NCBI GenBank assembly: GCA_018268335.1
Contig: JAFDWT010000089.1
Location: forward strand, 1-59,795
DNA length: 59,795 bases
Direction: 5' to 3'
From: Armatimonadota bacterium
GTDB lineage: Bacteria > Armatimonadota > Fimbriimonadia > Fimbriimonadales > Fimbriimonadaceae
In this document: one piece after another, positions 1 through 59,795 of the stretch
Layout: each line of letters opens with the position of its first letter
Numbering within the stretch: the first letter of the stretch is position 1
The notes under the pieces: model-generated
The model's database searches: none
What the model was told of the DNA's origin: nothing
Seen by the model: the letters and a program-made list of their open reading frames with translations, nothing else
Program-made: the position numbers and the translations under genes

Positions 1-480
1 GTGGTCCAGACGGACATAGAGGGCGTGTACGTCCATGCTGGCCACCATGCACACGGTCCGACCACGCGCTTTCGTCTCCTCCTTCATGATGGGAAACGCC
101 TCGCGCTCGTAGCGCTCCAGCTCCGCCGGGGTCATTACTTCGTCGACCGGTTTGAGAAGCCCCTTGTCGTACCAGTCACCCTTCACCGGCTGCCACTGGC
201 TGACCAGGTCGGGCGCGTGCCCGCCTGCCGAAGACAAGAGGAACTTCGTCGCCGCGTCGCCTGGCGGCACCGCCAGCGGCACGACCTCATACTGAGTCTG
301 CGACTCGTTGAAGTTGTGGCAGGCCCGCTCCACAATTGGCTGCCACTCGCCGGACCACATGTGCCAGAAATACACCTTCTCACGACCGGGGTACTTCTCC
401 TGTACCGGTGTGGGAATGCAGAACAGATAGCCCAACAAGCAAAGCAGACACGCTCCAAGCCCGGCCTGCCACGGGTTCAC
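1..480 (-). CDS. Sugar ABC transporter solute-binding protein, partial (3' end beyond the left edge)
   Basis: The reading frame is open from a GTG at 480 down to base 1, giving the first 160 residues. It begins with a hydrophobic leader (LGACLLCLLGYLFC) ending in a cysteine, so it is exported and perhaps a lipoprotein, although the lipobox is atypical. The next part reads KVYFWHMWSGEWQPIVERACHNFNES, the usual opening of an extracellular solute-binding protein family 1 fold: a strand, a WSG turn, then a helix. It starts 10 nt after the permease stop on the same strand, so the two form an importer operon. The second permease and the ATPase are not seen. The function class is well supported; the sugar is unknown. 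Confidence 0.72.
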   Translation of the reverse strand, partial: MNPWQAGLGACLLCLLGYLFCIPTPVQEKYPGREKVYFWHMWSGEWQPIVERACHNFNESQTQYEVVPLAVPPGDAATKFLLSSAGGHAPDLVSQWQPVKGDWYDKGLLKPVDEVMTPAELERYEREAFPIMKEETKARGRTVCMVASMDVHALYVRLDH

Positions 481-490
481 GACGCCGCGA

Positions 491-1384
491 CTACTCACGG
501 TAGTGCACCCACTTGGATTGAGTCTTGAGGATCGCCAGGGTCACGGCCACGACGATGACGAACAGGATCCAGGCCATCGCGGAGGCATAGCCGAGGTCCA
601 AGAATTGCCAGGCCCGCTGGAAGAGATAGAGTGCGAAGAACGTCGTGCTCTGTTCCGGCCCGCCTTGGGTCATCACGTAGGCTTCGGTGAAGTACTGGAA
701 CGAGCCAATGACGCTCATGACGACGTTGAACAGGATCACCGGCGTCAGCAGCGGCAAAGTGATCGTGCGCATGCGCTGAAAAGCTGAGGTGCCGTCGATC
801 ATCGCCGCTTCGTAGAGGTGGACCGGTATGTCTTTGAGCCCAGCAAGGTAGACGACCATGCTTCCACCGATCGACCACAAAGACATGGCGACCAGGCTGG
901 GCAACGCGGTGTTGGGATCCGTCAAGTAGGCCGGGCCTTTGATGCCGATTTGCTTGAGCAGTCCGTTCAACAAGCCGATTTCGGGGTTCAAAATCCACAA
1001 GAAGACCACTGAAGTGGCTACAGTGGGCACTACTGACGGAACATAAAACGCCGCCCGGAAAAATGCCATGCCCCGCACTCTCTGGTTCAGCAGGAGAGCT
1101 AGCCCGACACCCACAACCGCCCCCAGCGGAACTGCCGCCGCAGCATACGACAGGGTCACCTGCAGTGACTTCCAAAACAGTGGGTCTTCGGTCAACAGGA
1201 CTTGGTAGTTCGTCGGCCCGACCCAACGTGGTGTGTGGACGATGTCGTATTTGGTAAATGACAAGTAAAGGCTCGACAGAAACGGCCAGACGACAAAGAG
1301 GGCGAGACCGGCAAGCCAAGGACTGATGAACGCCAGGCCGACGCGGTTCTTGCGCCAATACTCTGCCCACGTTCCTCGTTTCAC
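491..1384 (-). CDS. Sugar ABC transporter permease (MalF/UgpA type)
   Basis: A 297-residue inner-membrane permease with about six membrane spans. The C-terminal half carries the EAA loop that docks the ATPase, EAAMIDGTSAFQRMRTITLP. The N-terminus (WRKNRVGLAFISPWLAGLALFVVWPF) is typical of MalF-like carbohydrate permeases. The start is GTG at 1384, with AGGG just upstream. It is followed 10 nt later by the binding protein, with which it should form one carbohydrate importer. No sugar can be assigned from sequence alone. Confidence 0.92.
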   Translation of the reverse strand: MKRGTWAEYWRKNRVGLAFISPWLAGLALFVVWPFLSSLYLSFTKYDIVHTPRWVGPTNYQVLLTEDPLFWKSLQVTLSYAAAAVPLGAVVGVGLALLLNQRVRGMAFFRAAFYVPSVVPTVATSVVFLWILNPEIGLLNGLLKQIGIKGPAYLTDPNTALPSLVAMSLWSIGGSMVVYLAGLKDIPVHLYEAAMIDGTSAFQRMRTITLPLLTPVILFNVVMSVIGSFQYFTEAYVMTQGGPEQSTTFFALYLFQRAWQFLDLGYASAMAWILFVIVVAVTLAILKTQSKWVHYRE

Positions 1385-1437
1385 TTCCCTGACCTCGAAT
1401 CACTTAGCATAGCGTCCCACGACGCCGCCTCGGATAG

Positions 1438-1473
1438 AAAAACGGCCGGCACCATCATCGAGTGGTGCCGGCC
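1438..1473 (-). terminator. Rho-independent terminator
   Basis: A perfect 11-bp stem (GGCCGGCACCA, 1444-1454, with its complement at 1463-1473) and an 8-nt loop are followed on the minus strand by a run of five T (1442-1438). It lies 15 nt after the stop of the small lipoprotein gene and so ends the pilin-like/lipoprotein unit before the sugar importer begins. Confidence 0.9.
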
Positions 1474-1488
1474 ATACGCGCATTACCC

Positions 1489-1665
1489 TTACTTGCCAGC
1501 TTCTTTCGGAGCTTCAGTCTGTCCGACTTTGGCACCGGGAGCAGCTCCTGGACCAGTATTGCTCTTTCCTGCTGTCGGTGATTCGACAACCGGTTCAGGC
1601 CCACACCCGGCCACGATTCCACCGACGACCGCCAAGGCGAGGACGATTCTGAGAGTCTTCAGCAT
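1489..1665 (-). CDS. Small lipoprotein, 58 aa
   Basis: A short protein with a clear lipoprotein signal: MLKTLRIVLALAVVGG then the lipobox IVAGC, lipidated at Cys21. The remaining 38 residues are rich in Pro, Gly, Ala and Glu with no fold I recognise. The ATG at 1665 lies 4 nt after the stop of the pilin-like gene, and a strong terminator follows, so the two are co-transcribed. The leader resembles that of the rhamnose binding protein at 12060. The function is unknown; small lipoproteins of this sort are easily missed because a longer frame overlaps the N-terminus. Confidence 0.7.
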   Translation of the reverse strand: MLKTLRIVLALAVVGGIVAGCGPEPVVESPTAGKSNTGPGAAPGAKVGQTEAPKEAGK

Positions 1666-1669
1666 AGCC

Positions 1670-2518
1670 TCAATTACAGTTCCAACCGGTTGAGCCTTGG
1701 GCGCACCATGCCGAGGCCTGTTTGGCTGCCAGAGCCGCATACTTCGTGGCTTTGGCGTGGCTGTCGGCATAGGTGATGTTGACAATATTGCCGTTGTGGC
1801 GGCCCTTTTCGATGTCACTGAAGACCGCACCCGGAGCACCGCCCGTCTTGTACCACTGGCAGTCAACACCGTTCGGATATGGAGCATTGGTGACGCCATC
1901 AGGGCAAGCGCCAGCGATGTAGTCGTAACCACCCCATCGGGCGACGTCGAGCATGTTGTAGTGGTAGAGGATGACGTTGCCGCCGTTTATGACCATCACT
2001 TTGTCAGCGACGCTGTCCACTGCCGTCGTGTTGAGCGGCCAGGGGTGGCTCGGATCCCACAGCGGAACACCCATGAGGTTCCAGTTCACGCCATAGTTCG
2101 CGTGGCCAGGGTTGCCGCCCGAGTTGGGCGAGTTCGGGCTGCGGAAAATCGCCATGTTCTTGTGGTAGCCATACGTCGTCTGCCCGTAGGTCCACCAAAT
2201 CTCAGTCGGGTTCTGGTCATTGGGTGACCCAGTCCAAGTCCAGGCGTGGTCGCTTCCCAGTTGGTTATAGTCCGGCGGCACCGCTTGCGACACTTGGATG
2301 GAGTCGCGCTGGATCGCCATGGGCAAAGCGTCGTCGTTGTCATTGGCGTAGATATGGATCGCCAACCCGATCTGCTTGAGGTTGCTCAGGTCTTGCGTCT
2401 TCTTTGCCGCTGCCTTAGCTTGGGCGAAGACTGGGAACAGGATGGCCGCCAAGATCGCGATGATCGCGATGACGACGAGCAATTCGATAAGTGTAAACGC
2501 TGCAGTTCGCCGAATCAT
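1670..2518 (-). CDS. Type IV pilin-like / DUF1559-type secreted protein
   Basis: A 282-residue protein with a class III (prepilin) signal: [20 protein letters not shown], then [21 protein letters not shown]. Cleavage would fall before the Phe of FTLIE. Position -1 is Ala rather than the usual Gly. The body has [21 protein letters not shown], the core of the DUF1559 pseudopilin-like family that is greatly expanded in Planctomycetes and Armatimonadota, and ends in a Trp/Cys-rich tail. The start was set at 2518, where GGGAAG stands 5 nt upstream; a GTG nine codons earlier is less likely. A LacI-type palindrome lies about 70 nt upstream. It is probably a surface or secreted protein whose use is unknown. 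Confidence 0.88.
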
Positions 2519-2586
2519 AAGTCTTCCCGGTTCCAGGGGCGACACCGCCCCGTTGGTCTAGGCGAGTGTAACACCACCCAAATCCA

Positions 2587-2598
2587 TCAAACGATTGA
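2587..2598. promoter_or_regulatory. LacI/GalR-type operator, copy 1
   Basis: The 12-mer TCAAACGATTGA fits the AAnCGnTT core bound by LacI/GalR-family regulators. On the minus strand TTGATG at its edge is followed 14 nt later by TACACT, a possible short-spaced promoter for the pilin-like gene. Thirteen bases (the 12-mer plus C) are identical to copy 2. Confidence 0.55.
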
Positions 2599-2623
2599 CA
2601 TCGTTCGACTGGCTGGAATCAGC

Positions 2624-3484
2624 TTAGAAGTGGTCGATACCCAGGAATCCTTGGCCTAAGCGGGTCGAGTCACCCGCGTCGAGCCGCAGCGGCAATACCA
2701 TTGCCCCACCAACGTGCTCTGTCGCCGTCGATTCGACGCCCTCGGGTAGACGGACCCGTGAACGGAACTCGGTCATTCCGTTCGCCGACGCCCATGATGC
2801 TGCGCCGTTGACAAGACGGGCCAATGCAGGCGCCTCGCCAAACGCCTCGATGACCGTCAGCCCCGTCTCGCTCTTGTCGGCAAAGAGATAAGCGTCTATG
2901 TCGGCCCACACGAGACGACTCTGCGTTCTGAACCAAACGGCTTTCTCCCACCAAACCGAGTCGCGCACCGCCGCACCAGGATGTGTCGCGAGCCCCTCAG
3001 AATGGATCGCCTGGACGCGGTTCCTGTCTGGCGCAGGTTCTGGCGTGATCGGGTCACCTGCAGGTCGGATTTCGACAACCAAGTCGGGGATCAAGAAATA
3101 ACCGACCTTCGCGTAGTGCTCTGGCACCCCCGTGTAAAGGAGAGAGAAGCCACCTGACATCTCTTCTTTTGCCAGCCGCAACAGTTCGCTAGACAATCCT
3201 TTGCCGCGAAACTCCGGCACAGTCGAGACATTCGCCACTCCAGGCATTTGCACGCTGCGAAACCCACCTAAGCTGACTTCAAAGAGGTAGACGGCTACGG
3301 TCGACACGATTTGTCCATCGACTCGCGCCTCGGCCAGGATGCGTCGCCCAGGCCCCATTGCCTCCCAAACGGGCGTAAAGACCGACTCGGGAACCCCAAA
3401 CACGGTCGTCCAGTGCGGCAAGAGCTCGTTAATATGGGCATCGGGGTTGATGCGGCAATGGATGTCGGCCATCTTCAACGGCAT
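2624..3484 (-). CDS. GNAT-family N-acetyltransferase
   Basis: A 286-residue soluble protein. Residues about 75-100 contain the GNAT core, MPGVANVSTVPEFRGKGLSSE, with the acetyl-CoA pyrophosphate loop R93-G-K-G-L. LLYTGVPEHYAKVGYF follows as motif B. The long C-terminal half (a second, degenerate GNAT-like lobe) resembles the Eis/two-lobe group of acetyltransferases. The acceptor is not predictable. The start at 3484 is the first ATG of the frame; a second ATG four codons later is possible, and neither has a good ribosome site. It is divergent from the oxidoreductase at 3600 with a LacI-type palindrome between them. Confidence 0.82.
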   Translation of the reverse strand: MPLKMADIHCRINPDAHINELLPHWTTVFGVPESVFTPVWEAMGPGRRILAEARVDGQIVSTVAVYLFEVSLGGFRSVQMPGVANVSTVPEFRGKGLSSELLRLAKEEMSGGFSLLYTGVPEHYAKVGYFLIPDLVVEIRPAGDPITPEPAPDRNRVQAIHSEGLATHPGAAVRDSVWWEKAVWFRTQSRLVWADIDAYLFADKSETGLTVIEAFGEAPALARLVNGAASWASANGMTEFRSRVRLPEGVESTATEHVGGAMVLPLRLDAGDSTRLGQGFLGIDHF

Positions 3485-3514
3485 TCTATTGCCTAGCCAG
3501 GCCGTCCCGATATG

Positions 3515-3526
3515 TCAAACGATTGA
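3515..3526. promoter_or_regulatory. LacI/GalR-type operator, copy 2, over a -35 box
   Basis: TCAAACGATTGA again, between the divergent GNAT and oxidoreductase genes. Its right edge supplies TTGACG (3523-3528), 18 nt before TAGGCT (3547-3552), a usable plus-strand promoter. Its left edge supplies TTGACA on the minus strand. A bound repressor would cover the -35 box in both directions. Confidence 0.58.
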
Positions 3527-3599
3527 CGCCGTTGGAATCCATCCGATAGGCTTGCGTCGGGAACAACTGCCCGTATCATCCTATCTGGCTGGACGCATC

Positions 3600-4859
3600 A
3601 TGGCTCAGAAGCTTCAATTTGTCATTCTCGGTGCCGGTGGTCGAGGACGCACCTTCAGCGAGATCCTCTCGGAAGAATGCGGCCCCGGGTCGGTCGTCGC
3701 CGTCGCCGAGCCAGACGCCCGCCGTCGAGCTAAGATCGCCGAGACCCACGGCATCCCGGCCAAACACTGCTTCGAGACCTGGCAACAGCTGCTCGACCAA
3801 CCCAAGATGGCCGACATCGTGGTCAACACGACCATGGACCACGACCACATCGGGTCGGCAGTCAAGGCCATGGAGTTGGGCTACCACATGCTGTTGGAGA
3901 AGCCGATGGCCGTCACCCTCGCCGATTGCGAGACGATCAACAATGTCCGCAAAGCGACCGGCCGGATCGTCAGCGTTTGCCACAGCCTGCGCTACCATGC
4001 CACCTTCGCGGCCGTGCGCGATCTGCTCCGCTCTGGCGTTATTGGTGACATTGTCTCGTACGACCAGCTCGAAGCAGTCGAGCACGTCCACCAATCTCAC
4101 TCCTTTGTCCGAGGCAACTGGGCCAACGAGTCGCGGTCCACGTTCATGCTCATGTCCAAGAGCTGCCACGACATCGACATCCTTGTCGACATGGTCGACG
4201 ACGAGGTCGTGGACGCCAGTTCGTATGGCGAGCGTACTTTTTTCCGTGAGGAGAACAAGCCGGAAGGCGCACCGCAATACTGCATCGAGGGCTGCCCCCA
4301 CGCCAACACATGCCCCTATGACGCCACCAAGCTCTATCTGAGCGAATCAGGCTGGGCCAAGTACGTCGGATTTGCCGACATGCCTCGCCAGCAGGCGATG
4401 GACGCTCTTCGCGTCAGCCCGTATGGCCGGTGCGTCTTTCAGACCGACAACGACGTGGTCGACCACCAAGTGGTCGCCCTCAAGTTCGCCGGTGGCCAGA
4501 CCGCGACGTTCACCATGACGGCCTTCACTCCGTTTGGCGGCCGGTTCATCCGCGTCCACGGCACGAAGGGCTACCTGGAATCCAAGGTCGACGAAGGCAA
4601 GATCGACTACTGGGAGTTCTGGAAGAACAACCAGAAGACCAGTGTCGACGTCCCCAAAGCCCAAGGCGCCCATGGCGGGGCTGACGCCCTGGTCATGAGA
4701 ACTTTGATCAAGGCCGTCGTTGACAACGATCCGTCACTGGTCTTGACCGACACTGAGACCTCGCTGAAGACTCACCGCGTGGTCTTCATGGCCGAACAGG
4801 CCCGAAGGTCAGGCGCTAACGTCAAAGTGCAGGGCCGGACAGGTGTGACCGCCATTTAG
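3600..4859 (+). CDS. Gfo/Idh/MocA-family NAD(P)-dependent oxidoreductase
   Basis: A 419-residue cytoplasmic oxidoreductase. The N-terminal Rossmann fold shows ILGAGGRGR at residues 9-17, and EKPMAVT near residue 100 is the conserved Lys-Pro motif of the family. The C-terminal beta-sheet domain follows (CHDIDIL, RVHGTKGYLE). It probably oxidises or epimerises a sugar or inositol-like polyol. Unusual is a cysteine cluster, C228-x3-C232-x5-C238 (CIEGCPHANTCPYDA), which suggests a metal or a structural knot in a subgroup of the family. The frame is open for 87 codons upstream, but the family N-terminus begins here. It ends 5 nt from the convergent neighbour. Substrate unknown. Confidence 0.88.
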   Translation: MAQKLQFVILGAGGRGRTFSEILSEECGPGSVVAVAEPDARRRAKIAETHGIPAKHCFETWQQLLDQPKMADIVVNTTMDHDHIGSAVKAMELGYHMLLEKPMAVTLADCETINNVRKATGRIVSVCHSLRYHATFAAVRDLLRSGVIGDIVSYDQLEAVEHVHQSHSFVRGNWANESRSTFMLMSKSCHDIDILVDMVDDEVVDASSYGERTFFREENKPEGAPQYCIEGCPHANTCPYDATKLYLSESGWAKYVGFADMPRQQAMDALRVSPYGRCVFQTDNDVVDHQVVALKFAGGQTATFTMTAFTPFGGRFIRVHGTKGYLESKVDEGKIDYWEFWKNNQKTSVDVPKAQGAHGGADALVMRTLIKAVVDNDPSLVLTDTETSLKTHRVVFMAEQARRSGANVKVQGRTGVTAI

Positions 4860-4868
4860 TGCGGTCAC
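4845..4868. terminator. Hairpin spanning two convergent stop codons
   Basis: GTGACCGC (4845-4852) and GCGGTCAC (4861-4868) form a perfect 8-bp stem with an 8-nt loop that contains the oxidoreductase stop; the right arm contains the stop of the opposing gene. The plus strand then reads TCTTTAA, a poor T run. It is probably a weak bidirectional terminator. Confidence 0.5.
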
Positions 4869-5983
4869 TCTTTAACCAAATACGCACCCTGGCCCGGGCT
4901 CAGGGTCACCTTCTTGACGGTCGCCTGAGTCCGTTGGTCACGGTACACACCGCCAAGCTCCAGCGTCACAGAAACTCTGGACGGGTTCCATGCGACCATG
5001 CCATTGGCGAACCGACGTGTCTGCGCCTGGCCGTTGGGCGTGCGATGGCCGTCCACCGCTTTGCCCAAGAGGGGACTCCACTCTTTTCGCCAAGCGTGGC
5101 GGTGGCCAAACGTGCTGTCGGCATACAGGAACCCGGCATCGGTGTAGAGCAACGTGCGCACCAGTTCCCGCCAAGCCGACTCGACGTCCGAGTCCTTGCC
5201 AAAAATCTCGACCATACTCCGGGTCGGCTTGCGCATCAGCGAGTCGTGGTGGGCTACGCGGGCGTAGAACTTCTCTTGGTCACCGTCCGCCGTGTGGTGG
5301 ACGCTGTCCTCGTACATGATCCCGTTCAACTGTGGCAGCACCCACGCTAGGCCGTCGCTGTCCCAGCCGGCGTTGGCCATGATGAACCGGTCCGGACGGC
5401 TCTTCCGCAGCAGACCAAGCAGCTCCATCCACCCCTTCTTCGCCCGGTCGTCGAACCGCAGGTTGTCCAAATACAGGCCGGTCTTCCCTTCCGTCGCCTC
5501 CGCGATAGCGTCGATCCGCTTGGCGATGTGCTTGATGTAGCCAGGATTGTCCGTCGCCATGTTGTAGCAACCTTTCCAGAAGCTCACTTTCTGTCCCTTG
5601 TCGTCCCGGAACCACCAGGGGCTGTCTGCCGGGTACGTGCCTTCATTTGCCTCAAAGAAGTAGGTCTCCACAATGACCTGGGAGTCGGGGTGCTCCTTGT
5701 AAAACTTCGCGATGGTGGCCTTTGCTTTGGCTACTCCTGCCGCGTCGATCTCGGTCGCCATGTCGGCGTTCGCGTTCGCCTTGAACCGAAGGCCAAGTCC
5801 ATCGGTGCCGATTAGGACCAGCGCATAGTTGCCGGCCTTGTCCCACAAGGCACCAGGCCCGTTGTAGGGTGACCACAGCATGCCGACGCGGGGAAACGGC
5901 CTCGCGTCCAAGTCTCGGGACTGCAGGGCGACCATCGGCGCCAAGGCCGCTAACGATGCGAGGAGCATGGCCCCAGAATACAT
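4865..5983 (-). CDS. Secreted TIM-barrel glycosidase-like protein
   Basis: A 372-residue protein with an N-terminal signal-like stretch (MLLASLAALAPMVALQ) lacking strong basic residues. The body reads as an alpha/beta barrel: GMLWSPYNGPGALWD, VIVETYFFEAN, TGLYLDNLRFD, MANAGWDSDG and NGIMYEDSVHH lie at strand ends. The LYLDN Asp and MYED Glu are plausible catalytic acids, as in putative glycosyl-hydrolase families of this shape. A beta-rich C-terminal tail (GGVYRDQRTQATVKKVTLSPG) resembles the sandwich domain that closes such barrels. I cannot assign a numbered family. The start could be ATG 5983 or ATG 5968; TATTCT stands 6 nt before the latter, which would fit a leaderless mRNA. Confidence 0.68.
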   Translation of the reverse strand: MYSGAMLLASLAALAPMVALQSRDLDARPFPRVGMLWSPYNGPGALWDKAGNYALVLIGTDGLGLRFKANANADMATEIDAAGVAKAKATIAKFYKEHPDSQVIVETYFFEANEGTYPADSPWWFRDDKGQKVSFWKGCYNMATDNPGYIKHIAKRIDAIAEATEGKTGLYLDNLRFDDRAKKGWMELLGLLRKSRPDRFIMANAGWDSDGLAWVLPQLNGIMYEDSVHHTADGDQEKFYARVAHHDSLMRKPTRSMVEIFGKDSDVESAWRELVRTLLYTDAGFLYADSTFGHRHAWRKEWSPLLGKAVDGHRTPNGQAQTRRFANGMVAWNPSRVSVTLELGGVYRDQRTQATVKKVTLSPGQGAYLVKE

Positions 5984-5994
5984 GCCGACGCCCT

Positions 5995-6010
5995 TGTCAA
6001 AGGTTTGACA
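5995..6010. promoter_or_regulatory. LacI-like palindrome, copy 3 (variant)
   Basis: TGTCAAAGGTTTGACA has the same outer half-sites as copies 1 and 2 but GG at the centre instead of CG. It lies between the tRNA and the glycosidase-like gene. TTGACA (minus) is 14 nt before TATTCT, the same geometry as at copy 1. Confidence 0.45.
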
Positions 6011-6031
6011 TTTGCCGTCGGCGAAAGCAGG

Positions 6032-6107
6032 TGGTGGGACCGGCGGGGTTCGAACCCGCGACCAAGTGGTTATGAGCCACCTGCTCTAACCGCTGAGCTA
6101 CAGTCCC
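6032..6107 (-). tRNA. tRNA with anticodon CAT (Ile2-like or elongator Met)
   Basis: A complete cloverleaf: acceptor GGGACTG with CGGTCCC, D arm TAGCTCAGCGGTTAGAGC, anticodon stem GGTGG/CCACT around loop CTCATAA, T arm GCGGG-TTCGAAC-CCCGC, and an encoded CCA (6034-6032). The anticodon CAT is at 6074-6072. The body (GAGCAG before the anticodon stem, TTGGTCG after it) resembles the lysidine-modified tRNA-Ile2 of other bacteria more than elongator tRNA-Met. I therefore favour Ile2, but this rests on memory of consensus sequences. TAAACT at 6125-6120 is a likely -10 box. Confidence 0.93.
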
Positions 6108-6152
6108 GGCTAGGCTGAGAGTTTACCAGTCGCCCGACTAGCCCTTAGCTGC

Positions 6153-8564
6153 TCACCCCTGGCCGCGCAAGTCCAGTGTACGCAAAGCAGACTCGCCACT
6201 AGCCTGGAAAAGCACTGGCGTGTTCACGCTTTTCCCATCAAGTTCGGCTGCATATGGACCGTGGCCGGACACCGTGATCCGGATGGTGTCGCCCCGGTAT
6301 CGTCTGGTCAATTCAAAACCTGGGAGAGCAGTCGGCAGGTTCGGATCAACAAGCAACCCTTCAGGCGTCGCCCTAACGCCAAATACCCAGTGAACGAGAG
6401 CCCGGCGCATCCACGCGGCGCTGCCCGTGTACCACGTCCAGCCGCCACGTCCAGTATAAGGCGAGTCTGGCCCATCGACATTGCCCGGCATCACGTACGG
6501 CTCGGCGGCGTAGAGCAAAGCATCCTCAGCTGAACGGACCGGCGGACACATACCGCGCCAAATCTGCCAAGCCGTCTCTGGATCGCCAGCCTTGGCGAAT
6601 GCCTGCACCGCCCAAGTGGAAGCGTGACTGTACACGCCGCCGTTCTCCCGCAAGCCGGGGGCGTAGCGGGTGATGTAGCCAATATACGGATCGACTTCGT
6701 CATAGGCCGGATCGAGCAACAGAGCGCCGAACGGCTTCACGAGCCTCTCCTTGACAGCTTGCATCGCCCTGGCAGACCGATCGAGACTGCCGATACCAGT
6801 CAAAACCGACCAGGTCTGCGGATTCAAAAAGATCTGGCCCTTCGGCCGCGTCTGGCTGCCGAAAGGGCGGCCCAGGTCGTCTGTGCCCGCGATGTACCAG
6901 TCGCCATCCCAAGCATGCTGCTCGACGGAAGACTGAAGTGCATGTGCCTCGGTAGAAAACTCGCGGGCAACATCGCCAAGTCCGACTGAGTCCAGAACCG
7001 GTGCCAGTCGAGTCAGCACCGAATAGAGGAACATAGCGTCCCACACGGATTCGCCTTTACCGTCGATGCCGGCGTGCGAGAGGCCGTCGTTCCAGTCACC
7101 AGATCCCAGCAAAGGAAGACCGCGAGAAGACCGCCGGTCCAACGCCCGGCGGACACCGCGAAGGCAGTGCTCCAGCAAGGTCCCTCGTTCTCCAGCCATC
7201 CGCGTCGACCGGTCGACAAAACTGAAATCGTGGTCCAGGAACGCGATGTCGCCAGTCTCGTCCAGGAAGTCCAGCGTCCCATGCGCCAGCCACATGCATG
7301 TGTCGGAGTGGTGGCTGTCGACGGCGATGGTCGTGCCGGGGTGCCACCAATGCAACACGCCGCCGTCGGCGAACATCGACTCCGCGTGCCGTCCGATTTG
7401 GAGCTTGGTCACCGCTGGGTCGGTGTCTAGTTCCATCAGGCTGTCTTGCAGTTGGTCTCGATAGCCGTACGCCCCGCCCTGCTGGTAGTAAGCGCACCGA
7501 GCTAGAATCCGCCCGACCAGCGCCTGGTTGGGCAGCCACCTGTCCGTCATCAGCGAGACGACAGGGTCGGCGCAGGCAACCTGCAGGCCTGCGCACTGGC
7601 GCTGCAAAGTTGAAATTCTAGCTGCGAGCAGTTCGTCTGCAGCCTCGACTGAGACACCAGCCGCCACTTGAAGGGCGGCTTCTCGTGATTCCTCGGCACC
7701 CAGAACAAAGACAACTCGCGCTCGCTGGCCCGCCTCCAGACGGATTGTTCCCCGAAGTCCGGCGATGGGGTCGTCCCATCGTCCAGTGACGCCTGCGGGC
7801 CTGCCATCGAGCAGGGCCTCCGGCCTGTCCAAGCGTCCAGCCGGACCCAAATATGTGCCCTTATCGCCGAACCACTCGACGGAATCGAGACCCTTGGCGG
7901 AGAAATAGCCGTACCGCGTGGCCTCCGGTCGCTCTCTTGTCCCCTCGCGCAGGCCGGTCCTCTTGTGAGCGACGAAGGTATCGCCCACGGCCTCGGTGGT
8001 CACAAAGAGCCGATGGAACTCGCGGTGCCAATCACCCTGCGCGCCTAAGTGCCAGTCAATGTAGGAACCGACGATCAATTCGCGCGTCGCGTCCGAGTCA
8101 TTGGCGACATCCAGAATCCAGTACTCGCGGGCGCCCTCGTCGGCAACAAAGACAGTCTGCCGGGTCCGGACACCGTGGAGTTCCCGCTCGAAGACGCTTC
8201 GTCCAAGTCCATGGGTGACTCGGTCCGAGCCTCGCTTCTTGTCGGGTGCAAAGGTCGTGCTCCACACCTCGCCTGCTGCAGGGTCCGCCAGGTAGACGAA
8301 TCGACCGTAGTTCTCGACCGCCAAGTCTTGTTCCCAGCGGGTCAGCCGGAACAGCTGGCAGTTGCCGACCCAGGAGAAGCCGCCGCCCATTTGGCTGATG
8401 ACCAAGCCGTACTCCTCGTTGGCCAAAACGTTGACCCACGGTCGCGGTGTCTCGACGTCGGAGATGACGAAGTCTCCGGCTGCGTCGAAGGCACCATAGG
8501 CGCTGGCTCCAAGTCCTGCCCAACTCGGCGTAGCACTGGCGGTGGCGACACGATTGGAGACCAT
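6153..8564 (-). CDS. GH94-family glycoside phosphorylase (cellobiose phosphorylase-like)
   Basis: An 803-residue protein, the normal size for the family. The N-terminal beta-sandwich has NPxxxY-like features (WVNVLANEEYGLVISQMGGGFSW), then a helical (alpha/alpha)6 barrel, then a beta C-terminus. The catalytic-acid motif is seen as GSGDWNDGLSHAG, with the Asp at residue 490 by my count. These enzymes split a beta-linked disaccharide with phosphate to give a sugar 1-phosphate, in the cytoplasm and without a signal peptide. The acceptor specificity (cellobiose, chitobiose, laminaribiose and others) is not decided. It diverges from the rhamnose operon across a shared LacI-type site. The preceding region has AGGG about 13 nt from ATG, so translation initiation is weakly marked. 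Confidence 0.92.
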   Translation of the reverse strand: MVSNRVATASATPSWAGLGASAYGAFDAAGDFVISDVETPRPWVNVLANEEYGLVISQMGGGFSWVGNCQLFRLTRWEQDLAVENYGRFVYLADPAAGEVWSTTFAPDKKRGSDRVTHGLGRSVFERELHGVRTRQTVFVADEGAREYWILDVANDSDATRELIVGSYIDWHLGAQGDWHREFHRLFVTTEAVGDTFVAHKRTGLREGTRERPEATRYGYFSAKGLDSVEWFGDKGTYLGPAGRLDRPEALLDGRPAGVTGRWDDPIAGLRGTIRLEAGQRARVVFVLGAEESREAALQVAAGVSVEAADELLAARISTLQRQCAGLQVACADPVVSLMTDRWLPNQALVGRILARCAYYQQGGAYGYRDQLQDSLMELDTDPAVTKLQIGRHAESMFADGGVLHWWHPGTTIAVDSHHSDTCMWLAHGTLDFLDETGDIAFLDHDFSFVDRSTRMAGERGTLLEHCLRGVRRALDRRSSRGLPLLGSGDWNDGLSHAGIDGKGESVWDAMFLYSVLTRLAPVLDSVGLGDVAREFSTEAHALQSSVEQHAWDGDWYIAGTDDLGRPFGSQTRPKGQIFLNPQTWSVLTGIGSLDRSARAMQAVKERLVKPFGALLLDPAYDEVDPYIGYITRYAPGLRENGGVYSHASTWAVQAFAKAGDPETAWQIWRGMCPPVRSAEDALLYAAEPYVMPGNVDGPDSPYTGRGGWTWYTGSAAWMRRALVHWVFGVRATPEGLLVDPNLPTALPGFELTRRYRGDTIRITVSGHGPYAAELDGKSVNTPVLFQASGESALRTLDLRGQG

Positions 8565-8618
8565 GCGAGCAGAACCCTATGCGGCAACAGGTGCCGACAG
8601 AACGAAAATGGTACCGCA

Positions 8619-8628
8619 GAACCGGTTC
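8619..8628. promoter_or_regulatory. LacI/GalR-type operator between GH94 and the rhamnose operon
   Basis: GAACCGGTTC is a perfect 10-bp palindrome that fits AAnCGnTT. It lies 54 nt before the GH94 start and 44 nt before the transporter start, in the only intergenic gap of this locus. Its arms differ from the TCAAACGATTGA sites, so a different regulator is likely. Confidence 0.55.
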
Positions 8629-8672
8629 AGTAGGTTGCAATTCGGCTCGCGATCCGCCTAACCTGTCTGCTC

Positions 8673-10163
8673 ATGTCCAGCTTGACGGCACGTGGACTCA
8701 CCGTCGCCTACGGCGGCGTCGAGGTTTTGGGCAGTGTCGACCTCGACTTGCGGCCGGGAGAACTCCGTGCCATTGTCGGTGAGAACGGAGCTGGTAAGTC
8801 CAGTTTGGCCAAGGCCTGCTCTGGTGTCGTCAGGCCCGTTGCCGGCGTCATCGAGATCGACGGCCAAGCACGATTCTTTGCCAATCCACGCGAAGCCCTC
8901 GACGCTGGCGTCTGCCTCGTCCACCAAGAGCCACTTGGCTTCGACGACTTGAGCGTCGGCGAAAATGTCTGCGCCGGTGCGTGGCCGCGCAAGAGCGGCG
9001 GCATCGATTGGAAGCAGGTCCATAACCAAGCAGCCGCCTGCCTTCAACGGATCCAATTTGACATCGACACGAGGCGTCGGCTGGCTAGTTTGTCGGCAGC
9101 CGAACGGCAAGCGGTCGAACTGGCCCACGGATTGGCCCGCGGCGCGAGGGTCTGGTTTTTTGATGAGACTTCGGCGGCGCTGACACCCACTGAAAGCGCA
9201 CGGCTGTTCGCCGTGATGCGCCAATTAGCCGCCGAGGGCTGCGCGGTCGGCTTCGTGACTCACCACTTGCAAGAAGTGGTCGAACACGCCGACGTCATCA
9301 CCGTCTTGCGAGACGGCAAACTCGTCGGCGTCCTCGACAAGGGGTCGTTCACCCAAGCCGATTTGGTCAAGCTCATGGTGGGTCGGTCGGTGGAGTTGGA
9401 TTCGCCCTCAGCCCACAAGCCGGGCGAAACCGTCTTGCGCGTCAGACTCCTTTGTGTTCCCGGAGCCGTTCAGGACGTGTCGTTCGAAGTCAAGGCAGGC
9501 GAAGTCGTTGCTTTGGCTGGGCTGGTCGGCGCAGGGCGCACTGACGTCGCTCAAGCGGTCTGCGGATTGTCCCGTTACCGTGGTGAAGTCGAAGTCTGCG
9601 GCCAAGACGTCCGGCGCCGGTCAGCTGCGGCCCGATGGCGCGAGGGTCTGGCCCTTGTGCCCGAGGACCGGCAACACCAAGGGCTGCTCCTTCCCCTATC
9701 CATCTGCACCAACGCTACGCTGGCGTCTCTGGGCACCTTCTCGAAGGTGGGCTGGCTAGACAACATAGGAATTAGGTCAGCGACTGTGGAAAAGGGCAAA
9801 GAGCTTGGTCTGGTCTATCAGTCGCCCGACCAAGAAGTCCGCCTCCTCTCGGGAGGCAACCAGCAGAAGGTCGCCTTGGCCAAAGCCCTTTTGGCCAAGC
9901 CCAAGCTCCTTGTCCTAGACGAGCCCACACGAGGAGTCGACATCGGTGCAAAGTACGACGTCCACACGCTTGTCCGCCAGCTAGCTGACCAAGGAGTCGC
10001 GATCCTCATGGTCTCGAGTGACCTACCCGAGGTCATGGCCCTGGCGCACCGTATTGTCGTGATGCGCAAGGGCACGGTGGCGGCCGAATTCGCCCACCAG
10101 GACGCTACTCCGGAGAAGATCATCGCGGCGGCTTCGGGAGGTGACAGTGCGCTGGCCTCGTGA
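8673..10163 (+). CDS. rhaT: Rhamnose-type ABC importer ATPase, two-NBD (RhaT/RbsA family)
   Basis: A 496-residue double ATPase of the RbsA/MglA type. NBD1 has a canonical Walker A (GENGAGKSS, near residue 37), Walker B reading WFFDETSAALTP, and an abridged signature SAAERQ. NBD2 has a degenerate Walker A (GLVGAGRTD) but a perfect LSGGNQQK signature and LDEPTRGVD. This split of a good site 1 and degenerate site 2 is the rule in the family. It leads an operon with two RbsC-like permeases, a RhaS-like binding protein, LutABC and rhamnulokinase, which makes L-rhamnose the best substrate guess. No Shine-Dalgarno site is visible. Confidence 0.88.
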   Translation: MSSLTARGLTVAYGGVEVLGSVDLDLRPGELRAIVGENGAGKSSLAKACSGVVRPVAGVIEIDGQARFFANPREALDAGVCLVHQEPLGFDDLSVGENVCAGAWPRKSGGIDWKQVHNQAAACLQRIQFDIDTRRRLASLSAAERQAVELAHGLARGARVWFFDETSAALTPTESARLFAVMRQLAAEGCAVGFVTHHLQEVVEHADVITVLRDGKLVGVLDKGSFTQADLVKLMVGRSVELDSPSAHKPGETVLRVRLLCVPGAVQDVSFEVKAGEVVALAGLVGAGRTDVAQAVCGLSRYRGEVEVCGQDVRRRSAAARWREGLALVPEDRQHQGLLLPLSICTNATLASLGTFSKVGWLDNIGIRSATVEKGKELGLVYQSPDQEVRLLSGGNQQKVALAKALLAKPKLLVLDEPTRGVDIGAKYDVHTLVRQLADQGVAILMVSSDLPEVMALAHRIVVMRKGTVAAEFAHQDATPEKIIAAASGGDSALAS

Positions 10164-11118
10164 GGGAACGGCGGTCGCCATGACCGTCCTTGTGGTTGTT
10201 GCCGCTACCGCCCGCGACCCCCGCTTCCTTTCGCCGCAGACCTTGGACAGCGTCCTCCTGTGGTTGCCAGTCCTCCTGGTCGTCGCGCTGGGCCAGATGC
10301 CCGTCATCGTCACCAAGGGCATCGACATCTCCGTCGGGTCCACCGTCGGGCTCGTCGCGTTTTCAGTCGGCCTGATCGGCAAGGTGAACCCGTCTTTGCC
10401 AGTTCCTGTTCTTTTTGCGTCCGGGCTCGCCCTTGGTGCCTTGCTGGGTTCGCTGAACGCCGTTCTCGTCGCCATTGCAAAGGTTCCGCCTGTCGTCACC
10501 ACCATCGGCACCTTGACCGCCTTCCGCGGCATGGCCTTTCTCGTCGCCCAAGGCAAGCAGATCGACACTAACAACGTCGCGACCGCCCTGACCGACTTAG
10601 GCCGGAACGGCGTCCACTTGGGTCCAATCACCGTCAATTGGCTGCTCTGGCTAGCATTCATCCCTGGAGCACTGTTAGCTTGGGTGCTAGCTCGGAGTGC
10701 GATCGGCAGGACGGTCTACGCGGTCGGCGGCAACCCGGTCGCCGCTGCCTTGCGCGGCATGGACGTCAAGCGGATTTTGTTCTCCGTCTACATCTGGAGC
10801 GGGGCATGCGCCGGACTTGCCGGGGTGCTCTATCTGGGGCGGTACGGCTTTGTCAGCGCGGCCAGTGCTGGAGTCAACCTGGAACTCAACGCCATCGCCG
10901 CCGTGGTCGTCGGTGGCGTGCCGGTCTCAGGCGGTTCGGGGTCTGTCCTTGGCGTCTTGGCGGGCTGCGTCTTGTTGGCGGTCGTCAATGTCGGGCTGAG
11001 TGTGCTGGGCATCGCCGCCGATTGGCAGTTGCTGGCCTACGGCGCGGTCGTGATGGCTGCGCTTTTGGTGGACGCGGTGGGCAGGCGCGCCAAGGAGAGT
11101 TCCGTTGTCGCGGCGTGA
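10147..11118 (+). CDS. rhaP: Rhamnose-type ABC importer permease 1 (RbsC/RhaP family)
   Basis: A 323-residue polytopic permease with roughly eight to ten spans. Family hallmarks are TKGIDISVGSTVGL, PPVVTTIGTLTAFRGMAF and AVVVGGVPVSGGSGSVLG. I chose GTG 10147 rather than GTG 10141 because GGAGG (10137-10141) stands exactly 5 nt before it. The gene overlaps the ATPase by 17 nt and the second permease by 14 nt, so it is translationally coupled. The two permeases would form the heteromeric channel of the importer. Confidence 0.88.
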   Translation: MRWPREGTAVAMTVLVVVAATARDPRFLSPQTLDSVLLWLPVLLVVALGQMPVIVTKGIDISVGSTVGLVAFSVGLIGKVNPSLPVPVLFASGLALGALLGSLNAVLVAIAKVPPVVTTIGTLTAFRGMAFLVAQGKQIDTNNVATALTDLGRNGVHLGPITVNWLLWLAFIPGALLAWVLARSAIGRTVYAVGGNPVAAALRGMDVKRILFSVYIWSGACAGLAGVLYLGRYGFVSAASAGVNLELNAIAAVVVGGVPVSGGSGSVLGVLAGCVLLAVVNVGLSVLGIAADWQLLAYGAVVMAALLVDAVGRRAKESSVVAA

Positions 11119-12046
11119 CTTGGTACCGGTGGGCTTACTGGCCATCGTCCTCTTTGTGGGCTCACGTCTGTCCGCGCGGTTTCTGGACGCGCCGTACTTG
11201 CTTGACACATTGAACCTATATGTCGAAGCCGGTCTTCTGGCGACGGGCATGACGTTCGTGATCGTCTGTGGTGAAATCGACCTGTCGGTCGCCTCGACAA
11301 CTGTCTTAGTCGCTTGCGTGGTGTCGAAGTTTCTTGGCCCAGAGACGAACCCTGTTGTCTTGGTTGCCATGTCGGTCGCCATCGGTTCATTGCTTGGCCT
11401 GGTGAATGGGGCCCTCGTGACCATAGGTCGAGTCCCATCGTTTTTAGCCACTCTGGCGACGATGGCGACCTACCGAGGTGTCGCCCAGGCATGGCTCGGG
11501 CCGTTCTCGGCCAAGTGGCCGGTCATGAAAGGACTGGACAGAGCCCATCTAGGCAATAGCCCGGTGCCCTGGCCGCCGGTGATATGGCTTCTCGTTGCAG
11601 GCGCAGCGGGTCTTGTCTTGCACCGCACCGTCTTTGGCCGACAAGTCGCAGCGGTCGGTACCAACGCCATCGCCTCCAGGTTTAGCGGACTGCCCGTTGA
11701 GCGCACTCAGCTGGCAGTATTCGCCTTGTCCGGTGCCATGGCTGGGCTGGCGGCGGTGTTCTTGGGCTCACGACTGGGCGTCGTCCGCCATGACCTGGGC
11801 CGGGGCCTAGAACTCGACGCGATCACCGCCGTCGTGGTCGGCGGCACCAGCATCCTTGGTGGCCAGGGCTCGATGGCCGGCACCGTGGCCGCACTACTGC
11901 TGGTGGCAGCCGCCAAGACTGCTATGGGAGTCGCGGGCGTCAAGCCCGAAGTCCAGGTGACCGTCGTCGGTGTTCTGCTCGTTTTGGCCGTTTTGGCCGG
12001 TAACATGGCAGGGCTAGCCCGTCGCAAGGCGCCGACGCAGGCTTGA
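11105..12046 (+). CDS. rhaQ: Rhamnose-type ABC importer permease 2 (RbsC/RhaQ family)
   Basis: A 313-residue polytopic permease homologous to its upstream neighbour: CGEIDLSVASTTVLVA, VPSFLATLATMATYRGVAQ and AVVVGGTSILGGQGSMAG. It starts at TTG 11105; AAGGAG (11093-11098) lies 6 nt upstream, which settles this rare start codon. It overlaps the preceding gene by 14 nt. It is followed after 13 nt by the binding-protein gene. Confidence 0.88.
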   Translation: MSRRDLVPVGLLAIVLFVGSRLSARFLDAPYLLDTLNLYVEAGLLATGMTFVIVCGEIDLSVASTTVLVACVVSKFLGPETNPVVLVAMSVAIGSLLGLVNGALVTIGRVPSFLATLATMATYRGVAQAWLGPFSAKWPVMKGLDRAHLGNSPVPWPPVIWLLVAGAAGLVLHRTVFGRQVAAVGTNAIASRFSGLPVERTQLAVFALSGAMAGLAAVFLGSRLGVVRHDLGRGLELDAITAVVVGGTSILGGQGSMAGTVAALLLVAAAKTAMGVAGVKPEVQVTVVGVLLVLAVLAGNMAGLARRKAPTQA

Positions 12047-12059
12047 GCAAGGAAAAACC

Positions 12060-13115
12060 ATGTTGCGGACGTTGATTGTCGCCGGTGCCATTGTCGGCAT
12101 CCTGGCCGCTGGCTGCGGCCCTGCCCCTGCTGATAAGCCGACCAGCGAAACCCCAGGAGGCGCTGGATCCAAGCTCCGCATCGTTTTCGTCCCCAAGAGC
12201 GCGGGCAACCCCTACTTCGCCGAAGTCTCGAAGGGACTGGAAAAAGCGGCCAAAGAGCTCGGCGCAACCGTCGAGACCCAAGCCCCGACGACCGCCGACG
12301 CTACGTCACAAGTCACGACGATCAAGGACGCCGTCCAGCGGGGTTGCGACCTGCTGGTCATTTCCGCCAACGCCCCCGACACCCTGAACGACGTCTTGGA
12401 CGAGGCGCGCAAGAAGGGCGTGACCGTGGTCACTGTTGACTCGGACATCACCGGCAACGAGACCCACCGCGACGCTTCTGTCCTGCCGGTCGACCAGGAG
12501 AAAGTCGGCCCAGCACTGGTCGAGTCGCTGGCCTCCTTGACCGGTAGCGAAGGCGAGTTCGCTATCCTCAGCGCCGCAACCGACGCTCCCAACCAGAACA
12601 AGTGGATCGCAGGCATGAAGGAGACACTTAAGAACCCCAAGTACTCCAAGCTCAAACTGGTCGACACTGTCTACGGAGACGATGAGATGCAAAAGAGCAC
12701 GACCGAGATGGAGGCGCTCTTGACCAAGTATCCGAACCTGAGGGCAGTCGTCTCTCCAACTTCAGTCGGCATGGGCGCCGCGGCGCAAGTGCTCGAAACC
12801 AGCGGCCGCTATCCTGGCGGGCCGAAGGCCAATGGCACTGGCATCGTCTTGACCGGTCTGGCCACTCCGAACCAACTGAAGAAGGCGGTCGAAAAGGGCG
12901 TCGTCACCAAATTCCACTTGTGGTCGCCAGCTGAAATGGGCGAAATCGCCGCCCACCTGGGCTCGATGCTGCACAGCAAGAAGGTCACCGCTGACGTCGG
13001 CAAGACGTTCGACGTGCCCGGTATGGGGACCAAGACGTTTGTGGACAAAGGCGTGGTGTATGTCGGCCCGCTGACGACCTTCGACAAATCAAACATCGCG
13101 AACTTCGACTTCTGA
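12060..13115 (+). CDS. rhaS: Rhamnose-type periplasmic binding lipoprotein (RhaS-like)
   Basis: A 351-residue lipoprotein with lipobox ILAAGC (Cys19) and a Gly/Pro linker. The type 1 periplasmic-binding fold follows, as in RbsB/RhaS: IVFVPKSAGNPYFAEVSKGLE, DLLVISANAPDTLNDVLDEARKKGV, TVDSDIT, and VVSPTSVGMGAAAQVLE. It would capture the sugar outside the membrane and deliver it to the two permeases encoded just upstream. The placement next to rhamnulokinase supports L-rhamnose. The start ATG at 12060 follows a short AAGGAAAAACC tract. Confidence 0.88.
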   Translation: MLRTLIVAGAIVGILAAGCGPAPADKPTSETPGGAGSKLRIVFVPKSAGNPYFAEVSKGLEKAAKELGATVETQAPTTADATSQVTTIKDAVQRGCDLLVISANAPDTLNDVLDEARKKGVTVVTVDSDITGNETHRDASVLPVDQEKVGPALVESLASLTGSEGEFAILSAATDAPNQNKWIAGMKETLKNPKYSKLKLVDTVYGDDEMQKSTTEMEALLTKYPNLRAVVSPTSVGMGAAAQVLETSGRYPGGPKANGTGIVLTGLATPNQLKKAVEKGVVTKFHLWSPAEMGEIAAHLGSMLHSKKVTADVGKTFDVPGMGTKTFVDKGVVYVGPLTTFDKSNIANFDF

Positions 13116-13124
13116 GCCAGGACG

Positions 13125-13856
13125 ATGCGCGTCCGATTGATGCTGACGTGCCTGTGCGACGCCTTCTACGGCGACGTCGGCCGGGCGACCGTCCGTGTGC
13201 TTGAGCACGCCGGTTGCCAGGTCGAGTTCGATGACCGCCAGACGTGCTGTGGCCAGCCCGCGTATAACTCGGGCGACCACGAATCGGCCGCGCGGGTGGC
13301 GCGACACACCTGCGCCGTCTTCGCCGGCGACACGCCGGTCGTGTCGCCTAGTGGCTCCTGCACCGCCATGGTCCGGCACGGCTATCCGCGTCTTAGGCCC
13401 CCTCTCCCTTCCGAGGGAGAGAGGGCTGGGGGTGAGGGCTCACCCTTTCCGATCTTCGAGCTCGCCGAGTTTCTGACCGAAGTCCTTGGTATCACCTCAT
13501 GGCCAGGCGCGACGTATCCAAAACGGGTCGCCTTCCACCGCGCCTGCCACGGTCGTCCGATCGGCCTGGGCGACAAAGCCGAGCGACTCCTAGCGACCGT
13601 GCCTGGCATTGAGTTGGTCCCCTTGACTGAGCAAGAACAGTGCTGTGGTTTCGGAGGCGCGTTCGCCGCCAAGGAGGGATTTCTCTCCCAGGCCATCGGA
13701 ACGTCCAAGCTGGATTGCTTTGCGGACACGGGTGCCGATGAACTAGTCAGCGGCGACATGGGTTGCCTGATGCACCTTTCGGGTCTCGCTTCGAAATCTG
13801 GGCGTCCGATCCGCACACGGCACTATGCCGAAGTCCTCGCCGAGGTGTGCGGATGA
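13125..13856 (+). CDS. lutA: L-lactate oxidation Fe-S subunit LutA (CCG domain)
   Basis: A 243-residue soluble protein with two CCG-type cysteine motifs, TCCGQP (C41-C42) and QCCGFGG (C173-C174), plus SPSGSC and GDMGCLMH. This is the LutA/YkgE layout that binds iron-sulfur clusters. With LutB and LutC it oxidises L-lactate to pyruvate; here the lactate would come from the lactaldehyde branch of rhamnose breakdown. Residues about 91-109 (RPPLPSEGERAGGEGSPFP) are unlike the family and are encoded by a palindromic repeat (13397-13447). The reading frame is kept. The start ATG follows AGGA, and the stop overlaps lutB (ATGA). Confidence 0.88.
   Translation: MRVRLMLTCLCDAFYGDVGRATVRVLEHAGCQVEFDDRQTCCGQPAYNSGDHESAARVARHTCAVFAGDTPVVSPSGSCTAMVRHGYPRLRPPLPSEGERAGGEGSPFPIFELAEFLTEVLGITSWPGATYPKRVAFHRACHGRPIGLGDKAERLLATVPGIELVPLTEQEQCCGFGGAFAAKEGFLSQAIGTSKLDCFADTGADELVSGDMGCLMHLSGLASKSGRPIRTRHYAEVLAEVCG
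13397..13447. repeat. REP-like palindrome inside lutA
   Basis: The sequence CCCCCTCTCCCTTCCGAGGG, with AGAGAGGGCTGGGGGTGAGGG after it, matches the style of the dispersed CCCTCTCCC...GGGAGAGGG palindromes of many bacteria. It is read in frame as PPLPSEGERAGGEG in a loop between the two CCG motifs. Confidence 0.6.
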
Positions 13857-15187
13857 GCAGCCGGGTCGACACTTTCGCCAGGTCAATGCCGACCGCGACT
13901 GCCGCTCGTGTCCGACGGGCCACCAGGTTGGTCGCCGACAAACGAATGCCGACGCTGTCAAGCGTCTTCGCCGATCCAGAAGCCGCCCGGACCGCTGCGG
14001 CGGATACCAAGCGGTATGTCTTGGACAACTTGCACCGGCTGCTCCTGGAGTTTGAGAGAAATGCCATCGCCAACGGCATTCAAGTCCACTGGGCCCTAGA
14101 TGCCGCCGAGGCCCGCGAGACGATCGTCGGAATCTGCGAACGGTCCGCGCCCAAGTGGAGCATCGTCGCCAAGGCCAAGTCGATGGCCACTGAGGAAATC
14201 CACCTTAATGAGGCACTATTCAAGGCTGGATATCCGCCGGTCGAAACGGACTTGGGCGAGTTCGTCATCCAGCTAGACCACGACACGCCGAGCCACATTG
14301 TCGCGCCGATCATCCACAAGGACCGCTTTCAGGTCGCCCGGTCGTTCGAACGTGCCCACGTCGGCCCCTACACCCAAGTCCCCACAGAGTTGGCCCTGCA
14401 AGCCCGCCACTACCTGCGAAAACAGTTCCAGGCCTCCAAGATCGGCGTGAGCGGCGTCAACTTCGCCGTCGCCTCGACCGGGCGGATCGTGATCGTCGAG
14501 AACGAAGGCAACAATCGTCTTTCCACCACCGCCCCCGACGTGCACATCGCAGTGATGGGCATTGAAAAGCTGTTGCCGACCGAGGACGACTTGGCCTTGT
14601 TCCTCCCGATCCTCGCCGGTTCGGCCACTGGCCAGCAGATCACCACCTACGTCCACATGGTCACTGGTCCCCGCCAAGGAGCAGAGACCGACGGCCCCCG
14701 CGAGGTGCATCTTGTCCTGCTGGACAACGGTAGGACCGATGCGATGGCTTCCGAGCAGCGCGACATCTTGAAGTGCATCCGTTGCGGCGCGTGCCAGAAC
14801 ATCTGCCCTGTCTATCGGGCCGCGAGCGGGCACGGTTACGGTCACGTCTATGGCGGCCCGATCGGCGCTGTGTTGGCTCCGTCGCTGGATTTTGCCGCCA
14901 ACAGAGAACTGCCCTTCGCCAGTTCGCTTTGTGGTGCCTGCGAAGAGGTTTGCCCTGTTAAGATTCCGATCCCTGACATGCTGGTCGACCTGCGCACTAA
15001 GTCCACCGCAGCAGGTTCGTGGGCGATGTTCGCGACCGGCGCGACCAACCCGAATCTCTGGCGGGCGGGTTTGGCGTTGACACCGTGGCTTGGCGGTATC
15101 GGCGCCAAGGCCTCTGGCTGGGCGGAGTTCCGCGACCCACCCAAAGGCCAAGGCGACTTCAGGAGGTGGTGGCGTGAACGCGCGTGA
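13853..15187 (+). CDS. lutB: L-lactate oxidation Fe-S/LUD subunit LutB
   Basis: A 444-residue protein. The N-terminal LUD domain shows IVAKAKSMATEEIHLNEAL and VGVSGVNF-like residues (IGVSGVNFAVASTGRIVIVENEGN). The C-terminal half carries two 4Fe-4S motifs, CIRCGACQNICPVY (first Cys 308) and CGACEEVCPVKIP. It is the central electron-transfer subunit of the LutABC lactate oxidase complex. The start is ATG 13853 in an ATGA overlap with lutA, although the frame stays open upstream. The end overlaps lutC by 14 nt. Confidence 0.9.
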   Translation: MSSRVDTFARSMPTATAARVRRATRLVADKRMPTLSSVFADPEAARTAAADTKRYVLDNLHRLLLEFERNAIANGIQVHWALDAAEARETIVGICERSAPKWSIVAKAKSMATEEIHLNEALFKAGYPPVETDLGEFVIQLDHDTPSHIVAPIIHKDRFQVARSFERAHVGPYTQVPTELALQARHYLRKQFQASKIGVSGVNFAVASTGRIVIVENEGNNRLSTTAPDVHIAVMGIEKLLPTEDDLALFLPILAGSATGQQITTYVHMVTGPRQGAETDGPREVHLVLLDNGRTDAMASEQRDILKCIRCGACQNICPVYRAASGHGYGHVYGGPIGAVLAPSLDFAANRELPFASSLCGACEEVCPVKIPIPDMLVDLRTKSTAAGSWAMFATGATNPNLWRAGLALTPWLGGIGAKASGWAEFRDPPKGQGDFRRWWRERA

Positions 15188-15734
15188 TGCGATCTTGAGC
15201 CGCATCATTGATGCCAAAGAAGATAGGACATATCAGTCATATAAGGCCTATACGTCCTATTCTCTGCCGCCAATCGAGCGCTTCAAAGAGCGACTAGCCG
15301 CACTTGGCGCAAGGACCATGAGTCTCGACGAGGCCAGAGACCGTTGCCCCAGACCAGCCTATGTGGACCAGGATATCGCCGGGCTGTGGGGCGAGCCCAG
15401 CACATGCGACGACATCTGGCAAGCTGCCGCTGGAGTCACCGGCACCGTCTGCGCCGTCGCGCACTCAGGCACACTCCTGGTCACCGCCGGAACGGGCCGC
15501 AAGCGCATGGCAAGCCTGGCCCCACCGGTCCACATTGCTTTGGTGGACAAGATCGTCTTGACCCTCGACCAGGCCATGCGACTGGTACCCCAACAGACAA
15601 GCGTCCTGGTCACCGGACCAAGCCGCACTGCCGACATTGAGGGCGTCCTGGTCAACGGTGTCCACGGCCCAGGCCAGCTTTGTGTCGTCATCTTGGAGGA
15701 CTGTGTTGTCGAAGACACGGCATCTGGCGGTTGA
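15174..15734 (+). CDS. lutC: L-lactate oxidation subunit LutC (LUD domain)
   Basis: A 186-residue single LUD-domain protein. VTGTVCAVAHSGTLLVTAGTGRKRMASLAPPVHIALVDK and SVLVTGPSRTADIEGVLVNGVHGP are the conserved core of LutC/YkgG. The GTG at 15174 was chosen because GGAGG (15163-15167) lies 6 nt upstream. Seventeen bases shared with lutB and 29 with rhaB make a tightly coupled string. Confidence 0.87.
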   Translation: MNARDAILSRIIDAKEDRTYQSYKAYTSYSLPPIERFKERLAALGARTMSLDEARDRCPRPAYVDQDIAGLWGEPSTCDDIWQAAAGVTGTVCAVAHSGTLLVTAGTGRKRMASLAPPVHIALVDKIVLTLDQAMRLVPQQTSVLVTGPSRTADIEGVLVNGVHGPGQLCVVILEDCVVEDTASGG

Positions 15735-17082
15735 CATCGGCGCCAGCAGCGGCAAGTCGCTGCTGGGCACGTGGGACGGCGAGGACCTGACGGTCGAAGA
15801 GACGCACCGGTTCGCCAACACTTCGTCTTTTGTAGACGGGCATTTGAGATGGGACATCGACCATCTCGACGCAGAGATCGACACGTGCCAGCGCAAGGCC
15901 GGCCCGGTCGACACGTTCGGCATTGACACCTGGGGAGTCGATTTCGCACTCCTGGATTCTTCTGACGGTCTACTGGGCCGCCCGGTCCACTACCGCGACC
16001 ACCGCACCGACGGCATGCTTGCTGAACTGCACCAGCTGATTCCGGCTGAAAAGCTCTATGCCGCCACTGGCATCCAGGAGATGCAGATCAACACCCTGGT
16101 CCAGCTTCTCGCCTTGTCGCGCCAGGAGCCGGATGTGTTGGCCAGGGCCCGGACATTCTTGACGATCCCGGATTACCTACACTGGCGGCGGACAGGAGTC
16201 AAAGCGTGCGAGTTCACCAACGCCACGACCACCCAGTGCTACGACCCTGTTGCCGGTTCTTGGTCGTCGGAGCTGATGTCTGCCGTGGGGGTCGACGCGT
16301 CGGTTTTCCCTGCCGTCGCGCAACCGGGGAGTTCGCCTTTGGCGGGTTTCGTGCTACCAGCTTGTCATGACACCGGTTCAGCAGTAGCAGCTCTTGACCT
16401 CGAAGATGGCGACTATTGGATCAGCTCGGGTACCTGGAGCATCGTCGGCGTCAACGTACCGCGACCGATCTTGAGCGAGGCAGCCCGACTCTTGAACCTG
16501 ACCAATGAAGGAGGTCTCCACGGCACGTTTCGGCTCGGCAAGAACGTCATGGGCCTCTGGATCCTGCAAGAATGGCTCCGCCATAGGCCAGAGCCATTGT
16601 CGCACTTGCTCGACAGGGTCAACAAGACGCAACCGTTCCAAGGCTTCGTCAACGTGGATTCCCCCGACTTGCTGGCCCCCGACGACATGCCCGCCGTGCT
16701 CCAACGCATGCTCCCAGGCTTGGACGGCGAGGCCATCCTTCGCAGCGTCATGGAGTCTTTGGCGGTCAAGTACCGGTGGGTCGTCGCCGCATTAGCACAG
16801 GCCAGCGGCATTCCTTGCCGGCGAGTACGCATCATCGGCGGCGGTTGTCAAAACGCCCTTCTGAACCAGATGACCGCCGACTGCCTCGGCGTCCCCGTCG
16901 TCGCCGGTCCAGTCGAGGCCACGGCGCTTGGCAACTTGGCCGTGCAAATCGGACGGCAAGACCCGGGGGCCGTCCGCCATGTGCAAAGGGCTATCGCCCG
17001 CATGACCGAGCCGCAGGTCTTTGAACCGCATCCGGACGATCGATGGGACGCGACGTACGAACGCCTCTTGCAGCCTGTCTGA
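15706..17082 (+). CDS. rhaB: Rhamnulokinase
   Basis: A 458-residue FGGY-family kinase. HLAVDIGASSGKSLLG is the N-terminal phosphate-1 loop, FGIDTWGVDFALLD is the sugar-binding strand typical of RhaB, and HDTGSAVAAL, SSGTWSIVGVN and IIGGGCQNALLNQMTADCLG follow. It phosphorylates L-rhamnulose at O1 with ATP in the cytoplasm. GGAGG at 15695-15699 is 6 nt before TTG 15706 and 3 nt before GTG 15703; I prefer the TTG on spacing. It overlaps lutC by 29 nt and ends 1 nt before the convergent metH-like gene. The isomerase and aldolase that flank it in the pathway are not in the window. Confidence 0.9.
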   Translation: MSKTRHLAVDIGASSGKSLLGTWDGEDLTVEETHRFANTSSFVDGHLRWDIDHLDAEIDTCQRKAGPVDTFGIDTWGVDFALLDSSDGLLGRPVHYRDHRTDGMLAELHQLIPAEKLYAATGIQEMQINTLVQLLALSRQEPDVLARARTFLTIPDYLHWRRTGVKACEFTNATTTQCYDPVAGSWSSELMSAVGVDASVFPAVAQPGSSPLAGFVLPACHDTGSAVAALDLEDGDYWISSGTWSIVGVNVPRPILSEAARLLNLTNEGGLHGTFRLGKNVMGLWILQEWLRHRPEPLSHLLDRVNKTQPFQGFVNVDSPDLLAPDDMPAVLQRMLPGLDGEAILRSVMESLAVKYRWVVAALAQASGIPCRRVRIIGGGCQNALLNQMTADCLGVPVVAGPVEATALGNLAVQIGRQDPGAVRHVQRAIARMTEPQVFEPHPDDRWDATYERLLQPV

Positions 17083-17083
17083 G

Positions 17084-19024
17084 TCAGACTGCGGCAAACT
17101 CGCGGCGGTCGCAGACCAGGTCGCCGGCGATCTTCCAGGTCTCCGGTTCGATCCGGTTCTCCGGCAGGATCTTGCTGAAGTGCACGATGGCCGACGTCAG
17201 GCCGGCCTCGCGGGCGAAGTGCAAGAAGGCCGAGTTGAGGACGACCCGTGCCGCTGGCTTCAATCCAAACGAGATGTTGCTGACGCCCAAGACCGTATTC
17301 ACGCGTGGGAAAAGTCGACGAACTTCCCTAATTGCCTCAACAGTTGCGATACCAGCTCGCCGAAACTCCTCGTCCCCGGAGCCCAGGGTGAACGTCAGAC
17401 AGTCGATGAAGAGGTCGTGGTCGGCCATACCCGCGGCGCGGACGCGTTCGACGAGCCGGGCGGCGATCTCCACTTTCTTCTCGACTGACTTGGCCATGCC
17501 GTCCTCATCGATGGTGAGTCCCACGACAGCAGCGCCATAGCGGCGGCACAGCTCCAGCACCCGCTGCGTCCGCGATTCGCCGTCTTCGAAGTTGATCGAG
17601 TTCACGATGGCCTTGCCGGCCAAGTGCTTGAGGGCTACTTCGACGACAGGCGCCTCGGTCGAGTCGACCATGATTGGCACCTGGATGTGCCGATTGTAAA
17701 AGCCAAGCAGGGTGGACATGTCCTTGCCCTCGTTGCGGCCGACATAGGCTGTGCAGATGTCGAGCACGTGCGAGCCTTCTGCCTCGAGCTCGCGGGCCAG
17801 CTCGGTCAGGCCGTCCCAGTTCTCGGCGGCCAGCATCTCGCGGAACGCCTTGCTGCCGTTGGCGTTGGTCTTTTCGCCGACGATCAGGAAGCTCTTGTCT
17901 TGCTCGTATGGCTGGAACTGGTAGAGGCTGCTGCAGCCCACGAGTTTGAAGGCGTCGGCCTGCTCTGGCTCGCGAAGCTTGAAATCAAATCCTGGAAAGA
18001 CGTTGCGGACTTTGTTCCAGTGGGCATTGCCGCTGTGCGCCCGCCCGCCGAGCCTGCCCGCGACAGCACGGATGTGCTCCGGTGTCGTGCCGCAGCAGCC
18101 GCCAAGGAGCGCCACACCCAGTTCATCGACAAACCTTTCGTGGTGGTCGGCGAGTTCTTCTGGCGTGAGTTTGTAAACCGCGTGACCCTTCTCCATGACA
18201 GGCAGTCCGGCGTTGGGCAAGACGCTGACTGGTCGGGTGGAGTTTTGGGACAAGAACCTGACGTGCGGGGCCATCTCGACCGGCCCGGTAGCGCAGTTGA
18301 GGCCGATCGCGACGACCTGGGGGAAAGCCTCTAGCATATTGAGCGCGGCGGCCATTTCACTGCCGAGAAGCATGGTGCCGGTCTGCTCCATCGTCACTTG
18401 GACGACGATCGGCAACTGCCTACCTGTGGCCGCGAGTGCGTCCACGGCCCCGACGAGAGCTGCCTTGACGACCAGCAGGTCCTGCATCGTTTCGATCAAC
18501 AAGAGGTCGCTGCCGCCATCGATCAGAGCGCGGTAGGCGTCGAAATAGCTTTGCCTGATCTCGTCGAATGTCGCTTGCCCGAGGCTGACCAGCTTCGTCC
18601 CCGGCCCGACCGCCCCGCAGACGAACCTGGGCCACGCGGGAGTCGAGCACTCGTCGGCGACTTTTCTTGCGATCTGTGCTGCCGGCAGGGTGATCTCGTA
18701 CACGAGTTCAGGGATGTCGTACTCGGCAAGGACGACGGCCGTCGAGCCGAAGGTGTTGGTCTCGACGATATCAGCTCCCGCCTCGAAGTAGGCCCGATGC
18801 ACACCAGCGACCACGTCGGGCCGCGTCCAGTTGAGGACTTCGTTGCAGCCTTCCAGAACCACTCCGCCGAGCCGGGCGGCGGCAGCGGCGACGGTCGGAT
18901 CCGGGTGACCGGCAGGCAAGACAAAGTCACTTGGATCCAAGCCGGCGGCCTGCAACTGTGTGCCCATCGCGCCGTCAAAGACTAACACTTGTTTGCCAAG
19001 CCGCTCAAGAAACGCCGATTGCAC
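17084..19024 (-). CDS. metH: Truncated methionine synthase: homocysteine and pterin modules only
   Basis: A 646-residue protein covering only the first half of MetH. Residues about 1-330 are the homocysteine-methyltransferase barrel (DGAMGTQLQ, NTFGST, zinc cysteines in IGLNCATG and GGCCGTTPEHI). Residues about 360-640 are the pterin-binding barrel (VGEKTNANGSKAFREML, IMVDSTE, NSINFEDGE). A full MetH of about 1200 residues adds cobalamin-binding and reactivation domains. Here the stop at 17084 comes just after the pterin barrel, and the next bases belong to rhaB, so it is not a frameshift. A partner carrying the cobalamin module must be elsewhere. GTG start with AGGAGG 12 nt upstream. Confidence 0.87.
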   Translation of the reverse strand: MQSAFLERLGKQVLVFDGAMGTQLQAAGLDPSDFVLPAGHPDPTVAAAAARLGGVVLEGCNEVLNWTRPDVVAGVHRAYFEAGADIVETNTFGSTAVVLAEYDIPELVYEITLPAAQIARKVADECSTPAWPRFVCGAVGPGTKLVSLGQATFDEIRQSYFDAYRALIDGGSDLLLIETMQDLLVVKAALVGAVDALAATGRQLPIVVQVTMEQTGTMLLGSEMAAALNMLEAFPQVVAIGLNCATGPVEMAPHVRFLSQNSTRPVSVLPNAGLPVMEKGHAVYKLTPEELADHHERFVDELGVALLGGCCGTTPEHIRAVAGRLGGRAHSGNAHWNKVRNVFPGFDFKLREPEQADAFKLVGCSSLYQFQPYEQDKSFLIVGEKTNANGSKAFREMLAAENWDGLTELARELEAEGSHVLDICTAYVGRNEGKDMSTLLGFYNRHIQVPIMVDSTEAPVVEVALKHLAGKAIVNSINFEDGESRTQRVLELCRRYGAAVVGLTIDEDGMAKSVEKKVEIAARLVERVRAAGMADHDLFIDCLTFTLGSGDEEFRRAGIATVEAIREVRRLFPRVNTVLGVSNISFGLKPAARVVLNSAFLHFAREAGLTSAIVHFSKILPENRIEPETWKIAGDLVCDRREFAAV

Positions 19025-19051
19025 GAAGAAAGTTTACCTCCTCCCTTCTTT

Positions 19052-19080
19052 GGAGTGCGGGGGCTATGACCCCGCACTCC
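19052..19080. repeat. Palindromic repeat with GCTATGA loop, copy 1
   Basis: GGAGTGCGGGG and CCCCGCACTCC form a perfect 11-bp stem around the loop GCTATGA. Seventeen bases (19059-19075) recur exactly at 58337-58353. It lies between two divergent genes, so it is unlikely to act as a terminator of either. Confidence 0.7.
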
Positions 19081-19111
19081 TTACACAGAAGCGCGGGTAA
19101 AACCAGCCCCG

Positions 19112-20542
19112 ATGGCGGAATCCAAGCCCGGGCGAGTCCAGGCACTTGACGCCCTGCGCGGGCTAGCCGTCCTTGGCATGGGGATGAGCGGGATGATCCC
19201 GTTCCGCGACATGCCCGCCTGGATGTACCACGCCCAGGAGCCGCCACCGACCCGAGCCAGCAACGAGCAAGTCTTTGGCATCACCTGGGTCGACTTGGTC
19301 TTCCCATTCTTTCTGTTTTGCTTGGGAGCTGCGATCCCGATTGCCGTCGGCAATAGGCTCAAGCGCGGAGAGACCAAGGGCCAGATAATCTGGTGGACGG
19401 TCAAGCGAGGGGTCGCCCTCGCTGCTTTCGCCTTGGTCGAGCAGCACTTCCGGCCCGGTGTCTCGGCCCTCGACCCGCAGTCCCCGCTGCCCTACGTCTT
19501 CTCGTGGGTCGGGTTTGCCCTCATGCTCTTGGTCTGGGCCCGCTGGCCTGACAGCGTCCCCAAGCGAACCCAGCAGATTCTCTTCTGGGTCGGCACTGTC
19601 GCCGGCCTAGTGTTACTGTTCCTTCTGCCCTACGACAACCCGCCGCGGCCCGACTGGTCGCGGTTCAACATCATCCTGATGGTCTTGGCGAACGTCGCCG
19701 TCAGCGGTGGGATCGTATGGCTGGTGACTCGCGCCAAGCCGCTCGCCCGCATCGCTGTCGTCGCCATTGTGTTCGCTACCTACCTGTGCGGCCAAAACGG
19801 CGAGGGCATCGCCCGCTGGGTCTGGGATTGGGAGCCGTTCGACGCCTTCAAGTACGTCTACCACTTCAACTACAACAAGTATCTGATGATCGTTCTGCCT
19901 GGCACCTTTGCCGGAGAGATGCTGCTCCGCGTCTGGGAGCCCTTCGCCGAGGGAGTCAAGACACAAGGATGGGTGAAGGCTTGGGTCGGCTTGACCGGGC
20001 TAGCCCTACCTATCGTCGCCTGCGCCGGGCTGCTTTCCCGGCAATTGATGCCGACGTTCTTCATCTGCGTCGGTCTGTGCTTGGCGTGCTGGTACATGGT
20101 TGAGGCGACCAAGACCCTGCCTCCGGCCCAACGCGAGATGGTGGCGTGGGGGTCGGTCCTGCTCGTCATCGGCCTGCTTTTCGAGAGCCACAACGGCGGC
20201 ATCCGCAAAGACACGGCCACTGCCTCCTATTTCTTCACGACCGGTGGCCTGGCGTTTTGGGCTTTGGTGGCCCTACTCCAGGTCGAAGGCCAGAAATGGT
20301 GGCGGCGATTCGGCGACTTCCTCGCCGGTACCGGGATGAACCCGATGCTGGGCTACATTTCGATCTCTTTGCTGGTCATCGGCCTGGTCATGGCCACTGG
20401 CCTCGACAAATGGCTTGTCGACTTGCGGAACCAATACCACTACGACCCGTGGTGGCTGGTGCTCTACGCCGCCGCCCAATGCTGGATCGTCGGCCGCGTC
20501 TGCATCTACGCGAACAAGAAAGGATTCTTCTTACGAGCCTGA
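19112..20542 (+). CDS. HGSNAT/DUF5009-like membrane acyltransferase
   Basis: A 476-residue integral membrane protein with about eleven to twelve spans. The N-terminus RVQALDALRGLAVLGMGMSG and then TWVDLVFPFFLFCLGAAIPIAVGNRL is the signature of heparan-alpha-glucosaminide N-acetyltransferase-like / DUF5009 proteins (acyltransferase_3-related). LAGTGMNPMLGYI near the end is also conserved. It probably moves an acetyl group across the membrane to a surface sugar, but the acceptor is unknown. It is a single-gene unit, followed by a hairpin and a strong terminator. Confidence 0.82.
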   Translation: MAESKPGRVQALDALRGLAVLGMGMSGMIPFRDMPAWMYHAQEPPPTRASNEQVFGITWVDLVFPFFLFCLGAAIPIAVGNRLKRGETKGQIIWWTVKRGVALAAFALVEQHFRPGVSALDPQSPLPYVFSWVGFALMLLVWARWPDSVPKRTQQILFWVGTVAGLVLLFLLPYDNPPRPDWSRFNIILMVLANVAVSGGIVWLVTRAKPLARIAVVAIVFATYLCGQNGEGIARWVWDWEPFDAFKYVYHFNYNKYLMIVLPGTFAGEMLLRVWEPFAEGVKTQGWVKAWVGLTGLALPIVACAGLLSRQLMPTFFICVGLCLACWYMVEATKTLPPAQREMVAWGSVLLVIGLLFESHNGGIRKDTATASYFFTTGGLAFWALVALLQVEGQKWWRRFGDFLAGTGMNPMLGYISISLLVIGLVMATGLDKWLVDLRNQYHYDPWWLVLYAAAQCWIVGRVCIYANKKGFFLRA

Positions 20543-20548
20543 CCGGGT

Positions 20549-20580
20549 GGCACTGGATGGAGCGTAGCGGTTCCAGTGCC
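20549..20580 (+). repeat. Hairpin after the HGSNAT-like gene
   Basis: GGCACTGGA (20549-20557) and TCCAGTGCC (20572-20580) form a perfect 9-bp stem with a 14-nt loop, 6 nt after the stop. There is no T run, so it may be a 3'-end stabiliser or a REP-like element. Confidence 0.5.
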
Positions 20581-20643
20581 GGCCAGCAGAGTGCTACCTG
20601 ATCGGAGCCGCCCAACCAGACTTGCGCAGGTCAGAAAACAAAC

Positions 20644-20677
20644 AGCCCGACCTCTGCAGGAGGCCGGGCTTTGTTTT
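20644..20677 (+). terminator. Rho-independent terminator
   Basis: AGCCCGACCTC and GAGGCCGGGCT pair over 11 bp with one mismatch and a TGCAG loop, followed by TTGTTTTT. On the other strand the stem is followed by GTTTGTTTT, so it could work in both directions. Confidence 0.85.
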
Positions 20678-20680
20678 TGG

Positions 20681-20872
20681 TTGTTCACCAAGGAGACGGG
20701 TTCATCACAAATCCGTCTCGAAAGATCGGGTCGCTAAAACCCGCCTTCTCCTTGGTGGTTCCGTTTTCTACTATCCATGAAAGGGCACCACCTCCTGCGT
20801 GTGCGATAGTCGCCGGATCGCTCCGGCGCCACTTATCCTGACGCTCTCCGGCGGCGATTAGTTTCCGTTGCC
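20681..20872. other. Structured intergenic stretch, no gene recognised
   Basis: Together with the hairpin and terminator before it, this fills the 330-bp gap from 20543 to 20872. CACCAAGGAGA-CGGGTT (20686-20702) pairs with AACCCG and TCTCCTTGGTG (20738-20757) across a 3-nt bulge. CGCCGGA-TCGC-TCCGGCG (20811-20828) is a tight hairpin. On the minus strand AGGAGGTGGT stands 9 nt before an ATG (20778) that opens only 14 codons, ending at 20734. ACCACC in that frame could also pair with the GGTGGT of the ribosome site. No known RNA family is recognised. Confidence 0.4.
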
Positions 20873-21550
20873 CTACTTTGAAGTAAACAGTTTGTCGGCG
20901 GTGGTCTGGTCCTCTATCGCGGAGCTACTGTCCATGCGGAAATAGTCCATCAGCAGAACATTGCCCAAAGCGACGGTGAACGACAGGTTCCCGACCTCGT
21001 CGAGTGTCGAACACAGCATGAGCCGGTCTGAGCCGTCTTGCCAGAAGTCGTAATGCACGCGGGTTCCGTTGATCGAAGTCGGCGTGCCAAAGCGGGTGGT
21101 GAAGAGCGCAGAAAGGTCGTCCAAGGCCTTCTGGTCGGCCCGCTCGTAGGTGTCCAGGGCCAAGACGACTTCCCGGCCGCGCGTGATGACCCCAAACGAC
21201 CGGTTGGGAGTCTCCCAGCCATAGCACCTGTACGCCGCGTCGAACCCGGGCGGCATGCGGTTGATGCTTGTGGAGCGCTCAGGTCGGCGGAACCCACCCG
21301 ACTTGGCGTCGTTGAGTACCAGATCGACGTCCATGCCGACGTTGAGCCGGGCAGCATCGGAGACGATATACAGTTTGCTTCCCCCGACGGTGTCGGGCAG
21401 TTTGGGTGCTGCGTCGCGTGTCGTTTTGGGCGCAGCCTTGGCCGAGGCTTGCTCGGTCGGCGCGACTCCACAGCCCGCCACCAAGAGGCTACAACACAGA
21501 AACGACGCGATAGCGCTGCTTGCCTGCCGGAGCCTGGACTTCCACTTCAT
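20873..21550 (-). CDS. Lipoprotein of unknown function, 225 aa
   Basis: Lipoprotein signal MKWKSRLRQ...FLCCSLLVAGC, lipidated at about Cys27. A low-complexity Ala/Lys/Thr linker follows, then a folded domain of about 160 residues with no motif I recognise (LYIVSDAARLNVGMDVDLVLNDAKSGGFRRPERS, YRCYGWETPNRSFGVI). The pattern of a start-of-domain strand plus VLND could be a SmpA/OmlA-like fold, but this is weak. The start at 21550 lies inside greA: the genes overlap by 62 nt in different frames, and AGGGAGG stands 7 nt upstream, so the overlap looks real and coupled. Confidence 0.72.
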   Translation of the reverse strand: MKWKSRLRQASSAIASFLCCSLLVAGCGVAPTEQASAKAAPKTTRDAAPKLPDTVGGSKLYIVSDAARLNVGMDVDLVLNDAKSGGFRRPERSTSINRMPPGFDAAYRCYGWETPNRSFGVITRGREVVLALDTYERADQKALDDLSALFTTRFGTPTSINGTRVHYDFWQDGSDRLMLCSTLDEVGNLSFTVALGNVLLMDYFRMDSSSAIEDQTTADKLFTSK

Positions 21551-21959
21551 CGCCTGCCTCCCTGTCGATCAGAGCCGAGCCCAGCGGGCTGTCGACCGAG
21601 ATCTTGTCGTTCACCGGGTCGGCCTCAAAGGCACCGACCAGGTCGATCGTCATCGTGTCGCCCCATTCCAGGTCTTCCAGCGTCACTTGGCTGCCCAGGT
21701 GGGCCTTACCGGCGTCGGCTTCGGACCTTGTGACGATCTTGGCCATCTGCAGAGTGTGCTCCAACTCGGCGATCCTGGACTCCAGCCTCGTTTGGTTGAG
21801 CTTCGCCTCGTGATACATGGCGTTTTCTTTCAAGTCGCCATGGCTCTTGGCCTCCCGGATGTTGTCCGCGACCTTCTGCCTTTCGGAGCTTTTCAGCTCT
21901 TCCAGTTCTTTCTTCAGGCGGTCATAGCCCGCTTGTGACAACAAGACCTCGTGGGACAT
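21489..21959 (-). CDS. greA: Transcription elongation factor GreA
   Basis: A 156-residue protein of normal GreA length. The N-terminal coiled coil (LSQAGYDRLKKELEELKSSERQKVADNIREAKSHGDLKENAMYHEAK) has the acidic tip residues D and E in GDLKEN that stimulate RNA cleavage by stalled RNA polymerase. The C-terminal FKBP-like domain ends LIDREAGDEVEVQAPAGKQRYRVVSV. It rescues backtracked transcription complexes in the cytoplasm. TATACT lies 10 nt before the ATG and there is no Shine-Dalgarno sequence, suggesting a leaderless or near-leaderless mRNA. Confidence 0.96.
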   Translation of the reverse strand: MSHEVLLSQAGYDRLKKELEELKSSERQKVADNIREAKSHGDLKENAMYHEAKLNQTRLESRIAELEHTLQMAKIVTRSEADAGKAHLGSQVTLEDLEWGDTMTIDLVGAFEADPVNDKISVDSPLGSALIDREAGDEVEVQAPAGKQRYRVVSVL

Positions 21960-21969
21960 GGGAGATGGG

Positions 21970-21975
21970 AGTATA
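21970..21975 (-). promoter_or_regulatory. -10 box for greA (TATACT, 10 nt to ATG)
   Basis: TATACT on the minus strand ends 10 nt before the greA ATG. No ribosome site lies between. The -35 box is not evident. Confidence 0.5.
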
Positions 21976-21989
21976 TCATCTAGCCCGCG

Positions 21990-22934
21990 ATGGCCAAGGA
22001 CAGAGATTCAGATTTGCCCAAGGTCACCGTGCTCGTCGTCAGCTACAACACAGCCGGCCACTTGCGCGATTGCCTGGCCGGGCTGGACGGCGTCCACGAG
22101 GTCATCGTGGTCGACAACGCCAGCACCGACGGCTCGGCTGCACTTGTCGCCGAGTCGTTCCCCGACGTCCGTTTGATCGCCAACAAGACCAACAGGGGCT
22201 TCGGCGCGGCGAACAACCAGGGTCTTGATGTGATGACCGGCGACGTCGCCTTGTTGCTGAACAGTGACGCTGTGCCGACTCCAGGGGCCGTGGAAGAACT
22301 GGCGCGGGCCATGCTCGATCCGACCGTCGTCGCCTGTGGCGGGAGGCTGACGTTTCCGGATGGCCGCGCCCAGAATTCTGCTTGTGGTCGACTGACCCTC
22401 TGGCGCGTCTGGTGCGAACAGATGTTGTGGGAGAAGATCTTCCCGTTCTCCCGCTGGCTCAACGGCTATTGGCTTAATGACTGGATTCCGTCCGACCGGA
22501 CTACTGAGGTCGAGCAGGTCATGGGGGCTTGTTTGATGATTCACCCGGTCGAGCGGTTTGACGAGCGGTTCTTCCTCTACTGCGAAGACACGGAGCTGTG
22601 TCGCCGTTTGAGGGGGCATGGGCGTATTGTCTATGTGCCCAGTGCAGTATTTACGCATGAGCTTGGAGCCAGCAGTTCTTCGACCAGATGGGAGTCAGTG
22701 GCGCGTTACAACCGGGGCAAGGAGCTGTATTTCTCGATCCACCACTCACCTTTTGCGGGGTTAATGTGCTTTGTGTTCGACCGGTGCGGCGCCGCTCTGC
22801 GGCTCATGCTTTACTGCCTGTTCTTTGGCTATATGTTTATCTCTGGAGACTATTCCAAATTTAAGAACATTACGCTCTGGTGGCAGGTTCTCACAGCCCC
22901 TCGTTTGGGGCCGCCGCGTCCGCCTGATAGCTAG
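21990..22934 (+). CDS. Family 2 glycosyltransferase (rhamnosyltransferase-like)
   Basis: A 314-residue GT2 enzyme. VTVLVVSYNTAGHLRDCLAGL and VIVVDNASTDGSAAL form the nucleotide-sugar fold, LLLNSDAVPTPGAVEEL carries the DxD-like metal site, and MGACLMIHPVERFDERFFLYCEDTELCRRLRGHG is the acceptor/catalytic region typical of WbbL/RfbF-like rhamnosyl or related transferases. A C-terminal hydrophobic helix (LRLMLYCLFFGYMFISG) may dock it to the membrane. It lies tail-to-tail with the Wzm/Wzt exporter and overlaps it by 44 nt, so it probably helps build the exported polysaccharide. Confidence 0.9.
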   Translation: MAKDRDSDLPKVTVLVVSYNTAGHLRDCLAGLDGVHEVIVVDNASTDGSAALVAESFPDVRLIANKTNRGFGAANNQGLDVMTGDVALLLNSDAVPTPGAVEELARAMLDPTVVACGGRLTFPDGRAQNSACGRLTLWRVWCEQMLWEKIFPFSRWLNGYWLNDWIPSDRTTEVEQVMGACLMIHPVERFDERFFLYCEDTELCRRLRGHGRIVYVPSAVFTHELGASSSSTRWESVARYNRGKELYFSIHHSPFAGLMCFVFDRCGAALRLMLYCLFFGYMFISGDYSKFKNITLWWQVLTAPRLGPPRPPDS

Positions 22935-23640
22935 CCAACACCGACTCCGGGTCACCGTCCATGTGCACGAGCCCGCCCTTCAACCACACGCACCGGTCGG
23001 CCACCCGCTTGACAGACTCCGCATTGTGAGAGACAAACAGAATAGTGCCGCCTTGCTTGCGGAACTGGTCGATGAAGTCGTAACACTTTTTCTCAAACGT
23101 GAAGTCACCGACGGCCAACACCTCGTCGACGATCAAAACGTCCGCGTCGACGTGGACGGCCACGGCAAAACCTAGCCTGGCCAACATGCCGCTGGAGTAG
23201 GTTCTGACCGGGGCGTCGATGTGTTTATCCAACTCGGCGAAAGCGATAATCTGCGGCAACCGCTCGGTCACTTGTTTCCGCGTCAAACCCATGATCATGC
23301 CGTTGAACAGCACATTGTCCAGCCCTGTCAAGTCGGGGTGGAATCCCGCACCAAGCTCAAGCAGGGGAGCCAACCGACCGTTGACGGTCACTGTGCCAGA
23401 TGTCGCTTTGTAAATCCGAGAGATGAGCGACAGGGTCGTGCTCTTTCCTGCCCCATTGCGTCCGATCAGGGCCACGCTTTCTCCCCTTTTCACTTCGAAA
23501 GAGATGCCGTTCAGGGCATTGAGTTTCTCTTTGCTCCGCCTCTTCCACCACAACAGAAGCGTCTTGATGGACGATGCACCAGAGTGCGAAAGGACGAACT
23601 CCTTGTGGACGTTCTCTAGCTTGACCAGGACTTCACTCAT
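22891..23640 (-). CDS. Polysaccharide ABC exporter ATPase (Wzt/TagH-like)
   Basis: A 249-residue ATPase with Walker A GRNGAGKST, Walker B VLIVDEVLAVGD, signature YSSGMLARLGFAVAV and switch His in FVSHN. The YSSGM signature and SVKTLLLW-like N-terminus (HSGASSIKTLLLWWKRR) are specific to O-antigen and teichoic-acid exporters. It has no C-terminal carbohydrate-binding extension, unlike some Wzt proteins. The start is ATG 23640, overlapping the permease stop as ATGA; seven codons upstream are in frame but unlikely. The pair exports a lipid-linked glycan. Confidence 0.92.
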   Translation of the reverse strand: MSEVLVKLENVHKEFVLSHSGASSIKTLLLWWKRRSKEKLNALNGISFEVKRGESVALIGRNGAGKSTTLSLISRIYKATSGTVTVNGRLAPLLELGAGFHPDLTGLDNVLFNGMIMGLTRKQVTERLPQIIAFAELDKHIDAPVRTYSSGMLARLGFAVAVHVDADVLIVDEVLAVGDFTFEKKCYDFIDQFRKQGGTILFVSHNAESVKRVADRCVWLKGGLVHMDGDPESVLASYQADAAAPNEGL

Positions 23641-24512
23641 GGCCGCTCCACAAACTTCCACTTCATGCGGTTGAAGAAGGCATAGCCTCCGATCAAGACG
23701 ACGAAGGACAAAACGGCGGCAAGTCCGAACAATGTCCAGTCCAATGGTCTCGGTTGTATCTGCTCAGCATGACCGTTGATAAGAACTTGGATCTTGCCTG
23801 GCGCCACCAACACCTTGCGGTATGCAGTGCAGATCGTCGCCACCGGATTCGACATGAACACCGTGTACAACAAGTCCGCCATTGCACCGTATTTGCGCGT
23901 CGCGTAATAGACCGTCTCAGCAAAATACATGACTGGTGTCAAGAAGAAAGCCAAATACAGCACGATGGTCAGCGCATACTTGACATCCTCATAAAACACG
24001 TTGAGTGCCGAAAAGAACAAAGACAATCCAGTTGCCAAAGAAAAGTGTATCAGCAAGAGTACCGGGAGGAACCAAAGTTTATAAGTCACCGGTGGTGTGC
24101 CAAATCCCGTCGATGCCCAAACTACAAAGATAAAGACAAAGTATACGACCAAGGCGATCAAGAAGTGCACACCGTTGCTGATCACTGAGGCGAGAGGCAA
24201 AATCTCTCGCGGAAAGTAGACTTTCTTGACAACCGGCAAAGCGGCCAGCACGGACTGCGAAGAATCCAAGACGGCCAGTTGGAAAAACATAAACGGCAAG
24301 TACGCTGCTAAGATATAGGCGCTGAAGCTCTGTGTGTCGTTCTGCATCACGTTCTTCAGCACGAAGTTCATGACCGCGACGGTCACAAGGGGGTTCAGCA
24401 GCGACCACAAGATGCCGAGGACGCTGTTCTTGTAGCGGATGCGCAGTTCGCGCTCGACCATTGCCCCCAGAAGCTCGCGAAAGCGCCAGAGCTCCTTCAG
24501 GTCGTCGCGCAT
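23637..24512 (-). CDS. Polysaccharide ABC exporter permease (Wzm/TagG-like)
   Basis: A 291-residue ABC-2 type permease with six spans. RFRELLGAMVERELRIRYKNSVLGILWSLLNPL is the conserved amphipathic start of Wzm/TagG, and NVFYEDVKYALTIVLYLAFFLTPVMY is the matching C-terminal part. It forms the channel for the ATPase encoded immediately downstream. TAGAAT stands 7 nt before the ATG and there is no Shine-Dalgarno sequence; its TAG is also the stop codon of the FKBP gene downstream of phoU. Confidence 0.92.
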   Translation of the reverse strand: MRDDLKELWRFRELLGAMVERELRIRYKNSVLGILWSLLNPLVTVAVMNFVLKNVMQNDTQSFSAYILAAYLPFMFFQLAVLDSSQSVLAALPVVKKVYFPREILPLASVISNGVHFLIALVVYFVFIFVVWASTGFGTPPVTYKLWFLPVLLLIHFSLATGLSLFFSALNVFYEDVKYALTIVLYLAFFLTPVMYFAETVYYATRKYGAMADLLYTVFMSNPVATICTAYRKVLVAPGKIQVLINGHAEQIQPRPLDWTLFGLAAVLSFVVLIGGYAFFNRMKWKFVERP

Positions 24513-24519
24513 GGGCGTG

Positions 24520-24525
24520 ATTCTA
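24520..24525 (-). promoter_or_regulatory. -10 box TAGAAT, 7 nt before the Wzm-like ATG
   Basis: The decamer GAGTAGAATC is shared exactly with the site before the peptide-binding protein at 36020. In both places the TAG is the stop codon of the upstream gene. No TTGACA-like -35 is evident. Confidence 0.5.
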
Positions 24526-24912
24526 CTCGCCCGGCTTCACGGCGAGTACTTTGAGGTCCACGGTCAACGGGACTCCGGCAGGCAGTAGCCCCTTGACACC
24601 AGCGACCCCGCCGGTCGACTTCTTGTCGACCAGAACCAACCTCTCACCCCCGGGCTTCATCTGCAAAACGGCATAGGACAAGAACGGTACCGTGCCAGGC
24701 TTCCCGACGACAAAGGTGTAGGACATCCCCAGCTTCTCGGTGTCGTAGACGACGGTTCCGTCATATTTGGCCACCATCTGCAGGGTCACAACGTCCCCGA
24801 ACTTGGCGGCGCGGCCAGCACCCTTTTGCTCACGAAGCACCTGGACAACGACCGGCTGAGGCGCAGACAAAGGCCGACCAAGAGCCAATCCGATCAGGAG
24901 TCCGCCGTCCAT
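24523..24912 (-). CDS. FKBP-type peptidyl-prolyl isomerase-like protein
   Basis: A 129-residue protein. GDVVTLQMVAKYDGTVVYDTEKLG, VPFLSYAVLQMKPGGERLVLV and LPAGVPLTVDLKVLAV follow the FKBP order, in which a central hydrophobic pocket rotates X-Pro bonds. The usual active-site aromatic set is only partly present, so activity is uncertain. The N-terminus (MDGGLLIGLALGRPLSAP) looks like a weak signal peptide. ATG 24912 was chosen because the upstream frame reads poorly and overlaps phoU. It ends the TPR-nadK-ATPase-phoU string. Confidence 0.72.
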   Translation of the reverse strand: MDGGLLIGLALGRPLSAPQPVVVQVLREQKGAGRAAKFGDVVTLQMVAKYDGTVVYDTEKLGMSYTFVVGKPGTVPFLSYAVLQMKPGGERLVLVDKKSTGGVAGVKGLLPAGVPLTVDLKVLAVKPGE

Positions 24913-24949
24913 AGTCACCGTACAGGACGGTGGAAAACTCCGGTAAGTC

Positions 24950-25624
24950 TCAGTCCTCGGCCAATTGGCGGAGCTCGCCGGTGACCATAAAGCCGACACG
25001 CTCGGCGATATTCACGGCATGGTCGGCCACCCGTTCGACATGGTGGACAGCCAGCAGGAGCCAACTCGCGGCCACGACCTGGTCGGGCCGATGGCGCATA
25101 TAGTCATGAATCTGTCCCCGCAGATCACGGTACATCCCATCGACTTGCTCTTCCAATTCCTCGACCTCGGTCAGATGCGACCCGTCGCGTTTGATGAACG
25201 CTTGCAGGGCCGACCGGATCATCTGTCGCGACACGTTGGATATGCGCCGCAGGTCGACATAGGAGGTCTCGCCAAGCTCCTTTTCGATCTTCATTCCCGA
25301 CTTGGCGAGGTCAACGGCCAGGTCGCCGATGCGTTCAAGGTCGGTGACGATTTTCATCACGGCACCGACTTCACGCAGATCGCTGCCCATGGGCTGCTGC
25401 AAGGCCAGAATGCGGAGACACTTGGACTCGATGTCCAAATCCAACCGGTCGATCTCGTTATCGCTGTGAACAACGGCCAAAGCCGCGTCGGTGTCCAAGG
25501 AGATCAAAGAATCGACGGCTCGACCGACCATAGAGTCGGCCTTGCTGGCCATCTCGAGGACATCCTGTTCGAGCTCAGAAATTTGCGCGGTATACGCTTG
25601 GCGGGCTGGCGAGTGTTGGTCCAT
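24950..25624 (-). CDS. phoU: Phosphate signalling protein PhoU
   Basis: A 224-residue all-helical protein, the normal size. Two PhoU repeats show MGSDLREVGAVMKIVTDLERIGDLAVDLAK and then HHVERVADHAVNIAERVGFM, each with the metal-binding E/DxxxD pattern. It links the phosphate importer to the PhoR/PhoB system and controls phosphate uptake in the cytoplasm. The pst genes are not nearby. TAGACT (25648-25643) and a GGAG site precede the start. Confidence 0.94.
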   Translation of the reverse strand: MDQHSPARQAYTAQISELEQDVLEMASKADSMVGRAVDSLISLDTDAALAVVHSDNEIDRLDLDIESKCLRILALQQPMGSDLREVGAVMKIVTDLERIGDLAVDLAKSGMKIEKELGETSYVDLRRISNVSRQMIRSALQAFIKRDGSHLTEVEELEEQVDGMYRDLRGQIHDYMRHRPDQVVAASWLLLAVHHVERVADHAVNIAERVGFMVTGELRQLAED

Positions 25625-25670
25625 CGCTCCGTGACAGACGAAAGTCTAGTGTACCAGAGTCCATTTTCGG

Positions 25671-26594
25671 TCAGTCAGCCTTGTGACACCACACTTTATG
25701 CGACCCGGTTTGCGTGCTTGCCGGATCGACTTGCCGACAATGGTCGTCGGCCAGTGGGCAACGGTTGGCAAACCGGCATCCAACAAACTTCCCGCGAGCT
25801 ACCGGTGTCTCCCCCTTCGTTGCTTCCGGCAATTGGCCAAGCTTGTCCAAAGTCGGGGCCGAGTCCAGCAGGGCTTTTGTATAAGTATGCCTAGGATGGC
25901 CGAACACTTCCTCAGCAGTCCCCTCCTCAACTACCCGCCCCAAGTACATGACTGCCACGCGGTCGGCCAAATAGCGGACTGTCGTCAGGTCATGGGAGAT
26001 ATAGAGCACCGCACAACCCCTGTCCCGCTGGATGTCTTTGATCAGGTTCAGAATCTGCGCCTGAATGCTGAGATCCAGAGCGGCGGTCGGTTCGTCGCAG
26101 ATCAGCAGGGGAGGACGCAAGGCGAGCGCCCGACCGATCGCCACCCTCTGACGTTGTCCGCCAGACAGCTGATGCGGATATCTGGTGGCCAAAATCGGGT
26201 CGAGTCCCACCTCCCGCATCAGCCCGTCCAGGTCGGTCGATGCACCAGCTAATGCCAGCGGCTCGCCCAAGATTTTCTTCACCTGCCACAGCGGGTTGAC
26301 GCTGGCGAACGGGTCTTGCCAGACCATGCCAATCCGGGAAGCTTGGTCCGGCCGGGGCCGGCCGACCTTGACGCCGCCGACCGTAACTGAGCCTCCGGAC
26401 ATTGGCTGCAGCCCCAGCACCGCGCGCGCAAGCGTCGTCTTGCCGCACCCAGACTCGCCGACGACGGCAAGTGTTTCTCCGGCCCGCAGACCCAGCGACA
26501 CACCGTCTAAAGCCCGCACCTCGCCGCCAGGCGTCGAAAAGGTGACTTCGGCATCAGTCACGGTCAGCACTTCGGCGGTCGCGGTGTTAGACAT
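25671..26594 (-). CDS. Oligopeptide/dipeptide ABC importer ATPase (OppF/DppF type)
   Basis: A 307-residue ATPase: Walker A GESGCGKTT, Q-loop WQDPFASVNP, signature LSGGQRQRVAIGRAL, Walker B LLICDEPTAALD and YISHDL. The C-terminal oligopeptide-transport extension ends with cysteines (GCRFANRCPLADDHC), as in the OppD/DppF group, where they hold a 4Fe-4S or structural site. No matching permeases or OppD partner are near; a type 5 binding protein is 8 kb away. It overlaps nadK by 8 nt. Confidence 0.92.
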   Translation of the reverse strand: MSNTATAEVLTVTDAEVTFSTPGGEVRALDGVSLGLRAGETLAVVGESGCGKTTLARAVLGLQPMSGGSVTVGGVKVGRPRPDQASRIGMVWQDPFASVNPLWQVKKILGEPLALAGASTDLDGLMREVGLDPILATRYPHQLSGGQRQRVAIGRALALRPPLLICDEPTAALDLSIQAQILNLIKDIQRDRGCAVLYISHDLTTVRYLADRVAVMYLGRVVEEGTAEEVFGHPRHTYTKALLDSAPTLDKLGQLPEATKGETPVARGKFVGCRFANRCPLADDHCRQVDPASTQTGSHKVWCHKAD

Positions 26595-27447
26595 CGATCC
26601 CCTTCGGCCCTTTGCTCCATTGGAACCGCTGGGCTAGTTTTTCATAAAAGTCGGCGTCATCGACGCAAACCAGACGCGTTCGACGCGGCGAGCGCGTGAT
26701 CCGGACGGCGTCGCCGCTCAACAGGTGCAACCGGCTTTGCCCGTCGCACGAAAGGACGGCGTCACCTCTGGTCTCGATCAAGATGTCGATGTGGGCGTCG
26801 GGCCGGATGACCAGCGGCCGCGCTGAAAGCGTGTGGGGCATGATCGCGACGATGATCATCGCCTCCAGGCTCGGATCGACCACGGGGCCACCGGCAGATA
26901 GGTTGTAGGCAGTCGAGCCGGTCGGTGTCGCCACCATGACGCCGTCGGCGGGATAGCGCGAAAGAACCTTGCCATTGACCAAGACTTCAAACGTCAGCAT
27001 CCTGGTTGTCGCCGAGCGTTGGACGGCCGCCTCGTTCAGCGAGTGCAAGGACGCCACGACCTTGCCTCCGCGCACAATGTCCACCTGGACCATCATGCGC
27101 TCTTCTATGGTGGCCGTTTCGTCGACAAATTGGCTGATCGCGGCGCCGACTTCATGCGGCAAGCACTGGGTGACAAAGCCAAAGCGACCGTAATACACCC
27201 CCAAAATCGGTGTCCCGAGCTCCGCGCACATGTGGGCGGCCCGGATCAGAGTCCCGTCTCCGCCAAACGTGATGACGAGGTCACAGACGGGAAATTCATC
27301 TGGGGTCGCGGAGTCCACGCCGATCGCAGCTGCGGACTCACGGTCGGCAGCGACGGCAATGCCCTTCTGCCGCAGCAGATCGACTGTGGCGACGGCGGCT
27401 TTCACCGCGTCGGGCCGGAACAGGTTGACCAAGAGGTGGACGCGCAA
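26587..27447 (-). CDS. nadK: NAD kinase
   Basis: A 286-residue kinase that makes NADP+ from NAD+ and ATP or polyphosphate. The GGDGT motif is at residues 62-66, followed by NEAAVQRSATTRML, DGVMVATPTGSTAYNLSAGGPVVDP and the C-terminal DGQ. The usual GxLGFLT reads YYGRFGFVTQ, a mild variant. It is placed between the TPR protein (1-nt gap) and the OppF-like ATPase (overlap). Confidence 0.94.
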   Translation of the reverse strand: MRVHLLVNLFRPDAVKAAVATVDLLRQKGIAVAADRESAAAIGVDSATPDEFPVCDLVITFGGDGTLIRAAHMCAELGTPILGVYYGRFGFVTQCLPHEVGAAISQFVDETATIEERMMVQVDIVRGGKVVASLHSLNEAAVQRSATTRMLTFEVLVNGKVLSRYPADGVMVATPTGSTAYNLSAGGPVVDPSLEAMIIVAIMPHTLSARPLVIRPDAHIDILIETRGDAVLSCDGQSRLHLLSGDAVRITRSPRRTRLVCVDDADFYEKLAQRFQWSKGPKGIDV

Positions 27448-27448
27448 C

Positions 27449-29392
27449 TTATGACGTCGGCTTAAGACGGGCCAGGTTCTTCTTGGCTTCCTGGAAATCG
27501 GGCTTCAGCCGCACTGCCGTCTCCAGGGCCTTGATCGCTTCCGGCACCCTGTTCAGCCGCTCCAAGGTGATGGCCAAGTTGTTGAATGCGTAGGCGAAGT
27601 CCGGCTTGGCCTCGGTGGCCTGTTTGAACATGCGTTCCGCGTCCCTGTTTTGGCTTTGCAGAAGGTACCACAGGCCAAGGCCGTTCAGTGCCCTTGCGTT
27701 CTTGGGCTCGGCTTGCAGGACGACGGCGTAGTGGTAGCGCGCCCCCTGGTTGTCGCCGGTGTTCCACAAAGCGTCGGCGAGGTCAAGGCGGACGGCCGTG
27801 TTCTTCTCGTCTTTGTGCAGCAAGTCCTTCCAAACTGCCACAGCCTCCGGCATCCGATCGGCTGAAGCCAGCGAAGCCGCCCAGTTGTGCATTGCCGCCC
27901 GGTCGTCCTTGCCTTTGGCTAGTTTTTCGAACACATCTGCTGCCTTGGCGTACTCTTCCCTGCGGAACAGTGTCAGGCCCAAGTTCATCGCCGCGTCGCG
28001 GTCGTCGGGCTTAAGGGCCAGACACTTCTCGTAGCTCGTCTGGGCACCCGCCCAGTCGCCGACTTTGCCCTGCAGGACACCCCGGTTGAACCAATACGAA
28101 GCGTTGTCGCCCATCGTCGGCTCGAGGGCCCGCATCAGGTCCAAAGCGTCCTTGTTCCGGCCTGCGCTCAAGTAGGCTTCGGCGACTGCCAGGCGTGACG
28201 CCGGGTCGGTGTCGCCCAAGTTGACCGCCCTCTGGAAGTAGGTCAGTGCTCTGTCGGGGTCTCCGACCTTCAGATAGGCATTACCGGCGTTGCGGGCAAA
28301 GTCGATGCTGTCTGCCTTCAGGTCAGAAGCGGCGGCATAGGCTTTGGCAGCGTCGGCGGCATTCCCTGCCTTTTCCAACGCCTGGCCGAGGTTGTTCTGG
28401 GCCGAAGAAGTGTTCTTGAGCGCGACACTCTTCTTGAGGGCCGTCTGCGCGCCGGCGTAGTCCTTGGTGCGCAATAACAGACTGCCCAGGTTGTACCAAG
28501 CGACCGGATCGTCGGGAGTCAGAGCCGTCAGGTCGCGGTACGCGCCAATGGCGCCGGTGTCGTCGTTGCGTTGCTGATAGGCCGCCGCCAAGTTTGTCGC
28601 CACCCGGACGTCGCGCGGAGCCAGCTTGTGGGCGTGCGACAGGGTCGTAATGGCCTTGTCCGACAGCTTGGCTTCCAAATAGGCGTGCCCGACCCAGGCG
28701 AGGACGGTCACGTTGTCGGGGTCGTCCACCAAGACCTTCTCAAACACAGCCAAAGCCTCTTTCGTGCTGCCAGCCTGGGCGAGCGCGACGCCGAGATCAA
28801 GACGGATGCCCTTGCGCACCGTTGGGGAGAGGGCGCTGACTTGCTCGGCTTTCTTAAGAACCTCGGCCGCTTCGGCGAACTTGCCGCTCAGCACATAGCA
28901 GGAGCCCAGCATCGCGTAGCCAACAGGGTCGTCCGGGGCTTCGCCGGTGTAGACGGCCAGCAACGCCGCAGCCTTTTCGTATTCTTTCAGCTCGTATTGC
29001 GCGGCCGCAAGGTTCCTAAGGTTAGTGCGGTTGACGTTGCCGTCCTTGCTCTTGCCCAAGGCGGGTGTCAGGACGGTGACGACCTTCTCGTATTCGCTCT
29101 CACGCAAATAGGCGTAGCCTAGCCAGGTGATCGCGCCAAGGTTGACCGGGCTCTTGGTGTGGATTTCCTCGAGGGCCTTGGTCGCAGCGGCCCGTTCTGC
29201 GTCGGTCTTCGCATCAGTGTAGGCAGCCGCTGCCTTGGCGACGGCGTTCTGCGTGGTCGCGTCAGCCTGGGTGCCGTCGATGTTCTCGGCCACCATCTTG
29301 GCCGGTTGGGCCGGTTTGGCGGTTTTGGGCTGCTGCTGTGCCCAGCCGACGCTGAAGAGCGATGCGACCAACACGAGTAGAGACAGGCGCAT
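27449..29392 (-). CDS. Large exported TPR-repeat protein
   Basis: About 647 residues with a signal peptide (MRLSLLVLVASLFSVGWAQQQ), then a Lys/Pro/Ala linker and fifteen or so tetratricopeptide repeats to the end. Repeat cores such as AWYNLGSLLLRTKDYAGAQTALKK and AAMNLGLTLFRREEYAKAADVFEK are clear. It is probably a periplasmic scaffold for protein complexes. I placed the start at ATG 29392, where GGGAG is about 10 nt upstream; ATG 29401 lies 1 nt after that site and is less likely. It starts 17 nt after purL stops, so both may share an mRNA. Confidence 0.9.
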   Translation of the reverse strand: MRLSLLVLVASLFSVGWAQQQPKTAKPAQPAKMVAENIDGTQADATTQNAVAKAAAAYTDAKTDAERAAATKALEEIHTKSPVNLGAITWLGYAYLRESEYEKVVTVLTPALGKSKDGNVNRTNLRNLAAAQYELKEYEKAAALLAVYTGEAPDDPVGYAMLGSCYVLSGKFAEAAEVLKKAEQVSALSPTVRKGIRLDLGVALAQAGSTKEALAVFEKVLVDDPDNVTVLAWVGHAYLEAKLSDKAITTLSHAHKLAPRDVRVATNLAAAYQQRNDDTGAIGAYRDLTALTPDDPVAWYNLGSLLLRTKDYAGAQTALKKSVALKNTSSAQNNLGQALEKAGNAADAAKAYAAASDLKADSIDFARNAGNAYLKVGDPDRALTYFQRAVNLGDTDPASRLAVAEAYLSAGRNKDALDLMRALEPTMGDNASYWFNRGVLQGKVGDWAGAQTSYEKCLALKPDDRDAAMNLGLTLFRREEYAKAADVFEKLAKGKDDRAAMHNWAASLASADRMPEAVAVWKDLLHKDEKNTAVRLDLADALWNTGDNQGARYHYAVVLQAEPKNARALNGLGLWYLLQSQNRDAERMFKQATEAKPDFAYAFNNLAITLERLNRVPEAIKALETAVRLKPDFQEAKKNLARLKPTS

Positions 29393-29409
29393 AGTGAGCA
29401 TTCTCCCAC

Positions 29410-31677
29410 CTATTGGACGCCGACGACGCCGACCGGCTTCATCAGGGCTTCGTCCAGACCGTTGTTCGTGGCGGCGCGGAGCGCTTTCTCGGTTGTTGCG
29501 ATCAGCGTCCTGTCCCCCCGTTGGATATTGACGTCGCCATTAGGGTTGGTGGATCCGATCACAGTCCACTGGATGCCGGCACTGACCGCTCGGCTAACCG
29601 CATCGCCTTGGTCGGTGAGAACGACGACATGTCCGGGAAACTCTCCAAAGAGCAGGCCCGCATCGGAAAGGCCGTCCGACAAGGCAGCAAGATCGACCGC
29701 CAAACCTGTACCCTCGGCCAAAGACTCCGCCAGCGCGACGGCCAGACCACCTTCGCTTACATCGTGAGCGCTCTTGGCCAGTCCCTCTGCCGCCAATCGC
29801 ACGAGGGTCTCATGCAACGACTTCTCTCCGGCCAGATCGGCCAGGACAGGCAAGCCATCTTCCACGCCATGGACGACCGCAGCGTAGGCGCTGGCCCCTA
29901 GACCTTCCTGCCGGTTGTCTTTCGTATAGGACAGAACGCCAACTGACAAACCAGCTCCCGCTCGGCCAGGAACCCGGTTCTCAGCCCGCTCTAACACGCC
30001 GACGACGCCGACGAGTGGCGTCGGGAGGACCTCGCCCAGGGTGCTTTCGTTGTAAAAGCTCACGTTGCCGCTGACGACCGGTGTGCCAAGTGCGTCGCAG
30101 GCGTCGGCGATGCCGCGCACGGCCCGTTCGAACTGCCAGTAGACATGCGGCAGCTGCGGGTTGCCAAAGTTCAATCCGTCCGTCGCAGCTACGGGCTTGG
30201 CGCCGGTGCAAGCGACGTTCCTGGCCGCCTCGACCACCGCGCCAACGCCGCCAGCATACGGGTCGAAATAGGTGTGCAGGGCGTTGCCGTCGATCTTGAC
30301 GCTTAAACCCTTTTTACTACCGCGCGGCGCCAAGACGGCCGCATCCGCTTCGCCTGGAACCAGAACGGTCTGGGTTTGGACTTGCTGGTCGTACTGGCGG
30401 TACACGTGCCGCTTGTCGGCGATATTGGGGCTGGCCAAGAGCTGGCAGAGGGCGTCGGCAAAGTCGACCGTTGGCAAGCCAGAAGGATCAAACTGCGCCG
30501 CCCGTAGGTGATAGTCGGGCACCTTGGGTTCAACAGAATAGGTCGGGCAAAAGTCGGTCAGGTGCTTAGCTGTGACCTGAGCGGCGACCTCGCCGTGCCG
30601 CCGGACAGTCACCAAGCCGTCGTCGGTCACATGGCCGATCACCACCGCATGGACACCCCACTTGTGGAAGACGTCGATGATCTCCTGTTCCCTGCCGTTG
30701 TGTGCGACCGCTAGCATCCGCTCCTGGCTTTCACTGAGCATCAACTCGTACGCGGACATGTCAGCTTCGCGCATCGGCACGAGGTCCAGATCGATCACCA
30801 TCCCGACCCCGCCCTTGCTGGACATCTCTACAGTGGAACACGTCAGGCCGGCCGCACCCATGTCTTGGATAGCCGCTACGGCACCAGTCTGCAAAGCTTC
30901 CAATGTGGCCTCGATGAGGAGCTTCTCGGCGAAGGGATCGCCGATCTGGACGTTTGGGCGCTTGGCGTCGCTGTCTTCGCCCAGGGTGTCACTGGCAAAT
31001 GTCGCGCCGTGAATGCCGTCCTTGCCGGTGGCGCTGCCCAGGTAGATAACTGGATTCCCAATCCCGTTCGCGCCAGCTGTGGCGACCTCGTCGATCTTGA
31101 CGATCCCTACGCACATAGCGTTGACCAGCGGGTTGCCGCTATACCGAGGGTGGAAGGCCACTTCCCCGGCGACCGTCGGCACGCCGACGCAGTTGCCGTA
31201 GCCGCCGATCCCGGCCACCACGTGCTCAAACAAATAGCGGTTTCGCACCACCACTTCGGGCTCGGCTTGGCCTGGCTCGATGGGCCCGAAGCGCAGAGAG
31301 TTCAGGCAGGCGATGGGCCGTGCCCCCATTGTAAAGATGTCGCGGATGATGCCGCCGACTCCAGTCGCTGCCCCTTGGTACGGCTCGACCGCTGAGGGGT
31401 GGTTGTGGCTCTCCACCTTCATCACCACGCCCAGTCCGTCCCCGATGTCGACGATGCCGGCGTTTTCCAGACCCTCGCCCTCCATCGCCTTCTTGTATTC
31501 CTTGAAGTAGGCCAGGATCGGGCGCGAGTACTTGTAGCCGCAGTGCTCGCTCCACATCACGGCGAACATCCCCAACTCGGTTAGTGAAGGCTCGCGGCCC
31601 ATCAGGCGGACGATGAGGTTGTACTCTGTTTCATTGAGCCCCATGGACAGGTAGATTGCAGGGGCGGTGGCAGCCAT
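29410..31677 (-). CDS. purL: Phosphoribosylformylglycinamidine synthase II
   Basis: A 755-residue small-type PurL that needs PurS and PurQ. MGREPSLTELGMFAVMWSEHC, ESHNHPSAVEPYQGAATGVGGIIRDIFTMGARPIA, and DMGAAGL/SGNVSFYNES are the family landmarks. It makes FGAM from FGAR, glutamine-derived ammonia and ATP. The frame is open far upstream through an opposing gene. ATG 31677 is supported by TATACT 7 nt upstream; ATG 31644 would give the most compact protein. The 5' end overlaps that of the divergent lipoprotein by 11 nt. Confidence 0.95.
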   Translation of the reverse strand: MAATAPAIYLSMGLNETEYNLIVRLMGREPSLTELGMFAVMWSEHCGYKYSRPILAYFKEYKKAMEGEGLENAGIVDIGDGLGVVMKVESHNHPSAVEPYQGAATGVGGIIRDIFTMGARPIACLNSLRFGPIEPGQAEPEVVVRNRYLFEHVVAGIGGYGNCVGVPTVAGEVAFHPRYSGNPLVNAMCVGIVKIDEVATAGANGIGNPVIYLGSATGKDGIHGATFASDTLGEDSDAKRPNVQIGDPFAEKLLIEATLEALQTGAVAAIQDMGAAGLTCSTVEMSSKGGVGMVIDLDLVPMREADMSAYELMLSESQERMLAVAHNGREQEIIDVFHKWGVHAVVIGHVTDDGLVTVRRHGEVAAQVTAKHLTDFCPTYSVEPKVPDYHLRAAQFDPSGLPTVDFADALCQLLASPNIADKRHVYRQYDQQVQTQTVLVPGEADAAVLAPRGSKKGLSVKIDGNALHTYFDPYAGGVGAVVEAARNVACTGAKPVAATDGLNFGNPQLPHVYWQFERAVRGIADACDALGTPVVSGNVSFYNESTLGEVLPTPLVGVVGVLERAENRVPGRAGAGLSVGVLSYTKDNRQEGLGASAYAAVVHGVEDGLPVLADLAGEKSLHETLVRLAAEGLAKSAHDVSEGGLAVALAESLAEGTGLAVDLAALSDGLSDAGLLFGEFPGHVVVLTDQGDAVSRAVSAGIQWTVIGSTNPNGDVNIQRGDRTLIATTEKALRAATNNGLDEALMKPVGVVGVQ
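31652..31657 (+). promoter_or_regulatory. -10 box TAGATT for the lipoprotein at 31667
   Basis: TAGATT ends 9 nt before the GTG at 31667. The site lies inside the first purL codons, so the two divergent promoters face and cross each other. Confidence 0.4.
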
Positions 31678-32092
31678 CAAGACCAGTATATCCATCGTCA
31701 TCGCCGTGCTCTTGGCCTCGTGCGGACCCGCCGCCCACGACTGGACTGGCGAGTGGACCGGCGAGCTCCCAAGCCTGTCTCCTGATGCACCCAAGGACAC
31801 GGTCGCCAACACATTGAACAAGGTTAAGCTGACCGTCCGGCCCGACGGCACCTTCACCCTTGTTCGTGGCGGCATCCCCGCGGATGGAGAGACCATTCCC
31901 AGCGATGGCGGGCTTATCTTGCGGTTTCGCAAGGTTTTGGGCCAGCCCTTGGACAAACAGCCCCAGGAAGTACGGCAACAATACGCGGACGCCAAAATGC
32001 AAATTAAGGAGGGCTCGGTCGTGCTGGTCGACCCCACAGATTTCAACCGCGATCCCGTCAAGTTATTGCGCGCGAAACCAACCGGTGGCTGA
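31667..32092 (+). CDS. Lipoprotein of unknown function, 141 aa
   Basis: The GTG start is followed by a basic and hydrophobic leader ending in the lipobox LLASC (Cys19). The rest is a compact domain with a WTGEWTGEL opening, TLNKVKLTVRPDGTFTLVRGGIPADGE in the middle and a charged C-terminus (EVRQQYADAKMQIKEG). It resembles small beta-barrel lipoproteins in style (GxWxG at the start of the first strand) but has no sure family. It is followed after 27 nt by the LemA-like gene. Codon use matches its neighbours. Confidence 0.72.
   Translation: MAAIKTSISIVIAVLLASCGPAAHDWTGEWTGELPSLSPDAPKDTVANTLNKVKLTVRPDGTFTLVRGGIPADGETIPSDGGLILRFRKVLGQPLDKQPQEVRQQYADAKMQIKEGSVVLVDPTDFNRDPVKLLRAKPTGG
31685..31690 (-). 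promoter_or_regulatory. -10 box TATACT, 7 nt before the purL ATG 31677
   Basis: TATACT-N7-ATG on the minus strand, with no Shine-Dalgarno site. This supports ATG 31677 over ATG 31644 as the start. Confidence 0.5.
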
Positions 32093-32119
32093 GCGCGTAT
32101 CTGGAATTTAGAAAACTGC

Positions 32120-32656
32120 ATGCCCGGATACGCGGTAGCCCTCTGTCTAGCCGTGGTCCTCGCCGTAGGCGTATGGATCCACCATGACCTTGCCCACTCG
32201 CGGCAAAGGGTTGCGGAGGCATGGCAGCAGGTCGAGGCTCTTTTGGAGCACCGTCACGGCCTCGCGTATGACCTCGTTCTCTACATGGAGCAGAGCCAAG
32301 CGTGGGACCAGTCCGTCGCCGACGGCGTTTTGACGGCGGCACGGCTTGCCAAAGAGTCACATGACTTGGCGACCAGATCGAGGGCTGAAAACGCATTGAG
32401 CGCCGCCATATTGACGGGCTTCCACACGATCAGGTCGAGCACTGAAGACAAAGAGGGACTGTCCGTCTACCAGCAAGAGTGGCTGATGGTGGAGGAAAAG
32501 GTTGTCTTCGCCAAACGCTATTACAACGACGTCGCCGCATCGTACAACGCAAGGCTTGGTCGGCGGCGCAACCGGATGATGCGACGCGTTTTCGGTCTGC
32601 GGCCAAAGGAAATATTCACCTACAACGCACGGTTCAAGGTGCGCGACCGGGTCTGA
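32120..32656 (+). CDS. LemA-family membrane-anchored protein
   Basis: A 178-residue protein with one N-terminal transmembrane helix (VALCLAVVLAVGVWI) and an extended helical body. The diagnostic LemA segments are AEAWQQVEALLEHRHGLAYDLV and VFAKRYYNDVAASYNARL. LemA proteins have an N-out topology with the coiled-coil body in the cytoplasm or periplasm; their role is still unclear. TAGAAA lies 5 nt before the ATG, and no ribosome site is seen. Confidence 0.78.
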   Translation: MPGYAVALCLAVVLAVGVWIHHDLAHSRQRVAEAWQQVEALLEHRHGLAYDLVLYMEQSQAWDQSVADGVLTAARLAKESHDLATRSRAENALSAAILTGFHTIRSSTEDKEGLSVYQQEWLMVEEKVVFAKRYYNDVAASYNARLGRRRNRMMRRVFGLRPKEIFTYNARFKVRDRV

Positions 32657-32767
32657 CCTGGATTCCCACTTGCCTACTGCTCAAGTTTTGAAACGGCAGG
32701 ACACAGCTGGAGTCCAAGTAAAACTCCCAGCCAGAGAACAACGGGTGAAAAATGGTCATCACAGACC
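32657..32767. other. Intergenic stretch, nothing recognised
   Basis: First part of the 332-bp gap between the LemA-like gene and the small minus-strand gene at 32989. I see no frame with a ribosome site and no clear hairpin here. The REPIN-like element follows. Confidence 0.3.
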
Positions 32768-32888
32768 GTCATTCCTGCAAAGACAGGAATCTAGCTCCGG
32801 AAAAAGAACCAGTCCGATGTCCGCTCATCGAAGCCGAAACGGACTGTGCTGGACCGGAGCGTTGGATTCCTGTCTATGCTGGAAGGAC
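32768..32888. repeat. REPIN-like pair of inverted REP sequences
   Basis: Arm 1 (32768-32800) begins GTCATTCCTGCAAAGACAGG. Arm 2 (32854-32888) is its near-exact reverse complement, beginning CCGGAGCGTTGGATTCCTGT. About 27 of 33 positions pair, around a 53-nt spacer. Each arm has its own small palindrome (TCCTGCAAAGACAGGA). The GTCATTCCxGCnnnnnCnGGAAT core is a REP type known from many bacteria. Confidence 0.72.
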
Positions 32889-32988
32889 AGGTGGCAGTCA
32901 ACTAGTTGAATGCTCACTGCATTGACCAACCGGAAAGCTATTCCGGCGCGAATTCCGCTGTGTTCAGCGGGGTTCTAGGCGAGACTGA

Positions 32989-33141
32989 TCAGGCGGCGAG
33001 ACGGTCGGACGACCGGTCGGCGTTCGAGTTGACCACTAACTGCAGCGCGGGCCTGCCTTCGTCGAAAGGCAGCGCCGTCTTCACCGCGTAGGCGTAAAAC
33101 GCCACGGAACACGCGAGGTAAAGGATGGACGCGATCACCAT
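32989..33141 (-). CDS. Small membrane protein, 50 aa
   Basis: A short frame, MVIASILYLACSVAFYAYAV, then a Lys and a 29-residue tail rich in acidic and Ala residues. One transmembrane helix (residues 2-20) fits a small bitopic protein with the N-terminus outside. Codon use favours G/C in third positions, as in neighbours. It lies just upstream of the AraC gene's 3' end on the same strand but is not close to another start. The ribosome site is weak (TGGG). It may be real; the alternative frame of 71 codons here is less natural. Confidence 0.4.
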   Translation of the reverse strand: MVIASILYLACSVAFYAYAVKTALPFDEGRPALQLVVNSNADRSSDRLAA

Positions 33142-33186
33142 ACAACCCAGATATTCGGTCGCCCAGAGTCACGCGCTTACTGGCGA

Positions 33187-34410
33187 TCACGCTTGCTTTC
33201 GCCGTGGTCCTGTACGCAAAGCCGACGGCGCATATCCAAACCTTTTCAAAAACGCCCGGCTGAAGTGCGCCGAGCTGCTGAAGCCCACCGAATTCGCCAC
33301 CGACAAGATCGTCGCGTCGGTCTGCAAGATGGATTCGTGTGCTTTCTCCAGCCGAACGGCGATCAGATAGCGGTGGAACGGCTGCCCTGTCCGCTGCCTG
33401 AACAAGAACCGAAAGTGCGAAGTGCTGACGCCCAACATCCGTGCCATCTCGTCATCCAGAATCTCACGGGCAAAATTACGTTCGACCAGGGCTACTGCCC
33501 GATCCACAAGGATGTCTCCCGTGTCCTGGAACACTTCTTCGACCAAACTGTCGACCAGTTCCAACGACCTATGGATGACTGCCTCCTGCATTGTCAGAGA
33601 GTCCAAAGAACGCGTCGCTTGGAGCAAAAAGCCGTGCCGTTCATGGCTGGAACTCAGTTCAAACAGCGCAGCAAGAACAACACCAAGGAAAGTGACAGAC
33701 AAAGCCTTCGCCTCCTCCAAACTTGGCGCAGACCGGACAGCGTCGATGACCTGGCTGAGAGTTGACTCGAACCGGGGCCGGTCTCGGAGGCGCAGCATGC
33801 TGCCAATCTCTCCAAGACCGATATCGGCCCCATGGCCCCGCATCGGACAGCCCTTGGCCTCCGCACACGCGACGAAGACGTCGAACAGCACAAAACTAGC
33901 TGGCGAGCCTAGGTCGCGGAACACGATCTTGCGAGGGACAAACCCATTCGGCAAGTCGATGGTCAGCCGGTCGACTCGAACCTTCACGTCGTCCACCAGA
34001 GCGGTGGACAGGGTCTGCAAACTGGTTCCGTCGCCCGTGACCCGTTCAATGGCCGCGACTTCCGTCGCATCCGAGTAGTGACGGCCGTTGACCAGGTTGA
34101 CTCGCAACGACCGGTTGTCGGCATCTAAGACTTCCAAGAGCCCGCCCAGCGTGCCAGCCACCTCGGCCTTCTCGCCGCAATGGAGCGCAAAGACTCCGAC
34201 CAAGTGCAACTGGGTGGCCGGCCCTTCGAGCAACGGTACCGGCACCTCGATGGATAGAGGCAGTGCCCGGGCGGGATGGCGCTTGCTCAGGCCCCCGTTG
34301 CTTTGCCAGCCTACGCCTCCGACTACCGGAAGGTCTAGTCCCGCGGGAGGGGTCCAGACCGGGCCCACATAGGGTCGCCGGAGGTCAAGCCGACGCAGCA
34401 CGCTCGCCAT
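33187..34410 (-). CDS. AraC-family transcription regulator with a long novel sensor domain
   Basis: A 407-residue protein. Residues about 300-400 carry the double helix-turn-helix of AraC/XylS: DDEMARMLGVSTSHFRFLFRQRTGQPFHRYL and ILSVANSVGFSSSAHFSRAFLKRFGYAPSALR. The N-terminal 290 residues are not a cupin or other sensor I recognise; they contain a CPMRGHG motif. The ATG follows the stop of the peptide-binding protein directly (TGAATG), so it is coupled to that gene. It may sense what the binding protein captures. It ends the long minus-strand run from glmU. Confidence 0.88.
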   Translation of the reverse strand: MASVLRRLDLRRPYVGPVWTPPAGLDLPVVGGVGWQSNGGLSKRHPARALPLSIEVPVPLLEGPATQLHLVGVFALHCGEKAEVAGTLGGLLEVLDADNRSLRVNLVNGRHYSDATEVAAIERVTGDGTSLQTLSTALVDDVKVRVDRLTIDLPNGFVPRKIVFRDLGSPASFVLFDVFVACAEAKGCPMRGHGADIGLGEIGSMLRLRDRPRFESTLSQVIDAVRSAPSLEEAKALSVTFLGVVLAALFELSSSHERHGFLLQATRSLDSLTMQEAVIHRSLELVDSLVEEVFQDTGDILVDRAVALVERNFAREILDDEMARMLGVSTSHFRFLFRQRTGQPFHRYLIAVRLEKAHESILQTDATILSVANSVGFSSSAHFSRAFLKRFGYAPSALRTGPRRKQA

Positions 34411-36012
34411 TCATCTGGTGATACTGGTGGTCGTGTGTTGCAGGTGCCCGAACAGCGACTCCCTGAGACCATTGACCCCTGGCTTGTGCAGTTCGTAGTC
34501 TTTCTGGAAGTAGATCGGAATCCACGCCACGTCCTGGAGCGCGACATCTTCAGCCTTCTGATAGAAGGGCACCCGGGCATCGTAGTCTAGCGTCGTGTCG
34601 CCTTGCCGGCAAAGCTTGTCGAACTCGGCGTTGTTGTATCCGAGCTTGTTCTCAGGCCCCCACGTCGCCAGCATCTGGCTGAGGAAGTTCTGCGGGTCCA
34701 AGTAGTCGGCCGCCCAACGCATGTGATAGAAGCCCTGCTCTTTGTGGTTGAACTTCTCCAGGTAGGCGCGCCACTCCATGACTTGGAGCTTGATGTCGAG
34801 GCCCAGGTTGGCGTTTAATTGGCTGGCCACCGCTTCGGCGACGACCTTCACGTCCGGCTGTCCATCACGAAACGTGAGGGTGAATGGAGGCAGCCCTTTT
34901 CCGCCCGGGAACCCAGCCTGGGCCAGGAGTTCCTTGGCCTTGGCGACATCGTAAGGATATACGGCCGCCTTGTCACGGTGTCCCTTGACACCAGGCGGGA
35001 CGATGCTGTCAGCCTTCTCGTTCAGGCCCTCCAGCAATTCGTTGACGATCTTGTCCCGGTCGATACCCATCGCAAACGCCTGGCGGACACGGAGGTCTTT
35101 AAATTGCGGGTTGACCAGCTGGTTCATCGCCACGTAGTAGATCGACGGCCGGGGATAGGCCACAATCTCCTTGCCCAAGACGGGATCCTTCTTGAGAGCG
35201 TTGACATCTTGCCGTTCCAGCAACAGCATGTCCAATTCGCCGTTCTTGTACTTGTTCAGGCGGGTCTGGGCGTCGATGATGACCGGACGCTCGATGCGCG
35301 ACAGTTTCGCCTTCGTGCCCCAGTAGCCTGGATTGGCTTCGAGAACCAGTAGCTGGTTCGGGTGGAATTCCTTGATCTTGAATGGGCCCGTCCCTACGCA
35401 CTGGCTGACTTCCTTGATCTCGGTGGTAGGCACGGACTCCTTGGGCACCACCGCACTGACGATGTACGTCAGGCGTCCCAAGAAATAGGGCGTCGGCTGG
35501 TTGAGGTCTATCTCGACGGTGGACGGGTCGATTACCTTGACGCCCGCGACACCTTTCGCCTTGCCGTTCACCATGTCGGTGACACCGACGATGTCGTTCA
35601 TGTAAGCGTCGGCGGTCTGCGACTTCATCTGCGGGTCGCAGGCACGCTCGATGCTGAACTTCACGTCGTCCGCAGTCAGTTCCCTGCCATTGGAGAACTT
35701 GACTCCCTTGCGCAGGTGGAACACCCAAGTCTTGCCGTTGTCTTTGACATCCCACTTTTCGGCCAAATAGCCGACGGGCTGGTTGTTTTCGTCCCAGCCG
35801 ACCAGGCCTTCGTAGACGTTCTGCAGGATGTCGATCGTGTCTCCGTCCTGGACGATGGCGGGGTCAAGAGTGGTCGGGTTGCTCTTGATCGGGTACTTCA
35901 GGACGCCCGCCTCACCCTCTTTGCGCCGCTCCGAAAAGTTGCTCGGGCCACCGCAACCAACCGACAGGACAGCCGCGACGAAGACGGCCGACCAGACACC
36001 CAACCTGTTCAT
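34411..36012 (-). CDS. ABC solute-binding lipoprotein, family 5 (peptide/nickel type)
   Basis: A 533-residue lipoprotein: signal MNRLGVWSAVFVAAVLSVGC, then GEAGVLKYPIKSNPTTLDPAIVQDGDTIDILQNVYEGLV, which is the family 5 (OppA/DppA) signature. WVFHLRKGVKFSNGRELTADDVKFSIERA and PNPGYWG-like parts (LEANPGYWGTKAKL) follow. It binds peptides or other small solutes outside the membrane. The matching permeases are absent here. I chose ATG 36012; 26 codons upstream are in frame but unlike a signal. TAGAAT lies 7 nt before this ATG. Confidence 0.92.
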   Translation of the reverse strand: MNRLGVWSAVFVAAVLSVGCGGPSNFSERRKEGEAGVLKYPIKSNPTTLDPAIVQDGDTIDILQNVYEGLVGWDENNQPVGYLAEKWDVKDNGKTWVFHLRKGVKFSNGRELTADDVKFSIERACDPQMKSQTADAYMNDIVGVTDMVNGKAKGVAGVKVIDPSTVEIDLNQPTPYFLGRLTYIVSAVVPKESVPTTEIKEVSQCVGTGPFKIKEFHPNQLLVLEANPGYWGTKAKLSRIERPVIIDAQTRLNKYKNGELDMLLLERQDVNALKKDPVLGKEIVAYPRPSIYYVAMNQLVNPQFKDLRVRQAFAMGIDRDKIVNELLEGLNEKADSIVPPGVKGHRDKAAVYPYDVAKAKELLAQAGFPGGKGLPPFTLTFRDGQPDVKVVAEAVASQLNANLGLDIKLQVMEWRAYLEKFNHKEQGFYHMRWAADYLDPQNFLSQMLATWGPENKLGYNNAEFDKLCRQGDTTLDYDARVPFYQKAEDVALQDVAWIPIYFQKDYELHKPGVNGLRESLFGHLQHTTTSITR

Positions 36013-36019
36013 AAGGTTG

Positions 36020-36025
36020 ATTCTA
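36020..36025 (-). promoter_or_regulatory. -10 box TAGAAT, 7 nt before the binding protein ATG
   Basis: Same GAGTAGAATC decamer as at 24520. Its TAG is the recO stop codon. There is no ribosome site before the ATG. Confidence 0.5.
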
Positions 36026-36766
36026 CTCAGTGGAGCCTTCGAGACTTCTGGCAAAGGATTCGCAGGCGGGCAGCTGGCGCTCGACGACATGCTCCCAATA
36101 CCGCACCAAGGCCATGACAGTTTCGTGCCTACGCTTCATTTGCCGGGGTGGTGCGTCGAGTTCGCCCAGCTTGTGGGCGGTGATCGCCACTTCGGCCAAC
36201 GTCCAGACGGCGTCGGCGTAGGCGGCCTGGTCCACGGAGACATATCCTCCCGCCATCGGCGAAACGGCCACTGTCCCTGTTTGAAGAGTGTCACCCGTCA
36301 AGACACAGTTGATCCAAGACGGGCCGATTCCCTCGGCTTCCAGCAACCTGACCATCCCCCAAGCGAAGACGGCGGCAGGGTCTGGCGACTCTTCAAAGCA
36401 ATGCGCGACTCCGACCGCTTCCTCCAAAAGACCGCCCGAGGGGCTGTCAAAGGTGATCGCTTGCGCTAGCAACTCGCACCAGGCCAGGGCGGCGGTCAAC
36501 CGGTCGTAGTCAGCCCGCACGCGAGGGAACGACGTGCGGGGCCTGGCCTGCATGACGAACCGCCGCGAGCGGCCCTCGGCCCATGTGAACTCAGCCAGCA
36601 CAAAGGGCTCGCTCGCCCCGGCGAGCCGCGAGCCGCCCTTTCGGGCGCCTTTGGCGACCACGTCCACTTTGCCGTACTCGTCGGTCAGCAGGGTCAGCCG
36701 ACGGTCAGACTCGCCGCTGTCCTGCCGTCGCAAGACCAGCGCCAGTGCCGTCCGCTCTTCGGGCAG
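36023..36766 (-). CDS. recO: DNA repair protein RecO, probable CTG start
   Basis: RecO loads RecA with RecR after DNA damage. The OB-fold N-terminus reads ALALVLRRQDSGESDRRLTL, then TDEYGKVDVVAKGARKGGSRLAGASEPFV, an exact match to the family. The only ATG/GTG/TTG in frame would be TTG 36733, which removes the first beta strand. The family start falls at CTG 36766, giving MPEERTALALVLRR, after GGTGAGGG. An in-frame TGA ten codons further up excludes an earlier start. The zinc-finger cysteines of some RecO proteins are not present. It follows the membrane cluster by 4 nt. Confidence 0.85.
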   Translation of the reverse strand: MPEERTALALVLRRQDSGESDRRLTLLTDEYGKVDVVAKGARKGGSRLAGASEPFVLAEFTWAEGRSRRFVMQARPRTSFPRVRADYDRLTAALAWCELLAQAITFDSPSGGLLEEAVGVAHCFEESPDPAAVFAWGMVRLLEAEGIGPSWINCVLTGDTLQTGTVAVSPMAGGYVSVDQAAYADAVWTLAEVAITAHKLGELDAPPRQMKRRHETVMALVRYWEHVVERQLPACESFARSLEGSTE

Positions 36767-36770
36767 ACCC

Positions 36771-37529
36771 TCACCTACCCAGCTTCAGCCACTCGTTCCA
36801 GATGAAGGACATTCGGTCGATCACCAGAGCGAAGCGAGCCATGACCGTGCTGCCGAACAGTGCGCCGAAACCGACCATCAACAGCCACCGTCCAACCGTG
36901 TTGAAGCTCCTCAAGAACTTGCCCTTCAGCTCGAAGTTGAAGAGGAAGTAGCTGAGCGCGGTCACCAACGTCACGACGAAGATGAAGTTAGACAGAGCCT
37001 GCGTGGCGTAGATGTTCGACCGGATGACGGCAGCAGCATCAGGTGAAAGTGGCACCTTGGCGCCAGCTTCGTTGAACGTATAGAGAGCCGGGCGGGACAG
37101 CGACGACCATGTCGTCGGAATCACTGGCTGCATCGAGCCGTAGATTTGTGCGCCGTACTGCGTCCACCAGTTCTTCACCTGCTGGCCCGACCAAAGGCCG
37201 AGGATGACGCCGATGGGGATCTTGCTCATCCAGTTGTGCTTCTTGCTCATCACCATGTAGCCACACAGGCCGATGGGAAGGAGCACGGCATACATGAAGT
37301 AGCCAGGGACCATCTTGCTGGTGCCTTCTGCCGGCACGCCGGTCATCTTCAGCCACCACTGGTCATAGAGGATCGAGGTCCAGATCGCCACCAGCGAATA
37401 GCCAGCCGCCAATCCCAAGAAGATGTGCTCGCAGAAGCGATAGAACTTGTTCTCTTTGTAGAGGACGCTGTACAGGCCGATTGTAAAGAAGACGCCGACC
37501 GAGAGTTTGATAAACAGGTATTGGTCCAC
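36771..37529 (-). CDS. Conserved polytopic membrane protein, unknown (cluster protein F)
   Basis: A 252-residue protein with about six transmembrane helices (DQYLFIKLSVGVFFTIGLYSVLYKE at the start, LLMVGFGALFGSTVMARFALVIDR near the end). A 60-residue extracytoplasmic-looking loop with Trp, Tyr and Pro (VKNWWTQYGAQIYGSMQPVIP) divides helices 4 and 5. I recognise no family. GTG 37529 was chosen: AAGGGAG stands 9 nt upstream, 1 nt after the stop of protein E. It is the last member of the six-gene block before recO. Confidence 0.78.
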   Translation of the reverse strand: MDQYLFIKLSVGVFFTIGLYSVLYKENKFYRFCEHIFLGLAAGYSLVAIWTSILYDQWWLKMTGVPAEGTSKMVPGYFMYAVLLPIGLCGYMVMSKKHNWMSKIPIGVILGLWSGQQVKNWWTQYGAQIYGSMQPVIPTTWSSLSRPALYTFNEAGAKVPLSPDAAAVIRSNIYATQALSNFIFVVTLVTALSYFLFNFELKGKFLRSFNTVGRWLLMVGFGALFGSTVMARFALVIDRMSFIWNEWLKLGR

Positions 37530-37530
37530 G

Positions 37531-38493
37531 TTATTCAGCTCCCTTCTTGGCTTTCTTTTGAGCAAACATAGCGACGTTGCCGACGACAACAGCGAAGATC
37601 AAAAGGCTGAGCGCGATGTGCAAGTCAGCGTAGTACTGAGTGGCCCGCGCCAGGTCTTTGCCTGACCCTAAAGGCGGCACTTCCCCGACGATCTTGCCAG
37701 CGTTCACGTAGATCTTGCCGCCTTCTTCGGGATGGTTGATGCCGTGCTTCATCATGTACTCCATGTCGTAGCACCCCTTTAGCCCGCCCGCGAAGCCCTT
37801 CAACTGCCTGGCTTGATAGTACGGCAACATGCCTGGAGCGATGACGCCTGTAGCCATTCCGGTGAGTTCAACTTTGTCGTTGAGCCGCTGGACGGCGAAG
37901 TCGATAGTGTCCGAGGCGGTGACCACGACCATCAACCCGAAATCGCCCATGCTGTTGACACCCTTCAGAACTGGAGTCTGGAAGATGTCCGTCTCGTTGC
38001 CGTCCGGCATGCGCACGCGACGGCCTCCCCAGGCCTTCTTGATGTCGTTGCGCATGCTCTCGTTGGCGCCCTCCGCGTTGGGGAAAAGACCAAGACCGAT
38101 GTAGTCGGTGCCCCGCTCGTACACCTTCAAGTTCATGGCTTTGCGCTCTTCGTTGATGTGCCGGATGACGTCGGTAGCCACCTGGAACGCTGGCGCGTCC
38201 GATGTGGCAGAGTAGTAGACGAACTTGATCTTGCGGGTCATCAAGATGCGAAGCAAGCACTCCAAGTGCGCCATGTTCTCGCCACGTGTTGAGATCGTCC
38301 AGTCGGTCTGCACGACGACGGGCTTGTTTGGGTCGATCTTCATCAACTTCGCATAGAAGTCGGCGGACGAGTCGTCGACGGCGACGGGAATCTCCGCCTT
38401 GAGGAACAACCCGATAGAGGTCAGCACAACGAGGACCACATAGAGGACCCGCCGGTCGACTTTCTGCAATTTGTCCCAGAACGCGGCGTTCAT
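37531..38493 (-). CDS. Conserved membrane-anchored protein with large exported domain, unknown (protein E)
   Basis: A 320-residue protein. A basic N-terminus (MNAAFWDKLQKVDRR) precedes one membrane helix (VLYVVLVVLTSIGLFL), so the next 260 residues should lie outside the cytoplasm. A second helix near the end (IALSLLIFAVVVGNVAMFA) returns to a Lys-rich tail. The domain is alpha/beta in style (KPVVVQTDWTISTRGENMAHLECLL, FVYYSATSDAPAFQVATDVI, DFGLMVVVTASDTIDFAVQRL). No catalytic motif or family is recognised. It overlaps protein D by one base (TGATG). Confidence 0.78.
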   Translation of the reverse strand: MNAAFWDKLQKVDRRVLYVVLVVLTSIGLFLKAEIPVAVDDSSADFYAKLMKIDPNKPVVVQTDWTISTRGENMAHLECLLRILMTRKIKFVYYSATSDAPAFQVATDVIRHINEERKAMNLKVYERGTDYIGLGLFPNAEGANESMRNDIKKAWGGRRVRMPDGNETDIFQTPVLKGVNSMGDFGLMVVVTASDTIDFAVQRLNDKVELTGMATGVIAPGMLPYYQARQLKGFAGGLKGCYDMEYMMKHGINHPEEGGKIYVNAGKIVGEVPPLGSGKDLARATQYYADLHIALSLLIFAVVVGNVAMFAQKKAKKGAE

Positions 38494-39407
38494 CAGGCGC
38501 TCACCCCTCCCCGTTCGAGGCCGAGCCAGATCCGGAGCCCCATAGCGACGGCGCCGAGTCCGACACCGAACTCAATGGCCCGAATACTCGGTGTTTGCAG
38601 CGTCGATTTCACCCACCCGGCCACCTCACTGATCTTGAAGTTGTCCAAGAACGGGTTGTGCGTTTGAGCGACCAAATTGTTGATTCCCGTTGTCCAAATA
38701 AAGTCGAGTGCACCCATTAGGCTGAGCATCAGGATCAGCGCGCTGGCCATTAAGACGGTGGACTCGACCGACCGCACCCGGAAGGCGCGATAGGCAGCCG
38801 ACAAGATGAAGAACGCGATCATCGAAAACATCGCCGCTTCCATCTGCTGGTAAGCACCGTCGAAAAGCAAGTCCTGGCCGTACTGCACCGGCCCCCAGTT
38901 GGCCATTTCAAGTAGCTTGCCTTGCGGGTCCTGGAACTTCTTTTGGATCCAGTCCACATAGCCGAAGCCGACCATGGTGACCAGCGACACCATCAGCAGC
39001 ACGCTGTATTTCCAGTCTTGTGCCTTGCGGCGAATGCGCTGGGTGTGCACCGTCAACAAGCTCATGATGCCAAGGCCGAGCAAGAACGCCGTCAAAATCT
39101 GAGCGACATCGGCGATGCGTGGCACCGCGTCATCGAGCCAGAAGGCGACACCCTCGACCGCGTTGTTCGGGAGCGTCCCCGGCTCTCGGGCGACTGCCAC
39201 CGGCCAGAGCCAGAGCAGAATGTAGAACAAACCCGAGGCAAAGGTGAACGAGAAAACGATCATCCGCCGAGCCCGGATCGGCGCCTTGGTGAAGGCGAAC
39301 ATCACACCCAGACCGAGGATGAAAGTGACGATGATCTTCACCCACAGCTCAGGACTGTTGGGCGTCATGCCGAAGAACGTCAGCCGCGCTTGGGCAAGGA
39401 GCTCCAT
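38493..39407 (-). CDS. Conserved polytopic membrane protein, unknown (protein D)
   Basis: A 304-residue protein with seven or eight transmembrane helices, among them WVKIIVTFILGLGVMFAFTK, ILTAFLLGLGIMSLLTVH and STVLMASALILMLSLMGAL. Two Arg/Lys-rich loops (APIRARRM and HTQRIRRKAQDWK) point to the cytoplasm. A long segment DPQGKLLEMANWGPVQYGQDLLFDGAYQQME is probably outside. No transporter or enzyme signature is seen. One-base overlaps join it to C (TAATG) and E (TGATG), so strict stoichiometry by coupling is likely. Confidence 0.78.
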   Translation of the reverse strand: MELLAQARLTFFGMTPNSPELWVKIIVTFILGLGVMFAFTKAPIRARRMIVFSFTFASGLFYILLWLWPVAVAREPGTLPNNAVEGVAFWLDDAVPRIADVAQILTAFLLGLGIMSLLTVHTQRIRRKAQDWKYSVLLMVSLVTMVGFGYVDWIQKKFQDPQGKLLEMANWGPVQYGQDLLFDGAYQQMEAAMFSMIAFFILSAAYRAFRVRSVESTVLMASALILMLSLMGALDFIWTTGINNLVAQTHNPFLDNFKISEVAGWVKSTLQTPSIRAIEFGVGLGAVAMGLRIWLGLERGGVSA

Positions 39408-40360
39408 TACTTACCCTCCTCCTTCGGCGCGTCAGGATCGGGCTTTCGCGGTGGGTCGACTTTCTTCATGGCTTCAGTGATGAACGGGTTGAAGACTTGG
39501 AAGGTAAATGTGTCGTTGGCCTTCTTCAGCTTGTCCTTTTCCTTGACAGTGGCCGAATCGACTGGCGTCCAGTTGGCATTGCCCTTGTCGTCCTCGCCCC
39601 TGTGCTGAGTGGCCGGCTGGACACGCTCGATCGAGTTCAGGAGGAACCCAAAGAACACCATCGCCGCAATCAGGATCTTGCCCCAGTCCTGGCCGATCAA
39701 GCTGCCCACGAGCACCGGCTCGCGGGTCAAATAGGCGCTGGCCGCGTAGTACTCGTCGCCGATTAGCACATAGTCGCAAGCGGCGATGAAGAACGGCGTC
39801 TGGGCCGTCTTGGTCGAACCCGCGATCTGGATAGCGCCGATGGCGTTGGCCGTCTCGGCAAAGATCAGCGACTCGGCGTAAAACTCACCGAGCAGGAACG
39901 AAGCCGCGGCCTGGTCGCGCAGGATCATGCCGCTGACACCAGCAGCAAACGCGAACTGGCGGTCGCTGACAAACTGGACGGTCTGTGAGTCGAACCTCTC
40001 GATCATCCCCGCGCCCTGGTACACGTCGCGGATCACCTCTTGCGCGACCGTATAAACGGCGGCGTTGGCGCAGCAGACCCGGATCGGCGTCCCGAACTGG
40101 GAGGCCGTCTTGGCGACTTGCTTAAAGATGTTGACCGCCTGCACCGAAATGGCGTTTAGGTCGCCGATACCAGGGACCATGACGATCGGCCGGCCCATCT
40201 CGGTCGCCCGTCCGATGGCGTCGTCTAGGGCGTTCAGGCCAGAAATACGGCGGATGAAGAGTTCCTTCTTACCCTTCGCGCGGTAGATGTTCGAGAGGAC
40301 GAACGTCACCATCATCAGGGTGATGAATATGCCGAACCATCCAGTGTCTAGGTATTGCAT
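39407..40360 (-). CDS. Membrane-anchored protein with cytosolic alpha/beta domain, DUF6754-like (protein C)
   Basis: A 317-residue protein. Helix 1 (GIFITLMMVTFVLSNI) is followed by YRAKGKKELFIRR, so the next domain should be cytosolic. That domain starts ISGLNALDDAIGRATEMGRPIVMVPGIGDLNAISVQAV, then GTPIRVCCANAAVYTVAQEVIRD and GMILRDQAAASFLLGEFYAESL. I believe this is the DUF6754 family, from memory. A second helix near residue 230 is followed by a charged tail ending PPRKPDPDAPKEEGK. It overlaps protein B by 13 nt. The role is unknown. Confidence 0.78.
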   Translation of the reverse strand: MQYLDTGWFGIFITLMMVTFVLSNIYRAKGKKELFIRRISGLNALDDAIGRATEMGRPIVMVPGIGDLNAISVQAVNIFKQVAKTASQFGTPIRVCCANAAVYTVAQEVIRDVYQGAGMIERFDSQTVQFVSDRQFAFAAGVSGMILRDQAAASFLLGEFYAESLIFAETANAIGAIQIAGSTKTAQTPFFIAACDYVLIGDEYYAASAYLTREPVLVGSLIGQDWGKILIAAMVFFGFLLNSIERVQPATQHRGEDDKGNANWTPVDSATVKEKDKLKKANDTFTFQVFNPFITEAMKKVDPPRKPDPDAPKEEGK

Positions 40361-40665
40361 GTCGGGTTGGCCTCGAGTCCACGCGGGGCGTCGTCTCTTT
40401 CCAGGGCTTGGATAACCAGTTCGATATTGTCCCGCTTGCGCATCAAGCGGCTGCAGTCGTCGACCATGTCGACGCCCACAAAAGGTACCAGAAACGGGGA
40501 GAGCGCGACCATTGCCTGAGCGGCGAACGGCGCGATGGGTTTGTGCGACTCCAGGAAGAAGATCGCCGGTGACTCCAGCCCCTTCTTTTTGATCGCGGCG
40601 ACGATCTTGTCGACCAGGGCGTCCCGGTCGTCGTCCGACAGTTCAGTTTCCCAAAAGCTCTGCAT
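40348..40665 (-). CDS. Small soluble protein of the unknown membrane cluster (protein B)
   Basis: A 105-residue protein with no signal. Acidic N-terminus (ETELSDDDRDALVDKIVAAIKKKGLESP), then IFFLESHKPIAPFAAQAMVALSPFLVPFVGVDMVDDCSRLM, which could be a membrane-associated hairpin, then a charged end. No family is recognised. It overlaps protein C by 13 nt and protein A by 23 nt, so it must be translated with the cluster. Confidence 0.7.
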   Translation of the reverse strand: MQSFWETELSDDDRDALVDKIVAAIKKKGLESPAIFFLESHKPIAPFAAQAMVALSPFLVPFVGVDMVDDCSRLMRKRDNIELVIQALERDDAPRGLEANPTCNT

Positions 40666-41107
40666 GCCTTTCCTGAAGTGCGCGTATTGTGGCTAATACT
40701 TCCTCGCGGTTGCCATTGAACCGAAGATAAACGCCGCGAAACGGCGCGACTTTCGAGTTTTCTGGCACCGGAGACAGCTTCACACCTAGCTCCCCGTCGA
40801 CCACACGGCGCACGTCACCCCACTTGACTTCCGTCGAGCTCCATCCGCACTTGCTCTGCGCGCCATTGTCGTCAAGACGGTAGCGAACAGGAAGAAACAG
40901 CTCGGATGTGGAAAGCAATACCGCGCCGACTCCCAGAAAAGACGCCACAACATTCCGCAAAAACGCAAAGCCCATGAGCCCGGCGAAGACCGCCAGAGCC
41001 ACGACGACCCAACGCTTGGCGGTCTGCCCGTCGCCGAATTGCACCGTCCATTCCAACGGGGTCACTGGTTGGCTTTCTGCTTTTGGGACCGCCACCTGGT
41101 GAACCAC
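40643..41107 (-). CDS. Membrane protein with PH-like domain (protein A)
   Basis: A 154-residue protein with two close membrane helices (VVVALAVFAGLMGFAFL and VVASFLGVGAVLLST). A small beta domain follows, FLPVRYRLDDNGAQSKCGWSSTEVKWGDVRRV, typical of bacterial PH-like (bPH2) proteins that hug the membrane. It overlaps the 3' end of glmU by 46 nt from GTG 41107; GTG 41095 with AGGGGTGG 8-12 nt upstream is an alternative start. It is the first member of the block of unknown membrane proteins that runs to recO. Confidence 0.7.
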   Translation of the reverse strand: MVHQVAVPKAESQPVTPLEWTVQFGDGQTAKRWVVVALAVFAGLMGFAFLRNVVASFLGVGAVLLSTSELFLPVRYRLDDNGAQSKCGWSSTEVKWGDVRRVVDGELGVKLSPVPENSKVAPFRGVYLRFNGNREEVLATIRALQERHAELLGN

Positions 41108-42459
41108 CCCTCTTTGTTCTCTTGTCGTCCCCTGCCGATGGCCATGGCACCATCGGGCACGTCCTGCGTCACCACGCTGCCTGCTGCCACAAACGACTCG
41201 TCGCCTAGGGTCACTGGGGCTACCAGTGTGCTGTTCGAGCCGACGAACGAGTCACTGCCGATGGAGGTTTTGTGTTTGGCGAAGCCGTCGTAGTTGCAGG
41301 TGATCGTCCCCGCGCCAATGTTGGTCCTCTGCCCGACCTCGGCGTCACCGATGTAAGTCAAGTGGCTGACGCTGGTCTCTGACCCCAACGAGGCGTTCTT
41401 GATCTCCACAAAGTTGCCGATCTTGACCTTTTCCGCCAGCCGCGCCCCGGGCCGCATGTTGGCGAACGGCCCGCACCGGCTGTTGTCGCCCATCTCAGCC
41501 CGTTCGATGTGGCTCATATAGGCCCGCACACCGTCGCCCAACTGCGAGTCTTTGATCCAAGTGTTGGGGCCAAGCTCACAACCCTTGCCAATGGAGGTCT
41601 TGCCTTCAATGATCGTGTTGGGATGGACTAGGGTGTCGACACCTATCGAGACGTCAGGGCCGATCGTCGTGCTGTCCGGGTCAATGATCGTCACGCCGGA
41701 CTCGGCATGGCGGCGCAAGATGCGACGTCGCATGGCGGCTCCGGCTTCCGAAAGCTGCCAGCGGTCATTGACGCCGATGAACTGCTCGGCGTCTTTGGCC
41801 GGCAGGGCGTCCACCCGGTGCCCGCCTGCCCGCACCAAGCCGAGCACGTCGGTCAAATAGTATTCGCCCTGCGCGTTGGAGGTCGTCAGCTTAGGTAGGG
41901 ATTCTAGGAGCAGCTTGTTGTCAAAGGCGTAGAGAGCTGGGTTCCACTCCTTGGTCAGCAGTTGCGCCGATGTGCAGTCTTTGGCCTCGACGATGGCCTC
42001 GAAAGCGCCGCCGGCATCACGAATGATCCGCCCATAAGACCCCGGCTCTTCAAGAAACGCCGTCGACAGTGCTGCACCCGCCCCGGACCGGCAAGCCTCT
42101 AGAAGAGTACGAACGGTGTCGGCCATCAAGAGGGGCGTGTCGCCCGCGCTGACGACCGTGACTCCGTCATGTCCTTGCAGCAACGGGGCCGCGCACATCA
42201 CGGCATGGCCGGTTCCCTTGCGTTCGGTTTGCTCCACAAACTCGACCGGATAGCCGGCCAACCTTTCGCGCACCGAATCGGCACCGTGTCCGACGACGAC
42301 GACGATCCGCTCCAGGCCCGCCTCGGCCAGGACGCGGACGACCCATTCGACCATGGCGAGGCCGCAGACAGGGTGGATGACTTTGGGCTTGTCGCTCTTC
42401 ATCCGCGTCCCCTGGCCCGCGGCTAAGACGACGCCGACAGGAGGTGTGCCGGAGGTCAT
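41062..42459 (-). CDS. glmU: Bifunctional UDP-GlcNAc pyrophosphorylase / GlcN-1-P acetyltransferase
   Basis: A 465-residue protein, normal GlmU length. The N-terminal uridylyltransferase has LAAGQGTRMKSDKPKVIHPVCG, and GDTPLL with EYYLTDVLGL further on. The C-terminal left-handed beta helix repeats hexapeptides (IGPDVSIGVDTLVHPNTIIEG, NIGAGTITCNYDGFAKHKT) and holds the acetyl-transfer site. It makes UDP-GlcNAc for peptidoglycan. Start at ATG 42459. A frame open for another 100 codons upstream is antisense to upp and not used. It heads the minus-strand run down to the AraC gene. Confidence 0.95.
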   Translation of the reverse strand: MTSGTPPVGVVLAAGQGTRMKSDKPKVIHPVCGLAMVEWVVRVLAEAGLERIVVVVGHGADSVRERLAGYPVEFVEQTERKGTGHAVMCAAPLLQGHDGVTVVSAGDTPLLMADTVRTLLEACRSGAGAALSTAFLEEPGSYGRIIRDAGGAFEAIVEAKDCTSAQLLTKEWNPALYAFDNKLLLESLPKLTTSNAQGEYYLTDVLGLVRAGGHRVDALPAKDAEQFIGVNDRWQLSEAGAAMRRRILRRHAESGVTIIDPDSTTIGPDVSIGVDTLVHPNTIIEGKTSIGKGCELGPNTWIKDSQLGDGVRAYMSHIERAEMGDNSRCGPFANMRPGARLAEKVKIGNFVEIKNASLGSETSVSHLTYIGDAEVGQRTNIGAGTITCNYDGFAKHKTSIGSDSFVGSNSTLVAPVTLGDESFVAAGSVVTQDVPDGAMAIGRGRQENKEGWFTRWRSQKQKANQ

Positions 42460-42493
42460 GACAGGGCCACTACAATACCCCTTGCGAACCGTG

Positions 42494-42499
42494 TACGAT
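42494..42499 (+). promoter_or_regulatory. -10 box TACGAT, 6 nt before the upp ATG
   Basis: TACGAT-N6-ATG with no Shine-Dalgarno site, consistent with a leaderless mRNA. Confidence 0.45.
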
Positions 42500-42505
42500 G
42501 GCCAC

Positions 42506-43126
42506 ATGAACTTGACAACCCTCGACCATCCGCTGGCGGCCCACCTGATGGCGGGGCTCCGGGACGAGGCCACCGAGCCCGCCGTCTTCCGCCGTCTCAG
42601 TCGGACCTTGGCGACACTGTTGGTTCTCGAAGCGACCAAGGGGATCCAGACCAAACGAGTGGCGGTCCAGACGCCCCTGGCGTCGGTCGAACAGTCCCGA
42701 TTGGGCCAAGGCCTGGCGGTCGTCCCGATCTTGCGGGCCGGGCTCGGTCTGTTGGAGGCCGCGCTGGACATGTTTCCCGACGTCGCCGTCGGCTATGTCG
42801 GCCTGGAGCGCGACCACGAGTCCGCCGTTGCCAGCAGCTATTATTGCAAGCTGCCGTCCCTCGCAGGCAAGCTCACCCTCTGCTGCGACCCCATGCTCGC
42901 CACCGGCGGCTCAGCTAGCCAAGCCCTGACCATCCTTAAGAAGAACGGGGCCACAGACTTGGTCATGGTCTGCGTCGTCGCCGCCCCAGAAGGGGTCGCC
43001 GTGTTGCAAGCCAACCACCCCGACGTGCCGATCATCGCCGCCGCTCTGGACGTGTGTCTCAACGACCACAAATACATCGTTCCGGGACTTGGGGACTATG
43101 GCGACCGGCTTTTCGGAACACTTTAG
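42506..43126 (+). CDS. upp: Uracil phosphoribosyltransferase
   Basis: A 206-residue type I PRTase. It salvages uracil with PRPP to UMP. Landmarks are VVPILRAGLGLLEAALDMFPDVAVGYVGLERD, CDPMLATGGSASQAL (the PRPP loop with its variant DPMLATGGS) and the C-terminal IVPGLGDYGDRLFGT. The start at ATG 42506 fits the family; the frame is open far upstream but lies antisense to glmU. It faces glmU across a short intergenic gap. Confidence 0.96.
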   Translation: MNLTTLDHPLAAHLMAGLRDEATEPAVFRRLSRTLATLLVLEATKGIQTKRVAVQTPLASVEQSRLGQGLAVVPILRAGLGLLEAALDMFPDVAVGYVGLERDHESAVASSYYCKLPSLAGKLTLCCDPMLATGGSASQALTILKKNGATDLVMVCVVAAPEGVAVLQANHPDVPIIAAALDVCLNDHKYIVPGLGDYGDRLFGTL

Positions 43127-43150
43127 GCGAGTCGGCCCCTTTAGCAAGTT

Positions 43151-43489
43151 ATGGGACACACCGCAGCCGCCATCCACACTTGCCCGACCAGTGGGAAGCG
43201 CGTCTACCTCAGTACCGCCGTCTTGCTGACGCTCGGCCTGGTCGACTTGGTCGCCACGCTGGCTTGGTTGCAACTTGGGTTCCACGAGGGCAACCCCCTC
43301 TTCGCCGCCCTCTGGCGCATGGGCCCAAGCTGGTTCATCTTGGCGAAGACCGCTCTCCTGATCGGCCCGGTCGCCTTGATCGAATATGTCCGGACAAAGA
43401 GGTTCTGGTCAGCCGAGATCGGCACCTGGGTCGCCGCCGGCTCCTACGCCTACCTCTGGGTCGGCCACCTGCTCCACTTGCCAAGGTAA
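43151..43489 (+). CDS. DUF5658-like small membrane protein
   Basis: A 112-residue protein with three or four transmembrane helices. LTLGLVDLVATLAWLQLGFHEGNPLFAALWRMGPSWFILAKT carries the Asp, Glu-x-Asn-Pro and Lys that mark the DUF5658 family. The function of the family is unknown. It starts 24 nt after upp and ends 2 nt from the convergent LolA-like gene. Confidence 0.75.
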   Translation: MGHTAAAIHTCPTSGKRVYLSTAVLLTLGLVDLVATLAWLQLGFHEGNPLFAALWRMGPSWFILAKTALLIGPVALIEYVRTKRFWSAEIGTWVAAGSYAYLWVGHLLHLPR

Positions 43490-43491
43490 GG

Positions 43492-44205
43492 TCAGTTCAC
43501 CGAGAACAAGTCCTCTGACAATCCGGTGTTCGCCTTCACACCCAGATAGTTCGTGATCCCGGCCTGCTTACGCTCGGCGTTGAATACCGTTGTCTTGGTC
43601 GGGATCCACACACCGCTTGACTGCACAGCGTTCTCGTACTGGAACACCGCCCGCAGGTTCCCTTCCTGTGCGTACCACTCCCGCTTCACGACGTAGTGCT
43701 TGTGCGGGTCAATGAACACCCTTTGCCGCGACGTGTCGTCGAGCGCCTTTGGGAAGGTGAGGTCAAAGACAGCCAGACCGGTCTCCCGGTCTATGCGAAC
43801 AAACGTAGGCACATAGAAGTCCTTGAAGAGCCCCGGCGTCACTAGACCGAAGTCGAGAAACGTCTGCCTTTTGCCCGGCGACTTGGCCAGGTTTTCCTTG
43901 GCGCTGATGTTCGCCTTGGGGTAGCGGTACCGGCGGACCGAACCGTTGACGATGAAGACGACCTCGTTCTCTTCGTCCACTTGGGCCTCTAGCCGCAGCT
44001 TCATAGGCTCCTTCAGCCGCACGACCGTCGATTTGATCCGGTACGACTTCGCAAAGTCCTCGTTGATTTTGGCGAGTTCTTTCTGGCTGGCCGTCCCCAC
44101 TTTGGCGGTGAATGTCACATCCCGGAGGTTGGTTTGGACGTAGTCGTTGATGGAGCGGCTTTGCCCAAGGACAACGATGGCGGCGGCGGTCAACACAGTC
44201 GTCAT
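43492..44205 (-). CDS. Exported LolA/LppX-fold lipoprotein-carrier-like protein
   Basis: A 237-residue protein with a short signal peptide (MTTVLTAAAIVVLGQS). A curved beta sheet is suggested by alternating strands: RDVTFTAKVGTASQK, KLRLEAQVDEENEVVFIVNG, RYRYPKANI, AVFDLTFPKALDDTSRQRVFIDPHKHYVVKREWYAQEGNLRAVFQYEN. The last motif (D-P-x-x-x-Y-V-V-K-R-E-x-x-x-x-x-G) is common to outer-membrane lipoprotein-sorting-like proteins. It probably carries a lipid or lipoprotein across the periplasm. TAGACT lies 10 nt before the ATG and there is no ribosome site. Confidence 0.7.
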   Translation of the reverse strand: MTTVLTAAAIVVLGQSRSINDYVQTNLRDVTFTAKVGTASQKELAKINEDFAKSYRIKSTVVRLKEPMKLRLEAQVDEENEVVFIVNGSVRRYRYPKANISAKENLAKSPGKRQTFLDFGLVTPGLFKDFYVPTFVRIDRETGLAVFDLTFPKALDDTSRQRVFIDPHKHYVVKREWYAQEGNLRAVFQYENAVQSSGVWIPTKTTVFNAERKQAGITNYLGVKANTGLSEDLFSVN

Positions 44206-44215
44206 ATCGGTAACT

Positions 44216-44221
44216 AGTCTA
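44216..44221 (-). promoter_or_regulatory. -10 box TAGACT, 10 nt before the LolA-like ATG
   Basis: TAGACT-N10-ATG with no Shine-Dalgarno site; consistent with a leaderless or very short leader. Confidence 0.45.
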
Positions 44222-44315
44222 TTCAGACGGACGAACCTGGCGCAGATTCAAAAAGTAGGCCGTCTTTCCCTCAACCTTTTGTCCGTCCGGCGCGTATCAT
44301 GTCTTTGAGAGCGAC

Positions 44316-45350
44316 ATGGCGGCCCAAACCCCGTTCGACCTTTTCCAGGCGCGGATGCGTTCCATCGACAAGCGCCGCTTGCTGAAGCCCATGGGCGACA
44401 GCGAGGTGGTCGATGTCGCCACAAGGGTCTACCAAAACCTCGCCGGGCCGATGCTCCGCCAGAGCCTGCTGCCGATGGTTTTCTGCTACGCCGCCATCGT
44501 GCAGGTCACGGCCTTCGTGATCCCGTTCATTTTCCAAACTCATACGACTGCTCTTGCTGGCCAGGTGGCGGAAGTCATGCTTGGAGTCGGCGTCGCGCTG
44601 CTCGTTTCGATGCCACTCTTTGTCTTGGGCGTCGGCTACACGATGGCGGTCTGTGGCCGCCTGGCGGCTGACTTTGTGATGGGCGAAGAACCAGACGAGG
44701 CGCGGGCTGTCGAACTGGCCAAGAAAGCGACCCCCAAGATGATGCGTCTGATCGGCGACATCCTGCTTCGCACGGCGGGGCCGCTCCTGCTCGGCGTCGT
44801 GTTCATGACTGTCAGTGCTGTGGTCGGCCAAGCTGGCGGCGAAACAGTGTCCGTGCTTTCCGGCTTCTTGGCTGTCACGGCCTTCATCTTGTCGGTGGTC
44901 GCGGTGCCGTGGGCTCTGTATTCTTATGCCTTGGCACCAACCGCGATGGTCTTTGAGGGAGTCGACGGCAAGACCGCCCGGCACCGCAGCCGCCTACTCA
45001 TGAAGAAGTACCCCTTCCACGGCGGCGCGAACTCTGCACTGGGCATCGTGTGGGTGATCATCCTGGTCGTCAGCGTCGCATTGCTGGCCGGGTTCACCAC
45101 GTTGGTCGGCGTCATCGCAGCAACGCCCTTTTATCAAAACCTCTCGTTTGCCGGTACCGGCGGGCAGGTGCTGAGGACTATGGTCGAGATGCTGCCGACC
45201 CTGCTGACTTGCTGGCTCGTCGTACCTTTGTACGCCACGACTACCGCTGTGCTCTACTTTGACCGTCGAGTGAGAATCGAAGCTTTTGACATTAGAACCC
45301 TGACCGAGGACATCCAACATGCTGACCGCCGTTCGATCCTTCTTTCTTAG
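44316..45350 (+). CDS. Polytopic membrane protein of a DUF4129/DUF4350 operon
   Basis: A 344-residue protein with six or more transmembrane helices (two sets before residue 120, then VFMTVSAVVGQAGGE and on to YALAPTAMVFEGVDGKTARHRSRLLMKKY). The loop MVFEG...RSRLLMK and the end VLYFDRRVRIEAFDI are typical of membrane proteins that precede DUF4129 and transglutaminase-like genes. No enzyme is predicted. TATCAT (44295-44300) is a likely -10 box. It overlaps the DUF4129 gene by 32 nt. Confidence 0.75.
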   Translation: MAAQTPFDLFQARMRSIDKRRLLKPMGDSEVVDVATRVYQNLAGPMLRQSLLPMVFCYAAIVQVTAFVIPFIFQTHTTALAGQVAEVMLGVGVALLVSMPLFVLGVGYTMAVCGRLAADFVMGEEPDEARAVELAKKATPKMMRLIGDILLRTAGPLLLGVVFMTVSAVVGQAGGETVSVLSGFLAVTAFILSVVAVPWALYSYALAPTAMVFEGVDGKTARHRSRLLMKKYPFHGGANSALGIVWVIILVVSVALLAGFTTLVGVIAATPFYQNLSFAGTGGQVLRTMVEMLPTLLTCWLVVPLYATTTAVLYFDRRVRIEAFDIRTLTEDIQHADRRSILLS

Positions 45351-46260
45351 CGCCTGCCTGCTGCTGGCCTGCTTGGCTTTTGCTGGCCCGGTGGAACTGC
45401 GCGCCAAGCTCGAAAAAGCCCAGACGTCTGGCCAGTACGACTCTTTGGTGCCCGAGCTGAACAAGACGCTCGGTGGCGACTGGAAGGCCGTCACGTCCGG
45501 TGAAGAGAGGACCACGAACTGGCAGGACCGGCAAACGGACGCCTTAATCCAACTCGACAATCTCGTGGCCGTCGAAGCGGGAGCGAAGGGTGACGTCAAG
45601 GATCCCAAGGCAGAGGCAGCCCAAATCGTTGCCAAACCCGAATACCACGACACCGGCGTGGCCAGCAACAAGAACTGGCTGTCGGCTACCTTTGAGCGGG
45701 CTGGCCGGTTCATAGGGGAATGGTTCAACAATCTGTGGAAGAGGCTGTTCGGCGACAGCCGGGCGCAATTGCCGCAGTCGAGCTTTGGCGCGATCAACTT
45801 CCAGCCGATCGTCTGGACTGTCCTAGTAGCTGGCCTCCTCGGATTCGCCTACTACGCCGTGACCCGCTTCCGCTGGACCTTCAACCGCAAAGTCAAGGCC
45901 GGTGGCCTGCTCCAAGACGACGAGCCGGACCGCACTGCCGACGAGTGGATCACTCGCAGCGAAGAACTTTCGGCCAACCAGCAGTACCGCGAAGCTGTTC
46001 GGTGCCTGTACCTGGCCTGCCTGGTGAAGTTCGATGAAGCCAACGTCATGCGGTTCCGCCGCGGCGAAACCAACTGGGAGCACCTCTGGCGGTTTGATGC
46101 CAGTCCTCGCAAGCCCGCTGGTCTGGACTTGGCCACACCGACCCGGGCATTTGACGTCATCTGGTACGGTCGCCGCACGGAGGGCCAGCCCGATGTCGAC
46201 AGGTTCCGTGAGTTCTACAACCAGGTCGTCGCCGCGACGGCCAAGGCCAAAGCGGCATGA
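45319..46260 (+). CDS. DUF4129-domain membrane protein
   Basis: A 313-residue protein: signal peptide (FFLSACLLLACLAFAG), a variable exported part to residue 165, one transmembrane helix (IVWTVLVAGLLGFAYYAV) and a cytosolic DUF4129 domain. The domain shows DRTADEWITRSEELSANQQYREAVRCLYLACLVKFDEANVMRFRRGETNWEHL. In many genomes this family sits with MoxR ATPase, DUF58 and DUF4350 genes that act on membrane stress or cell-wall assembly. MoxR and DUF58 genes are not seen here. Overlap with the next gene is ATGA. Confidence 0.87.
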   Translation: MLTAVRSFFLSACLLLACLAFAGPVELRAKLEKAQTSGQYDSLVPELNKTLGGDWKAVTSGEERTTNWQDRQTDALIQLDNLVAVEAGAKGDVKDPKAEAAQIVAKPEYHDTGVASNKNWLSATFERAGRFIGEWFNNLWKRLFGDSRAQLPQSSFGAINFQPIVWTVLVAGLLGFAYYAVTRFRWTFNRKVKAGGLLQDDEPDRTADEWITRSEELSANQQYREAVRCLYLACLVKFDEANVMRFRRGETNWEHLWRFDASPRKPAGLDLATPTRAFDVIWYGRRTEGQPDVDRFREFYNQVVAATAKAKAA

Positions 46261-47378
46261 AGAAGTTACCTGGCGGCAAGTTGGCCCTGGCATTGCTCGC
46301 CCTGCTGGGCGTGTCGTTCGTCCTTCTCGTCTTTGCGAAAGACGAGAAGCTGACTAACCCGACCATCGAGAGCACGTACCCCAGCGGCCTCTCGGCCTTT
46401 GCGGAACTGTTACGACGCGATGGGTACCAGGTTAGCTTAGACAAGAAAGTCCGGCCGCAGTTCCACAACGGCGACTTGGTCCTCTGCGTGCAGGTCGACA
46501 AGTATCGCCCGCCGTTTGCCTCGGACCACCACATCGAGAAAGTGGAAGAGGCCATTGACAAGTTCGTCAATGGCGGCGGAGCCGAGCTCAGGCTCAAGAT
46601 TCCGAACGACTATGAGGAGGCGTCCCGCGACACGACCATCTCTGAAGAGAGTCCTCTTCCTGGCCTTCCAGCCAAGAAAGTCGCGATACGAAGACTGCAG
46701 GACACCCCTGTGCCCGACGGCGGTGAGCGGCGCCTGGCGACCACAGCGACAGCCCAGTGGCATGACGGGCGAATCGTCACCGTCGAGCACGGACTGGGTG
46801 CCACAAACCGCTACTTGGCCCAGGGCGACAATGCCGAGGTCTACCTCCAATACGTCCACATGCTGGCGCCCAAAGGCAGCCGCATCGTCTTTCCAGAAGC
46901 GTTGATCGACAACATCGAGCATGAGGGCCCCCTGGACTCACTGGGGCCATGGGCAGTGGCCGGGCGAACCCAAGCCTATCTTTTGGCGCTCGTGGTCGTT
47001 GGCACGTTGGCGATCCGGTTTGGATCGCCACTGAAAGAAGAAGTCCGCCAACGCAGTTCGCGTGACATGGTCGATGCCGTGTCGGAGATCTTTCGCCGTG
47101 GCGGCAAGGCGCAATATGCCCTCTCCATGGCCCTGGACGACACCTACGACCGGTTCCGCCTCGGTATCGGCGCACCGGTGGGCGTCTCGCAAGCGCACCT
47201 AAAAGAGCGCATGCCGGAGGCCCTTTTGCAAGCCGTGTCGATGGCCGAGAAGACTCTCCAGACTGGCAGCGACGATGGATGGGGCGGCCAGTCGAGGTCT
47301 CTCCGGGCTGTGCAGGAGCTGGACAGACAGGCCAGAGCCTTCGAACACGACACCCGGCAGCGGCGGCAGCCCGCCTAG
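46257..47378 (+). CDS. DUF4350-domain membrane protein
   Basis: A 373-residue protein. N-terminal helix (LALALLALLGVSFVLLVF), then TIESTYPSGLSAFAELLRRDGYQVSLDKKVRP, the DUF4350 signature. A second helix near residue 240 (AYLLALVVVGTLAI) is followed by a long helical cytosolic tail (SSRDMVDAVSEIFRRGGKAQYALSMALDDTYDRFRLGIG). It pairs with the DUF4129 protein encoded just upstream, with which it overlaps by 4 nt. Function unknown but conserved as a set. Confidence 0.85.
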   Translation: MKKLPGGKLALALLALLGVSFVLLVFAKDEKLTNPTIESTYPSGLSAFAELLRRDGYQVSLDKKVRPQFHNGDLVLCVQVDKYRPPFASDHHIEKVEEAIDKFVNGGGAELRLKIPNDYEEASRDTTISEESPLPGLPAKKVAIRRLQDTPVPDGGERRLATTATAQWHDGRIVTVEHGLGATNRYLAQGDNAEVYLQYVHMLAPKGSRIVFPEALIDNIEHEGPLDSLGPWAVAGRTQAYLLALVVVGTLAIRFGSPLKEEVRQRSSRDMVDAVSEIFRRGGKAQYALSMALDDTYDRFRLGIGAPVGVSQAHLKERMPEALLQAVSMAEKTLQTGSDDGWGGQSRSLRAVQELDRQARAFEHDTRQRRQPA

Positions 47379-47399
47379 GCCAGCCTGAATTGTCGTATC

Positions 47400-47909
47400 A
47401 TGGCGACCATGTACCGCATGTTGGCCATCGTTGTCGGCTTGGTAGTCGTACTCCTGACTGCCTGCTCGAACGACCTACCCTCTTCGAACTCGCCAACGAC
47501 GAAAGCGCCGCCCGTTTCCGAGTCCGATGTCGTGAAGGCCACATCCGGTGGTACGCCTGCAGGTTCAGCCAAAGGTGAAGGCACACCAATGCCAAGAAAC
47601 GGAGCTGTTGCAGACGGCGCGGATAAAGACGCCAGGACAAAGCTGGAAGACGTCTACAAAAAGGCTAAGGCCGACTCCGAAGCCGCCAAGGGCGACAAAA
47701 CCAGGCTCGACGCCTACACCAAAGCCACCATGGCGCTGGGCGACGCCTATATGTACGCCAAGGATCTCGGCCCCAAGGACATGTATCCCAACGCCCTCAA
47801 GCTGTACCGCGAAGCCTACAAAGCCGACCCGAACACACCGGACGCCAAGAAGAACATCGAGTTGATCGAAGACATCTACAAATCGATGGGCCGGAAAGTA
47901 CCGGAATGA
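47400..47909 (+). CDS. Lipoprotein with TPR-like C-terminus
   Basis: A 169-residue lipoprotein: MATMYRMLAIVVGLVVVLLTAC, lipobox at Cys22. A 65-residue low-complexity linker of Ser, Thr, Pro and Gly follows, then helical repeats (ARTKLEDVYKKAKADSEAAKGDKTRLDAYTKATMALGDAYMYAKD and PNALKLYREAYKADPNTPDAKKNIELIEDIYK) of TPR type. ATGs at 47409 and 47418 are alternative starts. It lies between the DUF4350 gene and the GT-C-like gene, 7 nt before the latter, so it may be an accessory of one of them. Confidence 0.72.
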   Translation: MATMYRMLAIVVGLVVVLLTACSNDLPSSNSPTTKAPPVSESDVVKATSGGTPAGSAKGEGTPMPRNGAVADGADKDARTKLEDVYKKAKADSEAAKGDKTRLDAYTKATMALGDAYMYAKDLGPKDMYPNALKLYREAYKADPNTPDAKKNIELIEDIYKSMGRKVPE

Positions 47910-47916
47910 GGACGAC

Positions 47917-49749
47917 GTGGTCCAAATCGACGAATCGCCAAACCGTGAAGCCCTTTTGCGTCGGTACACCCTGGTCTTTGCCGGGGTGGCGGTTTTGCTT
48001 GCCTTGTTGCCGACGCTGATCGCCTTTCTGATCGCGCCACCCAACTCCCTTTATCTCGGCCACCAGACCAACGTCGACGACCACATGGTCTATGCCGCCT
48101 GGATGCGCCAGGCGATGGAGGGGCGGTTCCTCTTTGACAACCGGTTCACCACCGACGCCCAGCCTGGGTTGACCGTCCACCTCTACTTCTTACTGCTCGG
48201 CTGGATTGCCAAGGTCGTCGGCCTGACTTGGGCCGTCACCCTGGCGCGGGCGGGGCTGTCCTTCCTTTTCGTGTGGCTGCTCGGCCGCTGGCTGGCATCG
48301 AGCAGCGTCTCAGTGTTCGCGGCTAAGGCCGGCATGACTCTGGCCACTCTGGGCGGAGGAATCGGATTCCTCTGCTTCACTTATTTCGGCAAGGAGATCT
48401 TCGACAAGGGCAACCCGGTCGTCGGTCTGACCGGCGGCTGGCTCCCGGTCGACGTCTGGCAGCCCGAAGTGTTCGTTTTCCCGTCGATGCTGACGAACTC
48501 CCTGTTCATGGTCAGCCTATGCCTGATCGTCGTGGTCTTACGCGCGATCATCGACGCCAGGTCCAGCAGCAAGCCGGTCCTCGGCGGCGCTTTGGCTCTT
48601 GCGGCGTTGATGAACATCCACAGCTACGATGTGCTGCTGCTAGCCTTGGTCGCCGTTGGCTTCTTGGTGTCCAGTTTGGCTGCGAAGAGGTTTGGAGCGG
48701 CTTGGGTCGGCCGCGCTGGACTGATCGCTCTCGGCGCCGTTCCCAGCGCCCTCTGGTTTGTCTATGTCCTCAGCCAAGACAAGGTGTTCCAAGCCCGCGC
48801 GGCGACGCTGACCTATTCCCCCAACCTGCAGCAAGTGACAGCCGGTCTGCTTCCCCTGATGCTTCTGGCGGTGGTCGGCACGGCTCTGAACAAGGACGAG
48901 AAGCGCGGCAAAGCCGGCGCAGGACTTGTCGCGCTCTTTGTCGTCGCTCTGCACTTGTGGGCAAACGGCGCCGATCCCGGCAAGGCCTTTATGGGGCCAG
49001 CTCAATTCGGGATCGTCTTCGCAGTCGCCTGCGGCATCGCCACGTTCCTAGCTGGGGACGACGACTTCAAGAACCTCTTGTGGTCCTGGGCGCTCGTCGG
49101 CTTGGTCGCGCCGTACTTCCCCGCCCTCTTCCAGCGCAAGCTGGCGATGGGGCTGGCCGTACCTTGGGCCTTGCTGGCAGCCATCGAAGCGGGACGTGTG
49201 CTGGAAGGTATGGAGCGGAGCAGCCGTAACCTGCTCTCGGCCCTCGGCCTTCTGGTGTGTTCCTTGTCTTCTTTGCTCTGGCTTCAACGGGAGTTGTGGT
49301 TTGTCCAGACCAACGTCGCGAGCACGACACTGCACAGCGTCTTCTACAGCGACGACGTCGCCAAGATTATCCGGGTCCTGAACGAGCAGAAAGGCCGGAC
49401 CGTGGTCATCGCGCCTCCAGGAGTGCCTTCCAAACCGGACGAGCGCGGGAGGTTCGGCACGCCGATCCTGCCCGATCTCAACAGCATCCTCAGTGGCCAG
49501 ACCGGCGTCTACACAGTCTCGGGGCATTGGAGCGAAACGCCGCGCTACCAAGAGCGGCTACGTGACGTGTCTATGATCTTCAGTGCCCGTGTGCCACTCA
49601 CGGAGAGGCGGAGACTGATCCAGCAGTACCAGGTCAACTACGCGGTCGTCCCGACCTTCGCCGGGCAACCGGACTCGCCGTTTGGCTCCTTTGACGAACT
49701 GGGCCAAGTCGTCGAGCACGGCACCAGTTGGAACCTAGTCAAACTCTAG
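47917..49749 (+). CDS. Large polytopic membrane protein, GT-C glycosyltransferase-like
   Basis: A 610-residue protein with about twelve transmembrane helices. The first outside loop has LYLGHQTNVDDHMVYAAWMRQAMEG, an acidic pair in the place GT-C enzymes use to bind a lipid-linked donor. A soluble 100-residue C-terminal domain (VAKIIRVLNEQKGRTVVIAPPG, VYTVSGHWSETPRYQERL) follows. It probably adds a sugar from a polyprenyl carrier outside the membrane. The GTG start has GAGG 6 nt upstream. The end overlaps the convergent VanW gene by 4 nt. Confidence 0.7.
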   Translation: MVQIDESPNREALLRRYTLVFAGVAVLLALLPTLIAFLIAPPNSLYLGHQTNVDDHMVYAAWMRQAMEGRFLFDNRFTTDAQPGLTVHLYFLLLGWIAKVVGLTWAVTLARAGLSFLFVWLLGRWLASSSVSVFAAKAGMTLATLGGGIGFLCFTYFGKEIFDKGNPVVGLTGGWLPVDVWQPEVFVFPSMLTNSLFMVSLCLIVVVLRAIIDARSSSKPVLGGALALAALMNIHSYDVLLLALVAVGFLVSSLAAKRFGAAWVGRAGLIALGAVPSALWFVYVLSQDKVFQARAATLTYSPNLQQVTAGLLPLMLLAVVGTALNKDEKRGKAGAGLVALFVVALHLWANGADPGKAFMGPAQFGIVFAVACGIATFLAGDDDFKNLLWSWALVGLVAPYFPALFQRKLAMGLAVPWALLAAIEAGRVLEGMERSSRNLLSALGLLVCSLSSLLWLQRELWFVQTNVASTTLHSVFYSDDVAKIIRVLNEQKGRTVVIAPPGVPSKPDERGRFGTPILPDLNSILSGQTGVYTVSGHWSETPRYQERLRDVSMIFSARVPLTERRRLIQQYQVNYAVVPTFAGQPDSPFGSFDELGQVVEHGTSWNLVKL

Positions 49750-51101
49750 TGCGACCGGACATTGGCTTCGACCACTCGGGGCCCGCCGGTGTACGTGCTC
49801 GACCCTAGCGGCTCGCGTTTGACCACTTGGCCGTCCACTGTCACGAGCCGCCAACTGACGACTTCCCTGGCCTCGCCACCTTTCTCGCGCACAATTTCTT
49901 TGCCCGGCGGCAGACTCGGGTCGTGGATGTATTTGATCCCGCGTGACCAGGAGCGTACTAGCTTGTTCACGATTTTAACGTCGCCGGGCTCCCGGCTGGC
50001 ACCGAGAATCTTGAAGGTGAGCTTTCCTGGCTGATACTCGGAGACCAGAGCCACCGGTTCATTGCGCGTGTTGACGAACTTGAAGTCCGGCTGCGGAAAG
50101 CTGACCGCTGCGTCCTGGCCCAAGGGGACATATGGCACCGGCAACGAATGCGGTGAGCGCGAGGCGACCTTTAGGCCGGCCTGCAATACCGTGTTGTAGA
50201 GTGTGGTGCTGACCTGGCAGATGCCGCCGCCCACGTCGATGTCGTGCTTGCCACTGACATAGACGCCTGCCTCCTTGAAACCGGCCTCTTTGGTTCGCTT
50301 GCCCAAAGTTTCGTTAAACCCAAACGCCTCGCCGGGCATGAAGACGCGCCCACTCAGCATCTTGGCGGCGAGTTTGATGTTGGAGCTACGGCTGATGTTC
50401 CCCGCGTCGAAGTGCGTGGTGAATTCGCCAATGACCGTCTTGACCTTGTCCAGTGCCTCGTCAGGCACATGCTTGGCGTCGGCGACCAGAGGAAGGTCCA
50501 CCTGAGTCCCCTCCGACAAGGCGACCCTGATCACATCGGCGGCGGCTGAGGCGTCCAGTTTCAGCTTCGTCTGCTCATAGATCCGACGCACCTCGCCGTT
50601 CTCGAAGCTAGCCCGCGCCGGACCGATAGCCGGTCGCAGCTTCTCAACTTTTGCCACCAACTCCTTCACGGCCTGCTGGTCGATGCGTATTACGGGAAAG
50701 ACTCGCTTGGCCACTGGTTTTTCGCCCCGCCATTGGCGGAACGTCCGGGGCCAGTACTGTTCGGTCGGCAGGCTCGCGGCGGTGGCGGCGGGGTCTGGTC
50801 GGCCGCCGAGAGACCTGGCCGTCAAGCCCTCGGGGTCGCGAGTCAAACCAGCTCCATGGACGGCCACTGGCTTGTCGGCGACCGCTTGCCACCAGGCCTG
50901 GACAGTCTTCTCGACCTCAGCCCGTGTCATTCCTCCGACATCGACACCGGCCACGGTGACATTGGGCAAAACGGTCGGCTCAGTCCGCACCGCCAAGAAC
51001 GCCGCGGTGCCTCCGCCCGCGGCGGTCAGACCAAGCGCGGCGATTCCGGCCACTTGTGCCGGAAGACCTGCACCCGCCAGACGTCGCCGCCTTGTCTTCA
51101 C
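49746..51101 (-). CDS. VanW-family exported protein with YoaR-like domains
   Basis: A 451-residue protein. One N-terminal helix (VAGIAALGLTAAGGGTAAFLAV) anchors it. Repeated peptidoglycan-binding-like (YoaR) domains follow (VTVAGVDVGGMTRAEVEKTV). The VanW domain shows NISRSSNIKLAAKMLSGRVF, then MPGEAFGFNETLGKRTKEAG and YVSGKHDIDVGGGICQVSTTLYN. A G5-like beta tail (IVREKGGEAREVVSWRLVTVDGQVV) ends it. VanW proteins are associated with vancomycin clusters and cell-wall spores but their action is unknown. TAGAAT lies 8 nt before the GTG, and no ribosome site is seen. Confidence 0.9.
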   Translation of the reverse strand: MKTRRRRLAGAGLPAQVAGIAALGLTAAGGGTAAFLAVRTEPTVLPNVTVAGVDVGGMTRAEVEKTVQAWWQAVADKPVAVHGAGLTRDPEGLTARSLGGRPDPAATAASLPTEQYWPRTFRQWRGEKPVAKRVFPVIRIDQQAVKELVAKVEKLRPAIGPARASFENGEVRRIYEQTKLKLDASAAADVIRVALSEGTQVDLPLVADAKHVPDEALDKVKTVIGEFTTHFDAGNISRSSNIKLAAKMLSGRVFMPGEAFGFNETLGKRTKEAGFKEAGVYVSGKHDIDVGGGICQVSTTLYNTVLQAGLKVASRSPHSLPVPYVPLGQDAAVSFPQPDFKFVNTRNEPVALVSEYQPGKLTFKILGASREPGDVKIVNKLVRSWSRGIKYIHDPSLPPGKEIVREKGGEAREVVSWRLVTVDGQVVKREPLGSSTYTGGPRVVEANVRSH

Positions 51102-51109
51102 GAACCACA

Positions 51110-51115
51110 ATTCTA
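51110..51115 (-). promoter_or_regulatory. -10 box TAGAAT, 8 nt before the VanW GTG
   Basis: TAGAAT-N8-GTG on the minus strand. Unlike the two other TAGAAT boxes, this one is not part of a stop codon, so it argues that the motif is a real promoter element. Confidence 0.5.
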
Positions 51116-51184
51116 CTAGATTGCCTGGACATTTGCCCACCCTCTTGGCATGTCTAGTTCCTATCGCTTCGCCAACGACCGATG

Positions 51185-51190
51185 TATGAT
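51185..51190 (+). promoter_or_regulatory. -10 box TATGAT, 8 nt before the ilvE ATG
   Basis: TATGAT-N8-ATG with no Shine-Dalgarno site; consistent with leaderless ilvE mRNA. No clear -35. Confidence 0.5.
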
Positions 51191-51198
51191 TTAAGCCT

Positions 51199-52095
51199 AT
51201 GGAAAAGCTGGTGTGGTTCAACGGCAAGGTCACAACCCTGGAAGAGGCGAGCATCCCCGCCGCCGACCACGCCCACCTTTATGGCGACGGGCTCTTTGAG
51301 GGCATCCGCATCTACCACAACCAGGTGTTTAAGCTCGACCAGCACTTGGACCGCCTCTATTACGGCTGCAAGATGATGGGGTTTGACATGTCCATCCCCC
51401 AGGTTGGGCTCCGGGCAATCATCCTGGACCTGTGCGCCCGCGCCGGTGTCGCCGAGGGTTACATTCGGCTTAACGTGACCAGAGGCACGGGCCTCGGCCT
51501 GGACCCGCGCGCGGTCAAAACAGACCCGAACGTCATGGTGATGGTCAGCACCTTGTCGCTGTATCCGCCTGAGTTCTACGCGAACGGACTGGACGCGATG
51601 TTCAGCTCGGTCCGGGTCATTCCCGCTGACAGCCTCGACCCGCGCCTCAAGTGCATAGGTCGCTATGCGAGCAACATCATGGCAAAGGCGGAGGCCAACC
51701 GGGCTGGCGTCGGCGAGGCCCTGTTGCTCAACCACGACGGCTTCCTTACCGAAGGCACTGGCGAGAATGTGTTTCTGGTCAAGAACGGCACACTACGAAC
51801 ACCCCACCCCTCCTGCGGCATCCTGCGCGGCATCACCCGCGACACTGTGATCGAACTGGCCAAGGGTGCGGGACTGACGGTCGTCGAAGAAAACCTGACG
51901 CCTTACGACGTCTTCGAAGCCGACGAGTGCTTCTGCACCGGCACGGCGGCGGAGGTCGTCGGTGTCGCCACGATCAACGGCCAGCCGATCGGCGAAGGCA
52001 AACCTGGACCGGTCACGATGCGCCTGACGCAGCTCTTCAAGGAGCACACCAAGATCGGAGTCCCCTTCGAGGCCCATGCCGGCGCGCGTCCGTGA
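51199..52095 (+). CDS. ilvE: Branched-chain amino-acid aminotransferase
   Basis: A 298-residue fold-type IV PLP enzyme. It moves amino groups between glutamate and the 2-oxo acids of Leu, Ile and Val. Landmarks are DHAHLYGDGLFEGIRIY, YIRLNVTRGTG, the PLP lysine K151 in LKCIGRYASNIMAKAEA, NHDGFLTEGTGENVFLVKNG and ECFCTGTAAEVVGV. The cytoplasmic enzyme is of normal length. It overlaps the next gene by 20 nt. D-alanine or ADC-lyase-type relatives are the main alternative, but TGTAAEV with PGPVT favours IlvE. Confidence 0.92.
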   Translation: MEKLVWFNGKVTTLEEASIPAADHAHLYGDGLFEGIRIYHNQVFKLDQHLDRLYYGCKMMGFDMSIPQVGLRAIILDLCARAGVAEGYIRLNVTRGTGLGLDPRAVKTDPNVMVMVSTLSLYPPEFYANGLDAMFSSVRVIPADSLDPRLKCIGRYASNIMAKAEANRAGVGEALLLNHDGFLTEGTGENVFLVKNGTLRTPHPSCGILRGITRDTVIELAKGAGLTVVEENLTPYDVFEADECFCTGTAAEVVGVATINGQPIGEGKPGPVTMRLTQLFKEHTKIGVPFEAHAGARP

Positions 52096-52348
52096 CCGCC
52101 GGGGCCTGGAAATCACGGCCGACGACGAAAGCTTGGACCGCCTTGCGGGCGTGACTGGCCTCCACCGGTTGCTCCGCCTGTTAAAGGCCAAAGCAAAGCC
52201 CGTCGAGACCTGCCCGGCTTGCGGCACGACGCTGGCTTCAGTGCGGCAGACCGGTCTTTTGGGATGCGGCCTGTGCTACTCAGTCTTCGAGATCGAACTC
52301 AAGCTCAACAAGTCGGCACCTGCAAAGGGCGCGGATTTGGTATCTTAA
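52076..52348 (+). CDS. Small McsA-like zinc-finger protein
   Basis: A 90-residue protein. The middle carries CPACGTTLASVRQTGLLGCGLCYSVF, which matches one of the two Cx2C...Cx2C zinc modules of McsA (activator of the McsB arginine kinase in the ClpC system). There is no second module and no C-terminal UVR helix. A basic helix-rich N-terminus (LDRLAGVTGLHRLLRLLKAKAK) is new. It may be a zinc-dependent regulator partner, but alone it is untested. The 20-nt overlap with ilvE and an AT-rich stop (TATCTTAA) lead into the next gene. Confidence 0.72.
   Translation: MPARVRDRRGLEITADDESLDRLAGVTGLHRLLRLLKAKAKPVETCPACGTTLASVRQTGLLGCGLCYSVFEIELKLNKSAPAKGADLVS
52341..52346 (+). promoter_or_regulatory. 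-10 box TATCTT, 9 nt before the DUF4397-like ATG
   Basis: TATCTT-N9-ATG, overlapping the stop codon of the zinc-finger gene. No ribosome site before the ATG. Confidence 0.4.
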
Positions 52349-52355
52349 TGGCGCA

Positions 52356-53105
52356 ATGAAGATGCGACACGCCGTCACCCTCCTGGCGACCCTGGCTCTT
52401 GTGGGTCTTTTTGGCTGCGGTGGCAGCGGTGGAGGCGTCGCCGACTCCGACCCGCGGGTGTTCTTCCTGAACACTTCGACAGACGCCGGTTCTTCCGACT
52501 TCTTGGTCGACGACGTCAAGAAGGCGACTGCTCTCGACTTCATGGGCAAATCCAGCGACTGGCTGCAACTGGGCATCCTCGACGCGAGCGCGAGCGGCTA
52601 CGACATCTCCGTGGCGCCTTCAGCGGGCGGCATCGAATACGACAGGGTTAACCAGACTTTGAACGCAAACTCGGCGAACATTTTCGCCCTGATCGGCCAG
52701 AAGACGCCGCCCGACAGCGACCCGGCCAAAATCCTGCGGCTCGTCAATTTCACGGTGAACCGGACGCAGCCGACGACTGGCAAAGTCCGCCTGGTCGTTT
52801 TCAACGCTTTCAACCGCGGTACCGGCCAGGGAACGCCGGCCATCGTCCTCAAGAACCCGGGCGACACCCCACAGTTCAGTTCGTCGGCCGTCAACCCAGG
52901 CTCGACGACCACCTTCGAGGTCGATGCAGGCACCTTCACTTGGGACGCCAAGCGCTCTGACGCCGAATCGGTCTATGCCAGCGCCACCGCCACATTGGCT
53001 TCGGGCACGCTGCAGTTGGTCGTGATTTCGGGCGTCGAAGGTGCCGCGGACGCCACCAAGCAGCCCAAAATCACCTTCATCCCGCTGTCGGTCAAGACGG
53101 ACTGA
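52356..53105 (+). CDS. DUF4397-like exported lipoprotein
   Basis: A 249-residue lipoprotein with lipobox GLFGC (Cys21) and a Gly/Ser linker. The body shows PRVFFLNTSTDAGSSDFLVDDVKKATALDFMGKSSDWLQLGILDASASGYDISVAPS, the first of two immunoglobulin-like beta domains of the DUF4397 type. LRLVNFTVNRTQPTTGKVRLVVFNAF opens the second. Function unknown, likely a surface protein. It begins 7 nt after the zinc-finger gene and is followed by a GC-rich hairpin (53119-53138). Confidence 0.72.
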   Translation: MKMRHAVTLLATLALVGLFGCGGSGGGVADSDPRVFFLNTSTDAGSSDFLVDDVKKATALDFMGKSSDWLQLGILDASASGYDISVAPSAGGIEYDRVNQTLNANSANIFALIGQKTPPDSDPAKILRLVNFTVNRTQPTTGKVRLVVFNAFNRGTGQGTPAIVLKNPGDTPQFSSSAVNPGSTTTFEVDAGTFTWDAKRSDAESVYASATATLASGTLQLVVISGVEGAADATKQPKITFIPLSVKTD

Positions 53106-53118
53106 CGCAAAGGCCCGG

Positions 53119-53188
53119 GCAGGGGGGAAAACCCCTGCGCCCCGGCAAAGGCACTGGGTTATACTTCCCTCCGCGCCCTTTTGGGCGC
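53119..53188 (+). terminator. Two GC-rich hairpins before the sigma gene
   Basis: GCAGGGG (53119-53125) pairs with CCCCTGC (53132-53138) around GGAAAA. GCGCCC (53173-53178) pairs with GGGCGC (53183-53188) around TTTT. TATACT (53160-53165) lies between them and may be the sigma-gene promoter, in which case the second hairpin is in its leader. T runs are poor. Confidence 0.4.
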
Positions 53189-53202
53189 TTCCTCCGTCTT
53201 CT

Positions 53203-53748
53203 ATGTCGAGCAATCCTCGGGACGACACGCTTGCTGAGAAACGCCTTCTGCATGCCCTGACCCAGGGCGACAGGAGCGCGTTGACTGGCCTGTACCAACT
53301 ATACGGAGACAAGATCTTCCGATACACGTATAGGATGCTGGGCAACCGGACGGACGCGGAGGACGCGACGGCAGAGACTTTTCTGCGGGTAGTGCGCCGC
53401 TCGGCCGAGCTACGGGCCGACGGTGCGTTCCGCACTTGGCTCTTCCGTATAGCGCGTAACCTCTGCATCGACCGCATGCGCCAGCACAAGCTGTTGGAAC
53501 TTCCTGCAGAGGCGCATTACAATGGGACTGAGGCCAGGTCGGCACTCAAGGTGACCGTCCAGCAAGCGCTGGACGACTTGCCCGAAGAGTATCGGCAACC
53601 CTTGATCCTGTGTGATCTGGATGACATTTCCGCCAAGGAAGCGGCAGAAATCCTCGAGATCAGTGTGCCGGCCCTCAAGTCGCGGCTCTACCGCGGCCGA
53701 CGGGCGCTGCGGGACCGGCTGGGCGGCTCGCTGGAGAAACTGACATGA
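53203..53748 (+). CDS. ECF-type RNA polymerase sigma factor
   Basis: A 181-residue sigma-70 of the extracytoplasmic-function class. Region 2 shows LYQLYGDKIFRYTYRMLGNRTDAEDATAETFLRVVR, then FRTWLFRIARNLCIDRMRQHK. Region 4 has LDDLPEEYRQPLILCDLDDISAKEAAEILEISVPALKSRLYRGRRALRDRL. The frame is open further up, but ATG 53203 fits the family. It overlaps its partner gene by 4 nt (ATGA), so the two proteins are coupled, as is usual for sigma/anti-sigma pairs. It probably controls a stress regulon. Confidence 0.92.
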   Translation: MSSNPRDDTLAEKRLLHALTQGDRSALTGLYQLYGDKIFRYTYRMLGNRTDAEDATAETFLRVVRRSAELRADGAFRTWLFRIARNLCIDRMRQHKLLELPAEAHYNGTEARSALKVTVQQALDDLPEEYRQPLILCDLDDISAKEAAEILEISVPALKSRLYRGRRALRDRLGGSLEKLT

Positions 53749-54026
53749 ACAACGCGTTCTATCATAAGTTGGTGGACATGTACGCCGGTGACGAGCTGTC
53801 GGAAGAGCTTGTTGCCGAAATGGACACTGCCGCCTCGACCGACCCGAACCTGCGCCTGGAAATGGACAGCCTGCGCCGCACGGTCCGCGTCCTCAAAAGT
53901 CTCGACGACCCCGAGCTCTCCGACGTCTGCGCCCAGCGCATTCTGCGGAAGATCCTCGACGACGCACAAGTCCCGGCGGACATGGGCGATATGGCGGCTG
54001 CGCGACAGTACCGCCTGTTCCGATGA
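53745..54026 (+). CDS. Probable anti-sigma or sigma-partner protein
   Basis: A 93-residue soluble protein with the helical start LVDMYAGDELSEELVAEMDTAASTDPNLRLEMDSLRRTVRVLKSL, in the style of anti-sigma N-terminal domains (small helix bundle ahead of a membrane anchor). It lacks both the zinc HxxxCxxC motif and a membrane helix, so it would be a short cytoplasmic variant. The 4-nt overlap with the ECF sigma gene is the main support. Could instead be a non-inhibitory partner. Confidence 0.65.
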   Translation: MNNAFYHKLVDMYAGDELSEELVAEMDTAASTDPNLRLEMDSLRRTVRVLKSLDDPELSDVCAQRILRKILDDAQVPADMGDMAAARQYRLFR

Positions 54027-54054
54027 CCGACCTGCTAGACTTCTTTGACGCTAT

Positions 54055-55155
54055 ATGAAGGCCACTGTCACCCGCAAGGAACTATTTGACGCTCTCGCCA
54101 TCGCCGGCGCGGCGAGCAGCACCCGCTCGTCGCTGCCGGTGCTGATGTCGATTCGCCTGGACGCTGAGGGCAACGGCCTGACGCTGACCGGCTGCGACGG
54201 CGAGATGTGGGCGACGGCGACCCTGTCGGCCAATGTCGCGGAACCCGGTTCCGTCTGCGTCCAGCAGCGGCTGCTTGCCGACATTGTCGGGGCCTTGCCA
54301 GAGGTGCAAGTCACATTGGAGCTCAGCGGTACGGCGGTCTATCTGCGGTCCAACAACTCGGAGTGGATGCTCCTGGCCATGCCGGCCGACGAGTTCCCCT
54401 CGATCCCCGAAGTCCGCGCGTCCTCTCAACTGACCCTGGGAGCCGACAACATGCGCGGCGCGATCGACGGCGTGGCCTTTGCCGTCAGCGAAGACACCAG
54501 CCGTCCGGTGCTCACCGGCGTCCAGTTCAAATACGACGGTGAGACGCTGACCTTGGTGGCGACCGACACCCATCGCCTGGCCGTGACCCGCGTGCACAAG
54601 CCGGGTCTCGGAAGTTCGATCGAAGCCGTGGTGCCTGACAAGGCACTGAAGGCGATCCGGGCCTTGCCGGTGACGGGTGAAGACCCACTCACCATCGGCT
54701 TCGATGAGTCGCGGCTCGTCGTCGACATCGGCACCGCCAAGATCGTCAGCCAGGTGCTCAGCGGCTCCTATCCCAACTGGGAACGAGTGGTGCCGTCCGA
54801 ATACACGCGCACGTGGACTTTGAACAAGAAGGAGTTCCACGAGAACGTCAAGCGGATCATGATTCTGGCCAAAGACAACGCCAACCGCGTCCGGTTCGCT
54901 GGCGACGGCGACCGTGTGGTCATCTCGGCTCGCAGTGAAGACAAGGGCGAGGCGAAAGAGGAGGTCGAGGTCATCGGCAAGAACGGCGACCTGGAGATCG
55001 CCTTCAACGGCCGCTACATGATCGACGGTTTGAACGCGATGGAAGGCGAAGGCGTCCGTGTCGAAATGACCGAGGCAAGCCGCCCCGCCGTCTTGCGACC
55101 AGCCGAGCACGGCGACGATCACTTCTGCGTGGTCATGCCGATGGCTATCGGTTGA
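54055..55155 (+). CDS. dnaN: DNA polymerase III beta sliding clamp
   Basis: A 366-residue clamp of normal length with three repeating domains. MKATVTRKELFDALAIAGAAS opens domain 1, GVQFKYDGETLTLVATDTHRLAVTR (domain 2) and GRYMIDGLNAMEGEGVRVEMTEASRPAVLRP (domain 3, which binds polymerase partners) follow. It encircles DNA as a dimer and tethers Pol III. Here it follows an ECF sigma unit and not dnaA, so it is not in the usual oriC neighbourhood. TAGACT is 13 nt upstream. A strong terminator ends it. Confidence 0.96.
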   Translation: MKATVTRKELFDALAIAGAASSTRSSLPVLMSIRLDAEGNGLTLTGCDGEMWATATLSANVAEPGSVCVQQRLLADIVGALPEVQVTLELSGTAVYLRSNNSEWMLLAMPADEFPSIPEVRASSQLTLGADNMRGAIDGVAFAVSEDTSRPVLTGVQFKYDGETLTLVATDTHRLAVTRVHKPGLGSSIEAVVPDKALKAIRALPVTGEDPLTIGFDESRLVVDIGTAKIVSQVLSGSYPNWERVVPSEYTRTWTLNKKEFHENVKRIMILAKDNANRVRFAGDGDRVVISARSEDKGEAKEEVEVIGKNGDLEIAFNGRYMIDGLNAMEGEGVRVEMTEASRPAVLRPAEHGDDHFCVVMPMAIG

Positions 55156-55164
55156 TCGCGCTAT

Positions 55165-55196
55165 GCCCCTGAGCTCATTGAGCTCAGGGGCTTTTT
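55165..55196 (+). terminator. Rho-independent terminator after dnaN
   Basis: A perfect 12-bp stem GCCCCTGAGCTC / GAGCTCAGGGGC with a 3-nt loop (ATT) followed by TTTTT at 55192-55196. It is oriented for dnaN; the minus strand has no T run. Confidence 0.93.
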
Positions 55197-55206
55197 GCTG
55201 CATTGC

Positions 55207-55794
55207 CTATCTTTTCAGACCAAAGTAGAGCGACACGCCAAAGTGCTTGAGCCGCTCCCAGGGAAACTTGATCGGGTCGTTCTTGCGCCCCTGCGGCTCG
55301 GCGATGAATTCGTGGCTCGTGATCTGCTTGACCGTCGGGAACCGGCGCAGAAGGACGGCGAAAAGGTTGTCAAGGGCACGCAGCTGCGCCGCCGGGTACT
55401 CCTCGGTACCGTCCCCCTTGTTGACGATCTCGATGCCGACCGAAAAGTCGTTGACACCCTTGCGGCCAAAGGCGTCGAGACTGACTCCAGCGTGCCAGGC
55501 GCGGTCGTAGGTGCTGAGAAACTGGACGATCGAGCCGTCGCGACCGACGCAGAAGTGGGCGCTGACCTGGCTCTTGTCTGTGGCAAACCAGCTGACCGTG
55601 CTCCAAAGGCTGACGCCTGCCGTGTGGTGCAGGACGATGGTGTCGACAACGGTTCCAGGCGGTCGCTTGTTCTGGTTCGGCGTGTCGACCCAGACGACTT
55701 GGTTGAACCCCGGGTCCTTCCATTGTTGTTGGGCGACGGAACCGCAACTGACCGCGGCCAAAGCTCCTGCCGCCACGACCACGAGAAGCCTCAC
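55207..55794 (-). CDS. N-acetylmuramoyl-L-alanine amidase (Amidase_2), copy 2
   Basis: A 195-residue exported amidase that cuts the amide between MurNAc and L-Ala. Signal VRLLVVVAAGALAAVSCG; the catalytic domain has TIVLHHTAGVSLWSTV (zinc His), RAWHAGVS, VGIEIVNKGDGTEEY and TSHEFIAEPQGRKNDP (second His and Asp). It is about two-thirds identical to the gene just upstream, so the two arose by tandem duplication. GTG 55794 overlaps the upstream stop (GTGA) with AAGGTGAAG before it, so they are coupled. It ends just after the dnaN terminator on the opposite strand. Confidence 0.9.
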   Translation of the reverse strand: MRLLVVVAAGALAAVSCGSVAQQQWKDPGFNQVVWVDTPNQNKRPPGTVVDTIVLHHTAGVSLWSTVSWFATDKSQVSAHFCVGRDGSIVQFLSTYDRAWHAGVSLDAFGRKGVNDFSVGIEIVNKGDGTEEYPAAQLRALDNLFAVLLRRFPTVKQITSHEFIAEPQGRKNDPIKFPWERLKHFGVSLYFGLKR

Positions 55795-56402
55795 TTCTTC
55801 ACCTTCAGCCCATAGTTCAGCGGCAGGCCAAAGTGCTTCAGCCGCTCCCACGGAAAGTTTTTCGGGTCGTTCTTGCGGCCCTGCGGCTCAGCGACGAATT
55901 CGTGGCTGGTGATCTGCTTGATGGTCGGGAAGCGGAAGAGCAGGAACGCGATCAAGTTGTCAAGGGCCCGCAGTTGCGGCTCAGTGAACGGCTCCTTGCC
56001 GTCGCCAATGTTGTCGATCTCAATGCCGATCGAGAAGTCGTTGACGCCCTTACGGCCATAGGCGTCGGTGCTCACCCCAGCGTGCCAGGCGCGGTCGAAC
56101 GTGCTCAGGAACTGGACGATGGAGCCGTCCTTCCCAATGCAAAAGTGTGCGCTGACTTTGCTGGATTCCTTGGCGAAAAACTCTGCCGTGGTCCGCAGCG
56201 AGTCTTGGGCCGTGTGATGGAGGACGATAGTATCGACGACCGCCCCGACCGGGCGCTTGTTCTGGTTGGGTGTTTCCACCCAGGTGATCTTGTTGAACCC
56301 CGGGCTTTGGAACACCTGCCTGGCTCCCGAAGCTGGCGCCACACATGCCACTGCCATGAAGGCGAAAACGAACAGCGACTTGATAGACTGAAGGGTGATC
56401 AT
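55791..56402 (-). CDS. N-acetylmuramoyl-L-alanine amidase (Amidase_2), copy 1
   Basis: A 203-residue exported amidase closely like its downstream neighbour. The signal is ITLQSIKSLFVFAFMAVACVAPASG. Catalytic landmarks: TIVLHHTAQDSL, RAWHAGVSTDAYGRKGVND, IGIEIDNIGDGKEPF, TSHEFVAEPQGRKNDP. The domain is of AmpD/PGRP type (zinc via two His and one Asp). The start at ATG 56402 is two bases into the divergent VOC gene's ATG; ATG 56420 is also possible. No ribosome site is evident for either. Confidence 0.9.
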   Translation of the reverse strand: MITLQSIKSLFVFAFMAVACVAPASGARQVFQSPGFNKITWVETPNQNKRPVGAVVDTIVLHHTAQDSLRTTAEFFAKESSKVSAHFCIGKDGSIVQFLSTFDRAWHAGVSTDAYGRKGVNDFSIGIEIDNIGDGKEPFTEPQLRALDNLIAFLLFRFPTIKQITSHEFVAEPQGRKNDPKNFPWERLKHFGLPLNYGLKVKK

Positions 56403-56763
56403 GAAGGGACTGCGCACCATCGGCCAAGCGATCCTCTATGTCTCGGACATGGGACGTGCTGTCACGTTTTACCGCGACGAAGTCGGCTTACCGCTGAAGT
56501 ATCCGCAAGAATCGGCGGACTGGGCGCAGGAGTTTTGGGTCGTGTTTGACGTCGGCGGCTTTGAACTCGCCCTGCACCACGGGGCAACCAAGAAGTCGAA
56601 GGACGCCCCTGCGCTGAAATTTTATGTCGATGATCTGGACGTCGCCCACGCCGACCTCGTTGAGCGCGGGGTCGTGGTCGAGCCGATCGTCGAGCCGCAT
56701 CCGGGCGTCAGGCACTTCCACTTCTTGGATCCCGACGGACAGGTCTGGTTCGTCTCGGCCTGA
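56401..56763 (+). CDS. VOC-family (glyoxalase-like) protein
   Basis: A 120-residue single VOC domain: IGQAILYVSDMGRAVTFYRDEVGLPLKYPQES, ELALHHG, LKFYVDDLDVAHADLVERGV and HFHFLDPDGQVWFV. His and Glu of the usual metal site appear in part (HH in ALHHG and the acid near the end is replaced by FVSA), so activity is uncertain. The ATG 56401 follows AAGGG by 5 nt and is preferred to GTG 56395. It overlaps the divergent amidase start by 2 nt. Confidence 0.82.
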   Translation: MKGLRTIGQAILYVSDMGRAVTFYRDEVGLPLKYPQESADWAQEFWVVFDVGGFELALHHGATKKSKDAPALKFYVDDLDVAHADLVERGVVVEPIVEPHPGVRHFHFLDPDGQVWFVSA

Positions 56764-56836
56764 GTCAGCCTGGGTATCCCGGAGGCTACACAGGCCACCC
56801 CCCAAAATGGCCACGGCAGGTACCATCCAGCCCGTC

Positions 56837-57781
56837 ATGATGACGTTTCAAAGTCTCGTCCAGAAGCTGGACGAATACTGGGCGGGACAAGGATGTGCGA
56901 TTCTCGAAGGCTACGACACCGAAGTCGGCGCGGGCACCAAGCACCCCGCCACCTTGCTTCGCAGCCTCGGCCCTGAGCCATGGAACGTCGCCTATGTCCA
57001 GCCGAGCCGCCGCCCCGCTGATGGCCGGTACACGCGTAACCCCCAGCGGAGCCAGCGCTACTTCCAGTACCAAGTCATCATGAAACCGAGCCCCGACGAC
57101 ATCGTCGACCGCTACCTGGGCTCGCTGGACGCGATCGGCTTTGACACCAAGAAGAACGACGTCCGGCTCGTCGAAGACGACTGGGAGGACCAGGCCGCCG
57201 GGGCCAGCGGCGTCGGCTGGGAAGTCTGGGTCAACGGCACCGAAGTCACCCAGTTCACATTCTTCCAGCAGATGGGCGGCGTCGAGTGCAACCCGGTCAG
57301 CGCCGAAATCACCTACGGGCCCGAGCGTCTGTGTCTGATGCTCAACAATTCGGACAGCTTCTGGGACGGGTTGATGTGGAACGACACCACGACTTACCGC
57401 GATTGCGAGTTCGAGTCTGAGATGCAAAACAACGTCTACAATTTCGAAGTCGCCTCTACCAACGTGCTGTCGGAGCTGTTCGAAATCTATGAGTCGGAGT
57501 CCAAGCGCGTGGTCGAGACGCCGGTCTATTGGGACGCTTCGCTGGGCGTGTTGACTAGCACTCCCACCGAATCCGATCAAGAGGCTGCCAAATGCCGCCT
57601 GTCGCTCGTCTATCCCGCCCTCGACCTGGCCCTCAAGTGTTCTCATATCTTCAACTTGCTGGATGCGCGAGGCGCCGTTTCGGTGACCGAGCGCGCCGCC
57701 TATATCAACCGCATCCGCGCCCGTGTCCGGGCGTGCTGCCTCAAATACATCGAGCCCTACAAAGCTCTAGCCACTAAGTGA
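56837..57781 (+). CDS. glyQ: Glycyl-tRNA synthetase alpha subunit
   Basis: A 314-residue class II synthetase subunit: FQSLVQKLDEYWAGQGCAILEGYDTEVGAGTKHPATLLRSLGPEPWNVAYVQPSRRPADGRY, then QYQVIMKPSPDD (motif 2/3 area), WEVWVNGTEVTQFTFFQQMGG and HIFNLLDARGAVSVTERAAY. It charges tRNA-Gly with the beta subunit GlyS, which is not adjacent here. ATG 56837 fits the family; ATG 56807 would add ten residues without support. It overlaps the next gene by 4 nt. Confidence 0.95.
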   Translation: MMTFQSLVQKLDEYWAGQGCAILEGYDTEVGAGTKHPATLLRSLGPEPWNVAYVQPSRRPADGRYTRNPQRSQRYFQYQVIMKPSPDDIVDRYLGSLDAIGFDTKKNDVRLVEDDWEDQAAGASGVGWEVWVNGTEVTQFTFFQQMGGVECNPVSAEITYGPERLCLMLNNSDSFWDGLMWNDTTTYRDCEFESEMQNNVYNFEVASTNVLSELFEIYESESKRVVETPVYWDASLGVLTSTPTESDQEAAKCRLSLVYPALDLALKCSHIFNLLDARGAVSVTERAAYINRIRARVRACCLKYIEPYKALATK

Positions 57782-58320
57782 GCAGCCAGCGCCTTGTGGT
57801 GGTCGGAGCCGAGTCGACCGGAAAGACGACGCTCTGCCAAGACTTGGCCGAGCGCACCGGCCTGCCGTGGGTGCCGGAATACGGCCGCGACTACACGATT
57901 GAGAAGTACGGCAAAGAAGGGCCTGGCGCGGCGTGGACGTCCGCCGAATTCGCCCATATCGCACGTGTCCAGCAGGAGTGGGAAGCTCGGGCCGAATCGA
58001 CGGGCGCCCCACTGATCATCTGCGACACCAACGCCTGGGCGACGGGTCTGTGGCACGAGCGGTATATGGGCTCTCGTGACCCAGAGACCGATGCCATCGG
58101 AGCCAAAGACCGCGCCGACTTCTACATCCTCGACGGCCTCGACGTTCCCTTTGAGCCCGATGACATCCGCGACGGTCAAGACTATCGCGAATGGATGCAC
58201 GACGAGTTCAAGCGGCTCCTGGAAGCCGGCGACGTGCCCTGGATGGAAGTCACCGGCTCGCGCGAAGCGCGGATTGCTAAAGTGCTTCCCGTCATCGAGT
58301 CGATGCTAAGGTCGGACTGA
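57778..58320 (+). CDS. NadR-like AAA ATPase / ribosylnicotinamide kinase-type protein
   Basis: A 180-residue P-loop protein. VVVGAESTGKTTLCQDLAE is the GxESxGKTT Walker A of the NadR kinase domain, WVPEYGRDYT and IICDTNAWATGLWHERYMG follow, with DYREWMHDEFKRLLEAG near the end. It may phosphorylate ribosylnicotinamide or a similar nucleoside, but it lacks the nucleotidyltransferase and DNA-binding parts of full NadR. GTG start overlaps the glyQ stop by 4 nt (GTGA). A neighbouring nadK in the window shows that NAD metabolism is present. Confidence 0.82.
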   Translation: MSSQRLVVVGAESTGKTTLCQDLAERTGLPWVPEYGRDYTIEKYGKEGPGAAWTSAEFAHIARVQQEWEARAESTGAPLIICDTNAWATGLWHERYMGSRDPETDAIGAKDRADFYILDGLDVPFEPDDIRDGQDYREWMHDEFKRLLEAGDVPWMEVTGSREARIAKVLPVIESMLRSD

Positions 58321-58336
58321 GCCCCATGTAGAGTGA

Positions 58337-58377
58337 GGGGGCTATGACCCCGCTTTGACCAAAGCGGCTATGACGCG
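58337..58377. repeat. Palindromic repeat with GCTATGA loop, copy 2, plus partial copy 3
   Basis: GGGG-GCTATGA-CCCC at 58337-58351 is part of the 17-mer shared with 19059-19075. CCGCTTT-GACC-AAAGCGG (58350-58367) is an added hairpin, and GCTATGA recurs at 58367-58373 followed by CGCG. It lies between the NadR-like and infB genes, which converge. Confidence 0.65.
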
Positions 58378-58397
58378 CCGCTCGTATCACTCGAAGC

Positions 58398-59795
58398 TCA
58401 GTTGATCTGGACCAGCTCGTAGGCCTCGATCTCGTCGCCCTGCTGGAAGTCTTCCCACCCTGCGAACTTGATGCCGCAGTCCTGGCCAGCGATGATCTCG
58501 CGGACGTCCTGCTTGACGTTCTTAAGAGAATCGAGGTCGCCTTCGAAGACGATCTCCTTCTCGCGTCGCACACGCACCTTGCTGTTGCGAGTGATCTTCC
58601 CGTCCGTACAGTGGCTGCCAGCCACCTTGCCAGAGCGCGAGAGCTTGAACACCGCTCGAACCTCCACCGTGCCCTGGTACTCCTCTTCGTACTTAGGAGC
58701 CAGCATGCCTTTCAGAGCCGCTTCGATGTCCTCGATCAGTTCGTAAATGATCGTGTACGTGCGGATCTCGACCTTCTGTCGTTCGGCCTCGCTCTTCGCC
58801 TTGGGCTCGGGCTTGACGTTGAACCCGACGATGATCGCATCGCTCGCGCTGGCCAACAGCACGTCGCTCTCTGTCACCGGACCGACGCCGTAGTGCTTGA
58901 TCTTGACGGTGACTTCGGGGTTTTCCAGCTTGTCGAGCAGTCCGCGGACGGCCTCGACCGATCCTTGCACGTCGGCCTTCACGATCAGGTTGAGGTCTTT
59001 GATCTCCTCATTGTCCAGGCTCTTGCGGATCTCCTTCAGCGTGACCTTACGCTTGACCGGAGCCAATGAGCGCAGGCGAGCCGCTGAAGCTCGTTCAGAC
59101 GCTAATTCGCGTCCAGCCCTTTCATTCTCGGCCTTCTCCAGGATTTCACCGGCACCCGGAACGTCGTCGAGACCCAGTATTTCTACCGGCATCGACGGCC
59201 CGGCGGCGGCGACTTTCTGACCGGCCCAGTCGGTCATGGCTTTCAGCTTGCCGGATGTCTGGCCGACCACGACGACGTCGCCGACGTGGAGCGTGCCGCT
59301 CTGTACCAGGACGGTGGCGACAGGGCCGCGGCCTGGGGCGAGCTTGGCTTCGATGACGACGCCTTCCAGGTCACCCTTAGGGTCGGCAGTGAGCTCCAAA
59401 ATTTCGGCCTGCAAGAGGATCATCTCCAACAGTTGCGGAATGCCTTCCCCGGTCAACGCCGAGACGTTGCAGGTGATGACCTGACCACCATAAGCCTCCG
59501 GCACCAAGTCGTGCTGGGTCAGCTGTTGCAGGACGCGGTCTGGGTTCGCCCCCGGTTTATCGCACTTGTTGACCGCGACAATAACCGGGACGTCCGCGTT
59601 CTTCGCGTGGCTGATCGCCTCGATCGTTTGCGGCATGATGCCGTCGTCGGCGGCGACCACGAGGATCGCAATGTCGGTGACCTGTGCGCCGCGTGCCCGC
59701 ATGGCCGTGAAGGCGGCGTGGCCCGGTGTGTCTAAAAATGTGATGGTGCCGACCGGCAGCTCGACCTGATAGGCACCGATGTGCTGGGTGATGCC
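58398..59795 (-). CDS. infB: Translation initiation factor IF-2, partial (5' end beyond the right edge)
   Basis: At least 465 residues of IF-2; the frame is open to base 59795 with G2 of the GTPase domain. Reading from the edge: [28 protein letters not shown] (switch II with DTPGH), NKCD (G4), SALTGEG (G5), then domains II-IV (ending with [27 protein letters not shown]). It places initiator tRNA on the 30S subunit. The N-terminal extension and the P-loop lie outside the window. Convergent with the NadR-like gene. Confidence 0.97.

Follow-up and report, generated by a model that had tools for sequence, protein, structure and literature searches.

Organization of the six-gene block

The window analyzed here, 59,795 nt of DNA from a member of the Armatimonadota, contains six open reading frames on the minus strand, termed A to F, which together span positions 41107 to 36771 and of which each neighboring pair overlaps or lies 1 nt apart; the grouping proposed by the initial annotation is therefore real. 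The upstream end of the block is formed by A (154 aa, 40643..41107), which overlaps the end of glmU (41062) by 46 nt and encodes a protein with two adjacent predicted transmembrane (TM) helices, centered at residues 41 and 63, and a conserved C-terminal domain. B (105 aa, 40348..40665) overlaps A by 23 nt and C by 13 nt, and is a small protein with one hydrophobic stretch centered at residue 56. C (39407..40360) consists of a Rossmann-like alpha/beta domain between two TM helices. D (304 aa, 38493..39407) shares one base with C (TAATG) and one with E (TGATG); its TM and charge profile predicts approximately 7 helices with the N-terminus outside. In E (37531..38493) an alpha/beta domain is again enclosed by two TM helices, the second of which carries a basic tail. 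F (252 aa, 36771..37529), for which approximately 6 TM helices are predicted in the same way, starts 1 nt after E and ends the block; its start codon is GTG, and an alternative longer ORF with a TTG start would overlap E. Beyond F lies recO (from 36733), whose identity was confirmed by both Pfam and NCBIfam.

More than 25 families of Armatimonadota show the same order of all six genes, and C-D-E-F is found together in other phyla; thus, the arrangement is not due to chance. The glmU/recO neighborhood, on the other hand, was seen only in the family from which the window comes, while the neighbors in other relatives are diverse. The location therefore carries no information on function, and we reject it as a hint of an envelope role.

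Sequence features of proteins A, B, D and F

Only C matches a described family; neither Pfam nor NCBIfam gave a match above the cut-off for the other five proteins (A, B, D, E and F). Relatives of A share the conserved residues W20, W96, LSP (111–113) and RG (124–125), and 4 of 29 match bPH_6 weakly (best E-value 0.0054), which leaves the previous description of A as "PH-like" as a faint resemblance. B is characterized by the motif ExPAILFLEMHKPL...PFLxP, and its family is present in 102 of 121 Armatimonadota genomes. Searches with D, F and their relatives retrieved no known family, including channel families, and detected no similarity between the two proteins, both of which are polytopic as initially annotated. 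Shorter relatives of D (~212 aa) have 6 predicted TM helices. Where C lacks an ectodomain, insertions in D fall in exactly those loops that are predicted to lie outside.

Fold and topology of C and E

C is a full-length member of DUF6754 (PF20539; E-value 4.9e-90, 301.6 bits against a gathering cut-off of 27, profile positions 14–250 of 257), as the initial annotation had suspected. The family name carries no function and is silent on D, E, F and the two further proteins, M and L, described below. In many relatives of C a fibronectin type III (fn3) ectodomain precedes the first TM helix. About 33 residues of C, many of them polar, are invariant across several phyla, and in E, which belongs to no known family, only five are. 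Structure models were obtained for both proteins (C: pLDDT 87.6 overall and ~95 in the domain; E: pLDDT 94.2, pTM 0.90). Charge patterns conserved throughout the families (K+R 6.3 versus D+E 2.4 in the flanks of C; K+R 3.7 at one end of E and 3.8 at the other) support the topology proposed previously, in which the domain of C is predicted to be cytoplasmic and that of E to be outside.

Fold searches of the PDB with the models of C and E returned no match below an E-value of 1e-3. For C, the top match was the RCK domain of MthK, and that of KtrA was also among the nearest (TM-scores 0.25–0.54, best E-value 4e-3). Sequence profile searches of the PDB with C, D, E, F, L and M gave nothing credible, and no viral relatives of C were found. 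The models of C and E display the same order of structural elements, and their profiles align in register to a degree equaled by only 1 of 200 column-shuffled controls. C and E may be ancient paralogs inserted in opposite orientation. However, C scored no lower with F (25.8) or L (25.2) than with E (22.5), and we therefore leave their homology unproven; a likeness of this kind could also come from the alternation of strands and helices in general.

The wider module: M and L

In deep-branching families of Armatimonadota and in Fermentibacteria the six genes belong to a contiguous cluster A-B-M-L-C-D-E-F. We found 12 such full eight-gene clusters in Fermentibacteria/Aegiribacteria and Armatimonadota, as well as M-L-containing variants in other lineages. 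M (~600 aa) is by family an ASKHA ATPase of the GlmL-like type (Pfam PF13941, "MutL"; 421.8 bits against a gathering cut-off of 27, E-values down to 1e-126), and its nucleotide-binding motifs DCGSTTT, DIGGATTD and GSGG are all intact in 17 of 17 copies. It nevertheless scores below the curated cut-offs for GlmL (TIGR01319, 158.7 versus 204 bits; NF040745, 217.5 versus 475 bits), and no mutase appears among the top 25 families in the neighbor domain scans. The Pfam label "MutL" is a naming trap, which points the reader to amino-acid mutases or to mismatch repair. L is a conserved, soluble, lipoyl/KOW-like protein with a weak match to biotin/lipoyl domains.

In most families of Armatimonadota, including that of the window, M and L are encoded away from the block. 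The C-D-E-F quartet of Poribacteria and of most WOR-3 clusters has none of A, B, M and L beside it. M was not found in the source assembly (93.6% complete); as a genome of the same genus carries it, an assembly gap is more likely than a loss. In the source genome the gene for L abuts a response regulator and lies ~2.5 kb from mreBCD, a proximity not seen at the other L loci examined.

Linkage, co-loss and copy number

According to the initial annotation, scattering of C, D, E and F in other genomes would speak against their forming one complex. We looked for such scattering and found instead that 99 of the 107 C genes with room for them have D-E-F immediately behind them in the same orientation, with median gaps of 2–12 nt; besides Armatimonadota, this linkage extends to eight or more candidate phyla. 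Whole quartets have been duplicated in tandem, and the four proteins have evolved in parallel (114 quartets; distance correlation 0.86–0.92, versus at most 0.06 after permutation). C is encoded in 220 of 251 Armatimonadota genomes (166 of 179 near-complete ones), while 14 well-known control genomes yielded no member of its family. In the panel of 121 Armatimonadota genomes searched for B, C, E, L and M, the first four parts tend to be absent from the same genomes (Fisher p 1e-10 to 1e-16): eleven genomes lack all four, and in the same eleven M is either missing or represented only by weak fragments. The eight-gene set is kept or lost together across Armatimonadota and is common to several other phyla. 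The alternative that these are independent housekeeping genes adjacent by chance could appeal to inertia, which can preserve gene order within one family. It is refuted, unless the linkage counts are wrong, by the linkage over at least nine phyla, the tandem duplication of whole quartets and the joint loss of unlinked members.

Copy numbers separate the quartet from its partners. C genes reach six per genome and L stays single; in 13 Armatimonadota genomes E is present twice, whereas B, L and full-length M each occur once. Mean identity falls from the inside to the outside (M 0.68, L 0.55, C 0.50, F 0.40, D 0.39, E 0.32), a trend that a common cytoplasmic side and a variable outer side would produce; the gradient could also merely reflect faster evolution of exported domains.

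Several candidate associations were discarded. Neighbors in WOR-3 and Fermentibacteria brought up coupling to ExbB/ExbD/TonB, which we reject as obligate since ExbD does not track the module, being absent from several carriers and present in several genomes without it. Loss of the outer membrane does not account for loss of the module, as BamA/Omp85, the outer-membrane (diderm) marker, occurs in 25 of 25 genomes tested, whether or not they carry the module. A known anti-phage defense system was rejected because PADLOC models gave 0 matches for A–F, M and L.

Functional interpretation

The gene module itself, i.e. the set, its linkage, co-loss and quartet duplication, is well supported. Linkage, parallel evolution and co-loss make a single membrane complex, as suggested by the initial annotation, the best reading of these genomic data, with the correction that the block is incomplete and that M and L had been missed. 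It is probable that the products of the set form a machine in the inner membrane that has one domain in the cell, another outside, and M as its ATPase. Most likely, interchangeable C-D-E-F quartets are served by one cytoplasmic ATPase module. To the whole explanation, in which A–F together with M and L constitute one inner-membrane system of eight parts, and its mechanism included, we assign a probability of roughly 0.4.

According to this model, C, D, E and F would assemble as one membrane complex with D and F as its polytopic core, the Rossmann-like domain of C in the cytoplasm and the alpha/beta domain of E on the outer face; we regard physical assembly as likely. M with L, and probably also A and B at the membrane, would act on C from the cytoplasm, and the core would be driven or gated by ATP binding or hydrolysis in M, a coupling to which we give even odds. 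The core may handle an envelope substrate recognized through E, which we propose tentatively. Several C-D-E-F quartets would share one A-B-M-L set. Against this model it counts that M and L lie outside the operon in most Armatimonadota, that the quartet stands apart from A, B, M and L in Poribacteria and most WOR-3 clusters, that M was not found in the source assembly, and that we know of no transporter driven by an ASKHA ATPase.

The two-sided architecture would also suit a transmembrane signaling relay, in which E senses outside, D and F pass the signal to C, C passes it to M and L, and M, instead of being a motor, works as a nucleotide-dependent switch. RCK gating domains are among the nearest solved folds of C, response-regulator and kinase genes are neighbors at a few loci, and the L gene of the source genome abuts a response regulator. 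Yet the likeness to RCK domains is weak (TM-scores of 0.54 or less, no E-value below 1e-3, no RCK/TrkA match in Pfam), two subunits with 6–7 TM helices exceed the needs of a relay, and both an output domain and a constant partner regulator are absent, which makes this alternative somewhat unlikely. Repeated quartets and six- or seven-TM subunits would be unusual for a structural platform, on which M polymerizes or scaffolds like FtsA or PilM and the quartet anchors it while organizing envelope growth, division or a surface structure. In favor of it, M is of the ASKHA ATPase family, the system is a single-copy core function throughout almost the whole phylum, and L lies close to mreBCD in the source genome; but M matches neither FtsA nor PilM in Pfam, the mreBCD proximity was not seen at the other L loci examined, and several lineages have lost the module; we consider such a platform rather improbable. 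A membrane-bound enzyme complex, with C and E as Rossmann-type catalytic domains, one on each face, and M/L as an activase pair, would have a parallel in GlmL, a putative activase for glutamate mutase. The invariant polar residues of C, the relationship of M to GlmL-type accessory proteins and the weak biotin/lipoyl match of L agree with it; E, however, has only five invariant residues, neither domain has a convincing enzyme fold match, C shows no recognizable cofactor motif and M falls under the GlmL cut-offs; we hold this to be the least probable of the three.

Returning to the inner-membrane complex with shared ATPase, a bolder version, which we hold unlikely, is a new class of inner-membrane machine in which an ASKHA ATPase takes the place of ABC, AAA or ion-motive components, where A-B-M-L would power several interchangeable quartets and the outward domain of E would set specificity. 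If M drives the complex, we know of no other example of energy coupling of this kind. In the literature searched we found no mention of DUF6754 or PF13941 and no description of the module, nor does any described system match it. A near-universal, all-or-none core module of Armatimonadota that has been given no function lends itself directly to structural study, and its gene set, topology and copy-number logic are now stated well enough for testing.

Comparison with known systems

M shares PF13941 and intact ASKHA motifs with GlmL/MutL (PF13941, TIGR01319), the glutamate mutase accessory protein. It differs in its low scores against the GlmL models, in its length of ~600 aa and in being encoded among membrane proteins, in clusters that hold A-B-L-C-D-E-F. 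Like the RCK-gated MthK and KtrAB, C would have a Rossmann-like cytoplasmic domain tied to a membrane core, but the domain is flanked by TM helices of its own, has no significant fold match, and neither an RCK/TrkA_N profile nor a pore family was matched.

In type IV pili and type II secretion systems (PilM-PilN-PilO-PilP, GspL-GspM) an actin-fold cytoplasmic protein is docked on two-sided inner-membrane subunits, and by analogy M could work alike on C-D-E-F. M has no PilM/FtsA match and C-D-E-F are unlike PilN/O/P by Pfam, so that none of M, C, D, E and F shows a Pfam match to these platforms; neither pilin nor secretin nor assembly ATPase travels with the cluster. Finally, although the ATPase is of the ASKHA and not the ABC type, and no search related the membrane subunits to each other's families, the module would resemble the ECF group II transporters in combining a single-copy energizing set with several copies of the membrane unit.

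Composition and linkage of the module

The grouping proposed in the initial annotation holds: A to F (41107–36771) are six minus-strand open reading frames that overlap or are separated by 1 nt and are flanked by glmU and recO, and protein C, provisionally related to DUF6754, proves to be a full PF20539 member (E = 4.9e-90). None of the other five reaches a Pfam or NCBIfam cut-off; for A, 4 of 29 relatives give a weak bacterial-PH signal, and scans of the families of E (58 relatives), D (50) and F (43) yield scattered weak matches only. The order A-B-C-D-E-F is conserved at most loci of more than 25 Armatimonadota families. The C-D-E-F quartet likewise keeps its order in other genomes, with D-E-F following directly 3' of C on the same strand in 99 of the 107 distinct C genes that have enough flank, all loci pooled, and with median intergenic gaps of 2–12 nt over all loci. 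Across 114 quartets the pairwise distances of the four proteins correlate at 0.86–0.92 (at most 0.06 with permuted labels), which indicates co-inheritance rather than contact, since the permutation control keeps shared species history in. The suggestion that the location hints at the cell envelope did not survive comparison: glmU and recO adjoin the block only in the window's own family, and the other genes around module loci are diverse housekeeping genes.

The real unit is larger than the six-gene block, namely an eight-gene, all-or-none module. In deep Armatimonadota families two further genes, M and L, lie between B and C. M is an ASKHA-type ATPase (PF13941 'MutL', E about 1e-126) that retains every ASKHA nucleotide motif, and L (~372 aa) has a weak biotin/lipoyl match and a C-terminal stretch judged by eye to be KOW-like. 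The identical order A-B-M-L-C-D-E-F occurs in Fermentibacteria/Aegiribacteria, Zixibacteria and Coatesbacteria have B-M-L plus quartets, and 12 complete eight-gene clusters were assembled. In the window's genome, placed by its named relatives among Fimbriimonadaceae-like Armatimonadota, L is on another contig (C22:19389-20507), where it overlaps a response-regulator gene and lies ~2.5 kb from mreBCD. M was not found in this 3.09 Mb assembly, likely owing to an assembly gap, because a genome of the same genus (G070) has it.

Several loci carry additional genes. In Zixibacteria a secreted protein of ~240 aa from an unknown family is encoded between M and L (L116, 13389-14108; L120, 13441-14178), and at six Fermentibacteria/Aegiribacteria loci (L121, L132, L138, L143, L145 and L155) the genes for both glycine dehydrogenase (GcvP) subunits lie directly upstream of A. 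In WOR-3 (L127, 6045-14492; also L100, L119 and L125) the quartet is followed, in constant order, by DUF4388, a roadblock-like protein, ExbB, two ExbD and a TonB-like protein. Locus L054 has a tandem pair of E genes inside one quartet (9331-11148) and, at the position of M, an open frame unrecognised by the M profile. Elsewhere in the window, an ordinary operon for a ribose-type ABC transporter, with an ATPase, a pair of permeases and a substrate-binding lipoprotein (8673-13115, plus strand), runs divergently to a large gene of glycoside-phosphorylase-like type (6153-8564), and a tRNA-Met (6032-6107, minus strand) is the sole RNA gene found.

Distribution, co-loss and copy number

DUF6754 is present in 220 of 251 Armatimonadota genomes (166 of the 179 near-complete ones) and in 0 of 14 control genomes. 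A scan of 84,980 species returned at least 570 relatives; among the matches listed, 80 were retained, and these include, at 44–50% identity, Poribacteria, Coatesbacteria, WOR-3/Stahlbacteria, Eisenbacteria, Fermentibacteria/Aegiribacteria, Zixibacteria, Latescibacterota and Edwardsbacteria, with phylum names as given by the titles of the records. The two small-genome members of the window's family (G181 and G185, 1.5 Mb) have no DUF6754, which may mean that reduced genomes can dispense with the system.

The genome-wide panel search covered B, C, E, L and M, while A, D and F are tied to the module through linkage. In this one panel of 121 Armatimonadota genomes, 17 lack E, 18 lack C, 19 lack B and 12 lack L, and the absences coincide (C/E p = 7e-17, E/B 9e-14, L/E 1e-10). 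In the eleven genomes without L and E, M too is missing or leaves no more than weak fragments. These genomes, some of them incomplete, span at least five families (f8, f11, f13, f26 and f16/f22), so several losses are likely; in most of these families neither L nor M is linked to the block, so deletion of a single locus does not by itself account for the co-loss.

Thirteen Armatimonadota genomes contain two E genes but a single copy each of B, L and full-length M. The second locus is in several cases a complete C-D-E-F quartet; E and F alone were recognised there in G044, G032 and G080. Outside Armatimonadota the ratio of C to L copies reaches six to one (G253), with four to one in G259; G255, which has two full L genes, departs from the single-L pattern. 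Quartets also occur in tandem, two each at L154 and L131 and three in a row at L147. The three complete quartets of the latter, a WOR-3 locus (3973-14700), are 65–81% identical to one another, and the genome has six C genes. This pattern of multiple E or C and mostly single L, B and M identifies the quartet as the unit that multiplies.

Topology and predicted structures

The two-sided picture drawn earlier stands, and charge profiles predict the C domain to be inside and the E domain outside. The near-membrane flanks of the DUF6754 domain are basic (mean K+R 6.3 vs D+E 2.4 in 56 relatives), and so are both termini of E (3.7 and 3.8; 74 relatives). In many C relatives the first TM helix is preceded by a signal-like stretch and an fn3 domain, which, independently of charge, also predicts that the domain after this helix is inside. 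D has 7 helices, with loops 1, 3 and 5 basic, and F has 6. C with an ectodomain (59 loci) pairs with a 6-helix D of ~212 aa, and C without it (57 loci) with a D of ~297 aa, with one more helix at the N-terminus and with insertions in loops predicted outside; this pairing mostly follows one lineage split and hence equals one or two events.

The AlphaFold2 model of E (pLDDT 94, pTM 0.90) comprises a TM helix (14-30), an alpha/beta domain and a second TM helix (283-319), and that of C has a pLDDT of 88 (domain about 95). In fold searches neither model reached E <1e-3 against a solved structure; protein E bears a resemblance to Rossmann-like domains of a generic kind, and RCK domains of MthK come first among the fold matches of C. 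Structural elements follow one another in the same order in C and E, and the two profiles can be aligned in register, with a score no better than that of C versus F or C versus L, so that they are at most hypothetical paralogs.

Proposed function and comparison with known systems

The best-fitting reading is probably a membrane complex with interchangeable quartets, which one ATPase module would serve or drive, and with E as a variable outer contact. M, L, A and B would form a shared single-copy side, cytoplasmic or peripheral, and C-D-E-F the multiplied side, in which C would face M/L and E would face out. Conservation descends from M (0.68) through L (0.55), C (0.50), F (0.40) and D (0.39) to E (0.32). 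Physical assembly, ATP coupling and a substrate of the module are what we infer; the membrane complex with interchangeable quartets has live rivals in a signalling relay, a scaffold and an enzyme complex. Two other explanations are ruled out: loss of the outer membrane does not account for the module's pattern, as Omp85 is present in carriers and losers alike, and neither does energisation by ExbBD, as ExbD does not track the module. Defence-system models gave no match to the module, and the literature searched makes no mention of DUF6754 or PF13941. Within the libraries searched, we rate the eight-gene module, by exclusion, as categorically new.
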